Shown one piece after another: positions 1 through 64,000 of a DNA stretch of 64,000 nt. The position numbers were made by a program, and so were the translations under genes. The DNA is from Sarcomyxa edulis. Taxonomy: Eukaryota > Basidiomycota > Agaricomycetes > Agaricales > Mycenaceae. How positions within the stretch are numbered: position 1 is the first letter of the stretch; the number at the start of each line of letters is the position of its first letter. The DNA is taken from NCBI GenBank assembly GCA_009761415.1, contig QUOL01000028.1:62001-126000 (forward strand), written 5' to 3'. The notes under the pieces are model-generated. The model was given only the letters and a program-made list of their open reading frames with translations, ran no database searches and was not told the DNA's origin.

Positions 1-3000
1 TATCGACACACTTGATCTTGGTAAGAGGGGCTTTGGACTTGGCCTTTTCCTGGGAACGCTCTGAAACAGAGACTTTACCCTTCTTCTTAGCCAACTTTCT
101 AACAGCGTATAGATGTTGTCAGAAAGGTCTATTTGAGAAGAATCTATTGCTCTCACATTGCATTATCCAGTACCTTCTGTCGACGCTTGTTAATTTTGAT
201 CAAAGAAGTATCGTCATCGTCCGACACGCTAGCATCACAAGCAGGTATCAACAGTCAAAAGTCAACCTCGTAAAACATAGGGAAGCTATGCACCTGACGT
301 CGGAACCAGTATCCTCATCGCTTCCGTCAACACTTTCGCTTTCATCGTCTTCTTTGTCGGACTGGTCATCTCCATCCATTGATTGATCTTCTGCCTCAGC
401 ATCGGCAGACTCGTCGGACCTGTTGTGGACGTCGTCGGATTCGCTAACAAATTTAAGGTATGTGAATTACAATATCACAGCACAAATTACACGCACTAAT
501 TACCTTGCAGAGACGTCCACAAATGCCTTGCTTTTGACAACACGAGGTTTTCTGAACGGAAGACGGCATAAAATTGACCATATATCAAGAAAGGTATACG
601 TCTGCACATACTTTATTCTGCTGGATTTAGACGGTGTTCCTATCTTCAGTGCATCCAATTTCACTTTGGAAGGGGATGTGTCATTGACAACCTTGGTCTT
701 CTTGGGACTAAGCAGAACATGATACAAATTAGCAACACACGTTGTGAGGATGCCAGCATCCCCAGCCAAGGAATCGACAACTATACAACAACCTACTCTT
801 ATGCGACTCCTCAGACATAGCTAACTACAGAGATACTGGTGGCATCACCACAAACGACTTACTTTTCGAATGACCGGACACTGAAAGACACCAAGTACCC
901 GCTACTTGACGGTTTCTCCCCGAAAGCGGCCTCTTCATCCACTCACCAAACGCTAACCCGCCTTCGGTCACGTCTCAGAACGTTTCGGAATACTTGAAAT
1001 CACACACGAACAACTTCTCCGAAGGAAATCTACCGCCAGAACCCAATTCCCTATCGTTGTTTCACCTGACCGAAGGCCCAATGTACTCGATCACCTCTCC
1101 GCAGCCCCCTAGATCCTTCGGACAGATCCCAAATCGTTTCAGCAGGCTCCCTTTCACCTCTAGAAGACCTCATCGAGAGATACTTCACCGACAAAACATC
1201 GCCACCAGTCGACATACCGCCAACGTGATGCTTGCTGCCCTGAGCTGTTCTTCCTATCAAATCGGACATATTCCCTTTACATTGCGATCTCAATTCACAC
1301 CTTTCCATGCATCTGGACGCCTCGTTAAGACCTCCGTCCACCCTGACCAAGTGGTGCTACGGAATATTCTTCCCTCTGTGTTTATCACATGACACAGCAC
1401 TTGTAAGCGAGGTATCGCCCGCTAACAAAGACACTACAGGTCTCCGCCTAGCAACCCACATCAAATTCACTCCTCTCGGACAACTTTGGCCGTCGCATCT
1501 TGGAAAAATCTATCGGAAGCTCCCTATCATCCTGCTCACTCGGACATGTTTCATCCCTTCACAAATTCACCTTGCAATACTTTCAGAAAACACCTCAGGC
1601 CCTAACCTTTCACACTGAGCGAGGTTCGGACACATCAAAATCAATACCGGATCTGTTTCATCATTAGAGATCTCGGGGACCTTGGGACGGCACTCGGGGT
1701 GAAGAATTAGGCAAGGACAGGGAAGGAATTCATATATAAAGTAGGATAGGACATGGAGAACGGTAGATAGAACCAGTGTGGACGAGAACCAGAGGAACAT
1801 ACCCGAATCGACCAACTACCCAGTTACTCTCTATAGGAATTCTATCTCTTTCTCATACTTCTGAAACCGAGACAAGGAACGATTACAGGAGTCGGTCAAA
1901 ACAAGAGAAAAAGGACTTGATTCAGTCGGCAGTACCACTCCCGGAACAAAGGAAGCTCTCCGGAATCAGTCCAGAGCTGTCCGAAACCCTCGAAGCTCTC
2001 CGAAATCAGTTCAGAGCTGTCCGAAACCTTCGATAGCTCTCCGAAGACGTTTTATAGCTATACAAAGCATCGGTCAGCTCACCAAAAGCTGTCCGAGGCC
2101 CTCGTAGGTTCTCCAAGATCGAACTTATAGCTGTCCGAAGCCCTCGATAGCTCTCCGAAGACGTTTTATAAGCCGTCCGAAGCATCGATCAGCTCTCCGA
2201 AAGCTGTCCGAGGCCTTCGTAGGTTTTCCAAGAACGAACCTATAGCCGTCCGAAGCCTCTAAACGGCCTACCGAGAACGATCCTACAAGTCCGAAGCTTA
2301 CCTTACACCTCATCATCCCATACCCACCTCACCACCGTTTTACGAACACATTATCCAAACACAAGTCACTGGGCATTAGGATTTCTCGCTACGTAAAATC
2401 CCCTCCGAGAAAACGTCACCTTACCCTCTAGAGGCGAACTACAGTTAGGAGTCTAGCCCATCTACTCCTAGCACCGCAGTCCTCATCACAACGTGGCACA
2501 CGTCTACCACAATACATCACATACCTTCCAGGAGACACAGAACCGCCAGATTCAGAACCTGTAGGAGATCGAAGAACACGCTTCCTGACCCTTTGACATT
2601 TAAAACAGATCAGCACGTACATACTGCGTATAACAATAAAAAAAACAAACCGCCCGGGAGTGGGAGTTGGTGTTGCGGGAGTAGGAGGTCTGGCGTTTGT
2701 GGTGCATCAACAAACGGTCAAAAAAAAAAAGTTCGATAGAAAGTCAACAAACTTCGACCTATAAGCCCTAGGCGGAGTGACCGGATCAAGCCTGATACAC
2801 ATAATAACAAGATACATCAGCAATCTAATAGAGTCTCGGTACAAACACACTCACAGTACATAAGGTGATGACGCCCTCCTAAAAAAGTCAGAACTGTTTC
2901 GATTAAGAAAAACATCAACATACTTATGGACGGTCAATTTCTCCTCTACAAAAGGTTCGAGCAAGCTATTAGCTGGAGTAGAACGGGTCATTCGAGTACC

Positions 3001-3066
3001 AGCGTTTGATGTTTCTGCCGCTTTTTTAGCAGCAGCCTTGGATTTGGTGGTTTTCTTAGGAGGCAT
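1..3066 (-). CDS. Lys/Ser-rich acidic protein of unknown function, 3' end off window, solo LTR in an intron
   Basis: A spliced minus-strand gene is inferred from several open blocks with matching splice signals. It starts at the ATG at 3066 (MPPKKTTKSKAAAKKAAE, a basic N-terminus) and continues at about 2620-2530 (KRVLRSPTGSESGGSVSPGR). A donor beside the 2490/743 solo LTR pairs with an acceptor (tgcttag) just beyond it, giving SPKKTKVVNDTSPSKVKLDA at about 715-660. The next exon ends VVKSKAFVDVSAR near 510. A strongly acidic Asp/Glu/Ser tract follows at 430-290 and a basic KLAKKKGKVSVSERSQEKAK segment at about 100-30. Composition suggests a nuclear protein with SP/TP phosphosites, which is inference. 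No known domain was recognised. It is divergent from the gene at 3913, about 0.85 kb apart. The solo LTR lies within an intron, so the gene may still be spliced. Exon borders are approximate. Confidence 0.5.
743..2490 (-). mobile_element. Solo LTR, copy 1 (1,748 bp)
   Basis: A 1.75-kb block is nearly identical, in inverted orientation, to 6649-8392. The copy starts TGTGAGGATGCC and ends CCTCATCACA (TG...CA), and is flanked by a 4-bp duplication ACGT (739-742 and 2491-2494). It has no internal retrotransposon coding sequence, so it reads as a solo LTR left by LTR-LTR recombination. The open frames inside it (for example 994-1392 and its mirror at 7743-8141) have no recognisable domain and I treat them as chance frames of the LTR. 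Strand is assigned only relative to copy 2. Confidence 0.8.
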
Positions 3067-3441
3067 ATGGATAACGGAGAATATGACAGGGAGGACGAAG
3101 GAAAAGCAAATGGTGAAACAGTCTTTTGAAGACAATCACAAACGGAGGGAATAATATACATCCGTTAAGATAACGGCTATTGCACGGATCATTTGTGACA
3201 AGCATCACGTTTTCACTGAAACACATCAGAAAAATGGAGAAACAGGAATCTAAGGTAACATAAAAACACCGAACACGGCAGAAGAAAGTCTACTATCTGT
3301 ATTGCAAATTACATACACACGTGTTATACCTTAATAAGGCAATCAAGTTCCGACTGTGGCGCACCAACATACAGAATGAAACAAACGGTAGATTTCCGAC
3401 TATTGCAGATATAGATTGTAGGCAAGACCACAGTCCAGAAT

Positions 3442-3658
3442 GGAACCCACAATGTGGCGCACTAAGCTGCTGACGACGGACTCCAGAATCCTATCACAAA
3501 GAAAGCAAGACCACGGTCCAAAATGTGAAAAACCCAAGCAACAACGGAACCCACAATGTGGCGCACCAAGCTGCTGACCACGGACTCCAGAATCCCCATC
3601 ACAAATCAAATAGAAAGCGAGACCACGGTCCAAAATGTGAAAGATCTGCATGGCAACA
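3442..3658. repeat. Tandem duplication, unit about 104 bp, in the divergent intergenic region
   Basis: Two head-to-tail units begin GGAACCCACAATGTGGCGCA at 3442 and 3546. Each runs through ACGGACTCCAGAATCC to CCACGGTCCAAAATGTGAAA, and a partial third unit lies just upstream (3423). It sits between the divergent starts at 3066 and 3913, so it may carry promoter elements; that is inference. I see nothing else in 3140-3900. Confidence 0.75.
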
Positions 3659-3912
3659 ACCATAATACATCACATGAAACTGAAGCGCTAAGCATAAGAT
3701 ACGGTAAATATTTACGGTGCCGTGGCACTACCCATAACAGTTAACGACGCCAATATTGAATACACGGGAGAAGATAGGAACAAACCAACAACTTAGTAGC
3801 ACAAGTACACTAGTTACAAAAAGCACTCAAGCATCGCCGTCGTCACTGTAATCATCCGTAAAAATACGTCAAAAAAAGTCAACAGCCGAGCAACAACTTA
3901 TCTGCTACCACC

Positions 3913-5116
3913 ATGGACGAATTTTTTGACCGCGATGCAGGTGGTAAGCAGTTCGTTTGTATGCGGTCTACATCAGCCTACCATGACAAACAAATGCTCC
4001 TGGCACCAACAGTGAGACTACTAGACGAGATCTCATTGACAAGGATGAAAGATCCTTCAAATCATCTACAGTTATGGATGCTAGGCGAAAAGGCAAGCCA
4101 ACAGTTACCCATTTAACAAAAACTAACCGGAACATATGCAGGATGGCTTACAGTTGGATAATGTAGAGATCTTCGAGACTGACAAGCCTAAAACATGGAG
4201 ACTAGCAGTTGACGTTGACGGTCAAGACAAGGAAGAGCTAGTGATCCGGATTCAAGGAATTGTGTCCAACACAGGTCTTCCTCCATTGAGACGCATAGGA
4301 AACATGTAAGCCAACATCCGTTTGTTTATCAAGACAACTACACTCATAATGCCAACAGACGAAACAAGTCAGCTTCCCGCCAATTTATATCTATCACTGG
4401 TCTAGGAAGTCCCTACTTCCACAAGTGCATGGACGGAATACAAGAGATATACAACTTCTTCGCTCGCAGATTTCCCGACAAACAACTAAAAATGTGGCAA
4501 CCAGATTTTGTAGAAGGCATGATGGCGGTCGAAGTTGGTAATCGATACTTCACATACATGTCCGATCCTAAACCATCCGATGCGGTCCCATTTTCCAAAC
4601 TTGTCGATCCTGAGGAACTCCTGAACGGATTGTCCGGTCCCAACTTTGTACATACCGAAGATAATGTGGTCCAATACTACAATTTGGAAAGAAACGAGGA
4701 GGACAATGTATTGAGGTAACAATTGTTTGCAGATCTTCGAAGCAACAAAAAAAGCTAACGGTATGAAACTCCCAAGTTTTGTCGAGACAGATCCGAAACT
4801 GTTCCACTGTGGCGACATTGTAGAGATACAGATGTCTTTCATGGTGGTTCCGAAGGAAAGCGGAGCCAAACTTCAACTGATTCTGAGAGCGATAACACTC
4901 CTGGACGGCTCTTTATGGAAGGCGAGTATCCGGATTCACACACAACAAATATCAATGCACTAAGAACCCACACAGAACGCTAACAACGCAAGGCTAAATG
5001 CCAAGCTGACATTTGCAGCAAAGAAACCTGGATTGAAACGAAGGGTTGGATACTCGGAGGAGGACAGTGATGCTAAAAGGATGAAAGGCATCGACACAAA
5101 CCACATATCCCAGTGA
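3913..5116 (+). CDS. Multi-exon protein of an Agaricomycete-expanded family, function unknown
   Basis: Plus-strand gene starting at ATG 3913 (ccaccATGG context) and ending at TGA 5114-5116. Coding blocks: 3913-4115 (MDEFFDRDAGGKQF); about 4143-4303 (LQLDNVEIFETDKPKTW); an intron gtaagcc...caacag; 4358-4713 (ISITGLGSPYFHK, then VEVGNRYFTYMSDP); 4733-4917 (GDIVEIQMSFMVVP, LILRAITLLDGSLWK); and a last exon ending KRRVGYSEEDSDAKRMKG. The 'GDIVEIQ-SF-VVP ... LR-I-LLDG' block and the basic KRRVGY tail resemble a family I recall as expanded in mushroom genomes, of unknown function. The basic tail could be a nuclear localisation signal. The last intron appears to use a GC-AG boundary (AAG|GCGAGT...ACAG). 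The joins around 4115 and 4715 are uncertain. Confidence 0.6.
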
Positions 5117-5281
5117 TCCTCGAACATCGTTTTTTCTTTTTTCAAAAAAAAATTGAACCTACCATTTGAACTGCACAATCGTCAGCAACTTTCCAGTGAG
5201 CCTTGAGTTACAATCAGGACAACTTGAACCGCACAACAAAACGAAATATAACTTATAAAAGGTACACATGATCAAACAGAG

Positions 5282-5403
5282 CACGACGCTCAATCTGAGC
5301 ATCGAGGCTCAATTCGAACACAACACTCGATTCGAACACAACACTCGATTCGAACACCGACACTCGATTCGAACACAACACTCGATTCGAACACCAAGAC
5401 AAG
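5282..5403. repeat. Minisatellite of about 18-19-bp CACTCGATTCGAACACAA units
   Basis: About six degenerate head-to-tail units of ACACTCGATTCGAACACA, grading from CTCAATCTGAGCAT to perfect copies. They abut the 5404-6240 dispersed repeat. A shorter version is present at the matching end of its inverted partner (about 18120-18175). The unit contains GTTCGAATCGAG on the minus strand, close to a tRNA B-box. Confidence 0.8.
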
Positions 5404-6240
5404 GGTTGATTTAACAACGATCAAACTGAATGCCAATACAATTTGCATGGCCCTACAGACCTGATCACCTGCAAAGTGTCAAAAACTTCAGAATCCCAAA
5501 ACCTTTTCGCTTCAATTTCAGATTGTTCACCAAGCGCTAGAACTCAGATACCATTATTTAGCATGTTGTCAGAATGGAGGACCTACCCTCATTTTGCACA
5601 GATACAACTATACTTCCGACACAGAGTATTCCTCAGTAAACTTGTTTATTGTTACTAATACGCTCAAGCACCTGGACAGATACAGACCAAAAGATACTAT
5701 GATACAACTAGCGCTCACCATCCAAAGACAGCAACTACGTCATTGCATAGCCGTTTTTGTTTTTGTCCAACAAGGCCAATTAAGTTTCAACACCATTGGT
5801 CAAACCACAACGTAAGACAGCATAGTCCTTGATGATCTGGAAATTTAACGAGTGGTATGCCATCTTCCAAACACAAACTCAGAATACACAGGATCGAAGA
5901 AAGGAAAGAAAAAAAAAAGTCTCACAATGTGATTCGAACTTGGAACCACAGGGAAGTATATCCGTCGGAACTCGGATATTTCCATATATACCCACTTTCC
6001 GCGAGTTGGCTCTCAACAATCTAATGAACGTTAAAAAGTATCAGTAAAAGGCCCGGCAACAGCCGAAAAAGACTACAAACTGAAGCGGAGTTCTCCGTAT
6101 TCAATACAACTTTTCAAAAAACATCAATGACATCAACTTTCCCACATGTCGACGGTTTTCGTTACGGGGGGGGGGGTTAAGAAATGGCCCTGTGTGGAGT
6201 GAAGAACGAGTCTATCTTATGTAAACATAAGGACTCGTAA
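5404..6240 (+). repeat. Dispersed repeat, left copy (inverted partner at 17271-18115)
   Basis: About 840 bp, closely similar and inverted relative to 17271-18115. The right edge is sharp: both copies end at the same base (GGACTCGTAA), preceded by a small hairpin CTTATGTAAACATAAG. Inside are a G run (6166-6177) and a tRNA B-box-like segment (5934-5944, AAGTTCGAA on the minus strand) followed by a pyrimidine tail, which hints at a SINE-like origin. The frames in it (for example 5443-5658) are conserved between copies but match no family I know. It truncates the 5' end of gene 1 at 6241. Confidence 0.75.
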
Positions 6241-9200
6241 AATGATGATGCGCCAATCATCAAGTCTTCCCCTTCTGGAAGTGATTGGAGTAAAGATCGC
6301 AAGGAGAAGGAGGCAAAGTTGGAATTCCGACGGAAATTGGGCTATGATGAGCCACACACTGAGGAAGAGGACAATGAGGAGGACTTGGAACTTGAGGGAG
6401 AAGTTGTGGAGAGTCCTGACAGAGTTAATCGCAAGGGGAAAGGGAAAGCTAAGGAGGTACATGTCGGCTCGGAGGATGAGATTGATACAGTGGATTGTAA
6501 GAGAGGTTCTCTTTCAAAAGATAAACTTGCGCGGATCGATTCGCTGCGCCGTTCGATTGAGATGGCCATTGAAGACCTAGCGAAAACTCTCAACAGGTCG
6601 CACTCTCTGGTCAAGTTAAAAATTGGCTTCTTGATCACGCCGTCCCGTTGTGATGAGGACTGTGGCGCTAGGAGTAGATGGGTTAGACTCCTAACTGTAG
6701 TTCGCCTCTAGGGGGTAAGGTGACGTTTTCTTGGAGGGGATTTTACGTAGCGAGAAATCCTAATGCCCAGTGACTTGTATTTGGATAATGTGTTCGTAAA
6801 ACGGTGGCGAGGTGGGTATGAGATGATGAGGTGTAAGGAAAGCTTCGGACTTGTAGGTTCGTTCTCGGTATGCCGTTAGAGGCTTCGGACAGTTATAAGT
6901 TCGTTCTTGGAAAACCTACGAAGGCTTCGGACAGCTTTCGGAGAGCTGACCGATGCTTTGGACAGCTTATAAAACGTCTTCGGAGAGCTATCGAGGGCTT
7001 CGGACAGCTATAAGTTCGTTCTTGGAGAACCTACGAAGGCCTCGGACAGCTTTCGGAGAGCTGACCGATGCTTTGTATGGCTATAAAACGTCTTCGGAGA
7101 GCTATCGAAGGTTTCGGACAGCTCTGAACTGATTTCGGAGAGCTTCGAGGGTTTCGGACAGCTCTGAACTGATTTCGGAGAGCTTCCTTTGTCCGAGAGT
7201 GGTACTGCCGACTGAATCAAGTCCTTTTCTCTTGTTTGACCGACTCCTGTAATCGTTCCTTGTCTCGGTTTCAGAAGTATGAGAAAGAGATAGAATTCCT
7301 ATAGAGAGTGACTGGGCAGTTGGTTGATTCGGGTATGTTCCTCTGGTTCTCGTCCACACTGGTTCTATCTACCGTTCTCCATGTCCTATCCTACTTTATA
7401 TATGAATTCCTTCCCTGTCCTTGCCTAATTCTTCACCCCGAGTGCCGTCCCAAGGTCCCCGAGATCTCTAATGATGAAACAGATCCGGTATTGATTTTAA
7501 TGTGTCCGAACCTCGCTCAGTGTGAAAGGTTAGGGCCTGAGGTGTTTTCTGAAAGTGTTGCAAGGTGAATTTGTGAAGGGATGAAACATGTCCGAGTGAG
7601 CAGGATGATAGGGAGCTTCCGATAGATTTTTCCAAGATGCGACGGCCAAAGTTGTCCGAGAAGAGTGAATTTGATGTGGGTTGCTAGGCGGAGACCTGTA
7701 GTGTCTTTATTAGCGGGCGATACCTCGCTTACAAGTGCTGTGTCATGTGATAAACACAGAGGGAAGAATATTCCGTAGCACCACTTGGTTAGGGTGAACG
7801 GAGGCCTTAACGAGGCGTCCAGATGCATGGAAAGGTGTGAATTGAGATCGCAATGTAAAGGGAATATGTCCGATTTGATAGGAAGAACAGCTCAGGGCAG
7901 CAAGCATCACGTTGGCGGTATGTCGACTGGTGGCAATGTTTTGTCGGTGAAGTATCTCTCGATGAGGTCTTCTAGAGGTGAAAGGGAGCCTGCTGAAACG
8001 ATTTGGGATCTGTCCGAAGGATCTAGGGGGCTGCGGAGAGGTGATCGAGTATATTGGGCTTTCGGTCAGGTGAAACGACGATAGGGAATTGGGTTCTGGT
8101 GGTAGATTTCCTTCGGAGAAGTTGTTCGTGTGTGATTTCAAGTATTCCGAAACGTTCTGAGACGTGACCGAAGGCGGGTTAGCGTTTCGTGAGTGGATGA
8201 AGAGGCCGCTTTCGGGGAGAAACCGTCAAGTAGCGGGTACTTGGTGTCTTTCAGTGTCCGGTCATTCGAAAAGTAAGTCGTTTGTGGTGATGCCACCAGT
8301 ATCTCTGTAGTTAGCTATGTCTGGGGAGTCACATAAGAGTAGGTTGTTGTATAGTTGTCGATTCCTTGGCTGGGGATGCTGGCATCCTCACACCGTGCTG
8401 CCAACCTGTGGAATCTCTATCAGCGATTCTACTCTCTTGATCACCCTCAGCCAAAGCCAAGTGAAGGTGGTGAGCTCCTGTTCCGTCTACATTTCACTCA
8501 AACAGATACTAATAAACATTTCACAGGGGAAGCTGTCAGAGCATGGAACCGGGCTGTTCAAGCAGCATACACAGAGTTCATGGAAGGTGTAGATAGTAAG
8601 GACAAGGAGGGCTGGGAAGCTAAAAAGGAAGAGCTCCTTGCGGAACTTGCAGTTGCAGATGCCACCATTGCGATGCAATCCCCTGCCAAGGCTGTGAACA
8701 CATGCATTCGCCAATTGACACGCCTTGTTAGTTGGGATTTTTTCTTCCTACGATTGTGTTCTTGCTGATGTGGTACCACATATAGGCACAAAACTGGAGT
8801 AATATTGGTGTTGAGATGTGGGGAGGTGTTGTACACCGTAAACCTGAAGGCAACATCGCCAGTGGTACCTTCGCTGGCGCGCCCGAAATCAAAGCCATCA
8901 TTGAAAAGAACAAAGTTCCTATCCAGGAGCTGACACATCTTGTCGCTGCAGGAATGATGTTAGTTTGTGAGTTTGCCAGTCCTTGAGCATGTCTAACACA
9001 TTCTCACCATGTAGGGTGGAAATTGCCAACAAATCGGGACCTCTCATACTGCCTGTATTGGCAGAGACAAAGAAGAAGCCCAAACGAGATGAGGTGCGCA
9101 CTCAGGTGTACCTCATGGGTTTCCTCTAAAGGCAAACCACATTTTGCAATGTTTCTCAAGACTGCCATCACCCATCACATCAGAGCTATGAACTGGCCTG

Positions 9201-10330
9201 ATGGTGTCAAGCCTCTGGGCCCTGGTTTTGAGGTCAAGAAGTTGGTCGGTGCTTCATTGGGGCAGCTCGCTGATGCACTGAATGGAGAGGAAGGGGATAC
9301 AGGTCAGGTCCATCAGGTTCGGTTTGAGAAGTGGTCAGAAGGTTTGTTTCTCAATGTTTCTCTTTATTTCTACTTATCTAAGCCATTGTTCTTCACAGAG
9401 AAATGTCAACTGTCTCCAGATTCCAAGGAGTATGCAATGATTCCTTTGGTGATCTCTCAAAGTGGCCCTGTGTTGTTCCGCGTCTCAGATTCTATGAAAG
9501 CTCCAAAGGATAAGGCTCCTGATGATCAGGGATCTTCTGATGAGGAAGTGCCTGCTCCACCTTATGACCCGTGGCAGTCGCAATCCAATTCCGGGAACGC
9601 TGTTGCCTCCACATCTCATCTTGGTCCCCAACAGCCTCCTCCTGGTGCTCGTCCCAGACAGTCTTCCTCTCACTCTCGTAAACGCTCTGCCTCACAGCAA
9701 AGGGCCGCATCAGATTCTTATCCCTTGATGCAATCTCGCTTGCGGGCTGAGCAACAATTGGCCCAGGTGAATGAAGACTATGCAGCAGATCACTTGGAGC
9801 AGCATCCTTCAAAACGCTCCAGAACTCAAGAACAGGAACATGCTGCTTATCCTGTGCAGTCGGACTCTTCCCAGCAACCATATCATGATCCTCGCATGTC
9901 CAGTCACCCTCCGGAGCCACAACATGGTTATCGTCAACCTTATCGCAACTTGGACTATGAACATGATGAGCGACACATGAGGCAGGGGGACTATAACATG
10001 GAGCCTCGTCGCTATCATGGTTATGATTATTGGAGGCAATCACCAGGTCCTCAGCCTTGGGATGAGCCTAGACGTCATTATGGTGGAGGATATTCTGAGC
10101 CTTGATATCCCAACTATCCACCTCCACCTCCACCACCTCCCTCTTCCTGGCACCCTGATCCTAGACCTTGGCAGTATGATAATTCCAGCCGGCAGCCCAA
10201 CAACCAGTCTCGTCGTGCTTCTGTTCCTCCACCTGAAAGGACCTTGGGGGGTCCTCCCTCCAATGAGTTGAATAGAGGTGCATATGATGCTCCTTCCAGG
10301 CCGCGGAATGTCTACCGGGATCAGTATTGA
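6241..10330 (+). pseudogene. Gene 1: broken paralogue of gene 2 (55456-57715)
   Basis: A multi-exon gene recognised by alignment with its paralogue. An acidic N-terminal part opens right at the 6240 repeat edge and continues KGKGKAKEVHVGSEDEIDTV, then LSKDKLARIDSLRRSIEMAI up to ITPSR at 6648. It resumes AANLWNLYQRFYSLDHPQPK at 8397 after a solo LTR. Later exons: 8527-8728 (AWNRAVQAAYTEFMEGVDSK), 8789-8958 (MWGGVVHRKPEGNIASGTF), 9016-9092 (SGPLILPVLAETKKKPKRDE), 9107-9342 (AMNWPDGVKPLGPGFEVKKL) and 9401-10330, a Pro/Gln/Tyr/His-rich tail. Damage: loss of the 5' end, the LTR, a missing exon end plus intron near 9105 that breaks the frame, and an in-frame TGA at 10103-10105 where gene 2 has Arg. 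The homologous tail continues to YRDQY and stop at 10330. It resembles a lineage-expanded Agaricomycete family; function unknown. Confidence 0.7.
6649..8392 (+). mobile_element. Solo LTR, copy 2 (1,744 bp), inside gene 1
   Basis: Inverted near-identical copy of 743-2490. It begins TGTGATGAGGACTG and ends GGCATCCTCACA, with a 4-bp duplication CCGT (6645-6648 and 8393-8396). Removing the LTR and one CCGT rejoins gene 1 in frame (ITPSR|AANLWN, as in gene 2 LSRAANPWN). This fixes both the boundaries and the direction of the event. Confidence 0.85.
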
Positions 10331-10364
10331 GTTGTTTTATATATTTTGTACATTTACGTTTACT

Positions 10365-10555
10365 GGCAGATACCCATCATTGCCATGGACTTGCATATTC
10401 TTTACGTTTACAGGCTGATACCAATAATTGCCATGGACTTGCATATTCTCTATGTTTACAGGCTGATACCAATGATTGCCATGGACTTATACATATCTTT
10501 ACATTTTACTTTTGGCTTATACCCGCATATCTGCTCTTGCTATGGACTTGTACAT
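10365..10555 (+). repeat. Minisatellite directly 3' of gene 1, unit about 48 bp
   Basis: Three to four units contain TTGCCATGGACTTGCATATT and TTTACAGGCTGATACC, degenerating to the right. A diverged minisatellite with the same GCCATGGACTTGCATAT core lies directly 3' of gene 2 (55175-55370), so the array belongs to the gene unit, probably its 3' UTR or downstream region. Confidence 0.8.
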
Positions 10556-10689
10556 GATATAGAACTTTAGATCATTCTGCATGCTCCTGATACAATATTT
10601 ATCACTGGTTGAGCACTCTGGTTCAATCTAGCGTGACATAATAGTTCATGTTCTTTGTGCACAATTGAGAAATGCCTGCCCAAGTATGT

Positions 10690-11070
10690 AGGATCTCACC
10701 ATGACTGGGTGTCCCATGGTTTCGTTGTGGTTTTCCTAGGTTCAATGCGGGATTACCCCACATGACTTGGGGACTTCCCATGCACCACCTGGGAATATCC
10801 CATATCTGATGTAGGATTGTCCCATTATGACTGGGATGTCCCATTGCCTAATTAAGATTATCCCGCGTCCAATGTGGGATCATCACACATGACTTGGGAC
10901 TTTCCATTGGCCACTTGAGAATATGTTACATCTGATGTAGGACTGTCCCAGCATGACTGGGATGTCCCATTGCTCATCTGGGAATATCCCATCGGGAATG
11001 GAGCTGTCCCATTTTAACCAAGGCATCCCATGTCTATGCTGTGTATTCCTTTGTGAATATGGTACTTTCC
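10690..11070. repeat. Array of GGGA-nn-TCCC palindromic words
   Basis: Many imperfect palindromes of the type TGGGATGTCCCA, GGGAATATCCCA and GGGACTTTCC, spaced about 15-35 bp apart on both strands. Equivalent arrays lie on the 3' side of gene 2 (52433-52560, 53630-54010, 54690-55080). No coding potential is evident. The purpose is unknown; dense dyad sites would suit a dimeric DNA-binding protein. Confidence 0.7.
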
Positions 11071-11079
11071 AATGTATGT

Positions 11080-11455
11080 AAGGCTGATTAGATCGTAAAG
11101 AGAAAATGGTCTGCCTTGGGAGCCAGACCACAATTTTTAGATGTATGGCAAGGCGAGTGGGAGTTTGATTGAAAGCAATGTGAGGCAGGTAAATAGTGAA
11201 ACCAATGCAAGTGATGGTAATGACACATTAGACTAGAGCTGTCAAGACAGAAAATAAAATGAGAATAGCAAAGATCTAATAAATTTACAATGGTAAATTG
11301 AAAACCGTGCAAAAGCAAAAGGGCACACAAGTGAGCGTGAGGGTGTCCTAGGTAAATGAACAATGAATGGGGGTGGTGATGATGATGTTGATGCCAACAG
11401 CAAGAAGGAAAAGGAAAGCGAGAGGGAATAGAGAATTTATACCAATCTTTAGCCA
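11080..11455. other. Gap with no supportable gene
   Basis: Compositionally mixed sequence. The short frames (for example minus-strand 11088-11363) show no recognisable domain or splice support. It links the GGGA/TCCC array with the ACCTGTGGGTA array. Confidence 0.5.
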
Positions 11456-11459
11456 GTGC

Positions 11460-11858
11460 ACAAGTGCGGATCTATCTGTAGGTACTTATGATTTGATCCA
11501 TGAGAAACTCACAGGTGTGAGTAGTGTTTATTGACTCGACCTGTGGGTTAACTACCTGCACAGATCTGGGTATCAAATTTGAAGATATTTCACAGGTACT
11601 TGCTCAAGTAGATCCGTGGGTATTACGATATACGGCATATTTGTCAGCTTTTTAGCTTCAAAGCTCAATACCCACAGGTAACAGGTACCTGTTGGCAAAT
11701 ACCTGGCAGCTCTGGGTATTGGTTTTGAAGATGCAACTACCCACAGGTCAAGTACCCAAACCTGTGGATCATGATCTGTGCCTAGCCTTAGACCAATCCC
11801 GGTCAAGTACCCAAACCTGCGGATCATGATTTGTGCCCAGCCTTAGACCAATCCCAAT
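11460..11858. repeat. Array of ACCTGTGGGTA / TACCCACAGGT words with a 55-bp tandem duplication
   Basis: The word ACCTGTGGGTA and its complement recur (for example CGACCTGTGGGTTAAC, ATACCCACAGGTAACAGG, TACCCACAGGTCAAGTACCC). It includes a nested palindrome ACAGGTAACAGGTACCTGT and a perfect-phase 55-bp tandem duplication (11746-11800, 11801-11855). No coding sequence is supported. Confidence 0.65.
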
Positions 11859-12359
11859 GCAATATGAGAAACAATTACTTGCAACCAAATAAAAAAAACC
11901 TCTGCCTCGTCCTCTGGAGGCTTCACACCATCAGGAAAAATTACTTTGGTCTTAGGACATCTCAAAGTGCTTTAAGTCATCTCAAGTCACCAAGTCACTC
12001 AGGTCACTCAGGTCATCCCAAGCAGCCCTTAAGTCAATTGAAATAATTCCTGAACCCTGTAATGACTTAGGGTGACCTAAGGTCACGTCCAAATCACCTC
12101 AGGATCACTTATACAGCTTTGAGAAGTGTGTAGGATTGGCTAAATTTGCATATTTTGATCGTTCAATTTACTCAAGTCAAAAATGAAGTTCAAAAAACCA
12201 AATTCTATTCAAACTATTCTATATACATCAGAAATACATCTAAACTATCTGAAAGAGCAGTACAGAGCGGTAAAATAAAGTAAGACAGAATACATGGAGA
12301 TAGGTGAAGGTGAAGATAGATACAACAAGCTAGAAACACAAAAAGAATGAAAAAAGATG

Positions 12360-12960
12360 TCCAGGGAGCAAGGAGAAGGTAGGAGGAGGTGTAGGAAGGT
12401 CCAGGGAGGTAGGAGGAGCAAGGAGGAAGTAGAAGAAGGTGTAGAAAGGTCCAAGAAGGTAGGAGGAGGTAAGGGGAGCAGAAAGAAGGTAGAAAAGGTG
12501 TAAAAAGGTAGGGTGAGGTAGGGGGAGGCAAAATAGAGGTGTAGGAAGGTCCAGAGAGGTAAAAAGAGGTGTAGGAAGGTCCAGGGAGGTAAAGGGAGGT
12601 GTAAGAAGGTCTAGTGAGGTAAAGGGAGGTAGTGAGAGGTGTAGGAAGGTCCAGGGAGGTAGGGGGAGCAAGAAGGAGGTAGGGGGAGGTGTAGGAAGGT
12701 CCAGGGAGGTATAGAGAGTAAATGGGAGGTAGGGGGAGCAAGAGAAAGGTGCAGAAAGGTAGAGGGAGTAAGGGGGAGGTACAGAAAAGTGAAAAGACAA
12801 GGGGACGGTGCAGGAAAGTGCAGAAAGGTGGAGGAAGCAAGGGAAAGGTACCAAGAGGTAGGAAAGCCAAAGGAGAGATACAGGAAGGTAGGAGAAGCAA
12901 GAGGAAGATGCATGGTGGTGCAGAGAGGTGAGAGAAGGAAAGAAAAGGTGCAGTAAAGCT
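12360..12960. repeat. Purine-rich minisatellite (AGGAAGGTCCAGGGAGGT units)
   Basis: Degenerate repeats of GTGTAGGAAGGTCCAGGGAG, almost free of pyrimidine runs on the plus strand. The Leu/Pro/Ser/Thr-rich frames read on the minus strand (for example 12214-12966) come from the low complexity and are not called as genes. Confidence 0.85.
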
Positions 12961-13464
12961 GACCAACTAAAAAGAAGGTCTAAGGAGGTCTAGAGAGGTA
13001 GGGAAAGTCAAAGAGAGGTGTAGACAGATGGGAGGGGCAAGGATCATCTATAGACAAAGCATATCAGCAGTGAAAATGAACAGGAAAACATACCAAGTCC
13101 AACCAAGCTGCCACGTCACATCATCCATCATCCATCATTCTCTGTCTCCCTACCTATCAAAAAAGTATACTAGTTGGCCAGAATGTAGGAGAATACATCT
13201 ATGATGATGCAGATGTTGAGGAAGAAGAGAAATGGAGGAAGCAGAAGGGAGGAGGAAGTAAGAGAAACGATGCGCTGGCAGCAAAGTTGAACAGTGACAG
13301 TGTGATGTCACGTCACAATGAGAGCGGATTTCTCTAAGTCCAAAAAGTTTGAACACGTCTTGTAGTTTGCTTTGTAATAACATGAAAGGTGCTTTCATGT
13401 TACTGCATTGGGAGCTTGAGTCTGCGCCTGGTACATAGTGCGTTGCAGCAAACAATACTGTAAG

Positions 13465-13555
13465 GTTCTTTAGTGTAGTGGTCAAGCGTCGTGATGTTTC
13501 GGGCATTTCGGCGAGGAATGCTGAGGTTCTGAGTTTAACTCTTGTTGCTCGCAAA
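13465..13555 (+). other. tRNA-like (A-box/B-box) segment inside TIR element copy 1
   Basis: TAGTGTAGTGGTCAAGC resembles a pol III A-box and GGTTCTGAGTTTAACTC a B-box, spaced like a tRNA with a long variable arm, followed by T-rich sequence. It does not fold into a convincing intact tRNA by eye. A different tRNA-like segment lies at the equivalent place in copy 2. Confidence 0.35.
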
Positions 13556-13845
13556 GTTTTTTCCAAATTTTACATGCATGTACTTGGTTTCTTTTTTTTA
13601 CACATTTATCATTCCCATCATATGTATAGATGGACATTGTCTATCTTGGCCAGAAGTATCTTAAAGTGCCACAGATTGCTTTCACATGACCTGAGATTCC
13701 AAATATTTGTTAAGTTGGCCTAACATGACTTGTATCGACCTAAGATGTTTTCTTACACCTTGGAATAACCTGGCTAATGTCTGAGCTCTCAAGTCATGTC
13801 AAGACAAAGGTGTTTTTCCAGATGGAGGGGCATTTTTACATACAA

Positions 13846-14350
13846 GCACGGTCAGAGGAGTGAGCTCAGACGGTTTCATTACGATTGTACAACCGCGTGC
13901 TAAAGCTGGAGCAACATTCCATGACCTGGAAGAAAGACGTCGGTGGTTGAGTTAAATTTTGAGAAGATCTGTCCACATGACGGTGTCAGTCCCAAAACTT
14001 ACCACATATTAATAGGATAGTTCCACGGGATACTGTCAGAGGGGAAACAGGAAGGGAGTGAATCGAGCAGTGTCATAAGCTAAGACTTTCGACAAGAAAA
14101 AAAAAAGAGGAACAGGATGAATAATTACATCTGACCACAGACGCCTATTGGTTCATGGCGAGTGAAGGAAAGCTTAGTACGGTTGTCCACTTCAATGGTC
14201 TGTCACCTTCGTATCAGGACTCGGATGCAGACTGTGAGAAGAGAATCTTTGCACGCACTTCACCAACGATCTTGTCAGCCCAGCCAGCATAGTATCGAAG
14301 GCATTGGACGCTATCTCCGATGTCAAAGTCTCTATCCTTCTGATCCTGGA
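13846..14350 (-). pseudogene. Aldehyde dehydrogenase fragment
   Basis: Minus-strand blocks match the NAD(P)-dependent aldehyde dehydrogenase family. They are VQDQKDRDFDIGDSVQCLRY then YAGWADKIVGEV (about 14350-14250), DNRTKLSFTRHEPIGVCGQ (about 14195-14130), IPWNYPINMW (about 14030-14000) and [20 protein letters not shown] (about 13920-13860), separated by short introns with GT-AG borders. These are the N-terminal half of the cofactor-binding domain, including the conserved PWN and KPSE motifs. The catalytic Cys/Glu half is missing: the fragment stops at the right end of the word-array element (13824). The region upstream of 14350 has no recognisable N-terminus. Clearly a relic of a cellular gene. 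Confidence 0.75.
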
Positions 14351-14760
14351 CAAACTCAATGCACCTGCTGCATTGGGCTGCCTGCAGTCTGTATGCATTT
14401 CAAGAGTTGAGCCAAGGATGGATGGACATCTACCGGATCCAACGCTTGGGTGACGTTTTTGACGTACAAAGGCATAGGGTCGGGACTTGAAACTGAGTGA
14501 GACCAAACACTCTAAAGGTTCACCCAACAATGAGTCGAGTTTGACTTGTCATCTGGAACCGTCGAGGAGTGAAACAGCCAAAAACACGAGTTTAACGACA
14601 CAGAAGAGATACAAAGACGGAACGAGTAGCGATGATGCGTTGATGAAGTGGATATCTCTGGAGAAAAAAAGGGAACGGAACCAAAAAAAATAGTGATCAT
14701 GTTCTCAGGTGGTGTTATGCAGCCTCCTCAGAAGTTGATTGAGTATCCCAACTCCCGCGT

Positions 14761-15951
14761 TCAACCGCGGTGCATACCAGAACCCGGAGCTTGCTCTGCG
14801 TCACGCCTCGCTGGTGTCTCGCCTTTGAATTTCTGCATCATTTGCTTCATTTTCTCTTTATACGGAGAAAAACACTTGTTGAATTCGTTGACAGATTGGG
14901 GAGGAGGAAGCAGGGTCGTTTGATACGGAAGAGCTGTTGTGCTTTGAGCGAAGCGGTCTCGAAGGAAGGGCATGATGGGATCTGTCGGGGGAATGGGTGC
15001 CGCTGGTGTCTACATGATTTTCAGTATGAGATTAGACAAATGCGAGCAGATATGGCCCTTACTTGTTTGCGTACAAAGTCCGACCTGCAGGGTGGCCGAG
15101 GCAGAGTTAAAGCAGGGGAGAAGGCAGGTATAACGGGGGACGCAGTTGGTTCTGGTTTGAAGGGGGTGAAGCGAAGAGATGCCAAGAAAGGTTCTGGGAA
15201 GGTAGAACAGAAAGGTGTGGGTAGGTGATTGACACCGGTGCGAGTATCATATTTCTTGGCTCGTTCTTCTTGTATCCCTGAAAACACGTCGTGTTCGTTT
15301 GCTTGCAGCAATTTAGCCCAAGATTGCACAACGGCCATAGACGGATCTAGGAGAGGTTCATATAGTGTTGCGAGCATGTGGATTTTCTTGGGTGTCAAGG
15401 TTGGATATGCGGCTGTTTCCCAGATAGATTAGTGACAAAACTAAGACAGCTGTTGAGAGGTAGATACCATTGCTACTGGTAGAAGCACCAGGACTCATAG
15501 AGGCATAAAAAGGGGTATTAGGGCTTGTTGGGCTGATGGTGGGTGCAAGAGATTTGAGGCCAGATGTTTGTGATACACTGGCGGCATTTGCATTTGACTC
15601 CAAAAGTTGTTTTCGCCGTTTCTTGAACCAAGCCCGTAGTTTAGTTTTGTTATATTGATTGTTGTGGCCGGAAATCTTTGAGGAAGGGACTGTAAGACCG
15701 GAATAAAATCTCTAGTTTTTGCGAGACTGACTTGGATATGTTGTAGCAGCTCTGTTTCTTCAGTGTCAGTGGGTAATTGCAAGTTGCGGTCCCAAAAGTC
15801 TGCGAAAACGAGAGATGCATCGTGAGAGACGCGGTCTAGGGGTATTGTCGGCTATTTATACCTTGTAAGACCGCCATCCCTGGTCTCGTTAGACGCTGAG
15901 ATGTAGGTTTCTTGGCCTTGGGTTGCAATACTGATATCGGGGGTAGTTCCA
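14761..15951 (-). CDS. Small spliced gene with a homeodomain-like recognition helix
   Basis: Minus-strand gene starting at ATG 15951 (MELPPISVLQPKAKKPTSQ). A 60-nt intron ends cgcag near 15800, then DFWDRNLQLPTDTEETELL. The next exon block (about 15645-15475) holds KLRAWFKKRRKQLLESNA, which resembles helix 3 of a homeodomain (WF..RR). It is followed by a Ser/Pro/Thr-rich stretch, then after an intron AAYPTLTPKKIHMLATLYEP and QSWAKLLQANEHDVFSGIQE (about 15425-15290). The last exon runs to the TGA at 14761 (MKQMMQKFKGETPARRDAEQ). The usual N51 position reads Lys, so DNA binding by the classic mode is doubtful. The join between the second and third blocks needs a frame change I could not resolve, so a frameshift or unseen intron is possible. 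Confidence 0.45.
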
Positions 15952-15959
15952 TTTTGGCC

Positions 15960-17265
15960 GTGAAAAAAGAGGGTGGAAGGGAGAGCAGAGAGGAAAGAAA
16001 AAATGTCTGGGCTTATGTTGCTAGATCACTGATCCTCCTGATCGGTGTATGTCGACTGAATTGAACTAACTTCAGGGGGACGGTGTTGTTACAGGATCTG
16101 GGTCGAGGTGGAGGGGAGAAAGAAAGTACAAAGGACATCTTTGTCTTTGTCCGGATTATATATGCCTGAGAGTGGCTTTGCTTTGTCTTCTTTTGTGTCA
16201 CCATGTGGAAAACCGTGAGTTTAAATTTTTTCTGCAACGGTATTTCAAAAATGGGCACAAAACCAATGGACATCTTAGTGTGTGATTTTTTTTCACAGCC
16301 TCATTCTCCTTTTCATTTGTGGCATCCATCCCAGACTTACTGTTCTTTCTTGTCTGTGACCAATCAGTGAAGCTCCACTCCAGTGCTCTTTTCCATGGCC
16401 TATAGGTGTTTCTTTGAAGGACATGGCCACCTCGAAAGAGCCCAGCAAATATCCAATTCAGAATCAGAGTCTTTTCAGGTCCAGATTGGATGCAATTTCC
16501 AGTGGAAGGGGCACAGTACACCGTGTGCAATCCTAGTATACCATGCATGTTATTGGTCTGACCTGCTTGAAGCATCTGAATCAAGTTTTCAGAAGTGTTT
16601 CATGTTGCACAACACAAAAGTCCGGTCAGTACTAGGTCAGAAAAACAGAAAACATGACAATGGCCGGATTATACTCCTAGACACTGAAATAGGGCGTTAT
16701 TTAGCCCCCTATTCCAACACACAAGCAATTTCTATGTTTCTTATCCGGGAATAGGGCGTTCAGTCATGAAATGTCACGGAATAGGGTGTTTTGTGACTAA
16801 TAACTCAAAAGTTGGAAAATGCCGCATTTTCCAATTTGAAAGGTTTGGGGCTACGCCAAGGTACTCCAGTATACAATACATCATAAATTTTATATCAGCG
16901 CGAGCGTATACGTCTTGGCTTTCAGAAAATATAAAAATATCATGTATGTATATTTGGTGTTATTATTTTCCAGCCACAAAGATTCAGAGGTACCAAATGG
17001 GAAATTGGTGATACCACCAGGCTACGCCAAGGCAAAGGAAGAAGAAAACGCGAAATGTTTTGACTTAGGGATACGCTATATGGTCATGTGACACCCCTCC
17101 CAAAAGCATTGGTGACCATGTATAGCGCATAGTCTATAATACTGCATTTAAGTTTGGCCCATATTTTATTGTTCGTTGCAAGCGGGTGATGTTGTCAGCG
17201 GCTGAATCCTCTATGTGCCTTTCAAAAGATGGAGGGATGTATCCCTCCATCCTCCCTGAAAAATT
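15960..17265. other. Gap with no supportable gene; short GAATAGGGCGTT repeats
   Basis: Nothing convincing is coded here; frames such as 16198-16584 (minus) lack domains or splice support. GAATAGGGCGTT-like motifs recur at about 16690, 16748 and 16780. A palindrome GGAGGGATGTATCCCTCC lies at 17231-17248, just left of the dispersed repeat. Confidence 0.5.
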
Positions 17266-17270
17266 TCACA

Positions 17271-18115
17271 TTACGAGTCCTTATGTTTACATAAGAGAAA
17301 CTCGTTCTTCACTTCACACAGGGCCATTTCTTAACCCCCCCCCCGTAACGAAAACCGTCGACATGTGGGAAAGTTGATGTCATTGATGTTTTTTGAAAAG
17401 TTGTATTGAATACGGAGAACTCCGCTTCAGTTTGTAGTCTTTTTCGGCTGTTGCCGGGCCTTTTACTGATACTCTTCAATGTTCATTAGATTGTTGAGAG
17501 CCAACTCGCGGAAAGTGGGTATATATGGAAATATCCGAGTTCCGACGGATATACTTCCCTGTGGTTCCAAGTTCGAACCACATTGTGAGACTTTTCTTAT
17601 TCTTTCCTTTCTTCGATCCTGTGTATTCTGAGTTTGTGTTGGGAAGATGTCATATCACTCGTTAAATTTCCAGATCATCAAGGACTAGGATGTCTTACAT
17701 TGTGGTTTGACCAATAGTGTTGAAACTTAATTGGCCTTGTTGGACAAAAACAAAGACAAAAACAAAAACGGCTATGCAATGACGTAGTTGCTGTCTTTGG
17801 ATGGTGAGCGCCAGTTGTATCATAGTATTTTTCGGTCTGTATCTGTCCAGGTGCTTGAGCATGTTAGTAGCAATAAACAAGTTTACTCAAGGGTACTCTG
17901 TGTTGGAAGTATAGTTGTATCTGTGCAAAATGAGGGTAGGTCCTCCATTTTGACAACATGCTAAATAATGGTATCTGAGTTCTAGCGCTTGGTGAACAAT
18001 CTGAAATCGAAGCAAAAAGGTTTTGGGATTCTGAAGTTTTTGGCACTTTGCAGGTGATCAGGTCTGTAGGTTCATGCAAATTGTATTGGCATTCAGTTTG
18101 ATCGTTGTTAAATCA
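17271..18115 (-). repeat. Dispersed repeat, right copy (inverted partner at 5404-6240)
   Basis: Begins TTACGAGTCCTTATGTTTAC at 17271, the exact complement of the edge at 6240, and runs colinearly with the left copy. It then passes into a short degenerate run of the ATTCGAATTGAG minisatellite (18120-18175). Differences are scattered substitutions and small indels (for example a 6-bp extension of the AACAAAGACAAA run near 17750). Confidence 0.75.
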
Positions 18116-18179
18116 ACTCTTGGTGTTTGAATTGAGCATTCTGTTTGAATTGAGTGTTGTGTTCGAATCGAGCCTTGTT

Positions 18180-18780
18180 GTTCCGATGGTTCTACGTTCG
18201 AATCACGTTGTGAACTGTTTTTTTTTTTTTTTTTTTCCCTTTTTGAAGTTCTTGTAGATTCTGAATTTCTTCTGTTCAGAAGGCAGCTCCATCTGAAATA
18301 TAACCTTCATTTTATGAAAAAAAAATTGAATAAATTTCTTCTGTAAGAGCCGGTACCTTTTGCTCTGTATCTGTCCAGGTGATCAAGTGCATTTGTATTG
18401 CATGTGTAATGTTGGGTGCAAGTGAAGCTCTTGCACCTATCTTGCTTTTCTTTCGGTCAAGTTGAATTATGTATGTTTCTCAAAGTGGTTGACCGTTGCG
18501 CAAACCTTTTTGCCCTGCCCAAAGTCTGCCTCACCGGCCTTCTCGGCATTCCTAAGGTCACATGACATATCTTTGTGCTCATTGTTGGACATGACAAGAA
18601 CTTGTTTTGACTTGATTCTCCGTATCTCTGGGTTCATGCAATGCTTATACATGCATGTTTCAACCCCTAACGGGCACAAGAATGTGTATACAGGCAGGAA
18701 CAAGGATGTCTATAGAGTAAGGGGACTTGTAATGTGATGCAGGAGGTCAGGGGTTGGTGAAGGAATAGTATAGTATTCCA
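18180..18780. other. T-rich tract and unassigned sequence
   Basis: A second B-box-like GTTCGAATCACGTTGTGAAC (18192-18215) is followed by an uninterrupted T run (about 18216-18236), a SINE-like tail arrangement. No gene is supported between 18240 and 18780. Confidence 0.4.
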
Positions 18781-19199
18781 AACATCAGGAAAATGCACTT
18801 TTCCCTAGAGCACCCTGAGGGTAAGCCAGAGCTTCCCAGAGCTTCTCAGAGCTTCTCAGAGATCCCAGAGCTTCAGAGCACTCAGAGCGCTCTGGGAAGC
18901 TTTAGAGACAAGTTACCTTAGCCAGAGATCTTAAAGATGTCATGGGGTATCCTAGGGCTAATTCAGAGCAATCCCAGATAATCTCAGTGCTACTCTGGAT
19001 AATCTCAGTGCTACCTCAGATAACCTCAGTGCCTGTCAGATCTATTGAGTGTAGTTCAGAGCTTTTAGAAATATCACATTTTCTTGCATACAAGTCAAGT
19101 TTTATTCAATTAAACACATATATTCATGGTCTTCTAATACATTATAACTACAAGAGAGCTAGAAAAATAGAGGAAATAGTAGGGAAAAGGATGGAGATA

Positions 19200-19800
19200 G
19201 TATAGGGAGGTGACAAAAGGTTGGGAGGTGGTGAAAAGAAGTAGGAGGTGAAAAAGAGCTGGGGGAGGATGCAAAAGAGATGGGGGAGGGTGGAGAAAGG
19301 TAGAAAAAGGTTTAAGGGGATGAATTTAAGGTAGGGGGAGGGACAAAGAGGTGGGAAAAGGTAAAAAGAGGTGGAGAAAGGTGGAGAAAGGTGAAGGGAA
19401 GGTGGGGGAACATACAAAGAGGTGGGGAGAGGTGGTAAGAGGTAAAAAGAGGTAGGGGAAGGTGGAGAAATGTAAAGGGGAGGTGGGGGGAGGTAGAGGA
19501 AGGGAAAAAGAGGCAGAAAAAGATGGTGAAAGGTGAAAGGGAGGTGAGAAAGGTCAAAAAAGGTGTGGGGAGGTAGGGGAAGGTGATAAGAAGTAGGGGA
19601 AGGTGATAAGAGGTAGGGGAAGGTGAAGAGGGAGGTATGAAGAGATCTAAACAGGTGGAAGCAGGTGGAAGATGGTACAAAGAGATGGGGAAGGTGAAAG
19701 AAGGTGAAGGCAATATAGGGGAAGGCCAAAAGAGGTGGAGAATGGTAGAAAGAGGTAGAGGGTGATGGAGGGTGGTAGGGGGTGGTAGAGGGTGGTGAAA
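19200..19800. repeat. Purine-rich minisatellite (GGTGGGGGAGGTAGAGG-like units)
   Basis: G/A-rich degenerate units, the positional counterpart of 12360-12960 in copy 1. The Phe/Pro/Ser/His-rich minus-strand frames (19148-19729, 19312-19713) are low-complexity artefacts. Confidence 0.85.
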
Positions 19801-20282
19801 AGATGGTGATACATATGCAAAAGATACAACATATCTTCTTTCCCTGTTCCTGGTTTCTTCCTTCCCATCTCTAAGCTCTCCATCCTCCAGAGTTATTGGT
19901 AGGATCTAGAAGCAGAATATATCAGCAGAAAGGACACAAAAAGAAACATATCTACAGCAGCAAAAATGACAGCAAAATTGCCATGTCACCAATGGCTGTG
20001 CTCCAGCTTCTTCAAAGAGCAGATTAGTAAGCCAAGATGACCAGGAACACTGGTATTGAGAATGTAGATGATAGAGCAATTAGTGGAAAGAAGAGGGAGG
20101 AAGGTGGAAAGAGGAAGAAGGATGATGAGCTGGCAGCCAAGTTCGCTTTCAGAGTGATGTGACACCATCACATGTGCAATGTCACGTCACACAACGAGCG
20201 AATTTCTCTAAGTCCAAAATGTGTTTGCATAAGAGGCTATACCTCAGGTTGATAGGACGAAGATAGTCACACATATACATGG

Positions 20283-20372
20283 TCTTGTAGACTATTGGTT
20301 AAGTTGTCAGTTTGTCGAAGTCATGTGCCTTTTAAGTGAAGTGCTCGAGTTCAAGCCTTGCTGAATGCATTT
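20283..20372 (+). other. tRNA-like segment inside TIR element copy 2
   Basis: TAGACTATTGGTTAAGTTG resembles an A-box and GTGCTCGAGTTCAAGCCTTG a B-box, with tRNA-like spacing. It occupies the same position as 13465-13555 in copy 1 but has a different sequence. No intact cloverleaf is evident. Confidence 0.35.
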
Positions 20373-20654
20373 ATTTTCTTCGATGTTCTAGTCATCCGAA
20401 ACCTGTTTTTACTCTATTTTACATCCTTTTTCAATGGTATGCCAGAGCATCCCAGGGTGTCTGAGGTACCCTGGGAAACTACTTATTCCTAGGGCATCTC
20501 AGAAAGCTCTCAGACAACTCTCAGAGCTTCTCAGAGCTTCTCAGAGTCTCTCAGAGCATTCAGAGCTCTTAAAATACCCTGAGATGCTTTGGGATGCTTT
20601 GGGAAGCTTTTGGTTCTCTCAGAGCATGTGAGAGACAAGTGACTTTTCCTGATG

Positions 20655-21160
20655 GAGTGACAACATAGAACGGACCAGTGGCTGTAGCGTGCCGGATGTA
20701 ATAGGCGGTAGGCTGATCTGTGCCTACTACAGTGTTGGGGGCGTCCTCGAGGGGGGTAGTAGGAGGAGGAGGGGGAGGGGGAGGGAGAGGGGGAGAAGGG
20801 GAAGAAGGAGGAACAACGGGGGGAGATGAGACAAGGGTCTTCCTCTCATCATCATCTTCGTCGCCGGCGACTGAGTCTCCCAGATAACCAACATCCACAA
20901 AGTCCCCATCTTCGAGGGGAGGGTGACGAGTGACAATGTCGATAGCATCGATGAGTGCAGCCCCATTGGCGGGGCTGAGAGTGACCCTTGAAAGGGCTTG
21001 GACCAAACGCGCTTGAAAAGAGTAAAATACACGTTAGTGCTGATGCGAGAGGGTGAAGAAAAGGGTTTGTACCAAGAACCTCGTCGCTCTCTACACCAGA
21101 TGAAGCAGGACGGGCTCCAGTCGGGGCAGAAGACGATGAAGAGACTTGATCAGCAGTCAT
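20655..21160 (-). pseudogene. Retroelement-associated ORF, 3' truncated
   Basis: Minus-strand start at 21160 (MTADQVSSSSSAPTGARPAS), a short intron, then VTLSPANGAALIDAIDIVTR with an acidic and Pro-rich tract and GPFYVVTPSGKV at 20660, where the TIR element begins. The following codons are repeat-derived. It lies downstream of the frame at 21445-21240 (MNLFSIPGHYSRLVALGGYP ... QVASWFTAHGIA), which resembles small proteins I have seen beside mushroom gypsy elements. No biochemical function can be assigned. Confidence 0.4.
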
Positions 21161-21239
21161 TTTTGATGAGAAAAAAATGTACGAGGCAACACGCTATCTT
21201 CGAACTCAACGTGATCAGGGCTGGAGCTCCGATTCAACG

Positions 21240-21445
21240 TGTTACGGCGGGAACGACAGAACTCGAGTAGACAATGATAGTCATACCCTTCTGTCGCGAT
21301 ACCGTGAGCCGTGAACCAAGACGCCACCTGACAGGTGGTAATATTCTCCGTCAAGAAGGGGAAGTGTTCGGGAGTTACGTCCAGAATTGGGTAGCCGCCC
21401 AATGCCACAAGACGACTATAGTGGCCAGGAATTGAAAACAGATTC
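21240..21445 (-). CDS. Small retroelement-associated ORF
   Basis: Starts MNLFSIPGHYSRLVALGGYP and contains TPEHFPFLTENITTCQVASW and FTAHGIATEGYDYHCLLEF. It probably joins the 21160 frame through a short intron, giving a single N-terminal region. The 'PGHY...HFPF...V..W...HGI' pattern looks like a recurring retroelement-linked family; this is recollection, not proof. Confidence 0.35.
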
Positions 21446-21516
21446 ATGGTGACCGTCAAAAATGTGTGATGTGTATGCGAGCGGAATGATACGCCCACGT
21501 CGCCTGGCGCAAGCGT

Positions 21517-23216
21517 TCAAATAATAAGCCATGCGTGCGCATCGTCGATCAACACATCGTCATGAGGAGAGGTGGGCCAAACATAGTCGGCGTTTCGAAG
21601 GCCCTTAGGCCACGTACCCGTTGCGCGTTCACGGTAGTAAGCGCGTAGGGCATCAGGACCGGCGTCGATACCCGGGTGGGTGTTGCGGGAAGTAGGCACA
21701 TCCGCTGGTTCGACTATACGGCTCATATCACCTTTTTTGGTATGGGCAATGGAGGAGCTGGCCGCAGTTGAGCTATGGGAAGAAGATGTGCGATTATCGG
21801 GTCCTCCTTGTAGCCGTCGACGTGTCTGTCGTTTGGATTCGCGCACCACTCCCGTAGCCTGTTCCCTAAAGCTCTGGAATTTACCCTGGTTCTTGCTGAC
21901 CCAGGTTTCACCAATGCTCTTCTCCTGTAAAGTCTCAACGCCCAACCTGTAACGGATGTAGACGAAAAAATGCCAGGAACTGTCGTCCCCACTGGCTACC
22001 CAGTCGAGTAGGTTCTTGGCTTGGGGGATCGTCTCTATGCGCAGACCCGCCCAGACGCCGACTTTCGACGCGTCCATGGGAGGGGCAATTTGGTCGTGAA
22101 CGACCTTGCCCTCTCGCTCCTGCTGGCGTCGGCGTTTGTTCGCCTCGTGAAGGCGCAGCCGTTCACTAGCGTTAAGGGCCTCCCCTTCTGCCGAGTCGTC
22201 CGATTCAGAGCCATAATCAGACTCGTCCGGAATCTCGCCTGCAACGTATTCGGATCCTCGGTACTTGGGCCAAGGACCGATAGGATGACCAGCGTCACTC
22301 CTCGCGGCTTTTCTAATGTCATGGGGGGCAAGTATAGGGTTGGGGGCAATTGCGGTGGGGCAACTCTGAGTATCCCGCCCCAATATTTGTCCAGGAGGGC
22401 TCTCCGTTCGAATACTAGGAGTGCGGGGAGGCCTGTTATACTCCGACTGCGTTCCTCGTGCTTCCTCACGAAACTCGCGATTCCGCATCGAAGACTGAAC
22501 CGCGTTCCTGAGTCGGTCTTCTTGGTCGCGGTTGTCTTTGCGGTATCCAGTTGCGCGGTCTCGAGGGCCTGGTCCCCGACGGTCCACATATCTATTGTCA
22601 GGTGTATGCCCACCGCGGTAGGTTGTCATAGGGGGACGTCGATCTCAATCAGGAGAGTTGGGACAACGCCCGGGAGACCTGGGACGTGAGTTAGGGTAAT
22701 CCCGTGAACGGTTGTTCCCATTAACCACATCCGCATATCTCCTGGGGGGGAAGATGAACGTCGTTCATACTGACGCTCGTTGCCACGAAGCCGAGGGCCA
22801 GGCGACCGAGGGCAAGCAGGTTGCGACGTATCAAACCGTCCTGTACCTCGTGACTGCGGGGGAGGCCTCTCGGGCCTCTCGTCAATCCGACGAACAGGAC
22901 CGGTTGGGATGTCCAGTCGAGGAGCTCTATCTACGATAGAGTCTACTACTCGGTCGGCGCCAGGAGGGGGGGGAATGTCCGTAGATGTTCCTAATGCGGA
23001 CACCCAGGTGCGCCGTCCCGGTTCACCGCCATAGTATCCAACGGTTCTTCTGGGAAACCAGGTACCGCGGTTATAGCGGTCCTCAATCCAGTTTTCGTTG
23101 TCGATGAATCCTTCGGTCATAGTAATGTCGGTTGAGTTCAATTGGGACATGCTCTTTGTTGATGAAATAGAAGGGTTGTTCCTGAGAACGTGGTCACAGC
23201 TTATTCGAAGCGTCAA
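21517..23216 (-). pseudogene. Pro/Arg-rich retroelement ORF with a homopolymer frameshift and an in-frame TGA
   Basis: Frame 23216-22750 (GFIDNENWIEDRYNRGTWFP, RRTWVSALGTSTDIPPPPG) must shift at a C run near 22741-22750 to stay coding. It then reads PNSRPRSPGR, a TGA at 22647-22645 inside PD*DRRPP, and continues as 22629-21517 (GPRDRATGYRKDNRDQEDRL, DSYGSESDD-type acidic tract, NLLDWVASGDDSSWHFFVYI, then a Ser-rich tail). Composition (Arg, Pro, acidic patch, central hydrophobic block) is gag-like, and it lies directly downstream of the gypsy C pol end. It could be an extra ORF of gypsy C or the 5' region of another retroelement. Confidence 0.45.
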
Positions 23217-23351
23217 ACGCTGTGCAGATGTTCAGTTGCGGAACTGTCAGACTTACAGGATCGTTCCTGTCCGATCGGTTTTTTAAGGTTCGATCTCCAC
23301 CGGGCTTTCCCGAGTCTCAGGAAGCCGGGCCATAAGTCGCGTCACCTGATC

Positions 23352-25046
23352 AACTCGCGTCTTTACGCGCCAGTTGCTGCCATCGCGTCACTCCCATCAA
23401 CGCAAAGTATTCGTCCAGCGCAGCACAGTCACTGACTCCAGTGTATGGTTCCCAGGTATGATCGCCTGCGGACCATTTCACATGAAACTCGACTTTGCGA
23501 CCTGCCCATCAGTGGCCATTAATCTCGTCAATGAACCACTCGAGTTCATCAGACATGCCAAAATCATAGAAAAGCTTCGCTTCTCGTCCTGGAAATGACA
23601 CGCTATCGTTGGGTTCATGTGGTCTCAGCAAAGCAGAATGGAACATAGGGTGTATTCCACGCGCCACGAGCTCATCTAACAGTTGTAGTTTGTAATTGGA
23701 TGTTTTCGGGTGTGCCTCAATGACTGGGAATGGCCCAATAAATTTGGGGGCAAGTTTCCGCGCTCGGGCCTTCGGTAGATTCAGGTTCTTCGTGGATAAA
23801 TACACTAGAGCACCCTCTTCAAACGGTATATCTGGCACCCGTTTCCTATTTGTGAAATGGGTGGCCGAGACGCGCGACTCAATGATAGCGTCATGCACAA
23901 TGGCAATGTTTGCAATTGCACGTTGCGCGAAATCGCGCACGCCTTTGTATTTCCCGTTGTCGATGTCCAACGTAGTCAATCGCGGTAAGTATCCATAGTT
24001 CAATTCGAAAGGTGCGAACCCGGTACTGGCCGATATACTCGAGTTTATCGCAAATTCCGTCATAGGGGTCATATACACCCAGTCGCCCTGGTCAGGTGAA
24101 ACAAACGAACGGAGTATCTGGCTAACGTTCTGTATGGCTCGTTCAGATACGCTGTCAGTCTGTGGGTGGAATGAAGTTGACATTAATAGTTTAGTCCCCG
24201 TTAATCGATGCAGTTCACGCCAAAACTTGGACGTGAACTTCGAGTCACGGTCGGACACTATGGTCTTCGGCATCCCGTGAAGTCATATAATATCCCTGAG
24301 AAAGAACCAGGCGACGTCGGAAGAAGTATTGGTAACATCCATGGGAATTAAATGTACCATGGATGTTAATCGACAGATCACCACCAGCATGTAATCGTGG
24401 CCCAAACACTTTGGGAATGGTCCAACAAAATCCATTCCAATGGACTCCCAAGGATGTGTCGGGATAGGCATGCTGTGCATTAGTCCACTAGGAGCGTGGT
24501 TATTAGCCTTGGTCATCTGGCAGGTTCCGCAGCTTAGACAGAATTTCTCAATGTCTTTGCCGATTCGGGGCCACCAATACCAGTGCCGAATGTACTCGGA
24601 GGTACGTAATGGTCCATGGTGTCCCACTGTCCTATGTGCCTGGTCGAGTATCATCTCCGTAAGTCGTCGGGTGTTCGTTTTATTCAGTGTACGGGGTATA
24701 CAGAGGCATCGCTCCCCCCTGCGATTGCGTGTGAATATCAGGCCATCCTGTAGTGCGAAATTGCTATATGAGTTCGGGGACTCCAGCACTTTAACTAGTA
24801 CTGCGTCGTCCCCATAGCCTTCCCAAACAGATGCCAGGAATGTATCGTCGCCCTCGATCATAGGGCGTAACGGTGGTCCACAGTTCAACGCTTCAGCAAT
24901 AGTTATCCCAGTGGTGTCTAGGCCAAGGTCCTCAAATTTCTGTCGGTTGATCTCCAGTTCCCTGGCTTCCGCAACTCTGGCTTCAACTGGCTCACAAATT
25001 CTCCGTGCCATCAGCGCGAGCTTGCGCTTCAGCTGACCTTGTAGGT
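23352..25046 (-). pseudogene. Gypsy C pol, integrase and chromodomain part
   Basis: From about 25040 the frame reads through a linker, then an HHCC zinc region (HRTVGHHGPLRTSEYIRHWY ... CLSCGTCQM, about 24640-24520). The DDE core follows, with Asp in GMDFVGPFP, Asp in [10 protein letters not shown] and Glu in [10 protein letters not shown] (about 24440-24130). A GPF/Y-type stretch ([13 protein letters not shown], about 23735) and a chromodomain-like end (VEFHVKWSAGDHTWEPY, about 23490-23440) stop near 23352. Two in-frame TGAs interrupt it: 24285-24283 (DII*LHGMP) and 23511-23509 (NGH*WAGRK). Frame is preserved across both, and both fit Arg CGA to TGA. Confidence 0.85.
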
Positions 25047-25110
25047 TTATTGCAATAACCCCCGTTACATGTCGAGGGATGTGTTGCAATAAGTCCCGTT
25101 AGTTAACGGG
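25047..25110 (+). repeat. Left TIR of the KDZ element
   Basis: Starts with the palindrome TTATTGCAATAA (25047-25058). Then CCCCCGTTACATGTCGAGGG and a second GTTGCAATAAGTCCCGTTAG, ending near TTAACGGG. It aligns with the reversed right end at roughly 85% identity by eye. Confidence 0.85.
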
Positions 25111-25443
25111 CCTCTGCCGCCCGCCTGGTACTGTACGGCACAGCTCGGCACAGCTCGGCATCCCCAGATCAGGTTGCCCTTGCTTGCCCCGCTTTTATTG
25201 CTCCCGTGTATCTTATCTATTTGGTAAATTCCGATCCCATTTAGGGGACAATGCGGGCAACTCGGGCATGATTTGAGAAAATATTGGGAATATTCAGGCA
25301 ACAAAACAGGGAAAACTATAGAATGGGAAAACAGTAGATAGGTAGTAGAAAGAGCATAGAAAGCATCGAAGCAAAGGCATGGAACACAGAGAAGCAATAG
25401 ATTGCCTCCAAAAAAACCGGGAAAAAAATGGGCAAAAATGAGC

Positions 25444-26973
25444 CTACCGTTTCTGTTTCTTTGAGGCTGGGGATCCATCATCCTCATTTTCCCTACCACG
25501 CTTCTCACCCGATGTAGATAGGAGCTGGTTGACAACCCACGAGACATCCCTCACCGCGGTATACCAGTCCACCTCTTCATCCTCTTCGGGCAAAACGGAC
25601 TTCCACCATAGGAGGCACGCGATCACACCCAAGAGGCCATTGTGCCCAGGCTTCTTCATCTCATCCCAGGATCCATTTCCTCCAACAACAAGATGGTCTT
25701 GCGCCCGTTGACGCCACAAAGGATTGATAGCATCCCACCAACTCCACCACTCCTTTGCGAGCTGTTCGGAAGAAGGGAGGGGAGGCCACTTGCTCTCTTC
25801 CCAAGGGCGAGCCCGAGAGATCCAAAACTTGACGGCTTCGGGGCGATTTTTGGTGGTAAAACCGTGCGGGGGATTTTGAAAGCCGTATCTGTGTTCAAGC
25901 TCGGTCCAGCGCCTTACAGGATAGACCCACTTTTCACTGTAATCCCCTGCCAAAAGGGCAGGGTATGCCTTCTGCAACCAAGCCAGCCAGTTGGATTCGT
26001 CGACGGTGAGGGGGAATGATCCTTCGAAGACATCAATTCCGTTCTCGAGACCATCAGCGCCGTCGTTGTCGTTGTCGATTGAGCCGTTTGCGTTGTTGAT
26101 TGAGCCGTTTGCGCTGTCAATTGAGCCGTTTGCGCTGTCAATTGAGCCGTTTGCGCTGTCAATTGAGCCGTTGGCGTTGACGTTGTCGTTTGAGCCGTTT
26201 GTGGTGGCTTTGGCGTTGTCGGCTGAGCCGTTGGCATTGGCGCCAGCGTCGTCGGTTGAGCCGTTGGCATTGGCGCCAGCGTCGTTGGTTAAGCCGTTGG
26301 CATTGGCATTGGCGTTGGCGTTGTCGATTGATTCGTCGACGCCGTGGCTGTTGGTCCCGCGAGAATTGGCTAGTTCATCTACGTCCATGTCGTTCTCGAC
26401 GCGACTCGCGTCAACTATGTCTTCTCCACCTCCTTCACCTCCTCCACCTCTTGCATCTCCACCTGTGTTGCTACCTCCATCTTGCCCAACTCCCGTACCT
26501 CCACCTTCACTGCTTCCTCCATCTCCACCTTTTCTTCCACCTTTACCGTGTTCCCCACGTCCATCATTATCTCCACCCTCCCCTCGTTCCCAACGTTCGT
26601 CGTTTCCCCCACCGTCACCATGGTCTTCTTGTTGATTGTTCGGCGGATCATTCTGGCGATTGTCTTTGGACCCACTACCTCCACCTCCACGACCTGAACG
26701 AGAACGCTGGCTGGAACCCTTGGATGACGATCCAAAAAACGGGCTGTCCAGTCCCAGCTCTTTTTGGAGTTCTCGATTCTCTGCCATGTTGTTTTCCCTG
26801 CTAACCTCGTACGCTGACATCTTTTGAAGGGCTTTCATCCTCTTCTCCCGTGCTGATGAATCCATGGCGTCGAGCTCCCGACGCAAAGCGGCTCGTATGT
26901 TTAGTTCACGAGGAGAGGAGACCGGCGGTGCAGGAGGTTTGGGCGGGGGAGCCTGTGTATTGCTTGATGACAA
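25444..26973 (-). CDS. KDZ-element accessory protein a (509 aa, repeat-rich, basic tail)
   Basis: Single-exon frame from ATG 26973 to the stop at 25444. Residues 1-75: Pro-rich start then a charged segment (RAALRRELDAMDSSAREKRM, likely helical). Residues about 80-190: Gly/Glu/Asp-rich low complexity. Residues about 215-325: Asn/Ala/Asp/Ser repeats, with repeated NGSIDSA units (26045-26180). Residues about 330-480: a compact Trp-rich domain (ESNWLAWLQKAYPALLAGDY, WVYPVRRWTELEHRYGF, EWWSWWDAINPLWRQRAQDH). The end is SPASKKQKR, a likely nuclear localisation signal. The Trp-rich domain resembles proteins I recall near KDZ transposases in other mushrooms. No catalytic motif is visible. The position next to the left TIR suggests a role with the transposon, which is inference. 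Confidence 0.65.
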   Translation of the reverse strand: MSSSNTQAPPPKPPAPPVSSPRELNIRAALRRELDAMDSSAREKRMKALQKMSAYEVSRENNMAENRELQKELGLDSPFFGSSSKGSSQRSRSGRGGGGSGSKDNRQNDPPNNQQEDHGDGGGNDERWERGEGGDNDGRGEHGKGGRKGGDGGSSEGGGTGVGQDGGSNTGGDARGGGGEGGGEDIVDASRVENDMDVDELANSRGTNSHGVDESIDNANANANANGLTNDAGANANGSTDDAGANANGSADNAKATTNGSNDNVNANGSIDSANGSIDSANGSIDSANGSINNANGSIDNDNDGADGLENGIDVFEGSFPLTVDESNWLAWLQKAYPALLAGDYSEKWVYPVRRWTELEHRYGFQNPPHGFTTKNRPEAVKFWISRARPWEESKWPPLPSSEQLAKEWWSWWDAINPLWRQRAQDHLVVGGNGSWDEMKKPGHNGLLGVIACLLWWKSVLPEEDEEVDWYTAVRDVSWVVNQLLSTSGEKRGRENEDDGSPASKKQKR

Positions 26974-27555
26974 TGATGCAGCAGGTTGCGCAGAGGGGGC
27001 TGAAGTTTGATGATAGTCGGTCAGGGGAGCCTGTGTAGCGCTCTCGGGATGAGACTACAAATATTTATAGGTCCGAATCGTACAATATGGCTGGCGAGTC
27101 GTAGAGCGATATAATGGTGTGCCCGAGTAGGCAGAAGTCGATCAGATAAGGGAATATGTGAGGATTGCGGATGCCAGGCAGAATCTATGGACTCCTGGCA
27201 GACGCGGAAAGAATATCAATATAGCCCCCGTGCCCACTAGGTTACTCTATCAGTTAAGATGAGAAGCTATGAGCTGAATGGGGTGTTTTAGATGATATGG
27301 TAAAGATGATAAGATTGTAAGATCCCAAAGGCACACTAACTACAGCCTGTGATCTAAACAGATGTAAATAATGCAGCCACTCTGGGAAAAGCAAAGTGAA
27401 AATATAGGTATGCCCTATTGAAGGGCTAGGAACTGAAGAGTATATATAGGTAAGGTAAACCCTAACTAGGTATCCGTCACAGCCTGTGTATTGCTCAATG
27501 ACGATGATGTAGCAGGTTGCGTAGAGGGGGCTGAGTTTTGATGATGGTTGGTCGG
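26945..27555. repeat. Local duplication of a 75-bp 5' segment between accessory genes a and b
   Basis: AGCCTGTGTATTGCT-GATGACAATGATG through AGTTTTGATGATGGTTGGTC occurs at 26951-27030 (start of accessory a) and 27481-27550 (end of accessory b) with few differences. The adjacent genes therefore share a duplicated coding end. 27060-27460 holds nothing else I can support. Confidence 0.6.
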
Positions 27556-28787
27556 GGAAGACGTTGTAGCCGGTGTGCCTTGTCTAGACGCTGATGTAGC
27601 TGATAATCCTTGACGCGTAGACGTCTCCCCAGACGTGGATGAGATGTTTGTGTCGCGTACCAGATAGCGCATGAACTGAGCTAAGACGTTTTTCAGGAAT
27701 CCATCGTGGTCCCAATCTGCAAAGTTGACGACCCCCGCCCTTGACCTTGGAATGGAATGTATGCTGTTCGATACGTGATCAATTGTCGACCGAGGCTAAG
27801 AAGAGGAGAATAAGAACATACGAAACCAGATCAAATTTCCCGCCCGGCTCTGAAGGCTGCCTGCCACAGAGGAGGCAAAGCATGTACTCTGTGTACCCAG
27901 ATAGGCCATCGAGTAGTGGCTGAACGACCGCAGTTATTCTGGATCGTGCTCTATGAAAAAAGTCAGTCAGGCCAGCCAGAAACACATAGAAGGTGCAGTA
28001 CTCACTCAGCCTGCTCCTCAAGAGAGGAAGCTGCAGAACCATTGCCAACAGCTTCGTACTCTTCCAACTCCTGTTCATGGTCTGCCAGACACTCCGCTTC
28101 AATGGCACTGCGCACCTCCTCAGTCTCTTTATTCCAAAGTTCCTGGGCTACGCTGCAGCAAAAGTCCAAAAGCTGGCGACGGGTCAGACCTGAATTCTCC
28201 CAGCGTGCCTCGACCTCTTGAGCGACTCGAGATCTGTGATCGGGATGCTGCATGTAGTACTTCCAGGAGGCGAGCTTACGAGGAGCGGGACCAGCGCGTG
28301 TGTTAAGGGATTTGAGCCAAGAGTGGAAAGGACTGTTCGGTGCCTTGTCATGAGTGCGCATGCGATAGTTGTACCAGTTTTTGAGGCTCTGCAAATGTAA
28401 ATGAAAAATAAGAATAATATTCTGGACGGTTCAAAGAAAAAGACAACACCGAAAGATACATACCAAAGCCACGGCAGTTCTGACCTCCTTTTGCAGAGCA
28501 GCCTCTTTTTCGTCGTTCGTGTCGTTGGGTGACGCGTCATCAGAGGTAGGAGTCGTGCCTTGTGATTTAATGACAACGAGACCCGAGGAAAGTTCGTCTT
28601 TCCAGTCAAACCGGCTCCAATAGCCCTCGATAAGAGGACGCCAGAAGTCGCTTTTCCGACCATGTCTTGCGGCCTCCTCAAACGCGGGGACTTGGCTTTC
28701 AAGATATTCCAAACGTGGGCCGGTGTATTTTCCTTGATTGCCACACTTGCGTTTGGCGCCATCTGGATTGTTTTTCTTGCGACCCAT
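27466..28787 (-). CDS. KDZ-element accessory protein b (4 exons)
   Basis: Starts at ATG 28787 (MGRKKNNPDGAKRKCGNQGK, basic). Exon 1 to 28464 contains RLEYLESQVPAFEEAARHGR and FWRPLIEGYWSRFDWKDEL. Exon 2 (28390 to about 28006) contains SLKNWYNYRMRTHDKAPNSP and a helical acidic region. Exon 3 (about 27943-27822) contains VVQPLLDGLSGYTEYMLCLL and CGRQPSEPGGKFDLVS. Exon 4 (about 27796-27466) reads VNFADWDHDGFLKNVLAQFM and ends in a Ser/Thr-rich tail. All introns are GT-AG and short. The layout (basic start, 'R.E.L' plus Trp/Phe motif, NWY block, C-terminal 'W...F...F..F' block) matches a family I associate with KDZ elements in Agaricomycetes. Molecular function unknown. Confidence 0.7.
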
Positions 28788-28799
28788 TGATATTGCGTG

Positions 28800-29200
28800 A
28801 GGATTGAATCTTGAGTGGAGAACGCGACTGAGGTAGAGTGGTAGCAATGAGCTCGCGTGCAGAGTTGTCAAAAAAAAAGGAACGGTTGCTCTAGTCACTA
28901 TATTTCTGTTGCTCTACAGTGCTCCCTTAGTCTACTTCGTATGTGTAACATTATTATAGTCTTACGTCTCTGGTACGGTCGTGAGTTCAAGTCTGTTCTT
29001 GCGTATTCTTTTAGAGATTTTTTTTTGAAATCTACACCCAAGTACTTAGGATATTTATCGCAAAACTACTTCAAATTTACTACTGTCCTCCTTGAGAGCC
29101 GAGTGTACGAGGTGAGGGCATAGCGAAAGCAAATCAAATTTCAGAGCAAATTTCAAAACTAATATCCGGACATGTAGGTATAATGGAGGATGGAAGAGAC
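28800..29200. other. Spacer inside the KDZ element with a weak tRNA B-box-like sequence
   Basis: No gene is supported. GGTACGGTCGTGAGTTCAAG at 28974-28994 resembles a pol III B-box, followed by T-rich sequence; the A-box match is weak. Confidence 0.3.
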
Positions 29201-29201
29201 G

Positions 29202-30325
29202 CTTAAGAATGCACCCCTTCCAGAAATTCCTCGGCCTCAAGAATGGAATCCGTAACCATCATCTTTGTAACACCACGCTCCAGAGCTGCTGAGAAATGCT
29301 GATGTGCCTCTTCTCTGTGAAAGGAATGGGTGATTCAGTAAATTGTCCAAATGAAACCTGTAAAACCATACACACCGACTACCGTAGATCACAGGGCTAC
29401 CTTATAGCGTAGAATCGAGAGCGTGAGGTTGGCGACTTAGTAGCGGAACGTGAGGTCGACGACTTGGGAGTGGAAGGCGCGGATGGCAGCGGGAGGGTGT
29501 AGCAGTAAGATGGCACGGTGGCAACGGTGCCCTTTGAGTTCAACTTGGAGCCCTCCAAATTCGATGCCGGCATTCCCAAGTTCGAGTCCTCCACCTTTAG
29601 AGCCCTCGTCGAGCTTGATCTGCTCGCCCTCGAGACCGACCTTGACGGACTCTCCGATTTGATACTTGAACTTCCCGCTGAGCCTTCTTTGGCGTCGACA
29701 AAAGCATCCTTCACGTCGCGAGGGAAGGCTGCGGGTGACGCACGACGCTTGAAAGCAGGCGAAGGGGAAGCAGGGAAAGCGGAAGCAGGGGAAGCGGAGG
29801 AATGGGAAGCGGGGGTCTGAGTCTGAGGAGCGTGGGAGGGAGAAGTCGGCGGTGTACCAGGAAGACCCGTTGCCGGATCAAATTGAAGCAGGAGGGGAGG
29901 AAGCAAGGGTGGGACGTAGGCTCGATGAGCAGCTTGTGCACGACTCTGGATCTCGACACATTTATCCGGTGTGTGGTACTTGAGACAGTGACCCTGCCAC
30001 GCTCCAAGCGCCTGTTCCCAATATTTGTAGCTTTTGTGGGTGGACCCGGAAACCCAATTGACGGTGGAGTTGGCAGACGTCCTGCGATGAGACTATGTTA
30101 GTTTGAGGAAGAATGTGACAAGAGTTTCACTTACCAAGTGGTATACACTCCTGGCTTCAAGCCCACAGCGACCACGTAGAATTTTCCCCCATGGAGAACT
30201 GGGTTGCTGGCGCAACCTGGATCGAAAAAGTACGGGGGGTTGCAAGGGACTCGAGAAACCAAGCTGATACCTGCTGTGGCCTCCACAAGCTCGTCGTATT
30301 CGTCTGAGTCTGGCTCTTCTACCAT
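29202..30325 (-). CDS. Viroplasmin/RNase H1 N-terminal-type domain protein of the KDZ element
   Basis: Three exons. From ATG 30325 (MVEEPDSDEYDELVEATAGI) the first runs to the donor at about 30133. It contains GKFYVVAVGLKPGVYTTW, the signature of the caulimovirus VI / RNase H1 N-terminal fold. Exon 2 (about 30080-29403) completes the fold with VNWVSGSTHKSYKYWEQAL and GAWQGHCLKYH, then a long Pro/Ser/Thr/Ala-rich disordered region. Exon 3 (about 29318-29202) adds EEAHQHFSAALERGVTKMMV and ends EEFLEGVHS. This fold binds RNA/DNA hybrids or double-stranded nucleic acid in known cases. A role in handling transposition intermediates would be inference. The frame is open upstream of 30325, so an earlier start is possible. 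Confidence 0.7.
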
Positions 30326-30329
30326 GGGC

Positions 30330-31395
30330 GGGGGGGGAAGAGTGATGGGTTGATAAGGAAGAGCCTCGAAAACCAAAGCAGTCCAACATTGGAAAACATA
30401 CGCATATAAGGTCAGCCACATGTCAGCCACATGTCTTTCTAAATTTGGGCATGTGGCTGAACATCTCAAAATCATCGAGATCCTACGCAACGTGAACGTA
30501 GATCTACATACTATGCCAGCATTTATATCTTGATCTCACCTTCAGAATGTAATGTATAACTTTCATATGTTTCAGATTTTGCGTAGTAATCAACTTTGTG
30601 TGCACGTTCGAGATCGCAACCTTGAAGAAGACCGACATACACCTCCGACCCACTTGAGCTAGTGGTGTTCCGAGAGTCTAATAATTAATTATTATGATAT
30701 TGCATACCTATACCACTAGTCTCGGTAAGCTGATTGTATCAATCGGGGTGAGGGAAATCTTTTCAGTCTACTTATTGTAATGTCTGCTAGTGTATCAATG
30801 ACACTGACTAAAATCTACCCAGCTCTAGAAGTGAATATATCTTCATAACTCTATCTATTGCTGAGATCTCCAGGTTCTGAGATGGAAGTACATGTACAAT
30901 TAAGCTCAAAGTTGAACTCTTTAGCAACGCCGTACATCTACTTCAAATTGTGTACTACTACACCGGTACATATGTATATCCATGCATTCAGTTTTACAGC
31001 AGATCCTCGCCAGTAAGACTTTTTCAGTGCTCTATAGATGCCCGATTTTCATCTTATAATTGAGCTGTCAACTGTTCGTTCGCCCGGCAGGTTGTTTGTG
31101 CAAATCGTGGACGACACGACAGAATACTTGAAACACTCACCTCAAAACTCTCAAACTTTGCGACTTCTCATACAATCTCGACTTCTGAGCTTCGACACCA
31201 CTTTCAGCTCATCTTCTGACATCAAAGTAGTCTCATCGGTTGTACTATACATATCAATTTGTATAGGTTGTAAAATTTTTGGGGCTACGTACTTTCTGTA
31301 GTCGAAGATCTGTCTTCAAACTTGAGATCGGTACATCACGCAGCATGGACGGCTTGACTCTCAGCTCGGTCTTTGTTGAATTTACTACAAGCCAA
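30330..31395. other. Spacer inside the KDZ element
   Basis: About 1 kb, AT-richer than the flanking genes, between the viroplasmin-domain gene and the 3' end of the TET/JBP gene. The frames here are short and have no recognisable domain. An upstream exon of the viroplasmin-domain gene could lie at about 30420-30490. Confidence 0.4.
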
Positions 31396-31401
31396 GTTGT
31401 A

Positions 31402-33000
31402 TCAAATGTCGTCTAATCTACTGAGCATGTTGAGGCCCTGCTTCCAACGTAAACGACGAGCCTCGTCCCTTTGTTTCAACTCTTCCTGACTAGCGTTCTT
31501 CAAGAAACTCTTATCCGACTGAAGCCCGTTTGAGACCCATCGAAAAATCCCACCAGCAGAGTATTGCGTGAAAGAATATCGTGCTTCGCCGTCTTGAATT
31601 GCAGTATTTGAGTGTCGGACGAGGGCAGAAGGGATAAGTATGGTAGAGCCTGGGGGAAATCGAATGACAAGGCCCAACTCCCACAGGACGAGGTGTCCCC
31701 CAAGATCAGGATTGAACGTTCCAAGAGCCGTTATTGCGCACCAACCCCATGCAAGATTCCCCGAATCTATATGCGGGAGTGTCACCGTGGACGGACCGAA
31801 GTTGAATGTACATGCGGCAAAAACTCCTCGAGCGAAGTTACGTCGGAGCGTTTTGTCGGATTTGCATAGGATAGAGAGTGTTTCGTCATAAAATGTATGT
31901 AGAAGGGGCGCAAAGGAGGCAAACAAACCTGTGAGGAGTGAGCGGCGTTCGAGTGGAGGTAGAAGCAACTCACAATTGGCGAATCCAGAAAGGCGTTGAA
32001 ATGGGGTACTTGCCACCAGACCAGCGAGGATGACCGTGTTGATAGCCGTGTTCTGCAGCATACCGACTTTCTATAGGAGCGGTGAGCCAGCCTGAAACGA
32101 GGGGGCGATGGGGTGTCTTACCGTTTGACCGCCACCAAAAGACATCCCACACGCAAGGGCGGGGAAAGCACCTCGGCGATGTATTGATTGTTTCTCGTTG
32201 AATTTGCATCGAGGGCCCGCCGACTCAACGCCATCGGATGCCGCCCGTACCACGTTCTGCCATCCCCCACGATCCTTTGGTTGCCCACCAAGAACTCCAA
32301 GGATACAATCTTGTCGGTCTACAAGGGGATGGCAGGAGCTAGATGTTGGGGATGGTCTGTTGCGTGCTATGAAGCGAGAAATCGAGTGGGACTTACAGGC
32401 CATCCCAATCGACGTACTTCATACGCCCCCCCTCCAGCAGCTCTTTAACACCCTCGTTTTTCCCCTCAACCGCCATCCTATCATTCGCCCCAACCCCAAC
32501 CCATCCTGTAGATGCAGCACGCAAATCCCCCATGGCTACATTTAACTCTACCTTGTCGGTTTTGGCGCGCAATCGTCGACGAACGGCGACGGCTTTTAGA
32601 GACGATTGCACCGCTTCTTGAGCCTGTGCACGTCGCTTCCAACGCCGCTCCTTGAACTTTTGCTGATTCTTCGATCTGCGTATGTTGTGAATGCTAGACG
32701 TGGGGAGGGCTGGGCTCAAACTGCGTGGATTATGGAGGGTCTGTGGCAGGGAGGGTTGGAGAGGCGGTTGGTGTGCGGAAGGAGGTTTGAACGCTGAGAA
32801 GGCTTCTTCAGGTCTTGGATCCGAAGGTTCGTCAAGCTCGTTGTTGGTTTCATCAGCTACAGGTACGTCCAAGTCCTCACCGATCATCCTGCGTTGATTC
32901 TCACGGATTAGATAATCCACAACGTCAAACTTGTGATCGACCACAAAGGGCGAGTACTCGAATCCCGAGCGCGTTTTCCGACCTGTATAAATTATAGGGG
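31402..33000 (-). CDS. TET/JBP-family 2-oxoglutarate and Fe(II)-dependent dioxygenase
   Basis: Oxidises 5-methylcytosine in characterised fungal relatives. Exon A (about 33000-32397): RKTRSGFEYSPFVVDHKFDV, a Pro-rich linker, a basic helix (NQQKFKERRWKRRAQAQEAV), then KYVDWDG. Exon B (about 32342-32122): PLVDRQDCILGVLGGQPKD, NVVRAASDGVE, HRRGAFPALACGMSFGGGQT, the N-terminal part typical of mushroom TET proteins. Exon C (about 32070-31402): PFQRLSGFAN, an optional 45-nt in-frame intron (gtgagt...ctcacag, about 31970-31926), then FNFGPSTVTLPHIDSGN carrying the HxD iron ligands. ALGTFNPDLGGHLVLWELGL and PPGSTILIPSALVRHSN (distal His) follow, then RYSFTQYSAGGIFRWV (2-oxoglutarate-binding Arg). The catalytic residues are present. 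It is head-to-head with the transposase. The true first exon, perhaps near 33190 (MSC), is unresolved. Confidence 0.88.
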
Positions 33001-33320
33001 AATCAGTAAAAGAACAGGGATTTTCATAGCCTCGAAACAGGTCAGAAAACGCGTGAATCTCGTCTCCATCGTTTGCGCGCCGTTCAACAGTTCCAGGGTC
33101 GGATCACATCTACTAAGCGCCTTTGGACGGACAAAGGACGCGACTCAAAGGTATGGTTTGTGCAAAGATTGAGGAGACAACTCACAGGACATTTTTTTGG
33201 TGCCTTGGGATAGGTCTGAATTTTGTTTCACTTTGGCGCGCTTTTTGAAATCTCAGAGACATAAACAAACGCCAAACAGAATGGATTTTCCTAGCCAAAA
33301 AAGAGGAGGAATTCCCTGGA
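33001..33320. promoter_or_regulatory. Probable shared divergent promoter of the TET/JBP and transposase genes
   Basis: The two largest genes of the element start back to back: the first certain TET coding is at about 33000 and the transposase ATG is at 33321. The roughly 0.1-0.3 kb between must hold both 5' regions. No classical TATA box was identified. Co-regulation is inference from geometry. Confidence 0.45.
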
Positions 33321-36300
33321 ATGGACGCATCTAAAGGACAAACTTATGCTCGCCTCTCTCGCCGTAAACGGAAGATTTGCGAAGAGTATAATCGAAATGC
33401 TCAAAAATATGCCCTCTCCCTCAATGACATTAATTCAGCACCGGTACCTCTCGAACCCGCCTCCTTCGAGGCTCTCTCTTCCGACGGCCGCAGGATTCAT
33501 CGAAAGCAGATTCTGCTTGAACCACCGTCTTCCGTCAAGAGACTACGCGCCGCACATCAGACAAAAGCCGCCGAGTCTGACGAGCTTCCATTCACAGCAT
33601 TAGGCTTCGACTTCTTGGGTGATGACGGCGCGCCTCCCGCCATGCTTGAGAAGCCTCTAGCTAAACGCTACCTTTCCTCCGTATGCCTATTTTCCTCTAT
33701 ATTACGAGCCGTTTCTAACACCTTCATAATCAGGATGAGCCGCTATCAGAATGGAGCCACCTTCGTGACGAGTATCTCGCAGAGTTCATTCGTTTGGAAG
33801 GCCGAGGAGATTGCACCACCGATCATTGCAAGTCCTGCCCCTTAGGATCTATAGCTAGCAATCCAATTTACCGCTGCAGAGACTGTTTCAGTATGGACTT
33901 GGTCTGCGGGGACTGTTGTAGAGACGCTCACCGACAAAACCCCCTGCATGTCATCGAGGTACGATCTGCAGCCGTGTCTACATCGTCAAGCCAGCCTGAC
34001 AATTTTTCTACCTGCAAGAAATGGAATGGGGCTCATTTTGAACGTGTGGCCTTGCGAGGCCTTGGTCTGCGTGTGCAACTCGGGCACATCCACAACGAAG
34101 CCTGCACCGATCCACGCCCAGCTCATCGCGACTTCCTCTTCATTCATACCAACGGCATTCATTCGGTTGCTGTCAATTTCTGCAACTGTACCGTAGCATC
34201 AGGTTCATGGTGGCAACAGTTGATTCGTCGTGAGTGGTACCCATCTACGCACACGGACCCCCAGACGTGCTTCACGTTTCGCCTACTGGAGCAATTTCAT
34301 ATTCAAACCCTTCAAGGCAAAGTTACGCCCTACGACTACTATGCAGCCACGGAGAAGTTGACAGACAATTCTGGTACGGTGAAGATCAAGGTGCATATCT
34401 ATCCTAGCTCTGCACTGTGATAGAGCTAACGCATACATTTAACAGGATAGGTACACATGTTTCATGCGTGTAATGCGTGAATGGAGGCATTCCAAGATGC
34501 TCAAGCGTGGTGGGCGTGGCCAGCAGTACGACGATCGTGGTGCAGCAGGTACAAACCCTGGTGAAATCGCTGTTGTATGTCCTGCATGTCCTATTCCTGG
34601 GCTGAACCTTCCGGACAACTGGGACTCCGACAAACAAAAAGTGTACGTTTGTTTTCAAATGAAATACATTGTGCGTTTTGCTCACGCATCGTTATAGATT
34701 CCTTTATATTCTCTTCATTGCGATTGACACCTGCTTTTGCCTGAGGCGTCGTCTTGTATCTAGTGAGGCGAAGGATCCTGGGTTGGGAACAGGCATGTCT
34801 TATTTTGTGGAGGATCATCCCTACCGCGAAAATCTTCTGACCGTGACTGATCAAAAGGAGGTAGGTCCCCCTCCCTCCGTTCACATCCTCCCTTTTCCTT
34901 ATCCTCCGTGTTCTTTGTAGATGAGCACATGCAGTGGTTTGGCAGCTCTGGATTACGCCAACACAAAGTTCTCAAGAGGGTACGGTAGTACGGGGTGCGG
35001 TCTTGCGGTCTGCGCGCGGCATGAGTTTGTGCAAAGAAACGGCGCTGGGGATTTTCAAAAAGGCGAACGGTGCGTAGCTATACCCTCATATTTCTTCAAC
35101 GTCAGTTGAGATTCTATGCAGGTATGCCAACATGGATTATATCTTCGCCTCCGTCCTCCGTCATCACAACCCGACACTACCTAAGGTTGCGAGCTACGAC
35201 ATCGCGTGTCAATGGTCGAAGCACCTTATATCTCGTCTTAAAGGCCTCCCTCCCCTCGTACGCCTCGTCCTTGCCCTGCACCTCATCCGCTTTGTTATCC
35301 CAAAACTGCACATACACGCCCACACACAGCTGTGTCAGAGAACATACTCTCTCAACAATCTTCCGGGAGCTGGAAATACTGACGGTGAAGGGATAGAACG
35401 GCCTTGGGCAAACACTGGTCCGGTGGCTACAAGTACAACGGAGATGGGCCCAGGCTCACGGCACGACACCTTGGATGACCACTGGGGACATTGGAACTGG
35501 CAGAAGTTGGTTGGCTTAGGTACGTGAGGTTTCATGATATCGTATGTCTGCTAATTTGAATACTAGGTGCACTGCTGCTGAAACGCCTTTGTCAGGCAGT
35601 CCAGGAACGCAAGGTTCAGAACGAGTCATTCGAATCTTTCAGCAGCAAGCAGAGCGAGAGCATCCCTGTGTGGAAAGCAATGGTCGAGGCATACGAAGAC
35701 AACGCGACCAAGCCAAATCCATACGAGCTGCCAAAATTGGGGGCTACAGAGGCTGATGTTCGTCTGAACTTTGCAAAGTTGGAGGCGGAGAAAGTAGCCC
35801 GGGGAATTCCTACAATCCACGATGTCAGTCCAAGTACCTTCATCATAGCAGGGCTGGACTTAGAGGAGCAACAGTGTGTACCTTTTCCTCTTCTCTTTTC
35901 CCCCCACTAATATAAGTCTGTAGACGTCGAATCCTGATTGAGGTAGAGCTTAAGAATGCCGTCACCGTCAAGCAAAACGCCGACATTGTTGAGCTGCGTG
36001 CAAAGCTCAGCCGCAACATTGCGCGGTTTCGTACTCTTCAAGCCACATACATGCCCTCTGCCCTCCAGTCCCTTGCTCAGCGCCCACCCCCTTTGCCTGG
36101 AACGGAGGAGAAGGCTGCATTGGTGGAGAATGTCCCTCTCTGTCTCCCATCCGCGTTGTCAAAGCCAGAACGGACTAGCGGATGCAGGGAGGGTCTCGTC
36201 GACATTGAAGAGAAGCTTCGGGACGCACAGTGTAGAACGGCGCTGGATCGTTTACGAAACCAACTCCACATAAAATCAAGACTCCTCACCTATCGCGGCA

Positions 36301-37106
36301 CGCACATCAGACATCAGGGCGCTAGCACACGATCTCGCGCTCTCATTCTACGGAATGAGACCAAAATTCGCCTACACGCTGAAAAATATCGAGCCGCTTG
36401 GCAAGCCTTGAAAAACCTCGCTGACGGCGACGAATCAAAGCTACCCTGGCGTCGGTTGGAGCAAAAGGATATCCGTTGCATGGAGGAGCCGGAGGAGGTG
36501 GAACGGGAAAATTGTCGGCGGGAACGACAGGCCGAGGCCAAGGCTCAGAAGACTGGGGTTGCGTGGAGACCTGGAGAAGGGAGAAGGACGATATCGTGGA
36601 TATGGATGGGCACAGATCCAACGGTGGGCGATGCAGGGCTAGTGGATGGTACGTCTCGTTTCATACCTTTATAGCTGCAGCTGACGTTGTAGAATTACAC
36701 AGCTCTCCGAGTAGAGTGGGCCAAGGCATGGGCACGGTCTCGCAGGTGGGATGAAGAGGTGCAGCTTTTGAAGGAGGAGATGCAAAGAACCCTGGTTACA
36801 CTGCGTGCTAAAGCGCTATGGTGGGAGGAACGGAGGTTCTGCTACTCGGGTCCAGACTTAGCACTTGCAGAATGTATTGCTGCTTATGCTGCTAGTCAAG
36901 CCCTCCTCCAACGACAAATTGCCGATCGGTTTGAACGCATGTGGAGGGGTGAAATGGAGGCGCGTGTAGTGATGAAAGGGGCGGCAGGAATATTAGATCA
37001 AGGGGCTGGGGATGATGAAGGGGATGATGGCGAGGCAGAGCTAATGGATGCCATTGGACTGGAGGAGGAGGAAGGGGAAATATTTGGGGAGGAGGCTGCT
37101 TTGTAG
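33321..37106 (+). CDS. CxC2-type KDZ transposase (10 exons, about 1,100 aa)
   Basis: Exons, all GT-AG: 33321-33680, 33734-33958, 34019-34390, 34446-34642, 34698-34860, 34921-35069, 35122-35519, 35567 to about 35873, 35924-36648, 36703-37106. N-terminus MDASKGQTYARLSRRKRKIC. The CxC2 zinc cluster is at about residues 145-195 (CTTDHCKSCP, YRCRDCFSMDLVCGDCCRDA, then H). LGLRVQLGH and HTNGIHSVAVNFCNC follow, then PGEIAVVCPACPIPG. RNase H-like core: Asp in LYILFIAIDTCFCLRRR (about 395), Asp in SYDIACQW (about 515) and Glu in DGEGIERPWA (about 581). The C-terminal third is helical and charged, ending in an acidic tail. No stop or frameshift was found. It mobilises this element by the family's usual cut-and-paste logic. 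Confidence 0.9.
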
Positions 37107-37290
37107 GTCCCGGATATATATCTCTTTTTGGCCTGATAAGATTTGATAAGATTGTGCAAGTGATTGCATAAGCAGAGATAGCACCCGGCTTCACGGCTTC
37201 TCTATTGCATTAAGGCTCCGCTGGTGAGCCTATTATAACCGGTCCACAGTTTATTATAATAGGTATGGAGTCTATTGCAATAGGTACGCC
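37107..37290. repeat. Subterminal TATTGCAATA-like repeats of the KDZ element
   Basis: Between the transposase stop and the right TIR, variants of the TIR word TATTGCAATA recur: TCTATTGCATTAAGG (37200), CCTATTATAACC (37230), TTTATTATAATAGG (37251), TCTATTGCAATAGG (37273), TTTATTGCAAC (37310). Spacing is about 20-35 bp. They are likely transposase recognition sites. Confidence 0.65.
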
Positions 37291-37355
37291 CTCGTAGACT
37301 AGCGGGATTTATTGCAACAGCTTCCTCGACATGTATCGGGGGTTTATTGTAATAA
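37291..37355 (-). repeat. Right TIR of the KDZ element
   Basis: Reversed, it starts TTATTACAATAAACCCCCGA, then TACATGTCGAGGAAGCTG and TTGCAATAAATCCCGCTAG, pairing with 25047-25110. The next plus-strand base after 37355 returns to gypsy C (PVVVP codons). Confidence 0.85.
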
Positions 37356-38961
37356 GGGTACAACTACAGGTGTGCGCTTGTGTTGTCCTATGATTTCCTC
37401 CCGCCGTACATTGGTGAGGTCCTCCATATTGGGATCCAATCTTAGATTGGCGTTGACATATATGTCTTCGTCGTGTACTTCGTCGGCGGCGTCATTCTCG
37501 TAGTATCGCGACAAGCAATCCGCAACTTTGTTGGATTCACCGTCGACATGTACCACTTCAAAATCGAATCGGGAGAGATACTCATCCCATCTGATCTGTC
37601 GTCCACTAAACCCGTCACGAACGGCGGTTTTCACAGCCTTGAGAGCCTTATGATCCGTGGCTATAGTGATGTGTTGACCAAGTAACTTGTCTTCCCATTT
37701 TATTAATGCCTCGATGATAGCCAAAGCCTCCTGCTTGTATGTTTTGTATGAACGCTGTGCTGACGTGAACTTTTTGGACATGAACCCCGCTGGCCTACAG
37801 TTGCGCCAGTCAGTGCCTTGTCCGTACAGCGCTCCAACTCCTATCACAGAGGCGTCGCATATAACCCAAATGGGCTCATCAATGCGCGTGTCGATCGGGC
37901 GTAGTATAGGCGTGCGTGATGCTAAATGTTTTATACCTTTGAGGCAGTGAGTGTGTAGCGGCCTCCAGATGAATGGTGCACCGTGTCTGCTCATGGCCTG
38001 CAATGGGGAAGTAAACATCGCGACATCAGGGAGGAAATGGGCAATATATTTGACAAGGCCTAGAAACCGGAGTACTTCATTGTGTGATCTCGGTGTACGC
38101 CAGTCGATAATGCGATCCATTTTGCTCGAGTCGGCATGTAGGCCACGGTTATCAATCCAATGTCCGAGGCAATCCATATCCGTAGAGTACAAATCAAGCT
38201 TGTCTTTACTGAGAAATAGCATTTCGCGACGCAATATGTCGAACGCTATGGTCAGGTGACGCTCGTGTTCTTCGATGGAGTCCGAGTACACAAATATGTT
38301 GTCAAGGTATACATGCAAGAAAGTGCCTATATGCTCCCGAAATATCCACGTTATCAGACGTTGGAAAGTGGCCGGGGCATTACAGTCGCCTTGTTGCATA
38401 ACTGCCGATACTGAGGTGCCGAATACCGTGGAGAACACCATTTTCCATATATCCTTGTCGACGATGCGGACTTGTTCGTATGCGTCTGACATGTCGATCT
38501 TCGTCCTATATTTCCCTCTCGCCACATCCATACGGATCTGGTCCTGGTCGGGAAATGGTGTCAAGTCCTTGACTGTATTGTCATTACGCTGACGCACATC
38601 GACCACAGTGCGCAGTTTACCACTCTTCTTTGGTATACAAAGAAGGGGTGCGGCCTGCGACACCGGTTTCATCGTCCACCATCCAGCCGCTACATAGCAA
38701 TTGATTTTATCGCGCAACTCCGGCTTTAATGCATCGGGGCATCGGGGCATATGGTAGTTATATATCAAGCTCTCGTCCACTAGGGGTATCTCATGGTTGA
38801 TATCCCGCCATGGGGGAAGGTGCGAGGGAATTGGTCCTATCAGGTCGGCACAAGCCGCAATCCACTTATCACGGAGACTAGGGATGCTATCTGATGTATA
38901 GCTCGTCCGGGTCTGCCTCAGCTCTAATTGAGTAATGGCCTCATTGATATTTCACTAGTGC
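37356..38961 (-). pseudogene. Gypsy C pol, reverse transcriptase and RNase H part
   Basis: Open from about 38930. It reads LRDKWIAACADLIGPIPSHL upstream of the first internal ATG (38780), then RT motifs (KINCYVAAGWW, SQAAPLLCIPKKSGKLRTVV, KIDMSDAYEQVRI, VMQQGDCNAPATFQRLITWI). The active site reads VYLDNIFVYSD (about 38305-38290) where YxDD is expected. RNase H follows (VICDASVIGVGALYGQ, YKQEALAIIEALIKWEDKLL, IATDHKALK, LSRFDFEVVHVDGESNKVAD). The frame runs into the KDZ element at 37356. Near 38945 the frame has stops before the 38966 junction, so a small indel lies there. Confidence 0.85.
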
Positions 38962-39199
38962 TAGCTAGTATAGTATTACTTTTCCCCACAAGTGTGGTAA
39001 AGGTGAAGTGTTCAAAAGGCCACAAAATTGTACTTCACTTTTAGTACTACTTTTTTTACTTTCTACTTAACTAACACTGAAGTAAAAGGGCTAGTATTAC
39101 TATACTTTTCAATTACTACCATTTACTTTGCATAGAGTAATACTAGGTTTTTACTATAGTTTTACTTGATAGTAAAGTAAAACTATCAAAAAACAAGTG

Positions 39200-39285
39200 C
39201 TCTCAACAGGAATTGAACCAAAGACTTTACATTATATAAGCATTTGCCTACATAACTTACCACTGTACTATCAGTGCTTGAATAA
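39200..39285 (-). other. tRNA-like segment 1 in the 986-bp element
   Basis: On the minus strand GCACTGATAGTACAGTGGTA (A-box-like) and GTCTTTGGTTCAATTCCTGT (B-box-like) sit at tRNA-like spacing, with GCACT...GAGTGC-type ends that can partly pair. It is decayed or never a true tRNA. Confidence 0.4.
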
Positions 39286-39348
39286 AACATTGATATAATA
39301 GACTTTATATGGCTTCCAAAATAGGATCAAACATACAATTAAGACACT

Positions 39349-39388
39349 CCAGGTTAGGGTAAGCAGCTTGCTGCTTACCCTAACCTGG
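39349..39388. repeat. Perfect palindrome containing a telomere-like unit
   Basis: 19-bp arms, CCAGGTTAGGGTAAGCAGC and its exact complement, around a 2-nt centre. The arm contains TTAGGGT. It could extrude as a hairpin. Confidence 0.9.
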
Positions 39389-39417
39389 ACTAAGCATGTG
39401 TTAATGACTAGGATGTT

Positions 39418-39570
39418 AGCAGTTAGGGTTAGAGTTAGGGTTAGGTTAGGGTTATGGTTAGAATAGGATCATAAATAAGAAAAAACCAGAATTAATAAGG
39501 TTAGGAGGTTAGGGTTAGGGGTTAGGAGGTTAGGGTTAGGTGGTTAGGATTAGGTTAGTTAGGGTTAGGA
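39418..39570 (+). repeat. Interstitial telomere-like repeats
   Basis: Two runs (39421-39460 and 39501-39565) of TTAGGG, TTAGGTTAGGG and GGTTAGGAGGTTAGGG, the fungal telomere unit with irregular spacers. They lie inside the TIR element, so they came with it. Confidence 0.85.
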
Positions 39571-39671
39571 TTGTTGCGTAGAGATTAGAACAAATTTAAA
39601 TAGGTTAATTGATAATAAACTCATTATATGTTAGGTATATAATTCACTGTGATTAAGTTATATTTAAGCTT

Positions 39672-39770
39672 TTATAGTATAGTGGTAATTCACAGTATTG
39701 GTTAGTGTAGGTTGGTTATATAATCCAAAGTCACATGTTCAGGTTCAATTCCTACATAGTGCAGTTCTTT
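39672..39770 (+). other. tRNA-like segment 2 in the 986-bp element
   Basis: TTTTATAGTATAGTGGTAAT (A-box-like) and ATGTTCAGGTTCAATTCCTA (B-box-like), followed by TTCTTTTTAATT. It is opposite in orientation to segment 1 and differs in sequence. Confidence 0.4.
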
Positions 39771-39957
39771 TTAATTATTTGAAGTAATACTATAGTATTA
39801 CTTTAACTAAAGTTGAACAAACGCTAAGTAAAACATAATAGTAATACTTTCGTTTTACTACAGTGAAAAGTAATACTAAAAGTGAAGTACAATTTTGTGG
39901 CCTTTTGAACACTTCACCTTTACCACATTTGTGGGGAAAAGTAATACTAAATTAGCT

Positions 39958-40551
39958 GGCATGACTCGATATTTTCATCAAAGAGTCCGCTCGGGTCCTC
40001 CGCCTTCGTGTCCACTGGTCGCGCATAGAACGGGTTATGTCGCGAAGGGTGGCTTCGATGGCCTAGGTTCGAGTAATCCCCAGCTGTCTTGGTTTGTTGT
40101 AACTCCTCCTTACTACTGTCAGGGTGCTCAATTTCTTCTAATAAGTATCCTTGATCATCGTCTCTGGGCGTGCGTGGAGTATGGGCGTCTTCGTCCTCAA
40201 TTTCTTCCACAGTCGTCCGTAGTGATGATGGTTGTTGGACTTGTGTTGAGCGCGCATCACGTCATTGCGTGCTCGGTCCGACCACTGCAGTAGTTGGCAT
40301 TGTAGGGACTTTCCTCTTCTGGTATTTCGACGTTGGCTCTCGACGGCGCAAAAACTCCAGTTCCTCGGTGATCGTGTACGCTCGTATAACCTGATTGCCC
40401 ATACGTATCGTCCGAGACCCAAAGTCCAAGCATATCCCGTGGTCATTCATGAAAGGTGTTCCGATTACGCAATCTCATATCGATCCAGGTTTACCAAGTC
40501 GAAGTATATTTCTTCGCTGATGTCTCCGATATCAACGGGCACCTTGGTGCC
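39958..40551 (-). pseudogene. Gypsy C pol, end of protease and linker
   Basis: Continues the protease across gypsy D: GTKVPVDIGDISEEIYFDLV, then a 2-bp insertion near 40480 shifts the frame before GTPFMNDHGICLDFGSRTIR. MGNQVIRAYTITEELEFLRR is followed by a TGA at 40264-40262 (PSTQ*RDARS), and an acidic linker (EEIEDEDAHTPRTPRDDDQG) runs to ENIESCQL, where the 986-bp element enters. Confidence 0.75.
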
Positions 40552-40556
40552 ATAGT

Positions 40557-40896
40557 TGTAAGGGCAACCTCAAGAAGGCAGCAATCTGCACAACAACAGA
40601 GGGGAATCCAAAGATATATAGATCAGATAAGGTAGATACAACAGAGAAGTAGATGTACTGCATACCTGCACAACAACAGAGGGGAATCCAAAGAGAATAG
40701 GATAAGGAAACCCTTGCTGCTGGCAGGCTTGACCGCTTTGCTGGCGCGTGACGCGTGACGTCACGTCACGCGAAAAGCGCGAGATAGAATGAAGGGGAAA
40801 AGGGAAGATAGGTACAGGTAAGTAAGAAGGGAAGGAACGGAACGGAAAGGGAAGGAAAGGTATAGTAGATTGTCCGTTAAGGGGAGTCCCCTTACA
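40557..40896 (-). repeat. 3' LTR of gypsy D
   Basis: 340 bp, TG...CA ends. It contains a dyad GACGCGTGACGTCACGTCACGC-like palindromic cluster around 40745-40770, a plausible promoter or enhancer element, and an internal duplication of TGCACAACAACAGAGGGGAA. Confidence 0.93.
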
Positions 40897-40942
40897 TCAC
40901 CCCCCACCTAGACTGCGGCGACCCGACGCAGAAAAAAAAGTC

Positions 40943-43900
40943 TCACTCCCGGCGACGAAAACCCAACCCATCAAACGAAGCAAAAGCAATAGCACGAGGC
41001 GCACCTGGGTGACGAAGGTGGAACTCAGCTATTGCAGTTGGAGCATGCGTCAAATGGTCAACCGGCTCCCAAGTATCATCCTCCGGCCCGTAGCCCTTCC
41101 AGCGAACCTTGTATTGAAGCTTGCGCCGCCATATCCGACTGTTGACGATCTCCTCGACCTCTTCCTCTTCGTGATCATCAACCACCACAGGTGCTGGTGG
41201 AGGAGGAGGAATGCAGCTAGTGATTGGATCTGGTTGAGCTAGCTCTAGCTTGACGACTGGAAAGACTGGGTGGAGACGTCTCATACTGTGTGGAAGTTTG
41301 AGGCGATACGCCCCAGGCCCAACAGCCTTTTCCACAGTATAAGGGCCCCACCATTTGTGGTCGAGCTTCTTCGAAGGTCGAGTAGTCTTGATGTCTGAGC
41401 TATCAAGCCACACACGATCACCTTTCTGGAAGGTGGGAGCGGGGGTGCGACGTCGGTTGTAGTAGCGAGCATATTCGTCCTTGGCCTTCTCGATTGCCGC
41501 CTTTGCTTCGTCGAGTCCAATCTTCATCCGTTCCTTGAAGGCATTCACTGACTCAAGGGCGGATGGAGGTTGGTGAGGCTCGAAGCCCATCCGAGGGTGT
41601 CGGCCAGTGTCAAGCATGAAGGGTGTCTCTTGCGTCGACGAGTGAATATGATTGTTGTAGGTGAACTCTCCCATAGGGAGAAGCTCATCCCAATCATCCT
41701 GTCGCTCGTTGATGAAGTTACGCAAGTAGCCTTCCAGCTCCTGGTTGACGCGTTCTGTCTGGCCGTCGGATTGGGGGTGGTAAGCGGTGGAGGTGCTGAT
41801 CTTGATCCCTAGGAGTTGATAAAGCTGACGAGTGAAGTCGGCAACGAACTGGGGACCACGATCAGAGATGACGTCTCGAGGAAGTCCATGGTGCTTCCAC
41901 ACCTCACGGAGAAAGAGACGCGCGGATCCGCTGGCGTCTAGTGTGGTGTGGGTAGCAGTGAAATGAGCGCGCTTGGAAAGACGGTCTACCACGACCATGA
42001 CCGCATCGAAACCATGAGCTTCCGGAAGTTCGACAATGAAGTCGACACTAATCTTCTCCCAACGGTTGGTAGGGGTGTCTGTAGGGATCAGTTCACCGGT
42101 TGGGGGTCGATGCCGTGTCTTGGTGCGGAGGCAAGTGTCACAGTGTCGTGTATATTGCCCAATATACCTCGACATCTGTGGCCACCAGTAATTTCTTGAC
42201 ACCAACTCCAAGGTCTTGAACCGGCCCGGATGACCACCTACTCTGGAGTCGTGGTGCTGCTCTACAATTCGACGACGCAGGTCATGGGAGGGTGGGACGT
42301 ACAGCCGGCTGCGGAAGTAGAGTAAACCTTGCTGTTCGTTCCACTCTGCAGTCCGAAGGGATCGCTGGCCAGACTTTCTCAGCTCTTTGACAGCGCGAGC
42401 TACCGTCTCCTCCAGACTATCAGAGTCGTTACGCATAGCGAATCTGATGTCCTTCAGAATCTGGCTCTCTTCGCCGTCTACCGTTAACCCAGACAGGGCT
42501 GCAATCACGAACGTCTCTGGTTTCAACAGGACCATATTGTCGTTGTCACCAGAGCCGTCTCCATGATCGCTCCGACGAGATAGGGCGTCCGGCTTACCCA
42601 TGGTCTTGCCCGGTTTGTGATGTAAGGTGTAATCAAACCGAGCGAGGAACTGAGACCATCGGGCTTGCCTTCGATTGAGCTTCTGAGCCGAGCGGAAGTA
42701 CTGGAGATTTTTATGGTCAGTCCAGACTTCCACCGGGAAAAGCCCACCCTCAAGGAAATGTCTCCACTCTTCGAGAACACGAACAATGGCAAGGAGCTCC
42801 TTGTCATGTATCTCGTAGTTGCGCTCCACGGAGCTTAAGCTCTTGGAATAGAACGCAACCGGGTGCCATTTCCCATCTTCGTCGGATACCTGTTCCAGAA
42901 CACCACCTGTCGCACGATCGGAAGCATCTGCCTCGACTCTGTATGGCTTCGAGTCGTCAGGCATGATGAGTACTGGGGAGGAAGTGATCATAGCCTTGAT
43001 GAGGTCAAACGCTTGCTGCTCGGACTCACTCCAGCTGAATTTACGTGAGAGCTGGGTGAGATCGAAGAGGGGACGAGCATGCTTAGAGAAGTTCCTGATG
43101 AACCGACGGTAGAAGTTAGTAAACCCCAGAAAGGAGGATACTTCCTTCTTGTTACTTGGCGTCGGCCATTCAGCAACTCCAGCGACCTTGACCGGATCCA
43201 TCTTGACTGTGTTCTTGGAGATGATCACGCCCAGATACTCTATCTCGAGCTTCTCAAACTCGCACTTGTCGGCTCTCAGGTAGAGTTTGTGTTCCCTGAG
43301 GCGTTCAAGAACGAGCCGAGTGACGCGGCGGTGTTCTTCTAGGGTTTTGGTAAAGATGAGGATGTCGTCCAGATAGACACAGACTACACCTTCCAAGATC
43401 AAGTCTTGGAAGATGTCGTTCATCATCGTCTGGAAGGTAGCCGGGCTGTTGGTTAGTCCAAAGAACATAACCAGTGGTTCAAACAGCCCTCGGTTGGTGC
43501 GGAAAGCTGCCTTCCATTCGTCGCCTTCGCGGATCCGGACGTTGTTGAAACCCCAGCATACGTCAAGTTTAGTGAAGTACTTCGCACCCTTCAAACGATT
43601 GATAAGATCGTTGATGAGTGGAAGAGGGTAGCGGTTCTTCACTGTGAATGAGTTGAGTACGCGGTAGTCTTGTACAAGACGTAGGCTTCCATCCTTCTTT
43701 TTGACAAAGAAGACTGGAGAGGCCATGGGGGATTTCGACGGGCGGATGCGTCCGGATGCGAGGTTCTCGGTGATGAACTCGTCTAGAGCTTTCTGTTCGA
43801 CCGGAGACATAGGGTACACCTTGCACCTTGATGTTTCGGCCTCAGGGACGAGTTCGATAGCATGATCCCAGAGTTTCCGGTCAGGGAGAACGTCAAAGGA

Positions 43901-44854
43901 ATCTTTTTCGAACACGTCCTTGAAGTCGTAAAAGTGCTCGGGGAGGCCGTCCAGTGTACTCTTGGCGCTTACCTTGGCATGAGCCTCGGCAAGGCGTTGA
44001 GATACAGTGGTGGTGGCTTGAACAAAGTCGGCCTCCGGTGCAAGGGACGTGACAAATACACGATCTCCATCCTCAAGAGAGTCTGAAGGATCATGATCGT
44101 CGTCGGGTCCCTGGTCTCCAAACTCATCTTCGCTTTCATCGTCTACATCGTCATCATCATCAACCTCCTCTACCGTAGGCTTGGGAAAGGGGCCAGTCCG
44201 TGCTTCAGCCGCTCGTCGTACCTCTGCCTTGAGAGCGGCACGCTCTTGTTTGACAGAAGTTCGACAGGTGGAACAGCGAGCTGGGCAACGTGACATAAGG
44301 ACTTCCCCGGTCTCCCAGTTAACTTCGGGGTTGTGCTCCCGAAGCCAACCGTGCCCTAGAATCATCTTCTGCGTACCAAGTCGAGTGACAGCAAGCTGAA
44401 TCCTCTCCGAGTGATCGCGATATCTGAGAACAGTATCAACAATCTCGGAGATTGATCCGGCTTCGTTGGGGGTGCCATCGACATTGAAAACTGGAATGGG
44501 GCGCAGAAGCTTTCGGGTAGGGATGTTGTTGGTAGTGACGAACTCTTGGTCTGCATATCCCATACTGGTTGCTCCACTGTCGACTAGGGCTTCAACGCCG
44601 ACAATGGTTGCGTTCAACGTCGACTCGAGCTCTACCTTGAGACAGAGGGATCGGGAGGACGGAACGGCAGCAATGAGACGTCGCGGTAAACGACGCTCCC
44701 AGCGGGGTAGCCGAAGGGGAGGAGAAGGAGGAGGGGATTGCACGGCTGCAATTACTTCAACAGGGTCATCGATAGGGGGAGAAATGTTATTGGGTTCTTC
44801 TATTGACAAACAAGCAAAGTAACTGTTACCGGGTCGCGAGGGCGTGCGGTTCAC
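40943..44854 (-). CDS. Gypsy D pol polyprotein (about 1,303 codons)
   Basis: Uninterrupted. Order: aspartic protease ([18 protein letters not shown], about residue 85), reverse transcriptase ([20 protein letters not shown]; active site YLDDILIFT at about 490), RNase H ([35 protein letters not shown]), and integrase HHCC ([19 protein letters not shown] ... [13 protein letters not shown], about 870-920). The DDE residues are in [21 protein letters not shown] and [14 protein letters not shown]-type stretch ([20 protein letters not shown]) and a C-terminal chromodomain ([19 protein letters not shown], about 1250) follow. The frame overlaps the gag stop by 4 nt in the -1 frame and begins with GTG rather than ATG, so pol is probably made by -1 frameshifting. 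Catalytic residues are all present. Confidence 0.93.
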
Positions 44855-46079
44855 TCGCGACGTCCCGGAAAATCCTCTTCTTCTTCTTCCTTCGCCAATG
44901 CACCAAGATCAAGACGGGCATGGTAATCTGCGACAACCTCCTCAATATCTTCTTCCGACAGGACCGCCCGGATGTCACGAGCGTTAGGGCAATTTCGAGA
45001 GAAATGCCCCATCTTACCGCATCGGAAACATACGACAGTAGATCCAGGACGAGTATTGGCGCGGCGAGCGGCATCGATATCCATCGGATCACCCGGTGGA
45101 AGCGATGCCTCTGCGACAGGAGGGATTGGGGCAGGAGGGCGTGGATGGACAGGAGCTCCATGAAGGAGACCTGGACGAGCGGCGGCTGTCCTGGGGGCGG
45201 CTCGAGAGAAGGGAGCAGAGCGTCGGAAGGAGTCGGAGGTCTCAACTTCAGCCATGTTCGTCTCAAGAGTCCTGGCTCTCTTGATCCATTCATTGAGGTC
45301 AGACGAGCTAGGTCGGTGGACGTCTTCACCAATCAGACGAGAGAGGGAGGCCTTGAGGCCGCGACGGAAGCGTAGGACCACAGTTTCCTGCGATCCGGTG
45401 CCATCCATCAAGCCGGCAATGGTGGCAAGGTCAAGGAACTCGTCGGTGTAATCGTCGACAGAGCGGGACCGCTGATAGTAGTCCGTACCTTCTAACCTGA
45501 GGAGAGCCTTTCCCTTCTCATCCTCTTCGCAAAACCTCTCGACAAACATCTGCTCGAAGGCTTGCCAAGAGGGGAAACGGGGAGTGTGGTGGAGGGACTC
45601 GTAACGGAGGACTTCCTGAACGAAGGTAGCAGCGCGTCCGGACTGGAAGAAGGCTAAGGTCCACCTTATCCTAGCATCCTCGGACGCAAAGGAGACGGTA
45701 GAGGCGTAAAGGACGGCGCTTGCGAGGAAGGCACGACCACTCTTCCTGCTACCGTCATAGACAGCAGGGAGGGGGACTCGAGCATGGGGAAGAGAAGGGG
45801 GAGCAGCAGGAGGGGGGAGAGGGATAGGAATTGGAGCTGGGGGAGGGGGGGAGGAGCAGTATTCTGCGTACCGCTCTGCAACTGCAACAACTTCAACATT
45901 GCGTCCAATTTCTTTTCTAGGTCATCTAGCTTGACCTCTCTGCCCATATCGCGATGATGGAGGTCTTCCAGCTTCTCCTGGATGGAGCTGAGGGTGAGAT
46001 CAGTGTCCATTGATAAGGAGATGTCAGGGAGATCGGATCTGATAAGGGGCAGGGGTGAGGAGGTGGCTGCAGGAAGCAC
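44851..46079 (-). CDS. Gypsy D gag, one apparent homopolymer frameshift
   Basis: N-terminal part from ATG 46079 (a later ATG at 46008 reads [20 protein letters not shown]) contains a coiled coil ([20 protein letters not shown]). The frame must shift at a C/G run near 45840-45855. The other frame then gives the capsid-like core ([53 protein letters not shown]) and a CCHC knuckle ([14 protein letters not shown], about 45030-44990), ending DFPGRRE at 44851. The indel is in a homopolymer, so a sequencing or assembly slip is possible. Confidence 0.8.
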
Positions 46080-46187
46080 AGAGGGGGATGAAGGAGGAGA
46101 GGGCGAGCTTGTAGCGTCGCTGTCTGGGGCTCCAAATCGACCTATGGTGCTAGACAGACCGGTCCTTGTTGGGAGATCCTATTCTGC

Positions 46188-46527
46188 TGTAAGGGCAACC
46201 TCAAGAAGGCAGCAATCTGCACAACAACAGAGGGGAATCCAAAGATATATAGATCAGATAAGGTAGATACAACAGAGAAGTAGATGTACTGCATACCTGC
46301 ACAACAACAGAGGGGAATCCAAAGAGAATAGGATAAGGAAACCCTTGCTGCTGGCAGGCTTGACCGCTTTGCTGGCGCGTGACGCGTGACGTCACGTCAC
46401 GCGAAAAGCGCGAGATAGAATGAAGGGGAAAAGGGAAGATAGGTACAGGTAAGTAAGAAGGGAAGGAACGGAACGGAAAGGGAAGGAAAGGTATAGTAGA
46501 TTGTCCGTTAAGGGGAGTCCCCTTACA
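46188..46527 (-). repeat. 5' LTR of gypsy D
   Basis: Identical by eye to 40557-40896. The gag leader follows on its minus-strand downstream side. The long frame that seems to run from gypsy C into this LTR (46201-47874) is an artefact of the junction. Confidence 0.93.
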
Positions 46528-46532
46528 ATAGT

Positions 46533-49500
46533 TGATTTTTGATTTACTCCCAACGCATCCCAGTAGTAGCGTGATCTGTTCGTCCAGCGTAATCTTCTTC
46601 GCTTTAGATATCATGGCGAACTCGGGAGTGATCGAGTCTGTCGTGCTTCCCGAATCAAACAGTGTATATGCTTTGACCCCGTTAATCATGATTTCAGCAG
46701 CTAACGTTGCCTGAGATTTGGGAGTCCTATTGGGCTGGTCGCCACCTGTCTTCTTGCGTTGTACTGTCGCCGAGAATAATACATGAGAGGAACGATTTTG
46801 CACGTCTCCGGCATTATCTTCACCTTCAGTGTGTGTCGGAATTAATGTCTGGGGGTTCCATCGTTCCTCAATAGGGAAATAATTGACCTGATATACTGCT
46901 GTCCTCAGGTTCTCAGTCCAAGGAACAGTAAATCCCGGGTTAGTTATTATCTCTCGAAGTCGATCATGCCCTCGGACAGGTGCTACCGTCTGTCCTGTTT
47001 GCAACGCATTTAGTCTGGCTTCGTAAGCGATCTGCATCAGTCTATCATGCTGACTGGTGGATCGCGTTGCCAGAGTATGGCCACTAGGTATCGGGCGTAC
47101 CCGTATATAGTGGTTCCCTTTGTGGTCCGTCCGATTCTCAAAGATCTCCATTCGTTCCATCGAATAGACAACGGTGGATGAGAGCGAGCAGATGTCATAT
47201 TCCTGTGGTTTGGGAGTTACAGCTTCTTCGCTGATTATCTCGTTGCTAATCAGATTGTCGATGTTATCAGTGGGTGATTCCCCATATGGGGCATGGCCGT
47301 GTTCGTCGCTGTGTTCCGAGCCACTGCTGTCGATAATGATTTCAGGCAGCGTGTGGCCTGCAGAATCCTCGATCAACGCTCCAGTCAATTCCTCCATGAG
47401 TTCCGCGTCGTGAAGCTCGTCCTGAGTGGTTGTTCTTCCAATCGGGTCCAAGGTATATTGAAACATTTCGTGCATCAAATTGTTCCATACTACTGGAGCC
47501 ATCGTCTGAGCGATTCCCATCCCTTGGTATTCAGTATATGGCGGTCGAGATTGTTCCTTGCTTTCTTCATCGCTGTCTGATACATCCTGCAGAGCGGGCA
47601 TGTCGTCCGATTTGTAGTCCTCATGGGCAATGTCCTCAAGCGGAGGCAGGTGGTCATTGAAAGACCATGTGCCAGCGTCGTGAGTCATTGTATCAACACT
47701 TAGTACATTAGGCGGAGGGACGGGGTTACGCTGTCGTTCCCATTCTATTTTGCGCACCATGAAAGCGTCTTGAGATAAGCGCCGTCGACGGTCGCCCTCG
47801 GTCGTATCCACGGGATGTCCAGATTCTCCATCCGGGGTTGTCTCCTGAGTATGTTCGACCGCTACTCGTGTCACCGGCCTCGGACTACGAGATCGGTGTT
47901 CGGTCCTGTCTATCCTTGCTCATCTGCGACTGAACGCTCGCACCGAGTTGATATGTTGTGCTGCCCGAGCCAGTATTTGTTCCGTGCGCCGGTCTTCATT
48001 GTCTTCACGGAGGTGTCGATCACTTTCGTCCTCTGTGTTCTCCGACTCCGATTCGCTGGTTGATACGTTACTGTGTTGTCGTGGTCCGGTGCTACCTCTA
48101 TGAGTATAATCACGGGAACGTCGATTGGTAATGATAGATTGACGATGACCTGGTTGAGACGATATGCGGGAGCTTCCAAATCGTATGACATTGGGGTTAT
48201 ACATGCTACCAATCCTTACGGATGGCGCGTGGTCGCGTTCATCTTCAGTAGACTCGCTATCTCCCATCACATCATTGGTGTCGTACTGGGATCCATTTCA
48301 ATCGTCTTCAGGAATGTCCTCCTCGGACCGGTCTGCGTCATTGTTATAGTCGTCGGGATCCGCTATACGCTGAGCGTGTAGTCTCACCTTGGCCCGTTCT
48401 GAAAAGTTGGCGCAAGTGGGATCACTGGCTATATGACCAGTCTTTCCGCACGAGAAACAGGTGCGTTCGTCGGAACGTTGAGGGGGTCGATCTCGGTTCG
48501 AAGGTCCTTTTTCTTTGTGGCTACAATTTGCTGGCAATGTGTTTCGTGTCTCTCTAGGAGCGACCACCTTCGCTACAGTGTCTTGGTGTTTAGTTCGTAT
48601 ATGATTCCGCACCGCTTTATTTCCTTTGTCGATATTGTCCAGTCGGGTTGGTGTAACGGATTGGCCCTCCGCACGTTCAATATTACGAGTTTCTTCTAAT
48701 TGCCTGGCACTAGCCCTTAATACTTCAAGGGTGGAATATTCGGCAGATAGTGCTTGGTCCCTAACCAGCTTAGTGAATATCCACTGAGGCAATTTCTTGA
48801 GAAACTCGCATTTGAAAGTGTAAACCATGGGAGGTTCGCGCATTCTTCCAGCGTATTTCTTAAGGTTTTTGTACAGTCCTTCCACTCCATCGGTGATGGA
48901 GTAAGTGCAGGATTCGAAATCTAGCGTACATTGCTGGGCTGTATTGGCGTGTACAAATCTATTATGCATTGCGCAGACTACATCGGCAAAATCGACTATT
49001 GACGATATCCTAGCCGGACTGTCTACTTCATCGTTGAACCAATCGCGCGCGGCTCCATCCAAGTTCTGGCCCAGAAATGTGATTCTATGCTCATCGGTGT
49101 CAGGGCCGCATATATTATGCACCCTTAACCAACCTAAGTAGTTTTCTAAGAACTTGAGGAACGTGTCGTGATTATTATCTCCTCGATATATTGATGGATT
49201 AGGTATTTTGGGCTGCTTTACCCCAGCTGGTAGCGGGGCCAACAGTCTGCCTACTCTCCAACGGATTAATTCACGAAGTTTACTCTGGATTTCGTGAGTA
49301 TACGCAGCCATGGCGTCCGGTAATGCTTCTCCAAAATATGCGGATACAGATGGATTGCCTGGTAATCTAGTTTGATCGAGATAAGCCAAGCTACGATCCT
49401 CGCTGACTGGTAGTCCCGAGTATCGAGGAGTGATGCTATCTCGTTGATCTCTTGCATTGTTCCCGGATAACGTCGTACTATCCAGGGTGCGTCTGTAGTC

Positions 49501-50094
49501 AATGCTTGAGTTAATATCCGGGGGGAAACTAACTCTAGCATTTCGACCTGATGGACGACTGATGGGGCCCTGATCGATGGGAATTGTAGACTCGACTGAC
49601 TCGGACAAATCAGATTGGGCGGGTCATCCGTGAGCAAATGATTGTCGTGCCCTAGCTTGTGTGTTAAGGGCAGCACGGCCTCGTTGATCAAACTCGTCAA
49701 TGTTCTCGTCCGAGCGTTGCGAGTCGATTGCATTCTCCATTGCTCTCTGGATGTCGTCTGGTAAAGCAGCGGCCGAGTGCCTGGCGTTTACCATGCTGAC
49801 AGGTTCTGGGGCGGTGACGAAGGATGGCTGATTAGCGAGAGAGTCGATTATTTCCCTCATCTCGATTTCAGACGTCCCTGCTTCTTGTAATACCCGTATG
49901 TTGTCTTCTAGGATCCTATTGACCCGGGATCGTTTGCCAGCGATCTTGTTATGTAGTGAATTTATTCTGGACATAGTCTCGGAACAAATATCGTTCAACG
50001 CGCTATGCATAATGACGTTCTGGTTTTGGTGACCTGCGACTAGGCTAGTGGTCATAAGCAACCTCTGCCTAACGAATCCCATGCCGCCCCGCAA
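46533..50094 (-). pseudogene. Gypsy C gag and protease, one long frame with three in-frame TGA codons
   Basis: A single frame runs from ATG 50094 to the gypsy D junction at 46533. It is broken only by TGA at 49626-49624 (FAHG*PAQSD), 48300-48298 (IPEDD*NGSQY) and 47922-47920 (FSRR*ARIDR). Capsid-like region: IPNPSIYRGDNNHDTFLKFL, LDGAARDWFNDEV (about 49190-49040). Zinc knuckle: CFSCGKTGHIASDPTC (about 48465-48418), with a slightly long last spacer. Then an acidic/Arg linker, and protease at its end (AYTLFDSGSTTDSITPEFA, about 46660-46600). Frame conservation on both sides of every stop indicates recent nonsense decay rather than old erosion. Confidence 0.85.
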
Positions 50095-50162
50095 TCCGTG
50101 TAGTGCGTTGGCGATGTCAGTAGGTATGGTAGGGGACCCAAGTACGGTGTGGGGTGATCCGG

Positions 50163-50305
50163 AATCACTTCAGGCGACCCTCCCTCCCCCACCTCTTAGG
50201 TTGAATTCCGTGACAGGATATTCAACCTAAGAGGTATTTGGCGCCGCTGGGAAGTGGTCCAAGTCACCATATGCTAGGATGTCCCAAATCCCAATAGGGA
50301 CCGTC
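50163..50305 (+). repeat. 143-bp repeat, copy 1
   Basis: CACTTCAGGCGACCCTCCCT through CCAATAGGGACCGTC, identical by eye to 52290-52432. It contains a hairpin (CCTCTTAGGTTGAAT and its complement around TCCGTGACAGG) and TTTGGCGCCGCTGGGAAG, which resembles a retroelement primer-binding site (TGGCGCC). It separates the gypsy C gag start from the KDZ fragment. Confidence 0.8.
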
Positions 50306-50388
50306 CTCAGCGTGAGCTAGAGTCTTGAACCCACTACACGTACTGATCTGATTTCAAAGTCAGCTGTGCAAATATTTGTACACTAAAA

Positions 50389-51560
50389 TTAGAACTCAGT
50401 TACATCTTCTTGTGTCGTATACTTTAATATATGGGAGTGGTAAGGAGCATCGTCTACGAAATACGATAAACCAGTGTGAAGCCCTGGGTCAGCCCTATCG
50501 CTAGACCGAAGCCTGTTCTTCAGTCTGAAATTAGCATCGAGGGCATATATCACAGAGTAGAGGAAACTAATGGACGTGTCAGAGAAAATTGAAACAAAAT
50601 GGTAGGACAGACTCACGTCAATGCAGCTTCGGCATCCTTCCAGTTGGGCGGCAGGTTCCGGTTGGGATCTGGGCACGCCGGGCAGAGCAACGCAAGCTCT
50701 CCGGGTTTTGTACTGAGGACTCCATCTTCCACATTTCCTCGACCTGATCTCTTCAATAGCTTGAGATGTCTGAACATCCTGACACATCGCATGACGGACT
50801 TGTATTGCAACTAAAAACGACTGATCTTGAAAATCAGAGTAAAGAAAAGAAGAACTGTCAGACAAACTTTGGAAATATCCAGTCCCGTGTGGTCCGTCAG
50901 TCGTTCGAGCGTGTTATACCATTCGTACCCGGAAACCTTGCTCGCCAAAGTGAGCACATGAAATAGCTGGAGCAATTCAATTGAGCAGCAAGTCTGGGGG
51001 TTATGGACAGTAGCCGGAAACCAGTCATGACGTAGAAGCTGCTGTCGGTGAGAAAAGACTGTGGTGCAGTCACAGAAATCAACGGCAACGTAATGAATGC
51101 CGTTTGTATGTATAACCGTGAAATCCTGATGACCCGGCTTGGGGTTCACGCAGTACAGATTGTCGTGCCCAGGTTGTACTCGTAGTCCCATTTTGTGGAG
51201 CGTGGTTTGTTCGAAAAAGTTGTCGTTCCAGCGCTGGAGTCGAGCATGATTAGATCAAAAATGTTACATATTGAGAAAGGCACTCAACATACCTTAATTT
51301 GGTGGAAAGGCAGACACTCGTGACGGTTCAAGCAGCATTGCAGGCACTCAATGATGGAACCGAAACATTCGTCGCAGCGGAAACATGGAATGTTGGCGAT
51401 TGGATCAGGAGCAGTCAACGCAGGGCAAGAGGGACAGGTCTCATTGGTGCGAGCATCTCCACGGCCGTCGCGACGTATGTCTTCTAATAGAAACTCCTGG
51501 CGGTAATGTTAGGCGACAGTCCCCAGACTTGGTCCCAGACTCGGAAACATCACAACCCTC
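50389..51560 (-). pseudogene. 5' fragment of a second CxC2-type KDZ transposase
   Basis: Minus-strand exons parallel the intact copy. About 51490-51300: EFLLEDIRRDGRGDARTNET and the CxC2 cluster (CFRCDECFGSIIECLQCC). About 51225-50885: LGLRVQPGHDN-like start, IHTNGIHYVAVDFCDCTTVF, LERLTDHTGLDIS. About 50815-50625: MFRHLKLLKRSGRGNVEDGV and PGELALLCPACPDPNRNLPP. About 50565-50389: the first catalytic Asp in SVIYALDANFRLKNRLRS, ending SYFVDDAPYHSHILKYTTQE. It stops there, 84 bp before the 143-bp repeat. The other two catalytic residues and the C-terminal half are absent, so it cannot be active alone. Diverged from the 33-37 kb copy, so a different lineage. Confidence 0.85.
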
Positions 51561-51865
51561 TTGGTCACTCGTGTTATTACATATGATATAGTAGTTACAT
51601 CTGTTTGTACATATAAAAGATGCACGGACGGATAGTTGTAGACATCCTACAACTGCTCATCCTATAAGCCATTGAGACCTTACTCTTAATAGAGCTTGTT
51701 TCAGTTTATACTGGGTTGCTTGCTAAGGACATCAAACACCCACTCTACACTTTTTTAAACTTCAAGATATTCTATTAAAAAGATAACTTCCGCAAAAATT
51801 CGAATCGGATACTACACCAAGTAAAATTTTCGTTCAAAAAATAAGCCTACTTCAAGATGGTTCAC

Positions 51866-52332
51866 CCATACATACCGCGACAACGATGGTTGGAGGATCT
51901 AGTGATCTAACTTCATCCGCGATGGGTAAAATTGGATCAGACGGTCCAACCGATATTATCCTCAGAGTCCAAGGATCCGAAAATGGAAGCGACGGCCAAC
52001 GTAACTCCCAATCTTCCAACGAAGACGGCCGTGAAGAGATTAACCGGCTGTCTCCTCTATTCCCGCTCAATTTCGAGCTTGATGGAGTGCAGTACCATGT
52101 CGACCCCGATACTGGAGTGATATCCCGAGTACCAACCGCTCCCTCTGAAAATTTGGAACGATTCATAGACCACGACGTACCACCCCATTTATCATCTGGA
52201 ACTCGGAACGAGGGACGATTTTTCAATCGACAAAACGCTCAACGTTTCAATTTGGCCAATACGGTCCAAAACCCACGTAGCAGCAATTCCGGACACTTCA
52301 GGCGACCCTCCCTCCCCCACCTCTTAGGTTGA
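51866..52332 (+). pseudogene. Unidentified plus-strand ORF fragment
   Basis: A Ser/Asn/Arg-rich frame (51886 onward: GPTDIILRVQGSENGSDGQ, LFPLNFELDGVQYHVDPDTG, TRNEGRFFNRQNAQRFNLAN) that runs into the 143-bp repeat at 52290, where it stops. Composition resembles the N-terminus of a retroelement gag, but no motif proves it. 51600-51860 is AT-rich with nothing I can support. Confidence 0.35.
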
Positions 52333-52432
52333 ATTCCGTGACAGGATATTCAACCTAAGAGGTATTTGGCGCCGCTGGGAAGTGGTCCAAGTCACCATAT
52401 GCTAGGATGTCCCAAATCCCAATAGGGACCGT
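52290..52432 (+). repeat. 143-bp repeat, copy 2
   Basis: Same sequence and orientation as 50163-50305. Both copies are preceded by a TCCGGA-like sequence, and copy 2 is followed immediately by the GGGA/TCCC palindrome region. Confidence 0.8.
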
Positions 52433-53625
52433 CTATGGGCATGGGATGTTGGGACAATTTGCTGGTTCCAAGAGCGGTATGCATATCCCATCTACCCATG
52501 GGATGGTCCAATGCTGCTGGGCTTCCCCAGGATGTCACAGGGTGTCTGGGGGTCCTTTTCCTTTTTTCTTTTTTTTTCCTAGCATTTGCATTCAGCACTA
52601 GATATCACTGCCATGGTTTGTAGTACTTATTTCTGACTTATAAAGAGAATTTTTGAGACTGGATATGAGTCACACCTGTGTCAATTCAGATGAGGGTTAT
52701 TTTACGGTAAAATATTGTTACTATTCAGATTGAAGCTGCTAATTATTGTAGATCAGACCATTATATGACTGTTACTATCTATATCTGTTCAATCATATTG
52801 ACTTGTGCTCAGTTGTTTTGTGTTGTATTTGGAAAACAGGAACATAGTAGTAGCACTCAAGAGTGGTGCAGTACAATGCCTGTCATTGTATATGGAAGAC
52901 TGGATCTTCTGCAATGTGTACAGAGCACGTTTAACAGGAGGAGAACAGGTTGGCATTGCAAGAGGAGTGTGGACGGCCATGTTGGTGTCAAAGTCTGTGC
53001 TAGTGTCGTTATCAAAATTGAGATCCGGCTGATATTGGCTGTGGTCCCTGACCTCTGTCATGTCATCACGGATTGGAAAATGGAAAAAGTGAGCAGAAGA
53101 GGTCAAAGATTGCGTACAGATGGAGATGGGGCTGCCAAAGGTGGAAGGGCATGTGCCAAAGAGCAGGGTCTGATCTGGAGATAGTGCTGTTCAATCCAGC
53201 ATTGTTGATATTGTGGGTTGAGGTTGGTGTTAGTGTTAGCATTGACAGTGTGGCAATTGGTACGAGGGATGGGTACGGTTAGAGTGGGCGTTGGAGAGGG
53301 GCTGACGACAACAGTTGGCAAGTTTATTGGAAGGTCGGCAGGTGAGATATGGTGCTGCTCGCAAGGGTTTGGAGGTGGTGTCTATCGTTGTTGCCAAAAA
53401 CTTGTTTGATTTTGCCTGCTGACGGCTTTGTATGCCCTTATTGGGTGAAGGGGCAATGATGAAAGATTTGTCAGAGATATCTGTTGACGGCTCTGCGTGT
53501 GTTGCGTGAGGAGAGTGATGGCCTGCTCGTGGTGCTGCTAGTCTTGACTTTGGAATGACGCTCTGTTGTTAATGCATACCAAGGAAATGACTACCCCCTT
53601 TGGTCCAAGCTCTCAATGTTGCTTC
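52433..53625. other. Downstream region of gene 2 without a supportable gene
   Basis: Starts with GGGA/TCCC words (52433-52560: GGGATGTTGGGACA, TATCCCATCTACCCATGGGA), then mixed sequence. Frames such as 52765-53184 have no recognisable domain. Short G/T-rich repeats (GTTGGTGTTAGTG) occur around 53215-53300. Confidence 0.4.
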
Positions 53626-53629
53626 CTAT

Positions 53630-54010
53630 ACCTTCAATCAACATGTACATTGGTTGGGAATTCCCAGCCATCAATTGGGACGTTCCCAATAGTCAATGTG
53701 ATGTCCCAGCCAACGGTGGGATATTCCCAGTGATTGACAGTATGATCCCATCACTCGATGGGACGTCCCAACCATAGAGACGGGATCTCCCAAACATGAT
53801 TTAGAAGGTCCCAGGACATTAATGCTGATGCGGGATCTTCCCATGTCAGATGGGAAGATCCCAAATTATACCATGGATATTCCCATGGTGTAAGTGACAT
53901 TTAATCAGGCAATCGGGCAACATCCCACCAGTGCCCAATATTATTTGACGGGAAATCCCAAAGTCATATGGATGTTCCCCACACTTGATGGGAGTACCCA
54001 TCTCTTGCGT
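53630..54010. repeat. Array of GGGA-nn-TCCC palindromes, block 1
   Basis: About 18 dyads such as GGGAATTCCCA, GGGACGTTCCCA, GGGATATTCCCA, GGGACGTCCCA and GGGAAGATCCCA, at irregular 15-30-bp spacing, with unrelated spacers. Confidence 0.75.
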
Positions 54011-54223
54011 CAGTCTTGTTAAATTCTTGGATGTTCTGCGCAGTTTTAGACTTGCAGAACAAGACCAATCCCGTGAGACTGACTATGTCACACAATGACA
54101 TAGAGATAGACCTTCAGCTTTGAGAATATGATGGCTTATCTATATCATAGTCATGCATGGTCGCATCACATGGCATTCTTGAAAGGCCGATGTGACTCAT
54201 TTCAATGGCAACATCTGATCGCC

Positions 54224-54478
54224 CAGAACTGGTTGACAAGAAACGTACAAGAATCCCAGAACAAAATCGATCTCCCAGAACTGGTTGACAAGAGACGTAA
54301 ATCCCAGAACAAAATCGATCTCCCAGAACTGGTTGACAAGAAACGTACAAGAATCCCAGAACAAAATCGATCTCCCAGAACCAGAACAAAATCGATCTCC
54401 CAGAACTGGTTAACAAGAGACGTACAAGAATCCCAGAACAAAATCGATCTCCCAGAACTGGTTGACAAGAGATGTACA
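54224..54478 (+). repeat. Tandem repeat, CAGAACTGGTTGACAAGA-type units
   Basis: Four to five units of about 50-57 bp built from AATCGATCTCCCAGAACTGG, TTGACAAGA(A/G)ACGTACAA and GAATCCCAGAACAA, with one partial unit. It lies between the two GGGA/TCCC blocks. The Leu/Phe-rich minus frames here are artefacts. Confidence 0.85.
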
Positions 54479-54689
54479 TCAAAAGCAAACTCTTGTTGAA
54501 TAATTTAGAATCCGTTGACAATAGGTGTGCCTTAGACGCCTAGTCTTGTGGAATGGTCATGTATTGGTGGACAAGAGACATGTCTCAAACGCAAAGTTTC
54601 ATTATATTCCAGACGGTCATTACATAGTGTCATCTGATCACACAATGTATTTCTAACTATTCTGACAAATATATGATACCCAAATAGTT

Positions 54690-55085
54690 TGAGTTGAGAC
54701 CTCCCAGTTTGAGTTGGGACTTCCCAGTTTGAGTTGGGATGTCCCAGTTTGATGTGGGGATGTTGAACCTGTGAAATGGGAACATGTCTCTGTGCCCGGG
54801 AAGTGACATGCTTCCCTGGGACATTCCCGCATCTGATATGGGTTGTTCGATCTGATGATGGGGACGTCCCATACGTGATGGGAACATCCCATCAGTGAAA
54901 CTGGGAAGTTCCCACATACCTTGGCAATAGCCCCAAGTTATTTGGGACATCCCAGTATCGGGATGGGAATCCCACAAGGAGTCTGGGAACTCCCCGACCT
55001 CTGGGGATGTCCCACAATGCCAGTGGGATAAGCCCATCTGTTTGAGACAAGTGTTCAAGTTCCAAGTTTTGAAATGTCTCAAGCT
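54690..55085. repeat. Array of GGGA-nn-TCCC palindromes, block 2
   Basis: Begins with a short tandem run of CCCAGTTTGAGTTGGGA(C/T) and continues with dyads GGGACATTCCC, GGGACGTCCCA, GGGAACATCCCA, GGGAAGTTCCCA and GGGACATCCCA. Same class as 10690-11070 beside gene 1. Confidence 0.75.
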
Positions 55086-55174
55086 GCATCAATTCCAAGG
55101 CACTGGGAAGAACATGAACTATCCAAGTCCACATTGATTAATTGTAATATACGAAGAATATTCTAAGGTTGAAA

Positions 55175-55375
55175 TCATGCACAAGTCCATGGCAATAGCA
55201 GGTATGCAGGTATAAGCCAAAAGTAAAAGTAACGGCATATGCAAGTCCATGGCAATGGAGGGTATAAGCCAAACTTTAGAGGTAATCGTAAAAAATATGC
55301 AAGTCCATGGCAATAGGTGGTATAGGCCAAAAATGATAGTCTGAGGGAGAAATTATGGAAAGCCACATAGCTATA
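55175..55375 (-). repeat. Minisatellite 3' of gene 2, unit about 60 bp
   Basis: Three units with GCAAGTCCATGGCAAT and GGTATAAGCCAAA. The GCCATGGACTTGC core is shared with the array 3' of gene 1 (10365-10555), and both follow the stop codon at a short distance. Confidence 0.8.
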
Positions 55376-55455
55376 GTAGGAATAAGGCAGAAACTAATAT
55401 GAAACAATTAAATTAGAGAAAATCATGTATAAACCAATAGAAACAAATAAACAAC

Positions 55456-57715
55456 TCAATACTGATCCCGATACGCATTCCGAGGCCTTGAAGGACCATC
55501 ATACATTTCTCTCTCTAAATTGTTGGGGGGAGGGAGTCCTGAGTTCCTCTGAGGTGGAGGAAGAGACCCACGGTAAGCCTGGTTACTTGGCTGCCACCCG
55601 TGATAATGATCAGAATGCCATGGTCCAGAGTCAGGGTGCCAGGAAGGATGAGAAGAATAATTAGAGTACCGAGACTCAGAATATCCTCCATCATGATATC
55701 GTCTCTGCTCCTGGGGACCTGGTGAACGCCTCCGATAATCATAGCCCTGATATGCATGATGATCCATGTTGTAATCTGCTGGTCCCATTTGACGCTCATC
55801 ATAGCCGCCAAAGTTGGAGTGACGAGAAGACTGATGATAACCATGCTGAGGCTCTGGGGGGTGACTGAACATACGAGAGTCTTGATATGGAACCTCATAA
55901 GACTCCGGAGGGTTGCTGGCCAAGTGAGCAGAGGAGTGTGGGACAAAATGATGATCTGGAGAATGAGTTCTGGTGCGTTTCGAAGGATGCTGCTCCAGAT
56001 GCTCTTCTTCATAATCTTCATCAACCTGCCCCAAGCGTTGCTCAGCTCTAAGACGGGATTCTATCAATGGATAAGAATCTGAAGCTGCTCGTTGCTGTGA
56101 TACAGAGCGTTTACGAGATTGAGAGTTGGGAGCAGGATGAGAGGAAGAAACAACACGCTGCCTGAGAACCTTAGCAGGTGGACCAAGACGAGAAGCTTGA
56201 CGCAAAGGCGGTTGAAGAGCCAGTCCAGATGATGATGCTACGGCATTTTGAGAAGTGGACTGCCAAGGATTGTGAGGAGCTGCAGGAACTTCTTCATCCA
56301 AAGAAGAATCAGGATCTTCGGAAGCCTTTTTCTTTGCAGCATTGAGGTGATCTGAGACTCAAAACAGAACAGGACCACTCCGAGAAATCACCAACGGAAT
56401 TTTGGCATATTCCTTGGAATCCTGGAGCAATTGACATTCCTCTGTTGAAAATAATCAATCAGACTATTTGAATTAATGAAGAAAGGAAAAAGAAAACACA
56501 CCTTCAGACCATTGTTCAAACCGTAAATGAGCTGAACCTACTTCCTGCCCAGGCAGTGCAGCAGCAAGCAACCCTAACTCCAGGGCAGTTAATTTCTTCA
56601 CTACAAAACCAGGCCCGAGAGGTGTAACATTACTAGGCCAATTCATGGCTTGGACATGATGCATGGTAGCATCCCTTAGGAACATTTTAGGATGACATTT
56701 CCCTTTCGAAGGAATCCACAGAGCTGCAACAATTTTCAGAAACAGTACAAATATTTCCACCATCTAACTTACCAAGCATTTCACGTAGTTTCGAAGACAC
56801 CTGTGCCCCAACCTCATCACGTTTAGGTTTTTTCTTTGGCTCCGCCAGTGTTGGGAGTATAAGTGGACCCAAATTGTTTGCAATTGAAACACTACAGGTA
56901 CAAAACATGTTAGATGTTCCAAAGGACCTGAAGACTGAGAAACAAACCTAAGTCCGGCAGCAAAAAGGTTGGTCATTTCCTGAATTGGGATCTGATTTTT
57001 TTCGATGATAGCCCTAATTTCCGAGGAGCCTGAGAAGGTGCCACTGGCTACGTTGCCCTCTGGTTTACGGTGTACAACACCCCCCCACATCTCAACACCA
57101 TATGCCGCACTCCAATTCTTAGCCTATAAGTTCAACCACATCAGCAAAAACACACAAATACGAACACAAGAAGTTACAACTTACAAGACGTGTCAATTGG
57201 CGAAGACATGTGTTTGTAGCCTTTGCAGGAGATGGTGCAACAACCATGGCGTCAGCTATAGACAACTCTGCTAAGAGTTCATCCCGTTTAGCGTTCCAAG
57301 CCTCTTTGTCACGGGAAGCAATGCCTTTCATGAACACTGCATAGGCAGCTGAGGCAGCCTGCTTCCACTCTTGAAGTGCAACCTCTTTCAAAAAATTAAG
57401 TTAATTGCTGCTTAACTATGAATGCATATGAGAATTGAACTTACTGTTGTTCTTGTCCTTTGGCTTTGGATGATCAAGAGCATAGAAACATTCATAGAGG
57501 TTCCACGGATTCGCTGCACGCGATAGGGTGATTTTAAAACCTGCAGTCATCTTCACAAGGGCAGGTGACCTGCGAAGAGTCTTTGCCAAGTCATTAAGTG
57601 CATGTTCAATTGAACGACCAAAGGACTCGATCCTCTCTCGTTCATCCTTTGAGAGAGGCCCCGTTTTGTAGTCCGCACCATCAGCGTCATTGTTATCATC
57701 CTCAGAGTCAGTTTA
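55456..57715 (-). pseudogene. Gene 2: inverted paralogue of gene 1, one in-frame TGA
   Basis: Minus-strand exons: about 57703-57448 (GPLSKDERERIESFGRSIEH, ALNDLAKTLRRSPALVK, SRAANPWNLYECFYALDHPK), about 57385-57188 (EWKQAASAAYAVFMKGIASR), about 57123-56950 (MWGGVVHRKPEGNVASGTFS), about 56891-56774 (LGPLILPTLAEPKKKPKRDE), about 56727-56503 (HHVQAMNWPSNVTPLGPGF), then about 56442-55456. The last holds KEYAKIPLVISRSGPVLF, a TGA at 56361-56359 where gene 1 has Arg (VLF*VSD against VLFRVSD), and a Pro/Ser/His/Tyr-rich tail ending YRDQY. The N-terminus is lost or unrecognised beyond about 57715. Function unknown. The tail is probably disordered and the KKKPKRDE stretch could be nuclear targeting. 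Confidence 0.65.
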
Positions 57716-57719
57716 TTTC

Positions 57720-58840
57720 ATACATATGAATTGAACGTACCTGTGTTGTATGAGTGGGTGTCATGGAGGACGCGAGAATTGACGCGAGCTTCATTAGACG
57801 CGTTGGATCATGTGCCGATAGATTCTGACTCCGATAAACTCCGCTTCAATGCTTTTCTTTCCGTCACAAAGTCCATCTGCTGTCTTCATCACTACCATCA
57901 CCATCACCATCACCATCACCATTGATCTTTCCATCATACTCTCTTCTCCCTTCGTCTTCCTTCTCACCGTCCTCCTCGTCATCCCCTTTCTTCTCATCTT
58001 CGCCATCACTCTTTACATTGCGCTGTTCGTGACGTTTGGTTTCACAACTCTCCCCATCATTCTCACCTTGTAAAAAAAGTAAGTCCTCTGTCATACTGTC
58101 ATCTGCCCCGCCTTCCTCTTCATCACCGGTCTATCCAAACAAGGAGGAGTTGACTCTCCTGTCCACCTCCTCGTTCTCTGCGACGTTGACTCCTCTGTCC
58201 GTCGCAGTACCCCAAGACATTGACTCTACTGTCTGTCTTGGGGATGGATCACCAATTTTTTCCCTATCCATGTGTTTCCTATCCCTGGAACTTATACTGA
58301 TGTGTCTTCCTTCAGTTTTTACCTCTCGCTCTTGCTTTTTGCTCTCGCTCTTCGCCATCGTCATCGCCATTGCTATCATCATCGCCATCCTTTCCGTAGT
58401 GGTCCTCTTCGTTGTGATACCTTGCTTTGTACATTGCACTGGTTTTGTAAGTCTTTCTCTACGTCGCCTTGCACCCATCCTCCCTGGTCTATCCAAACGA
58501 GGAGGAGTTGACTCTCCTGTCCACCTCCTCGTTCTCTGCAACGTTGACTCTTCTGTCCATTGCAGTACCCCGAGACATTGACTCTACTGTCTGTCTTGGG
58601 GATGGATCACCAATTCTTTTCCCTATTCATGTCTCCTACCCTTAAACCTTATACTGACGTGTTTGTCGCCAGGTTTTACCTCTCGCTCTCACTCTTCGTC
58701 GTCGTCCTCTTCGTCGGTATCCGTTGTTCATTACATTTGGTATGTCCCTACATTTGGTTTTCAACTCCCTGGTCTCTAACCCCTGTTCACTCTAGTTCTT
58801 TTGTTTCTTTTCTGCACACATCGCTTTCTTGACCTTGCCA
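57720..58840. repeat. (CAY)n microsatellite and 358-bp tandem duplication upstream of the 58841 gene
   Basis: A CATCACCATCACC microsatellite lies at 57885-57925. A 358-bp tandem duplication starts at 58128 and 58486 (GGTCTATCCAAACRAGGAGG, TGACTCTCCTGTCCACCTCC, CTTGGGGATGGATCACCAAT). The Leu/Ile/Val-rich plus frames here (57849-58073, 58036-58581) follow from C/T-rich composition and are not called as genes. Confidence 0.7.
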
Positions 58841-61083
58841 ATGACCGAAACTTGGTACCAGCCTCAACGGCCAACTTTTGCGCGATATCATCGGCCCGAC
58901 GAAAAACGTGAGTCAATTTTGCCCTGTCAAATTCGACCAAATACCAACATTTTTTTCGCTTAGGCCATTACAACTCACTCGACGCGAAGGTCCTCGCCAT
59001 TAGTCCTTGGCTCTCCGATCCCATCATCCCGGGCTCAATAATTCGTGAATGGCACATCATTACCTCGCCAAACGCAGAGACGGTTCCCCTTGTCTTTTAT
59101 GGCCCTGCAATTTTACAGGCCCGTGCCGATGGTCGCTTTGCCCAGTACGAATTCTTGCAATGGCCACAATGGTGGACTCGAACGTATCAACATACATGTA
59201 TTCTCCCCCCTCCCACAAAGGATCCCAAAGATCGGCTCTTCATGGCATATTGGACTCCAACCCTTGACGATCTCCATTTAGATCCTAACAATGCGTTTAG
59301 GCTGTCCATTGGTGTGTTGAGAAAATCTAGGATGGAGCAACTAAAGCCCTTGTATGAGGAAGCATGCCAGAAGTTCAAGGAGTGGCACACCACTCAAAAC
59401 CCTAACATCAGCTACCTGTATCATCCTCATAACGCCATTCGGTTCCTCTGGACTAAACTCATGTATGCCCCCATGAGTTCAGCGGAGCTCGTTCTTCAGA
59501 TCGCCAAGTTTCAGAGACTGTACTTAGATATAGTGTCTTTCGTTCGATTCTATACGGTCTACATTCCCTGGTTGAAGGAGCCGTTCGATGAACAGGACTC
59601 TGCCCCCGCTGAGCGCAATCTATTGGGCTGCATCACCAGTGATCCGTACGTCATTGCCAACATGATGAAAATGAGGATTCCAGTGTGGCTTTCGCGTCGC
59701 AAGCACGAGCTTCCTCCTCAGATGAACATCGGTGCAGTTGTTGAGGAGCTTGCTCCTGTCGACATTATTGGGGCACATTTCCGCGATACAGATGGCAAGT
59801 CAGCGCCGTTTGACGTCATTTACTTTGGTGATGCAACAGAAAGTCTGGGGAGGGCAATTCGCAGGAACGGGAGGAGATACCCGGGCCTCACCATGCATGA
59901 TGACGAGCCAGCGCCGGCTCGAATGACTCCGGTTGGGGAAAGCATCAGAGAGGCTCCAACTCGTCTCAATGGCGATCCGTTGCACTGGGATTCGTTTGCG
60001 TTTGAGTTGTGGAGTGGGGAAGCTAGACCAATGAATCGAGGTATGTGTTTTCCAACGTGTAAAAGATATATGCTGAGAGCTAATCCTTCTGTAATTTTTC
60101 TATCTTAATAGCGCCCGTTCAGCCCTTGTCTTTTTCTGCTGATCCTCCGACCTTTGCTCCTATAAAGCGTGCTGGAACGAACCCTGTCATCGATGTTGAC
60201 GCTCCTGACATTGTCAATCTCCTTGGAGATGAAGACGCTCCTCGTTCCAGCAACTTCACTTCACGTAGCCAAGCCCCGTCAAAATCAACGGCGGCCAGGT
60301 CAATGACATCCAAGTCAACCACAACGTCGAAATCCACCACAATGTCCACATTGACAACGTCAAAGTCCAGGTCGACCGTGGCTTCAAGGTCAAATGTTTC
60401 AACGTCCACATTAAAGTCATCCAGCATATCACAATCTGGTCCGGCATCCACAACGTCTACTTCCACTAGGAAGTCGGTTTCCAGCTCCTCCATGACAAAG
60501 TCCACGTTGAACTCGATTGACATTGGTCGTTCAGGCCCATCCATCGCACCTGCATCCACTGCGGCTTCCGTTTCGACTCCTTGCACTGAAGACTTGGTTT
60601 CACGTCCTCCCAAAAAAAAGAGGAAGACCAAAGGCAAGGGAAACACTACGGAACTTCTTGGCAGAAGCAAGTTTGATGAAATGATAGATGAATCATTGCC
60701 CCCTCCAATCCCTATGTGGGCTCTAGCGCTCACGAATGTTAGCAGGAGATATCGCCCAAGCGCTGAGACCACCCAATTGATGAAAACGACAGGGTATCTC
60801 TTTCCCGAGTACGGTGTCTTCCTCTCGACAAAGAACAGAGTCCGTTTCTTCGTAAATTGGCTTTCAGCGCGCAGCGCCGTCCTGTTGTCAATGTGGGCTT
60901 TGAACTTCGTACCACATGCGGTCTGCAATGAGGACTGGAGGGCCTTTTTAGGACGGTTTCTGCACCTTGCACCAGATTCAGTTGCGGGTCCCGTTTTGCG
61001 ACGTCTTAAGGATTCTGATTTGACCAACGACAACGACAACGACAATGACAACGACAACGACAATGACAACGACAATGACGACT

Positions 61084-61116
<33 letters not shown>

Positions 61117-61796
61117 TCGTCAACGTCAACGTCAACGAACCTACTAAGTCTGGTCAAGATGGGTCACATCCTGCTGCCTCCACCACACGCCGCAAGATGC
61201 CAAACACTTCGCGAGTTGCTCGTGTCTACGAGTTATTTGGGCAGAAAACCACCGTTCCATCTCAAGTCGCTTGGAAAGACACAGTTTTTGATACCTTCGA
61301 CGAGTCCGCCATGACACAGGCCCTGACTCCTGAGATCGAATCCGAGATCTTGTGGGAGTTGTGCGAGCTCAATTTCCGTTTTGAACTGCTCGCTTTGGAT
61401 CGTCAACTCAGGCCGGATTTGTGGGATGAGGATAACGCCGGGACGCGTGATGAAGACGTTCGAGCGGTCTTTTTTGGTGAGACTGGGTATATCGTGGGGC
61501 CGATCCCCCACAGGAACCGTGGCTTGGCAGCTCTCCAGTCCAACGAAAAGGCTCCGTATTTACAGGCCCTCCGAAACCTCATCGAGGACTGGCCAATGTC
61601 ACATGCAACCCGGGAGTTGTTCGACTACGTTCGACTGCCTTCGGCTACAGAGATGGCTAGGGGGAATATGACTCAGAGGATCAACGACGTTGAGAGGGTG
61701 CTGGCAATGGTGTATTGCCAAACTTTCTTCAACCAGTTTGGTCGCGCTGCCATCTGCTCACGCCGAATTCCTCCTCACATTGCCAAGTCGACTTAG
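58841..61796 (+). CDS. Large three-exon protein (942 aa) of unknown function
   Basis: Exon 1 58841-58907 (MTETWYQPQRPTFARYHRPD), exon 2 58964-60040, exon 3 60112-61796; both introns GT-AG, no stops. N-terminal domain (about residues 25-370): LDAKVLAISPWLSDPIIPGS, FYGPAILQARADGRFAQYEF, WPQWWTRTYQHTC, MAYWTPTLDDLHLDPNNAFR. Next come a Ser/Thr/Lys-rich low-complexity linker with PPKKKRKTKGKG (a likely nuclear localisation signal, 60611-60646), a second domain (ETTQLMKTTGYLFPEYGVFL, RFFVNWLSARSAVLLSMWAL), an Asn-Asp repeat and a C-terminal helical region. The start is preferred because CCAATGACC is followed directly by a proper intron. It resembles a mushroom-specific family I recall without an assigned function. 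Confidence 0.75.
61021..61134 (+). repeat. GACAAYGACAAY microsatellite coding for (Asn-Asp)n
   Basis: About 16 units of AACGACAACGACAATGAC, in frame within the 58841-61796 gene, encoding alternating Asn/Asp, then ATCGTCAACGTCAACGTCAA. Likely length-polymorphic. Confidence 0.9.
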
Positions 61797-62000
61797 CTGG
61801 ACATTGGGACGGACTGGACTGGACATCTTACATGCATACTAGTCATCCACTTAGCTCGCACAATTCTATACACAAATATTGTGCAGGTTTCAAGTAGGTA
61901 CATCTTCGTAGCATCTTGCAGTGTCCTTTCAGAGAGTCGGCCTTGCGTTGGACTTTTTTTTTCTAACATATACGCGAATTTTTGGATAGTATATTTCGTC

Positions 62001-62099
62001 GTCGATCTACAGATCGACAACATCATCTTCCTTGTCAATCCGCAGATTGACAGCAATCTGCCTCTAGCATGCTGTTTGATCTACGGATCAAACAGCATG
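62001..62099 (+). promoter_or_regulatory. Three successive hairpins with conserved ATC-YRCR-GAT core and covarying stems
   Basis: GTCGATC-TACA-GATCGAC (62001-62018), TGTCAATC-CGCA-GATTGACA (62033-62052) and CATGCTGTTTGATC with its 14-nt perfect complement around TACG (62068-62099). The loop and closing pairs are similar; the outer stems differ but pair perfectly in each. They lie 205 bp after the stop of the 58841 gene and 160 bp before the CxC1 transposase start, so they could be 3'-UTR structures or transposon subterminal sites. Confidence 0.7.
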
Positions 62100-62262
62100 T
62101 CTTGTAACAATAATAGTAGTCTGGACATCACATGGTGATAGTCCAAAATAATCTAAGTTCTTTTTTGTACATATATATAGTGTGATGTGCTGGCGCTGGC
62201 ATCATGAGCTTTCCTCCCCCCCTTTGCTGCTGCCTTGCCTCCTAAATTTGTGCTTCAAGACC

Positions 62263-64000
62263 ATGTCTTTCCGTACTCCTAATTTCAGACGGCGCTCTAC
62301 AACTTCTATTTCACCTCACAAAACAGAACCTTTTGCTGTTGTTCCTGTTTTGGAACACGGACGGCAACGGCTCCAAGGAATAAGACTATTTCCCAGGACA
62401 GACCTGCATACTCCAGAGGGCCGGTTCATCCAGCCTGTAACTCGAAGTTCCAGTAGGAGCTCCGAATACCTGTTGGATGATGCCAGTGAGCCCGAGATAT
62501 ACAGCACTGCTGTGTTTAAACCACAGACAAACTCTGCAAGCAAGAAGAGACTTAAACAATGGAATACATGGAAGAACGAAGTTATTCCAGAGCTTTTGCT
62601 TCCCTACCTCCGTGTTCTTTCCGAGTTGCAATCGTTGCGTTCTATGGAGCGGTGCGAAGCTCTTTACTGCCAATGTGGCACGACACGCAGGAAAATTACA
62701 GTGACTTGTGTTTATTTTGACAGTGAGTGAAGTATTGGGTGGTCTTTGGTCTGAGGACTGACATAAATGCAGAAATAAAGACTTTAACCATCTGTACATG
62801 TGCTCCCGCCCAGCTTCTTCTATCGCGTGGCCTATTTCCTTGTGCACCGCTCGAGCCATCGCTTGCCGTCGACATCAACATGCTTGAGTTTGTCAATCAT
62901 CTCTTTGTTCGGACTGCTCCCAATGTTACAGCTTGGAGTGATGCGGTAGAGACCTTTCTGTCAGACCGTAACTATACTCTACAGGCCAGAGTGAGTCCTT
63001 GATCATGTTTATGAAATACCATGTTTGAATTGAGATCATTGTTCAGAATACTCTTCGAAGGAGATTTGGCAATGCCTTGCTATGGTATTCCTATTTAGGA
63101 AACAAAACCGTTAAAATGATGGATAAAAAAATCAACCATGTTCGAGCAACATTGATTGAGGACAAAGAGGAACAAGAGGAACAAGAAGACTTGCAGAATG
63201 AGAATGAGTCTTGTAAGCTTTACCATTTTCTACATGAAACTTGACTTAGACTGTTTGCAGCTAATTCTTCCAGTGCACATGACAATCTCAAAAGACCAAC
63301 CAAGTACTTGAGGCAGCGGTGCCTACTGTGCTTTGGTGGTGACTTGGTGCATGATCCAAATGCAATGTATGTGTCATTTTCACCCACAGTGTCTACACAG
63401 TTGACGACTTGCTTTCAGCGCTGATGTCATTGTAAGCTCTGATGCTTGTTTCACCCAATTGAGACGGAAAACCAGCAAAGGCGGCTATCGTGACCCTCCA
63501 TATTTCCATTCCAACACGGTTTTTCTCACGGAAGAGGAAGTGAAGGCCATGGAAGCCAAGGTTTCTGAGCAGAGGCCCTCCCGACCTTCACAGAGGAAGA
63601 AAGCTGGTAAAGCCAATGCTGATAAGGAAGATGATTATGAACCTTCCATGAAGGTTCCAACCTCTGTTCTGGAAGAATATAACGAATCCTTCACAGCTGC
63701 AGATGAAAGAAGGAAGAAGGCCAGCACTCAATTTTTTGCAGACACAGGTGTCATGGCTTTGCTTTGCAGACATGATCGGGTCTTGTGGTTGGCCAATATG
63801 ACTTCAGCAGGGGAGAAGCAGCATTATTCTTTGGCTTTGATCCAAAAGCTTTTCGAAAACCTACCTTCTGATATGACTGTGGGCTGGCTTTATGACATCG
63901 GATGTCAGATACACAGGAGCTGTGCAAAGTGGGGGTTTCTGGATGAATACTTGGATCGGATCACGTTTGGGATATCCGTTTTTCATGCGTACGGGCACCA
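62263..64000 (+). CDS. CxC1-type KDZ transposase, 3' end off window
   Basis: Starts ATG 62263 (MSFRTPNFRRRSTTSISPHK). Exon 1 to about 62725 holds WNTWKNEVIPELLLPYLRVL and the first half of the CxC1 cluster (CEALYCQCGTTRRKITVTC). The next (about 62773-62990) continues LTICTCAPAQLLLSRGLFPC, then PSLAVDINMLEFVNHLF and WSDAVETFLSDRNYTLQAR. Further exons: 63047-63209 (RRRFGNALLWYSYLGNKTVK) and about 63261-63365 (LKRPTKYLRQRCLLCFGG). From about 63420 on: first catalytic Asp in VIVSSDACFTQLRRK, then TGVMALLCRHDRVLWLANM and the second catalytic Asp in VGWLYDIGCQIHRSC, ending FGISVFHAYGH at the window edge. No inactivating change seen. The third catalytic residue lies beyond the window. The class differs from both CxC2 copies here. 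Confidence 0.88.

Follow-up and report, generated by a model that had tools for sequence, protein, structure and literature searches.

A TET-positive Kyakuja transposon in a Ty3/gypsy pol region of Sarcomyxa edulis, with a W-rich partner gene and a putative, optional TET/JBP-like oxidase gene

Why would a DNA transposon carry a gene resembling a methylcytosine oxidase, and is such a gene a fixed or an optional part of the element? The first report of TET/JBP genes adjoining KDZ transposases with CxC clusters is said to be that of Iyer et al. in 2014, which may already list TETs like the one described here. We addressed the question in a stretch of 64,000 nt from Sarcomyxa edulis (assembly GCA_009761415.1, contig QUOL01000028.1, positions 62,001-126,000, forward strand), called the window below, whose numbering is used throughout. 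We consider it probable that the locus is a structurally complete TET-positive Kyakuja inserted in a Ty3/gypsy pol, in which a W-rich protein would be a second core component and the TET-like enzyme an optional methylcytosine oxidase lifting silencing.

The TET-positive Kyakuja (KDZ) transposon spans 25030-37372, that is 12,343 bp. An initial annotation had placed its ends at 25047 and 37355, 17 bp too far inward on each side. The true ends are proven because an empty Ty3/gypsy copy (L019) exists and a 7-bp target-site duplication is present: in the empty copy the left-flank match stops at 25029 and the right-flank match starts at 37373, and the 7 bp TGCGCTT common to both are found at 25023..25029 and again at 37373..37379. 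Between them the element begins and ends with CA...TG (CAGCTG...CAGGTG). The empty copy is about 97.4-97.5% identical to the gypsy sequence around the element (97.4% for the 37373..38780 side). The host pol runs on the minus strand, with its integrase side at 23509..25029 (Integrase_H2C2 6.6e-17, SH3_Tf2-1 1e-11) and its reverse-transcriptase/RNase H side, an open frame recognised by eye and by the match to L019, at 37373..38780. Judged from these flanking sequences, the element is inserted into a Ty3/gypsy pol region, one mobile element nested inside another.

The left terminal inverted repeat (TIR; 25030..25107, plus strand) starts with CAGCTGACCTTGTAG followed by a TTATTGCAAT block and could be aligned with the ends of two relatives, C3 and C10; the right one, on the transposase side (37294..37372, minus strand), starts with CACCTGTAGTTGTAC when read on that strand. 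The two repeats, of about 79 bp, share 62 of 79 alignment columns, and their local score is 91, compared with a maximum of 37 over 2,000 shuffled versions of the ends, so that the TIRs seen in the initial annotation are real. When 2,813 pairs of 120-bp stretches were drawn at random from the window, 2 scored as high, which is the one observation in favour of chance inverted repeats flanking unrelated host genes. Given an exact 7-bp duplication, an empty site and two relatives whose own TIRs enclose these genes in this order, such a reading is scarcely credible. Searching the genome with the exact TIR pattern and with a 70-bp terminal query returned only the window element, and the other copies with the same TIRs that the initial annotation had looked to were thus not found. 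Because its TIR matched nowhere else, the mobility of the window element is evidenced by its one insertion only.

The transposase gene (33321..37106, plus strand) comprises 10 exons encoding 1,099 aa, with GT-AG introns of 47-60 bp in the model derived from the sequence. The intact CxC2-KDZ transposase with three acidic residues that had been annotated there was confirmed: Pfam recognises the KDZ domain (PF18758, 2.4e-60) preceded by a CxC2 cluster at residues 207-314 (PF18803, 3.5e-41), and the acidic residues are D395, D515 and E581. With a KDZ domain and its three acidic residues, a CxC2 cluster, a 7-bp duplication and CA..TG termini, the element displays features expected of a Kyakuja. None of its modelled genes, whose splicing is predicted, contains an internal stop.

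Two further genes, both on the minus strand, occupy the left part of the element. The initial annotation had counted three spliced accessory genes; their frames are indeed open, but the number is more likely two, an 897-aa W-rich gene having been split in halves. This MGRKK/W-rich gene (25444..28787) has five exons (28464-28787, 28006-28388, 27822-27938, 27481-27739 and 25444-27054), of which the last follows an uncertain intron of 426 bp with a GTGACG donor; its two halves are fused in one frame in C10, and the region is probably one gene, not two. The protein matched no Pfam family. Beside it, a gene of three exons (29203..30325; 30135-30325, 29401-30081 and 29203-29314) encodes 327 aa with an RNase H1 N-terminal domain (Cauli_VI, viroplasmin-like; PF01693, 5.3e-10).

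The TET/JBP-like 2OG-Fe(II) dioxygenase gene (31402..32887, minus strand) is modelled with three exons (32397-32887, 32122-32338 and 31402-32070) encoding 458 aa. It diverges from the transposase gene across a spacer (32888..33320), where a frame open upstream of the modelled TET start may hold a further upstream exon. The HxD motif, the distal His and the Arg, all of which the initial annotation had noted, are predicted in exon 3, and the kinship with TET/JBP turned out to be remote: the full protein matched neither Pfam (E 1) nor PDB (E 10), and exon 3 alone matched Tet_JBP at a weak E of 0.27. Aligning 17 members of the family, we observed H100, H153 and R164 in all of them and D102 in 16, the remaining one having HxY; by analogy, R164 would be the 2OG-binding Arg. 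Selection appears to have preserved the protein, with pN of 0.27-0.30 versus pS of 0.77-0.86 for the window against C3, C10 and C16, and dN/dS of 0.024-0.083 in three younger pairs.

The assignment to TET/JBP is inferred from remote similarity and low-confidence models. It was made because a profile comparison of the family with a set of Tet_JBP-like proteins gave an hhalign probability of 97.1% and because Foldseek, run on models with pLDDT of 53 and 48, returned CcTet first for one and second for the other. Tet_JBP was matched by 9 of the 17 members at E <=1 (best 5e-4, none reported above the curated cut-off) versus 4 of 17 for 2OG-FeII_Oxy_3 (best 0.006). These same results bear on the alternative of a 2OG dioxygenase with another specificity, acting in AlkB-like alkylated-DNA repair, on 6mA or on a protein substrate and aiding the element otherwise. 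VIA-align puts AlkB level with CcTet and the second Foldseek list, from a low-confidence model, is headed by a carboxylase, but the profile, Pfam and Foldseek results all argue against another specificity, which we regard as unlikely.

How constant is this set of genes? Among 33 CxC2-KDZ loci of the genome, a TET match lies no farther than 5 kb away in 17 and is lacking in 16, while at 23 the W-rich gene is located upstream in opposite orientation (11 of the 17 TET-positive loci and 12 of the 16 TET-negative ones). Conversely, of the 30 genomic sites where a W-rich part occurs, 23 adjoin a CxC2-KDZ locus. The TET gene is therefore optional, the W-rich gene accompanying the transposase more constantly; taken together, the TET resembles a labile module attached to a core of transposase and W-protein. 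C3 and C10, of 12,172 and 12,408 bp, have their own TIRs and the gene order of the window element. The complete composite unit with a TET inside its ends, as initially annotated, is thus upheld by the duplication, the empty site and these two relatives of the same plan. Of the evidence that had been named against such a unit, transposase copies lacking the TET and accessory genes, part is seen in the 16 loci with no TET match nearby, and the unit itself stands.

In a tree built from the transposases of 24 loci, grouping the TET-positive loci as one clade was rejected (p-AU 7e-16) and five changes were counted; a TET-negative locus (C34:209) sits within a TET-positive clade. We also considered a swap of TET between transposase lineages, since this tree groups the window element, on a long branch, with three TET-negative elements (91/91); we do not claim it, as the grouping of the window element with C3, C10 and C16 that the TET tree shows could not be rejected (p-AU 0.07 on all rows and 0.43 on TET-positive rows only). 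Two copies of a TET-positive relative (C4:571596 and C39:1614969) are 99.8% identical with unrelated flanks, which attests to recent movement. TET-negative siblings likewise include near-identical copies (C12/C36 and a C40 pair, with equal search scores).

The genome encodes C5-methyltransferase domains. Of the 65 differences between the surrounding gypsy copy and the empty one, 30 are CpG losses by transition in the former, versus 5 in the opposite direction. A first look at CpG o/e seemed to indicate protection by TET, with 0.88-1.04 in five TET-positive elements or stretches versus 0.56-0.70 in eight single-exon KDZ loci. Comparison with the proper control, TET-negative loci from the same CxC2 lineage, overturned this impression and we rejected it: the ratio is 0.905 in 14 TET-positive versus 0.983 in 10 TET-negative CxC2 loci (p 0.0065), hence the opposite of protection.

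In the scenario that we favour, the transposase would recognise the element ends and insert with a 7-bp stagger, and the W-rich protein, present with TET-positive and TET-negative relatives alike, would serve as second core component that binds the ends or exerts control. The TET-like enzyme would oxidise methylcytosine on the element and so lift silencing by the host methyltransferase; that an element-borne TET counters methylation in this way is plausible. Its gene, lying between the two core genes, would have been gained, lost or replaced several times.

The enzyme could instead mark and not erase, oxidised cytosines over the ends guiding the transposase complex (CxC2 cluster, W-rich protein) in end recognition or target choice. 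The retention of TET beside the transposase in 17 of 33 loci is consistent with this, CpG depletion, which is not reduced in TET-positive elements, fits marking no worse than erasing, and 5hmC/5fC are described as enriched at TET genes and transposable elements of Laccaria and Coprinopsis in the portion of that study available to us (PMC8889193). The near-identical TET-negative siblings suggest, however, that the transposase works without TET in cis, and we identified no domain that would read oxidised cytosine, so we hold marking to be improbable, to about the same degree as a different substrate. Slightly less probable again is a decaying or immobile element whose TET and accessory genes are passengers with no present effect. 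The negative CpG test, the single copy found of its subfamily and the distance to the nearest transposase (49% identity over 251 columns) would agree with decay; open frames in every modelled gene, the catalytic residues kept across the TET family, the low dN/dS in relatives and the recent movement of a TET-positive one speak against it.

TET-positive Kyakuja of Agaricomycotina were published in December 2025 (Kojima 2025, PMC12730594), and like them the window element has a KDZ transposase with a TET/JBP gene inside its ends. As far as the parts of that account available to us go, two Laccaria families share the 7-bp duplications and CA..TG termini but lack TIRs, an absence that is not a general defining feature; TIRs are present in the window element, C3 and C10. 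Kyakuja TETs are there of the AG type, near CcTET with Asp337, and accessory genes such as our W-rich and RNase H1 N-domain genes receive no mention. The window family differs, since CcTET gave no match to the 17-member profile at E <=10 and, by spacing only, the positions of Gly331 and Asp337 (+5 and +11 from the first His) hold Asn in 17 of 17 and Cys in 16 of 17 members. The AG-type features (close relation to CcTET, Asp337, Gly/Ser331) are therefore absent, as is the HxE of the PE type. We propose tentatively, at somewhat less than even odds, that the Kyakuja of this genome carry a TET/JBP type outside the three described for transposons, AG, PE and the rust-fungus PU type, labile between the core genes for the transposase and the W-rich second component.

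Beyond the published TET-positive Kyakuja, the locus contributes ends that are mapped exactly, a conserved partner gene relevant to transposition assays and a dioxygenase that differs from the type described for the class; should the enzyme indeed fall outside the described types, DNA-base oxidases borne by transposons may be of more than one kind. A single genome also offers an exactly bounded TET-positive element with its empty site, two relatives built alike, a TET-positive pair that moved recently and TET-negative siblings, so that whether a transposon-borne TET helps its transposon becomes directly testable through 5mC, 5hmC and movement. Within the consulted portions of the following sources, KDZ1-3 of Cryptococcus neoformans, whose movement was demonstrated experimentally, are likewise large (about 9-11 kb, TIRs of 139-241 bp) but have CxC1 rather than CxC2, duplications of 4-8 bp and no mention of TET (PMC12810828), while intact KDZ of Pleurotus ostreatus are all preceded by CxC2, as here, and KDZ TIR motifs were characterised in Marasmius oreades, with neither TET cargo nor W-rich partner described for these two species, unlike the window element (PMC7641404, PMC8290104).

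The ends of the relatives call for a few remarks. We left C16 and C38 out of the complete elements, as a search of 14 kb of each found no TIR pair and their ends may lie outside; a search for the inverted partner of the 200-bp end of a B-group relative also found none. Across the window element, C3 and C10, the TIRs extend over about 79-106 columns, one end each of C3 and C10 starting with GA rather than CA. The flanks of C3 and C10 match over 10 bp (by eye beyond 9), and we prefer duplications of 7 bp to 10 bp because the six ends then align gap-free through a 15-nt outer tag.

The TET-positive Kyakuja (KDZ) transposon is genuine: it belongs to a class that was described recently, and its bounds are known exactly. 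On the minus strand, a single Ty3/gypsy pol region is split by the element, with the integrase side on the left (Integrase_H2C2, 6.6e-17) and, on the right, a frame that reads by eye as reverse-transcriptase-like. The window is C21:62001-126000 of an assembly of 35.6 Mb and 40 contigs, in which the gypsy background, CxC2-KDZ transposases and spliced genes point to a mushroom-forming basidiomycete. Searching this assembly, we found a gypsy copy devoid of the insertion (C40:1122715-1126342), which aligns with the left flank up to 25029 at 97.6% identity and with the right flank from 37373 at 97.4% identity. The two matches share 7 bp, TGCGCTT; the element therefore occupies 25030-37372 (12,343 bp), has CA...TG ends and is flanked by a 7-bp duplication. 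The TIR begins at its extreme ends (62 of 79 columns identical), and the octamer TTGCAATA/TATTGCAA has six matches at four sites, every one within 100 bp of an end. The initial annotation had proposed a unit bounded by TIRs, which the TIRs, the duplication and the empty site uphold with the ends corrected to these positions, but the search that it suggested for other copies with the same TIRs found none in the assembly, either by exact pattern or with a 70-bp query. A second long open gypsy-type frame (1,303 aa) lies at 40943-44854 on the minus strand, with reverse-transcriptase, integrase and chromodomain-like sequence recognised by eye.

The element carries a CxC2-KDZ transposase of 10 exons (33321-37106, plus strand; KDZ 204 bits, CxC2 140 bits) and, on the minus strand, a TET-like gene (31402-32887), an RNase H1 N-domain gene (29203-30325; Cauli_VI 39.8 bits) and an MGRKK/W-rich accessory gene (25444-28787). 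Three genes had been counted beside the transposase and TET; the RNase H1 N-domain gene stands, and the other two are favoured as one, because in the relative on contig C10 the MGRKK part ends and the W-rich part starts within one open frame (by eye), and because the window's pieces can be joined in frame over a 426-bp intron whose donor is weak, beside a duplicated linker stretch. This stretch of about 90 bp (26941-27040 and 27471-27575), coding for the W-rich gene linker and flanking the uncertain intron, is perhaps an insertion or duplication scar.

Two relatives share this plan, each with its own TIR: C3:1078572-1090743 (12,172 bp; TIR 86 bp at 87%; 85/106 end columns) and C10:404834-417241 (12,408 bp; TIR 89 bp at 93%; 89/106). 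By tblastn both contain the W-rich part (E about 2e-4), TET, transposase and, between their other cargo matches, short RNase-H1-N matches (0.003 and 0.009); repeated RNase-H1-N-like segments were seen by eye on the strand opposite to the window's. The MGRKK part was matched in C3 (4e-5, tblastn) and recognised by eye in C10. Compared with the window, transposase pieces are 29-55% identical and the TET catalytic exon 62-66%. All six ends have in common a 15-nt outer tag, ending in GTAG in five of six and followed by a TTATTGCAAT- or ATTATAATG-like block.

The CxC2 search yielded 34 matches, two of which fall in one gene, leaving 33 loci, with C38:355550 below the cut-off; several loci are near-identical copies and hence not independent. 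A TET match lies within 5 kb of 17 loci (TET+) and is absent from 16 (TET-, meaning no protein-search match to the window TET, which a very different TET could escape). TET lies on the strand opposite to the transposase in four loci (window, C3, C10, C16) and shares its strand in 13. The W-rich gene is more constant, lying within 16 kb upstream on the opposite strand in 23/33 loci (11/17 TET+, 12/16 TET-), a placement with a chance of about 2.7% per locus; the automated count was 24, from which C23:2366533 was dropped, its same-strand match belonging to its neighbour C23:2389800. The median transposase/W-rich spacing is 9.6 kb in the 11 TET+ and 6.6 kb in the 12 TET- loci (range 5.0-13.2), the kind of difference that a TET module lying between two core genes would be expected to make. 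No CxC2 partner lies at these distances from 8 of the 25 TET loci and 7 of the 30 W-rich loci, although a KDZ match is present about 2.6 kb from one of these TET loci, C38:346392. The window has a second CxC2-KDZ transposase locus, without TET (about 50365-51200, minus; C21:112365-113200); the 3.5 kb examined there gave only 253/526 core positions, and the CxC2 score is equal to that of a CxC2 at C21:130662, 18 kb away. Two TET+ elements in opposite orientation (C2:361102-374495 and C2:391963-405356), their W-rich genes facing each other, are identical over the 3,558 bp compared.

The TET-like protein is very probably TET/JBP-like. Alone it matched nothing in Pfam at E 1 or in PDB at E 10, but within its family 9/17 members matched Tet_JBP with E values of 1 or less (best 5e-4) and 4/17 matched 2OG-FeII_Oxy_3 (best 0.006). 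Hhalign against five other proteins of the genome (four of them scanned, with Tet_JBP at 1.9e-5 to 5.7e-8, all below the curated cut-off) gave 97.1%, aligning HxD, distal His and Arg. With Foldseek, an exon 3 model (pLDDT 53) placed CcTet at rank 1 and NgTET1 at rank 3 (E 5e-3 to 6e-3), whereas a model from a relative (pLDDT 48) placed a carboxylase first and CcTet at ranks 2-7; VIA-align left AlkB (7.4) and CcTet (7.3) level. Six other Tet_JBP-like loci are weak but consistent (C14:272054, C12:112496, C30:22259, C9:559007, C4:310971, C37:1832563), and the five examined (all but L013) lie in CpG-poor DNA (o/e 0.23-0.74).

One published study already describes TET+ Kyakuja that have CA..TG ends and 7-bp duplications (PMC12730594), and another describes TIR-bearing KDZ elements, with movement demonstrated in Cryptococcus (PMC12810828). 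From the accessible parts of the former, our element differs in its TIRs, TET type and conserved partner gene. Kojima's AG type, given for Kyakuja, does not fit, since the profile finds no CcTET match and the family has, by spacing, Asn and Cys in place of Gly331 and Asp337; neither does the PE type, which has HxE where this family has HxD. Neither the W-rich partner nor this type of TET is described in the portions of the literature searched, Iyer 2014 lying outside them, and we do not claim their absence from print.

The transposase tree covered 24/33 loci (14/17 TET+, 10/16 TET-), leaving out near-identical copies, C1:4131488 and the weak C38 match. A single TET+ clade is rejected (p-AU 7e-16); TET presence changes five times on the tree, and starred branches force at least four of these changes. 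The TET- locus C34:209 is nested in a TET+ clade (p-AU 1e-4), best read as a probable loss or replacement of TET. Among TET+ elements, the TET tree has three clades that agree in membership with three transposase groups if the window joins C3, C10 and C16, a grouping that the transposase data neither show nor reject. TET has evolved under constraint, with pN of 0.27-0.30 and saturated pS (0.77-0.86) between the window TET and these three, and dN/dS of 0.024-0.083 in three younger pairs. A TET+ relative has moved recently: its copies starting at C4:571596 and C39:1614969 share 99.8% identity, both in the 1,405 bp compared and in 3,528 bp surrounding their TETs, with unrelated sequence ahead of a CACTAGATG end. 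Searching with 200 bp from that end turned up no inverted partner, in agreement with Kojima's Kyakuja without TIRs (PMC12730594); TIR presence therefore seems to vary within the group.

As for function, C5-methyltransferase domains occur at three places in the genome. Over the 2,547 bp compared, 65 sites distinguish the gypsy copy around the element from the empty one: CpG was lost by transition at 30 in the window copy and 5 in the empty copy, and the rest are 18 other transitions and 12 transversions. Decay driven by methylation is suggested by this pattern, and with it a substrate on which TET could act. TET would remove 5mC from the element, avoiding silencing, as Kojima proposes; this is the most likely predicted role, although TET+ elements have a lower CpG o/e than their TET- siblings, which goes against protection. 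Enrichment of 5hmC/5fC at TET genes and transposable elements is reported for Laccaria and Coprinopsis (PMC8889193). Elsewhere in the window, 8001-14000, 16001-20000 and 52001-58000 have CpG o/e of 0.21-0.60 with raised TpG/CpA, a pattern like that left by decaying methylated repeats. A KDZ locus of another lineage, single-exon and containing one TGA, runs from 63423 to the window's end (C21:125423-126172, plus), and its eight relatives (L001-L008) are CpG-depleted (o/e 0.56-0.70).
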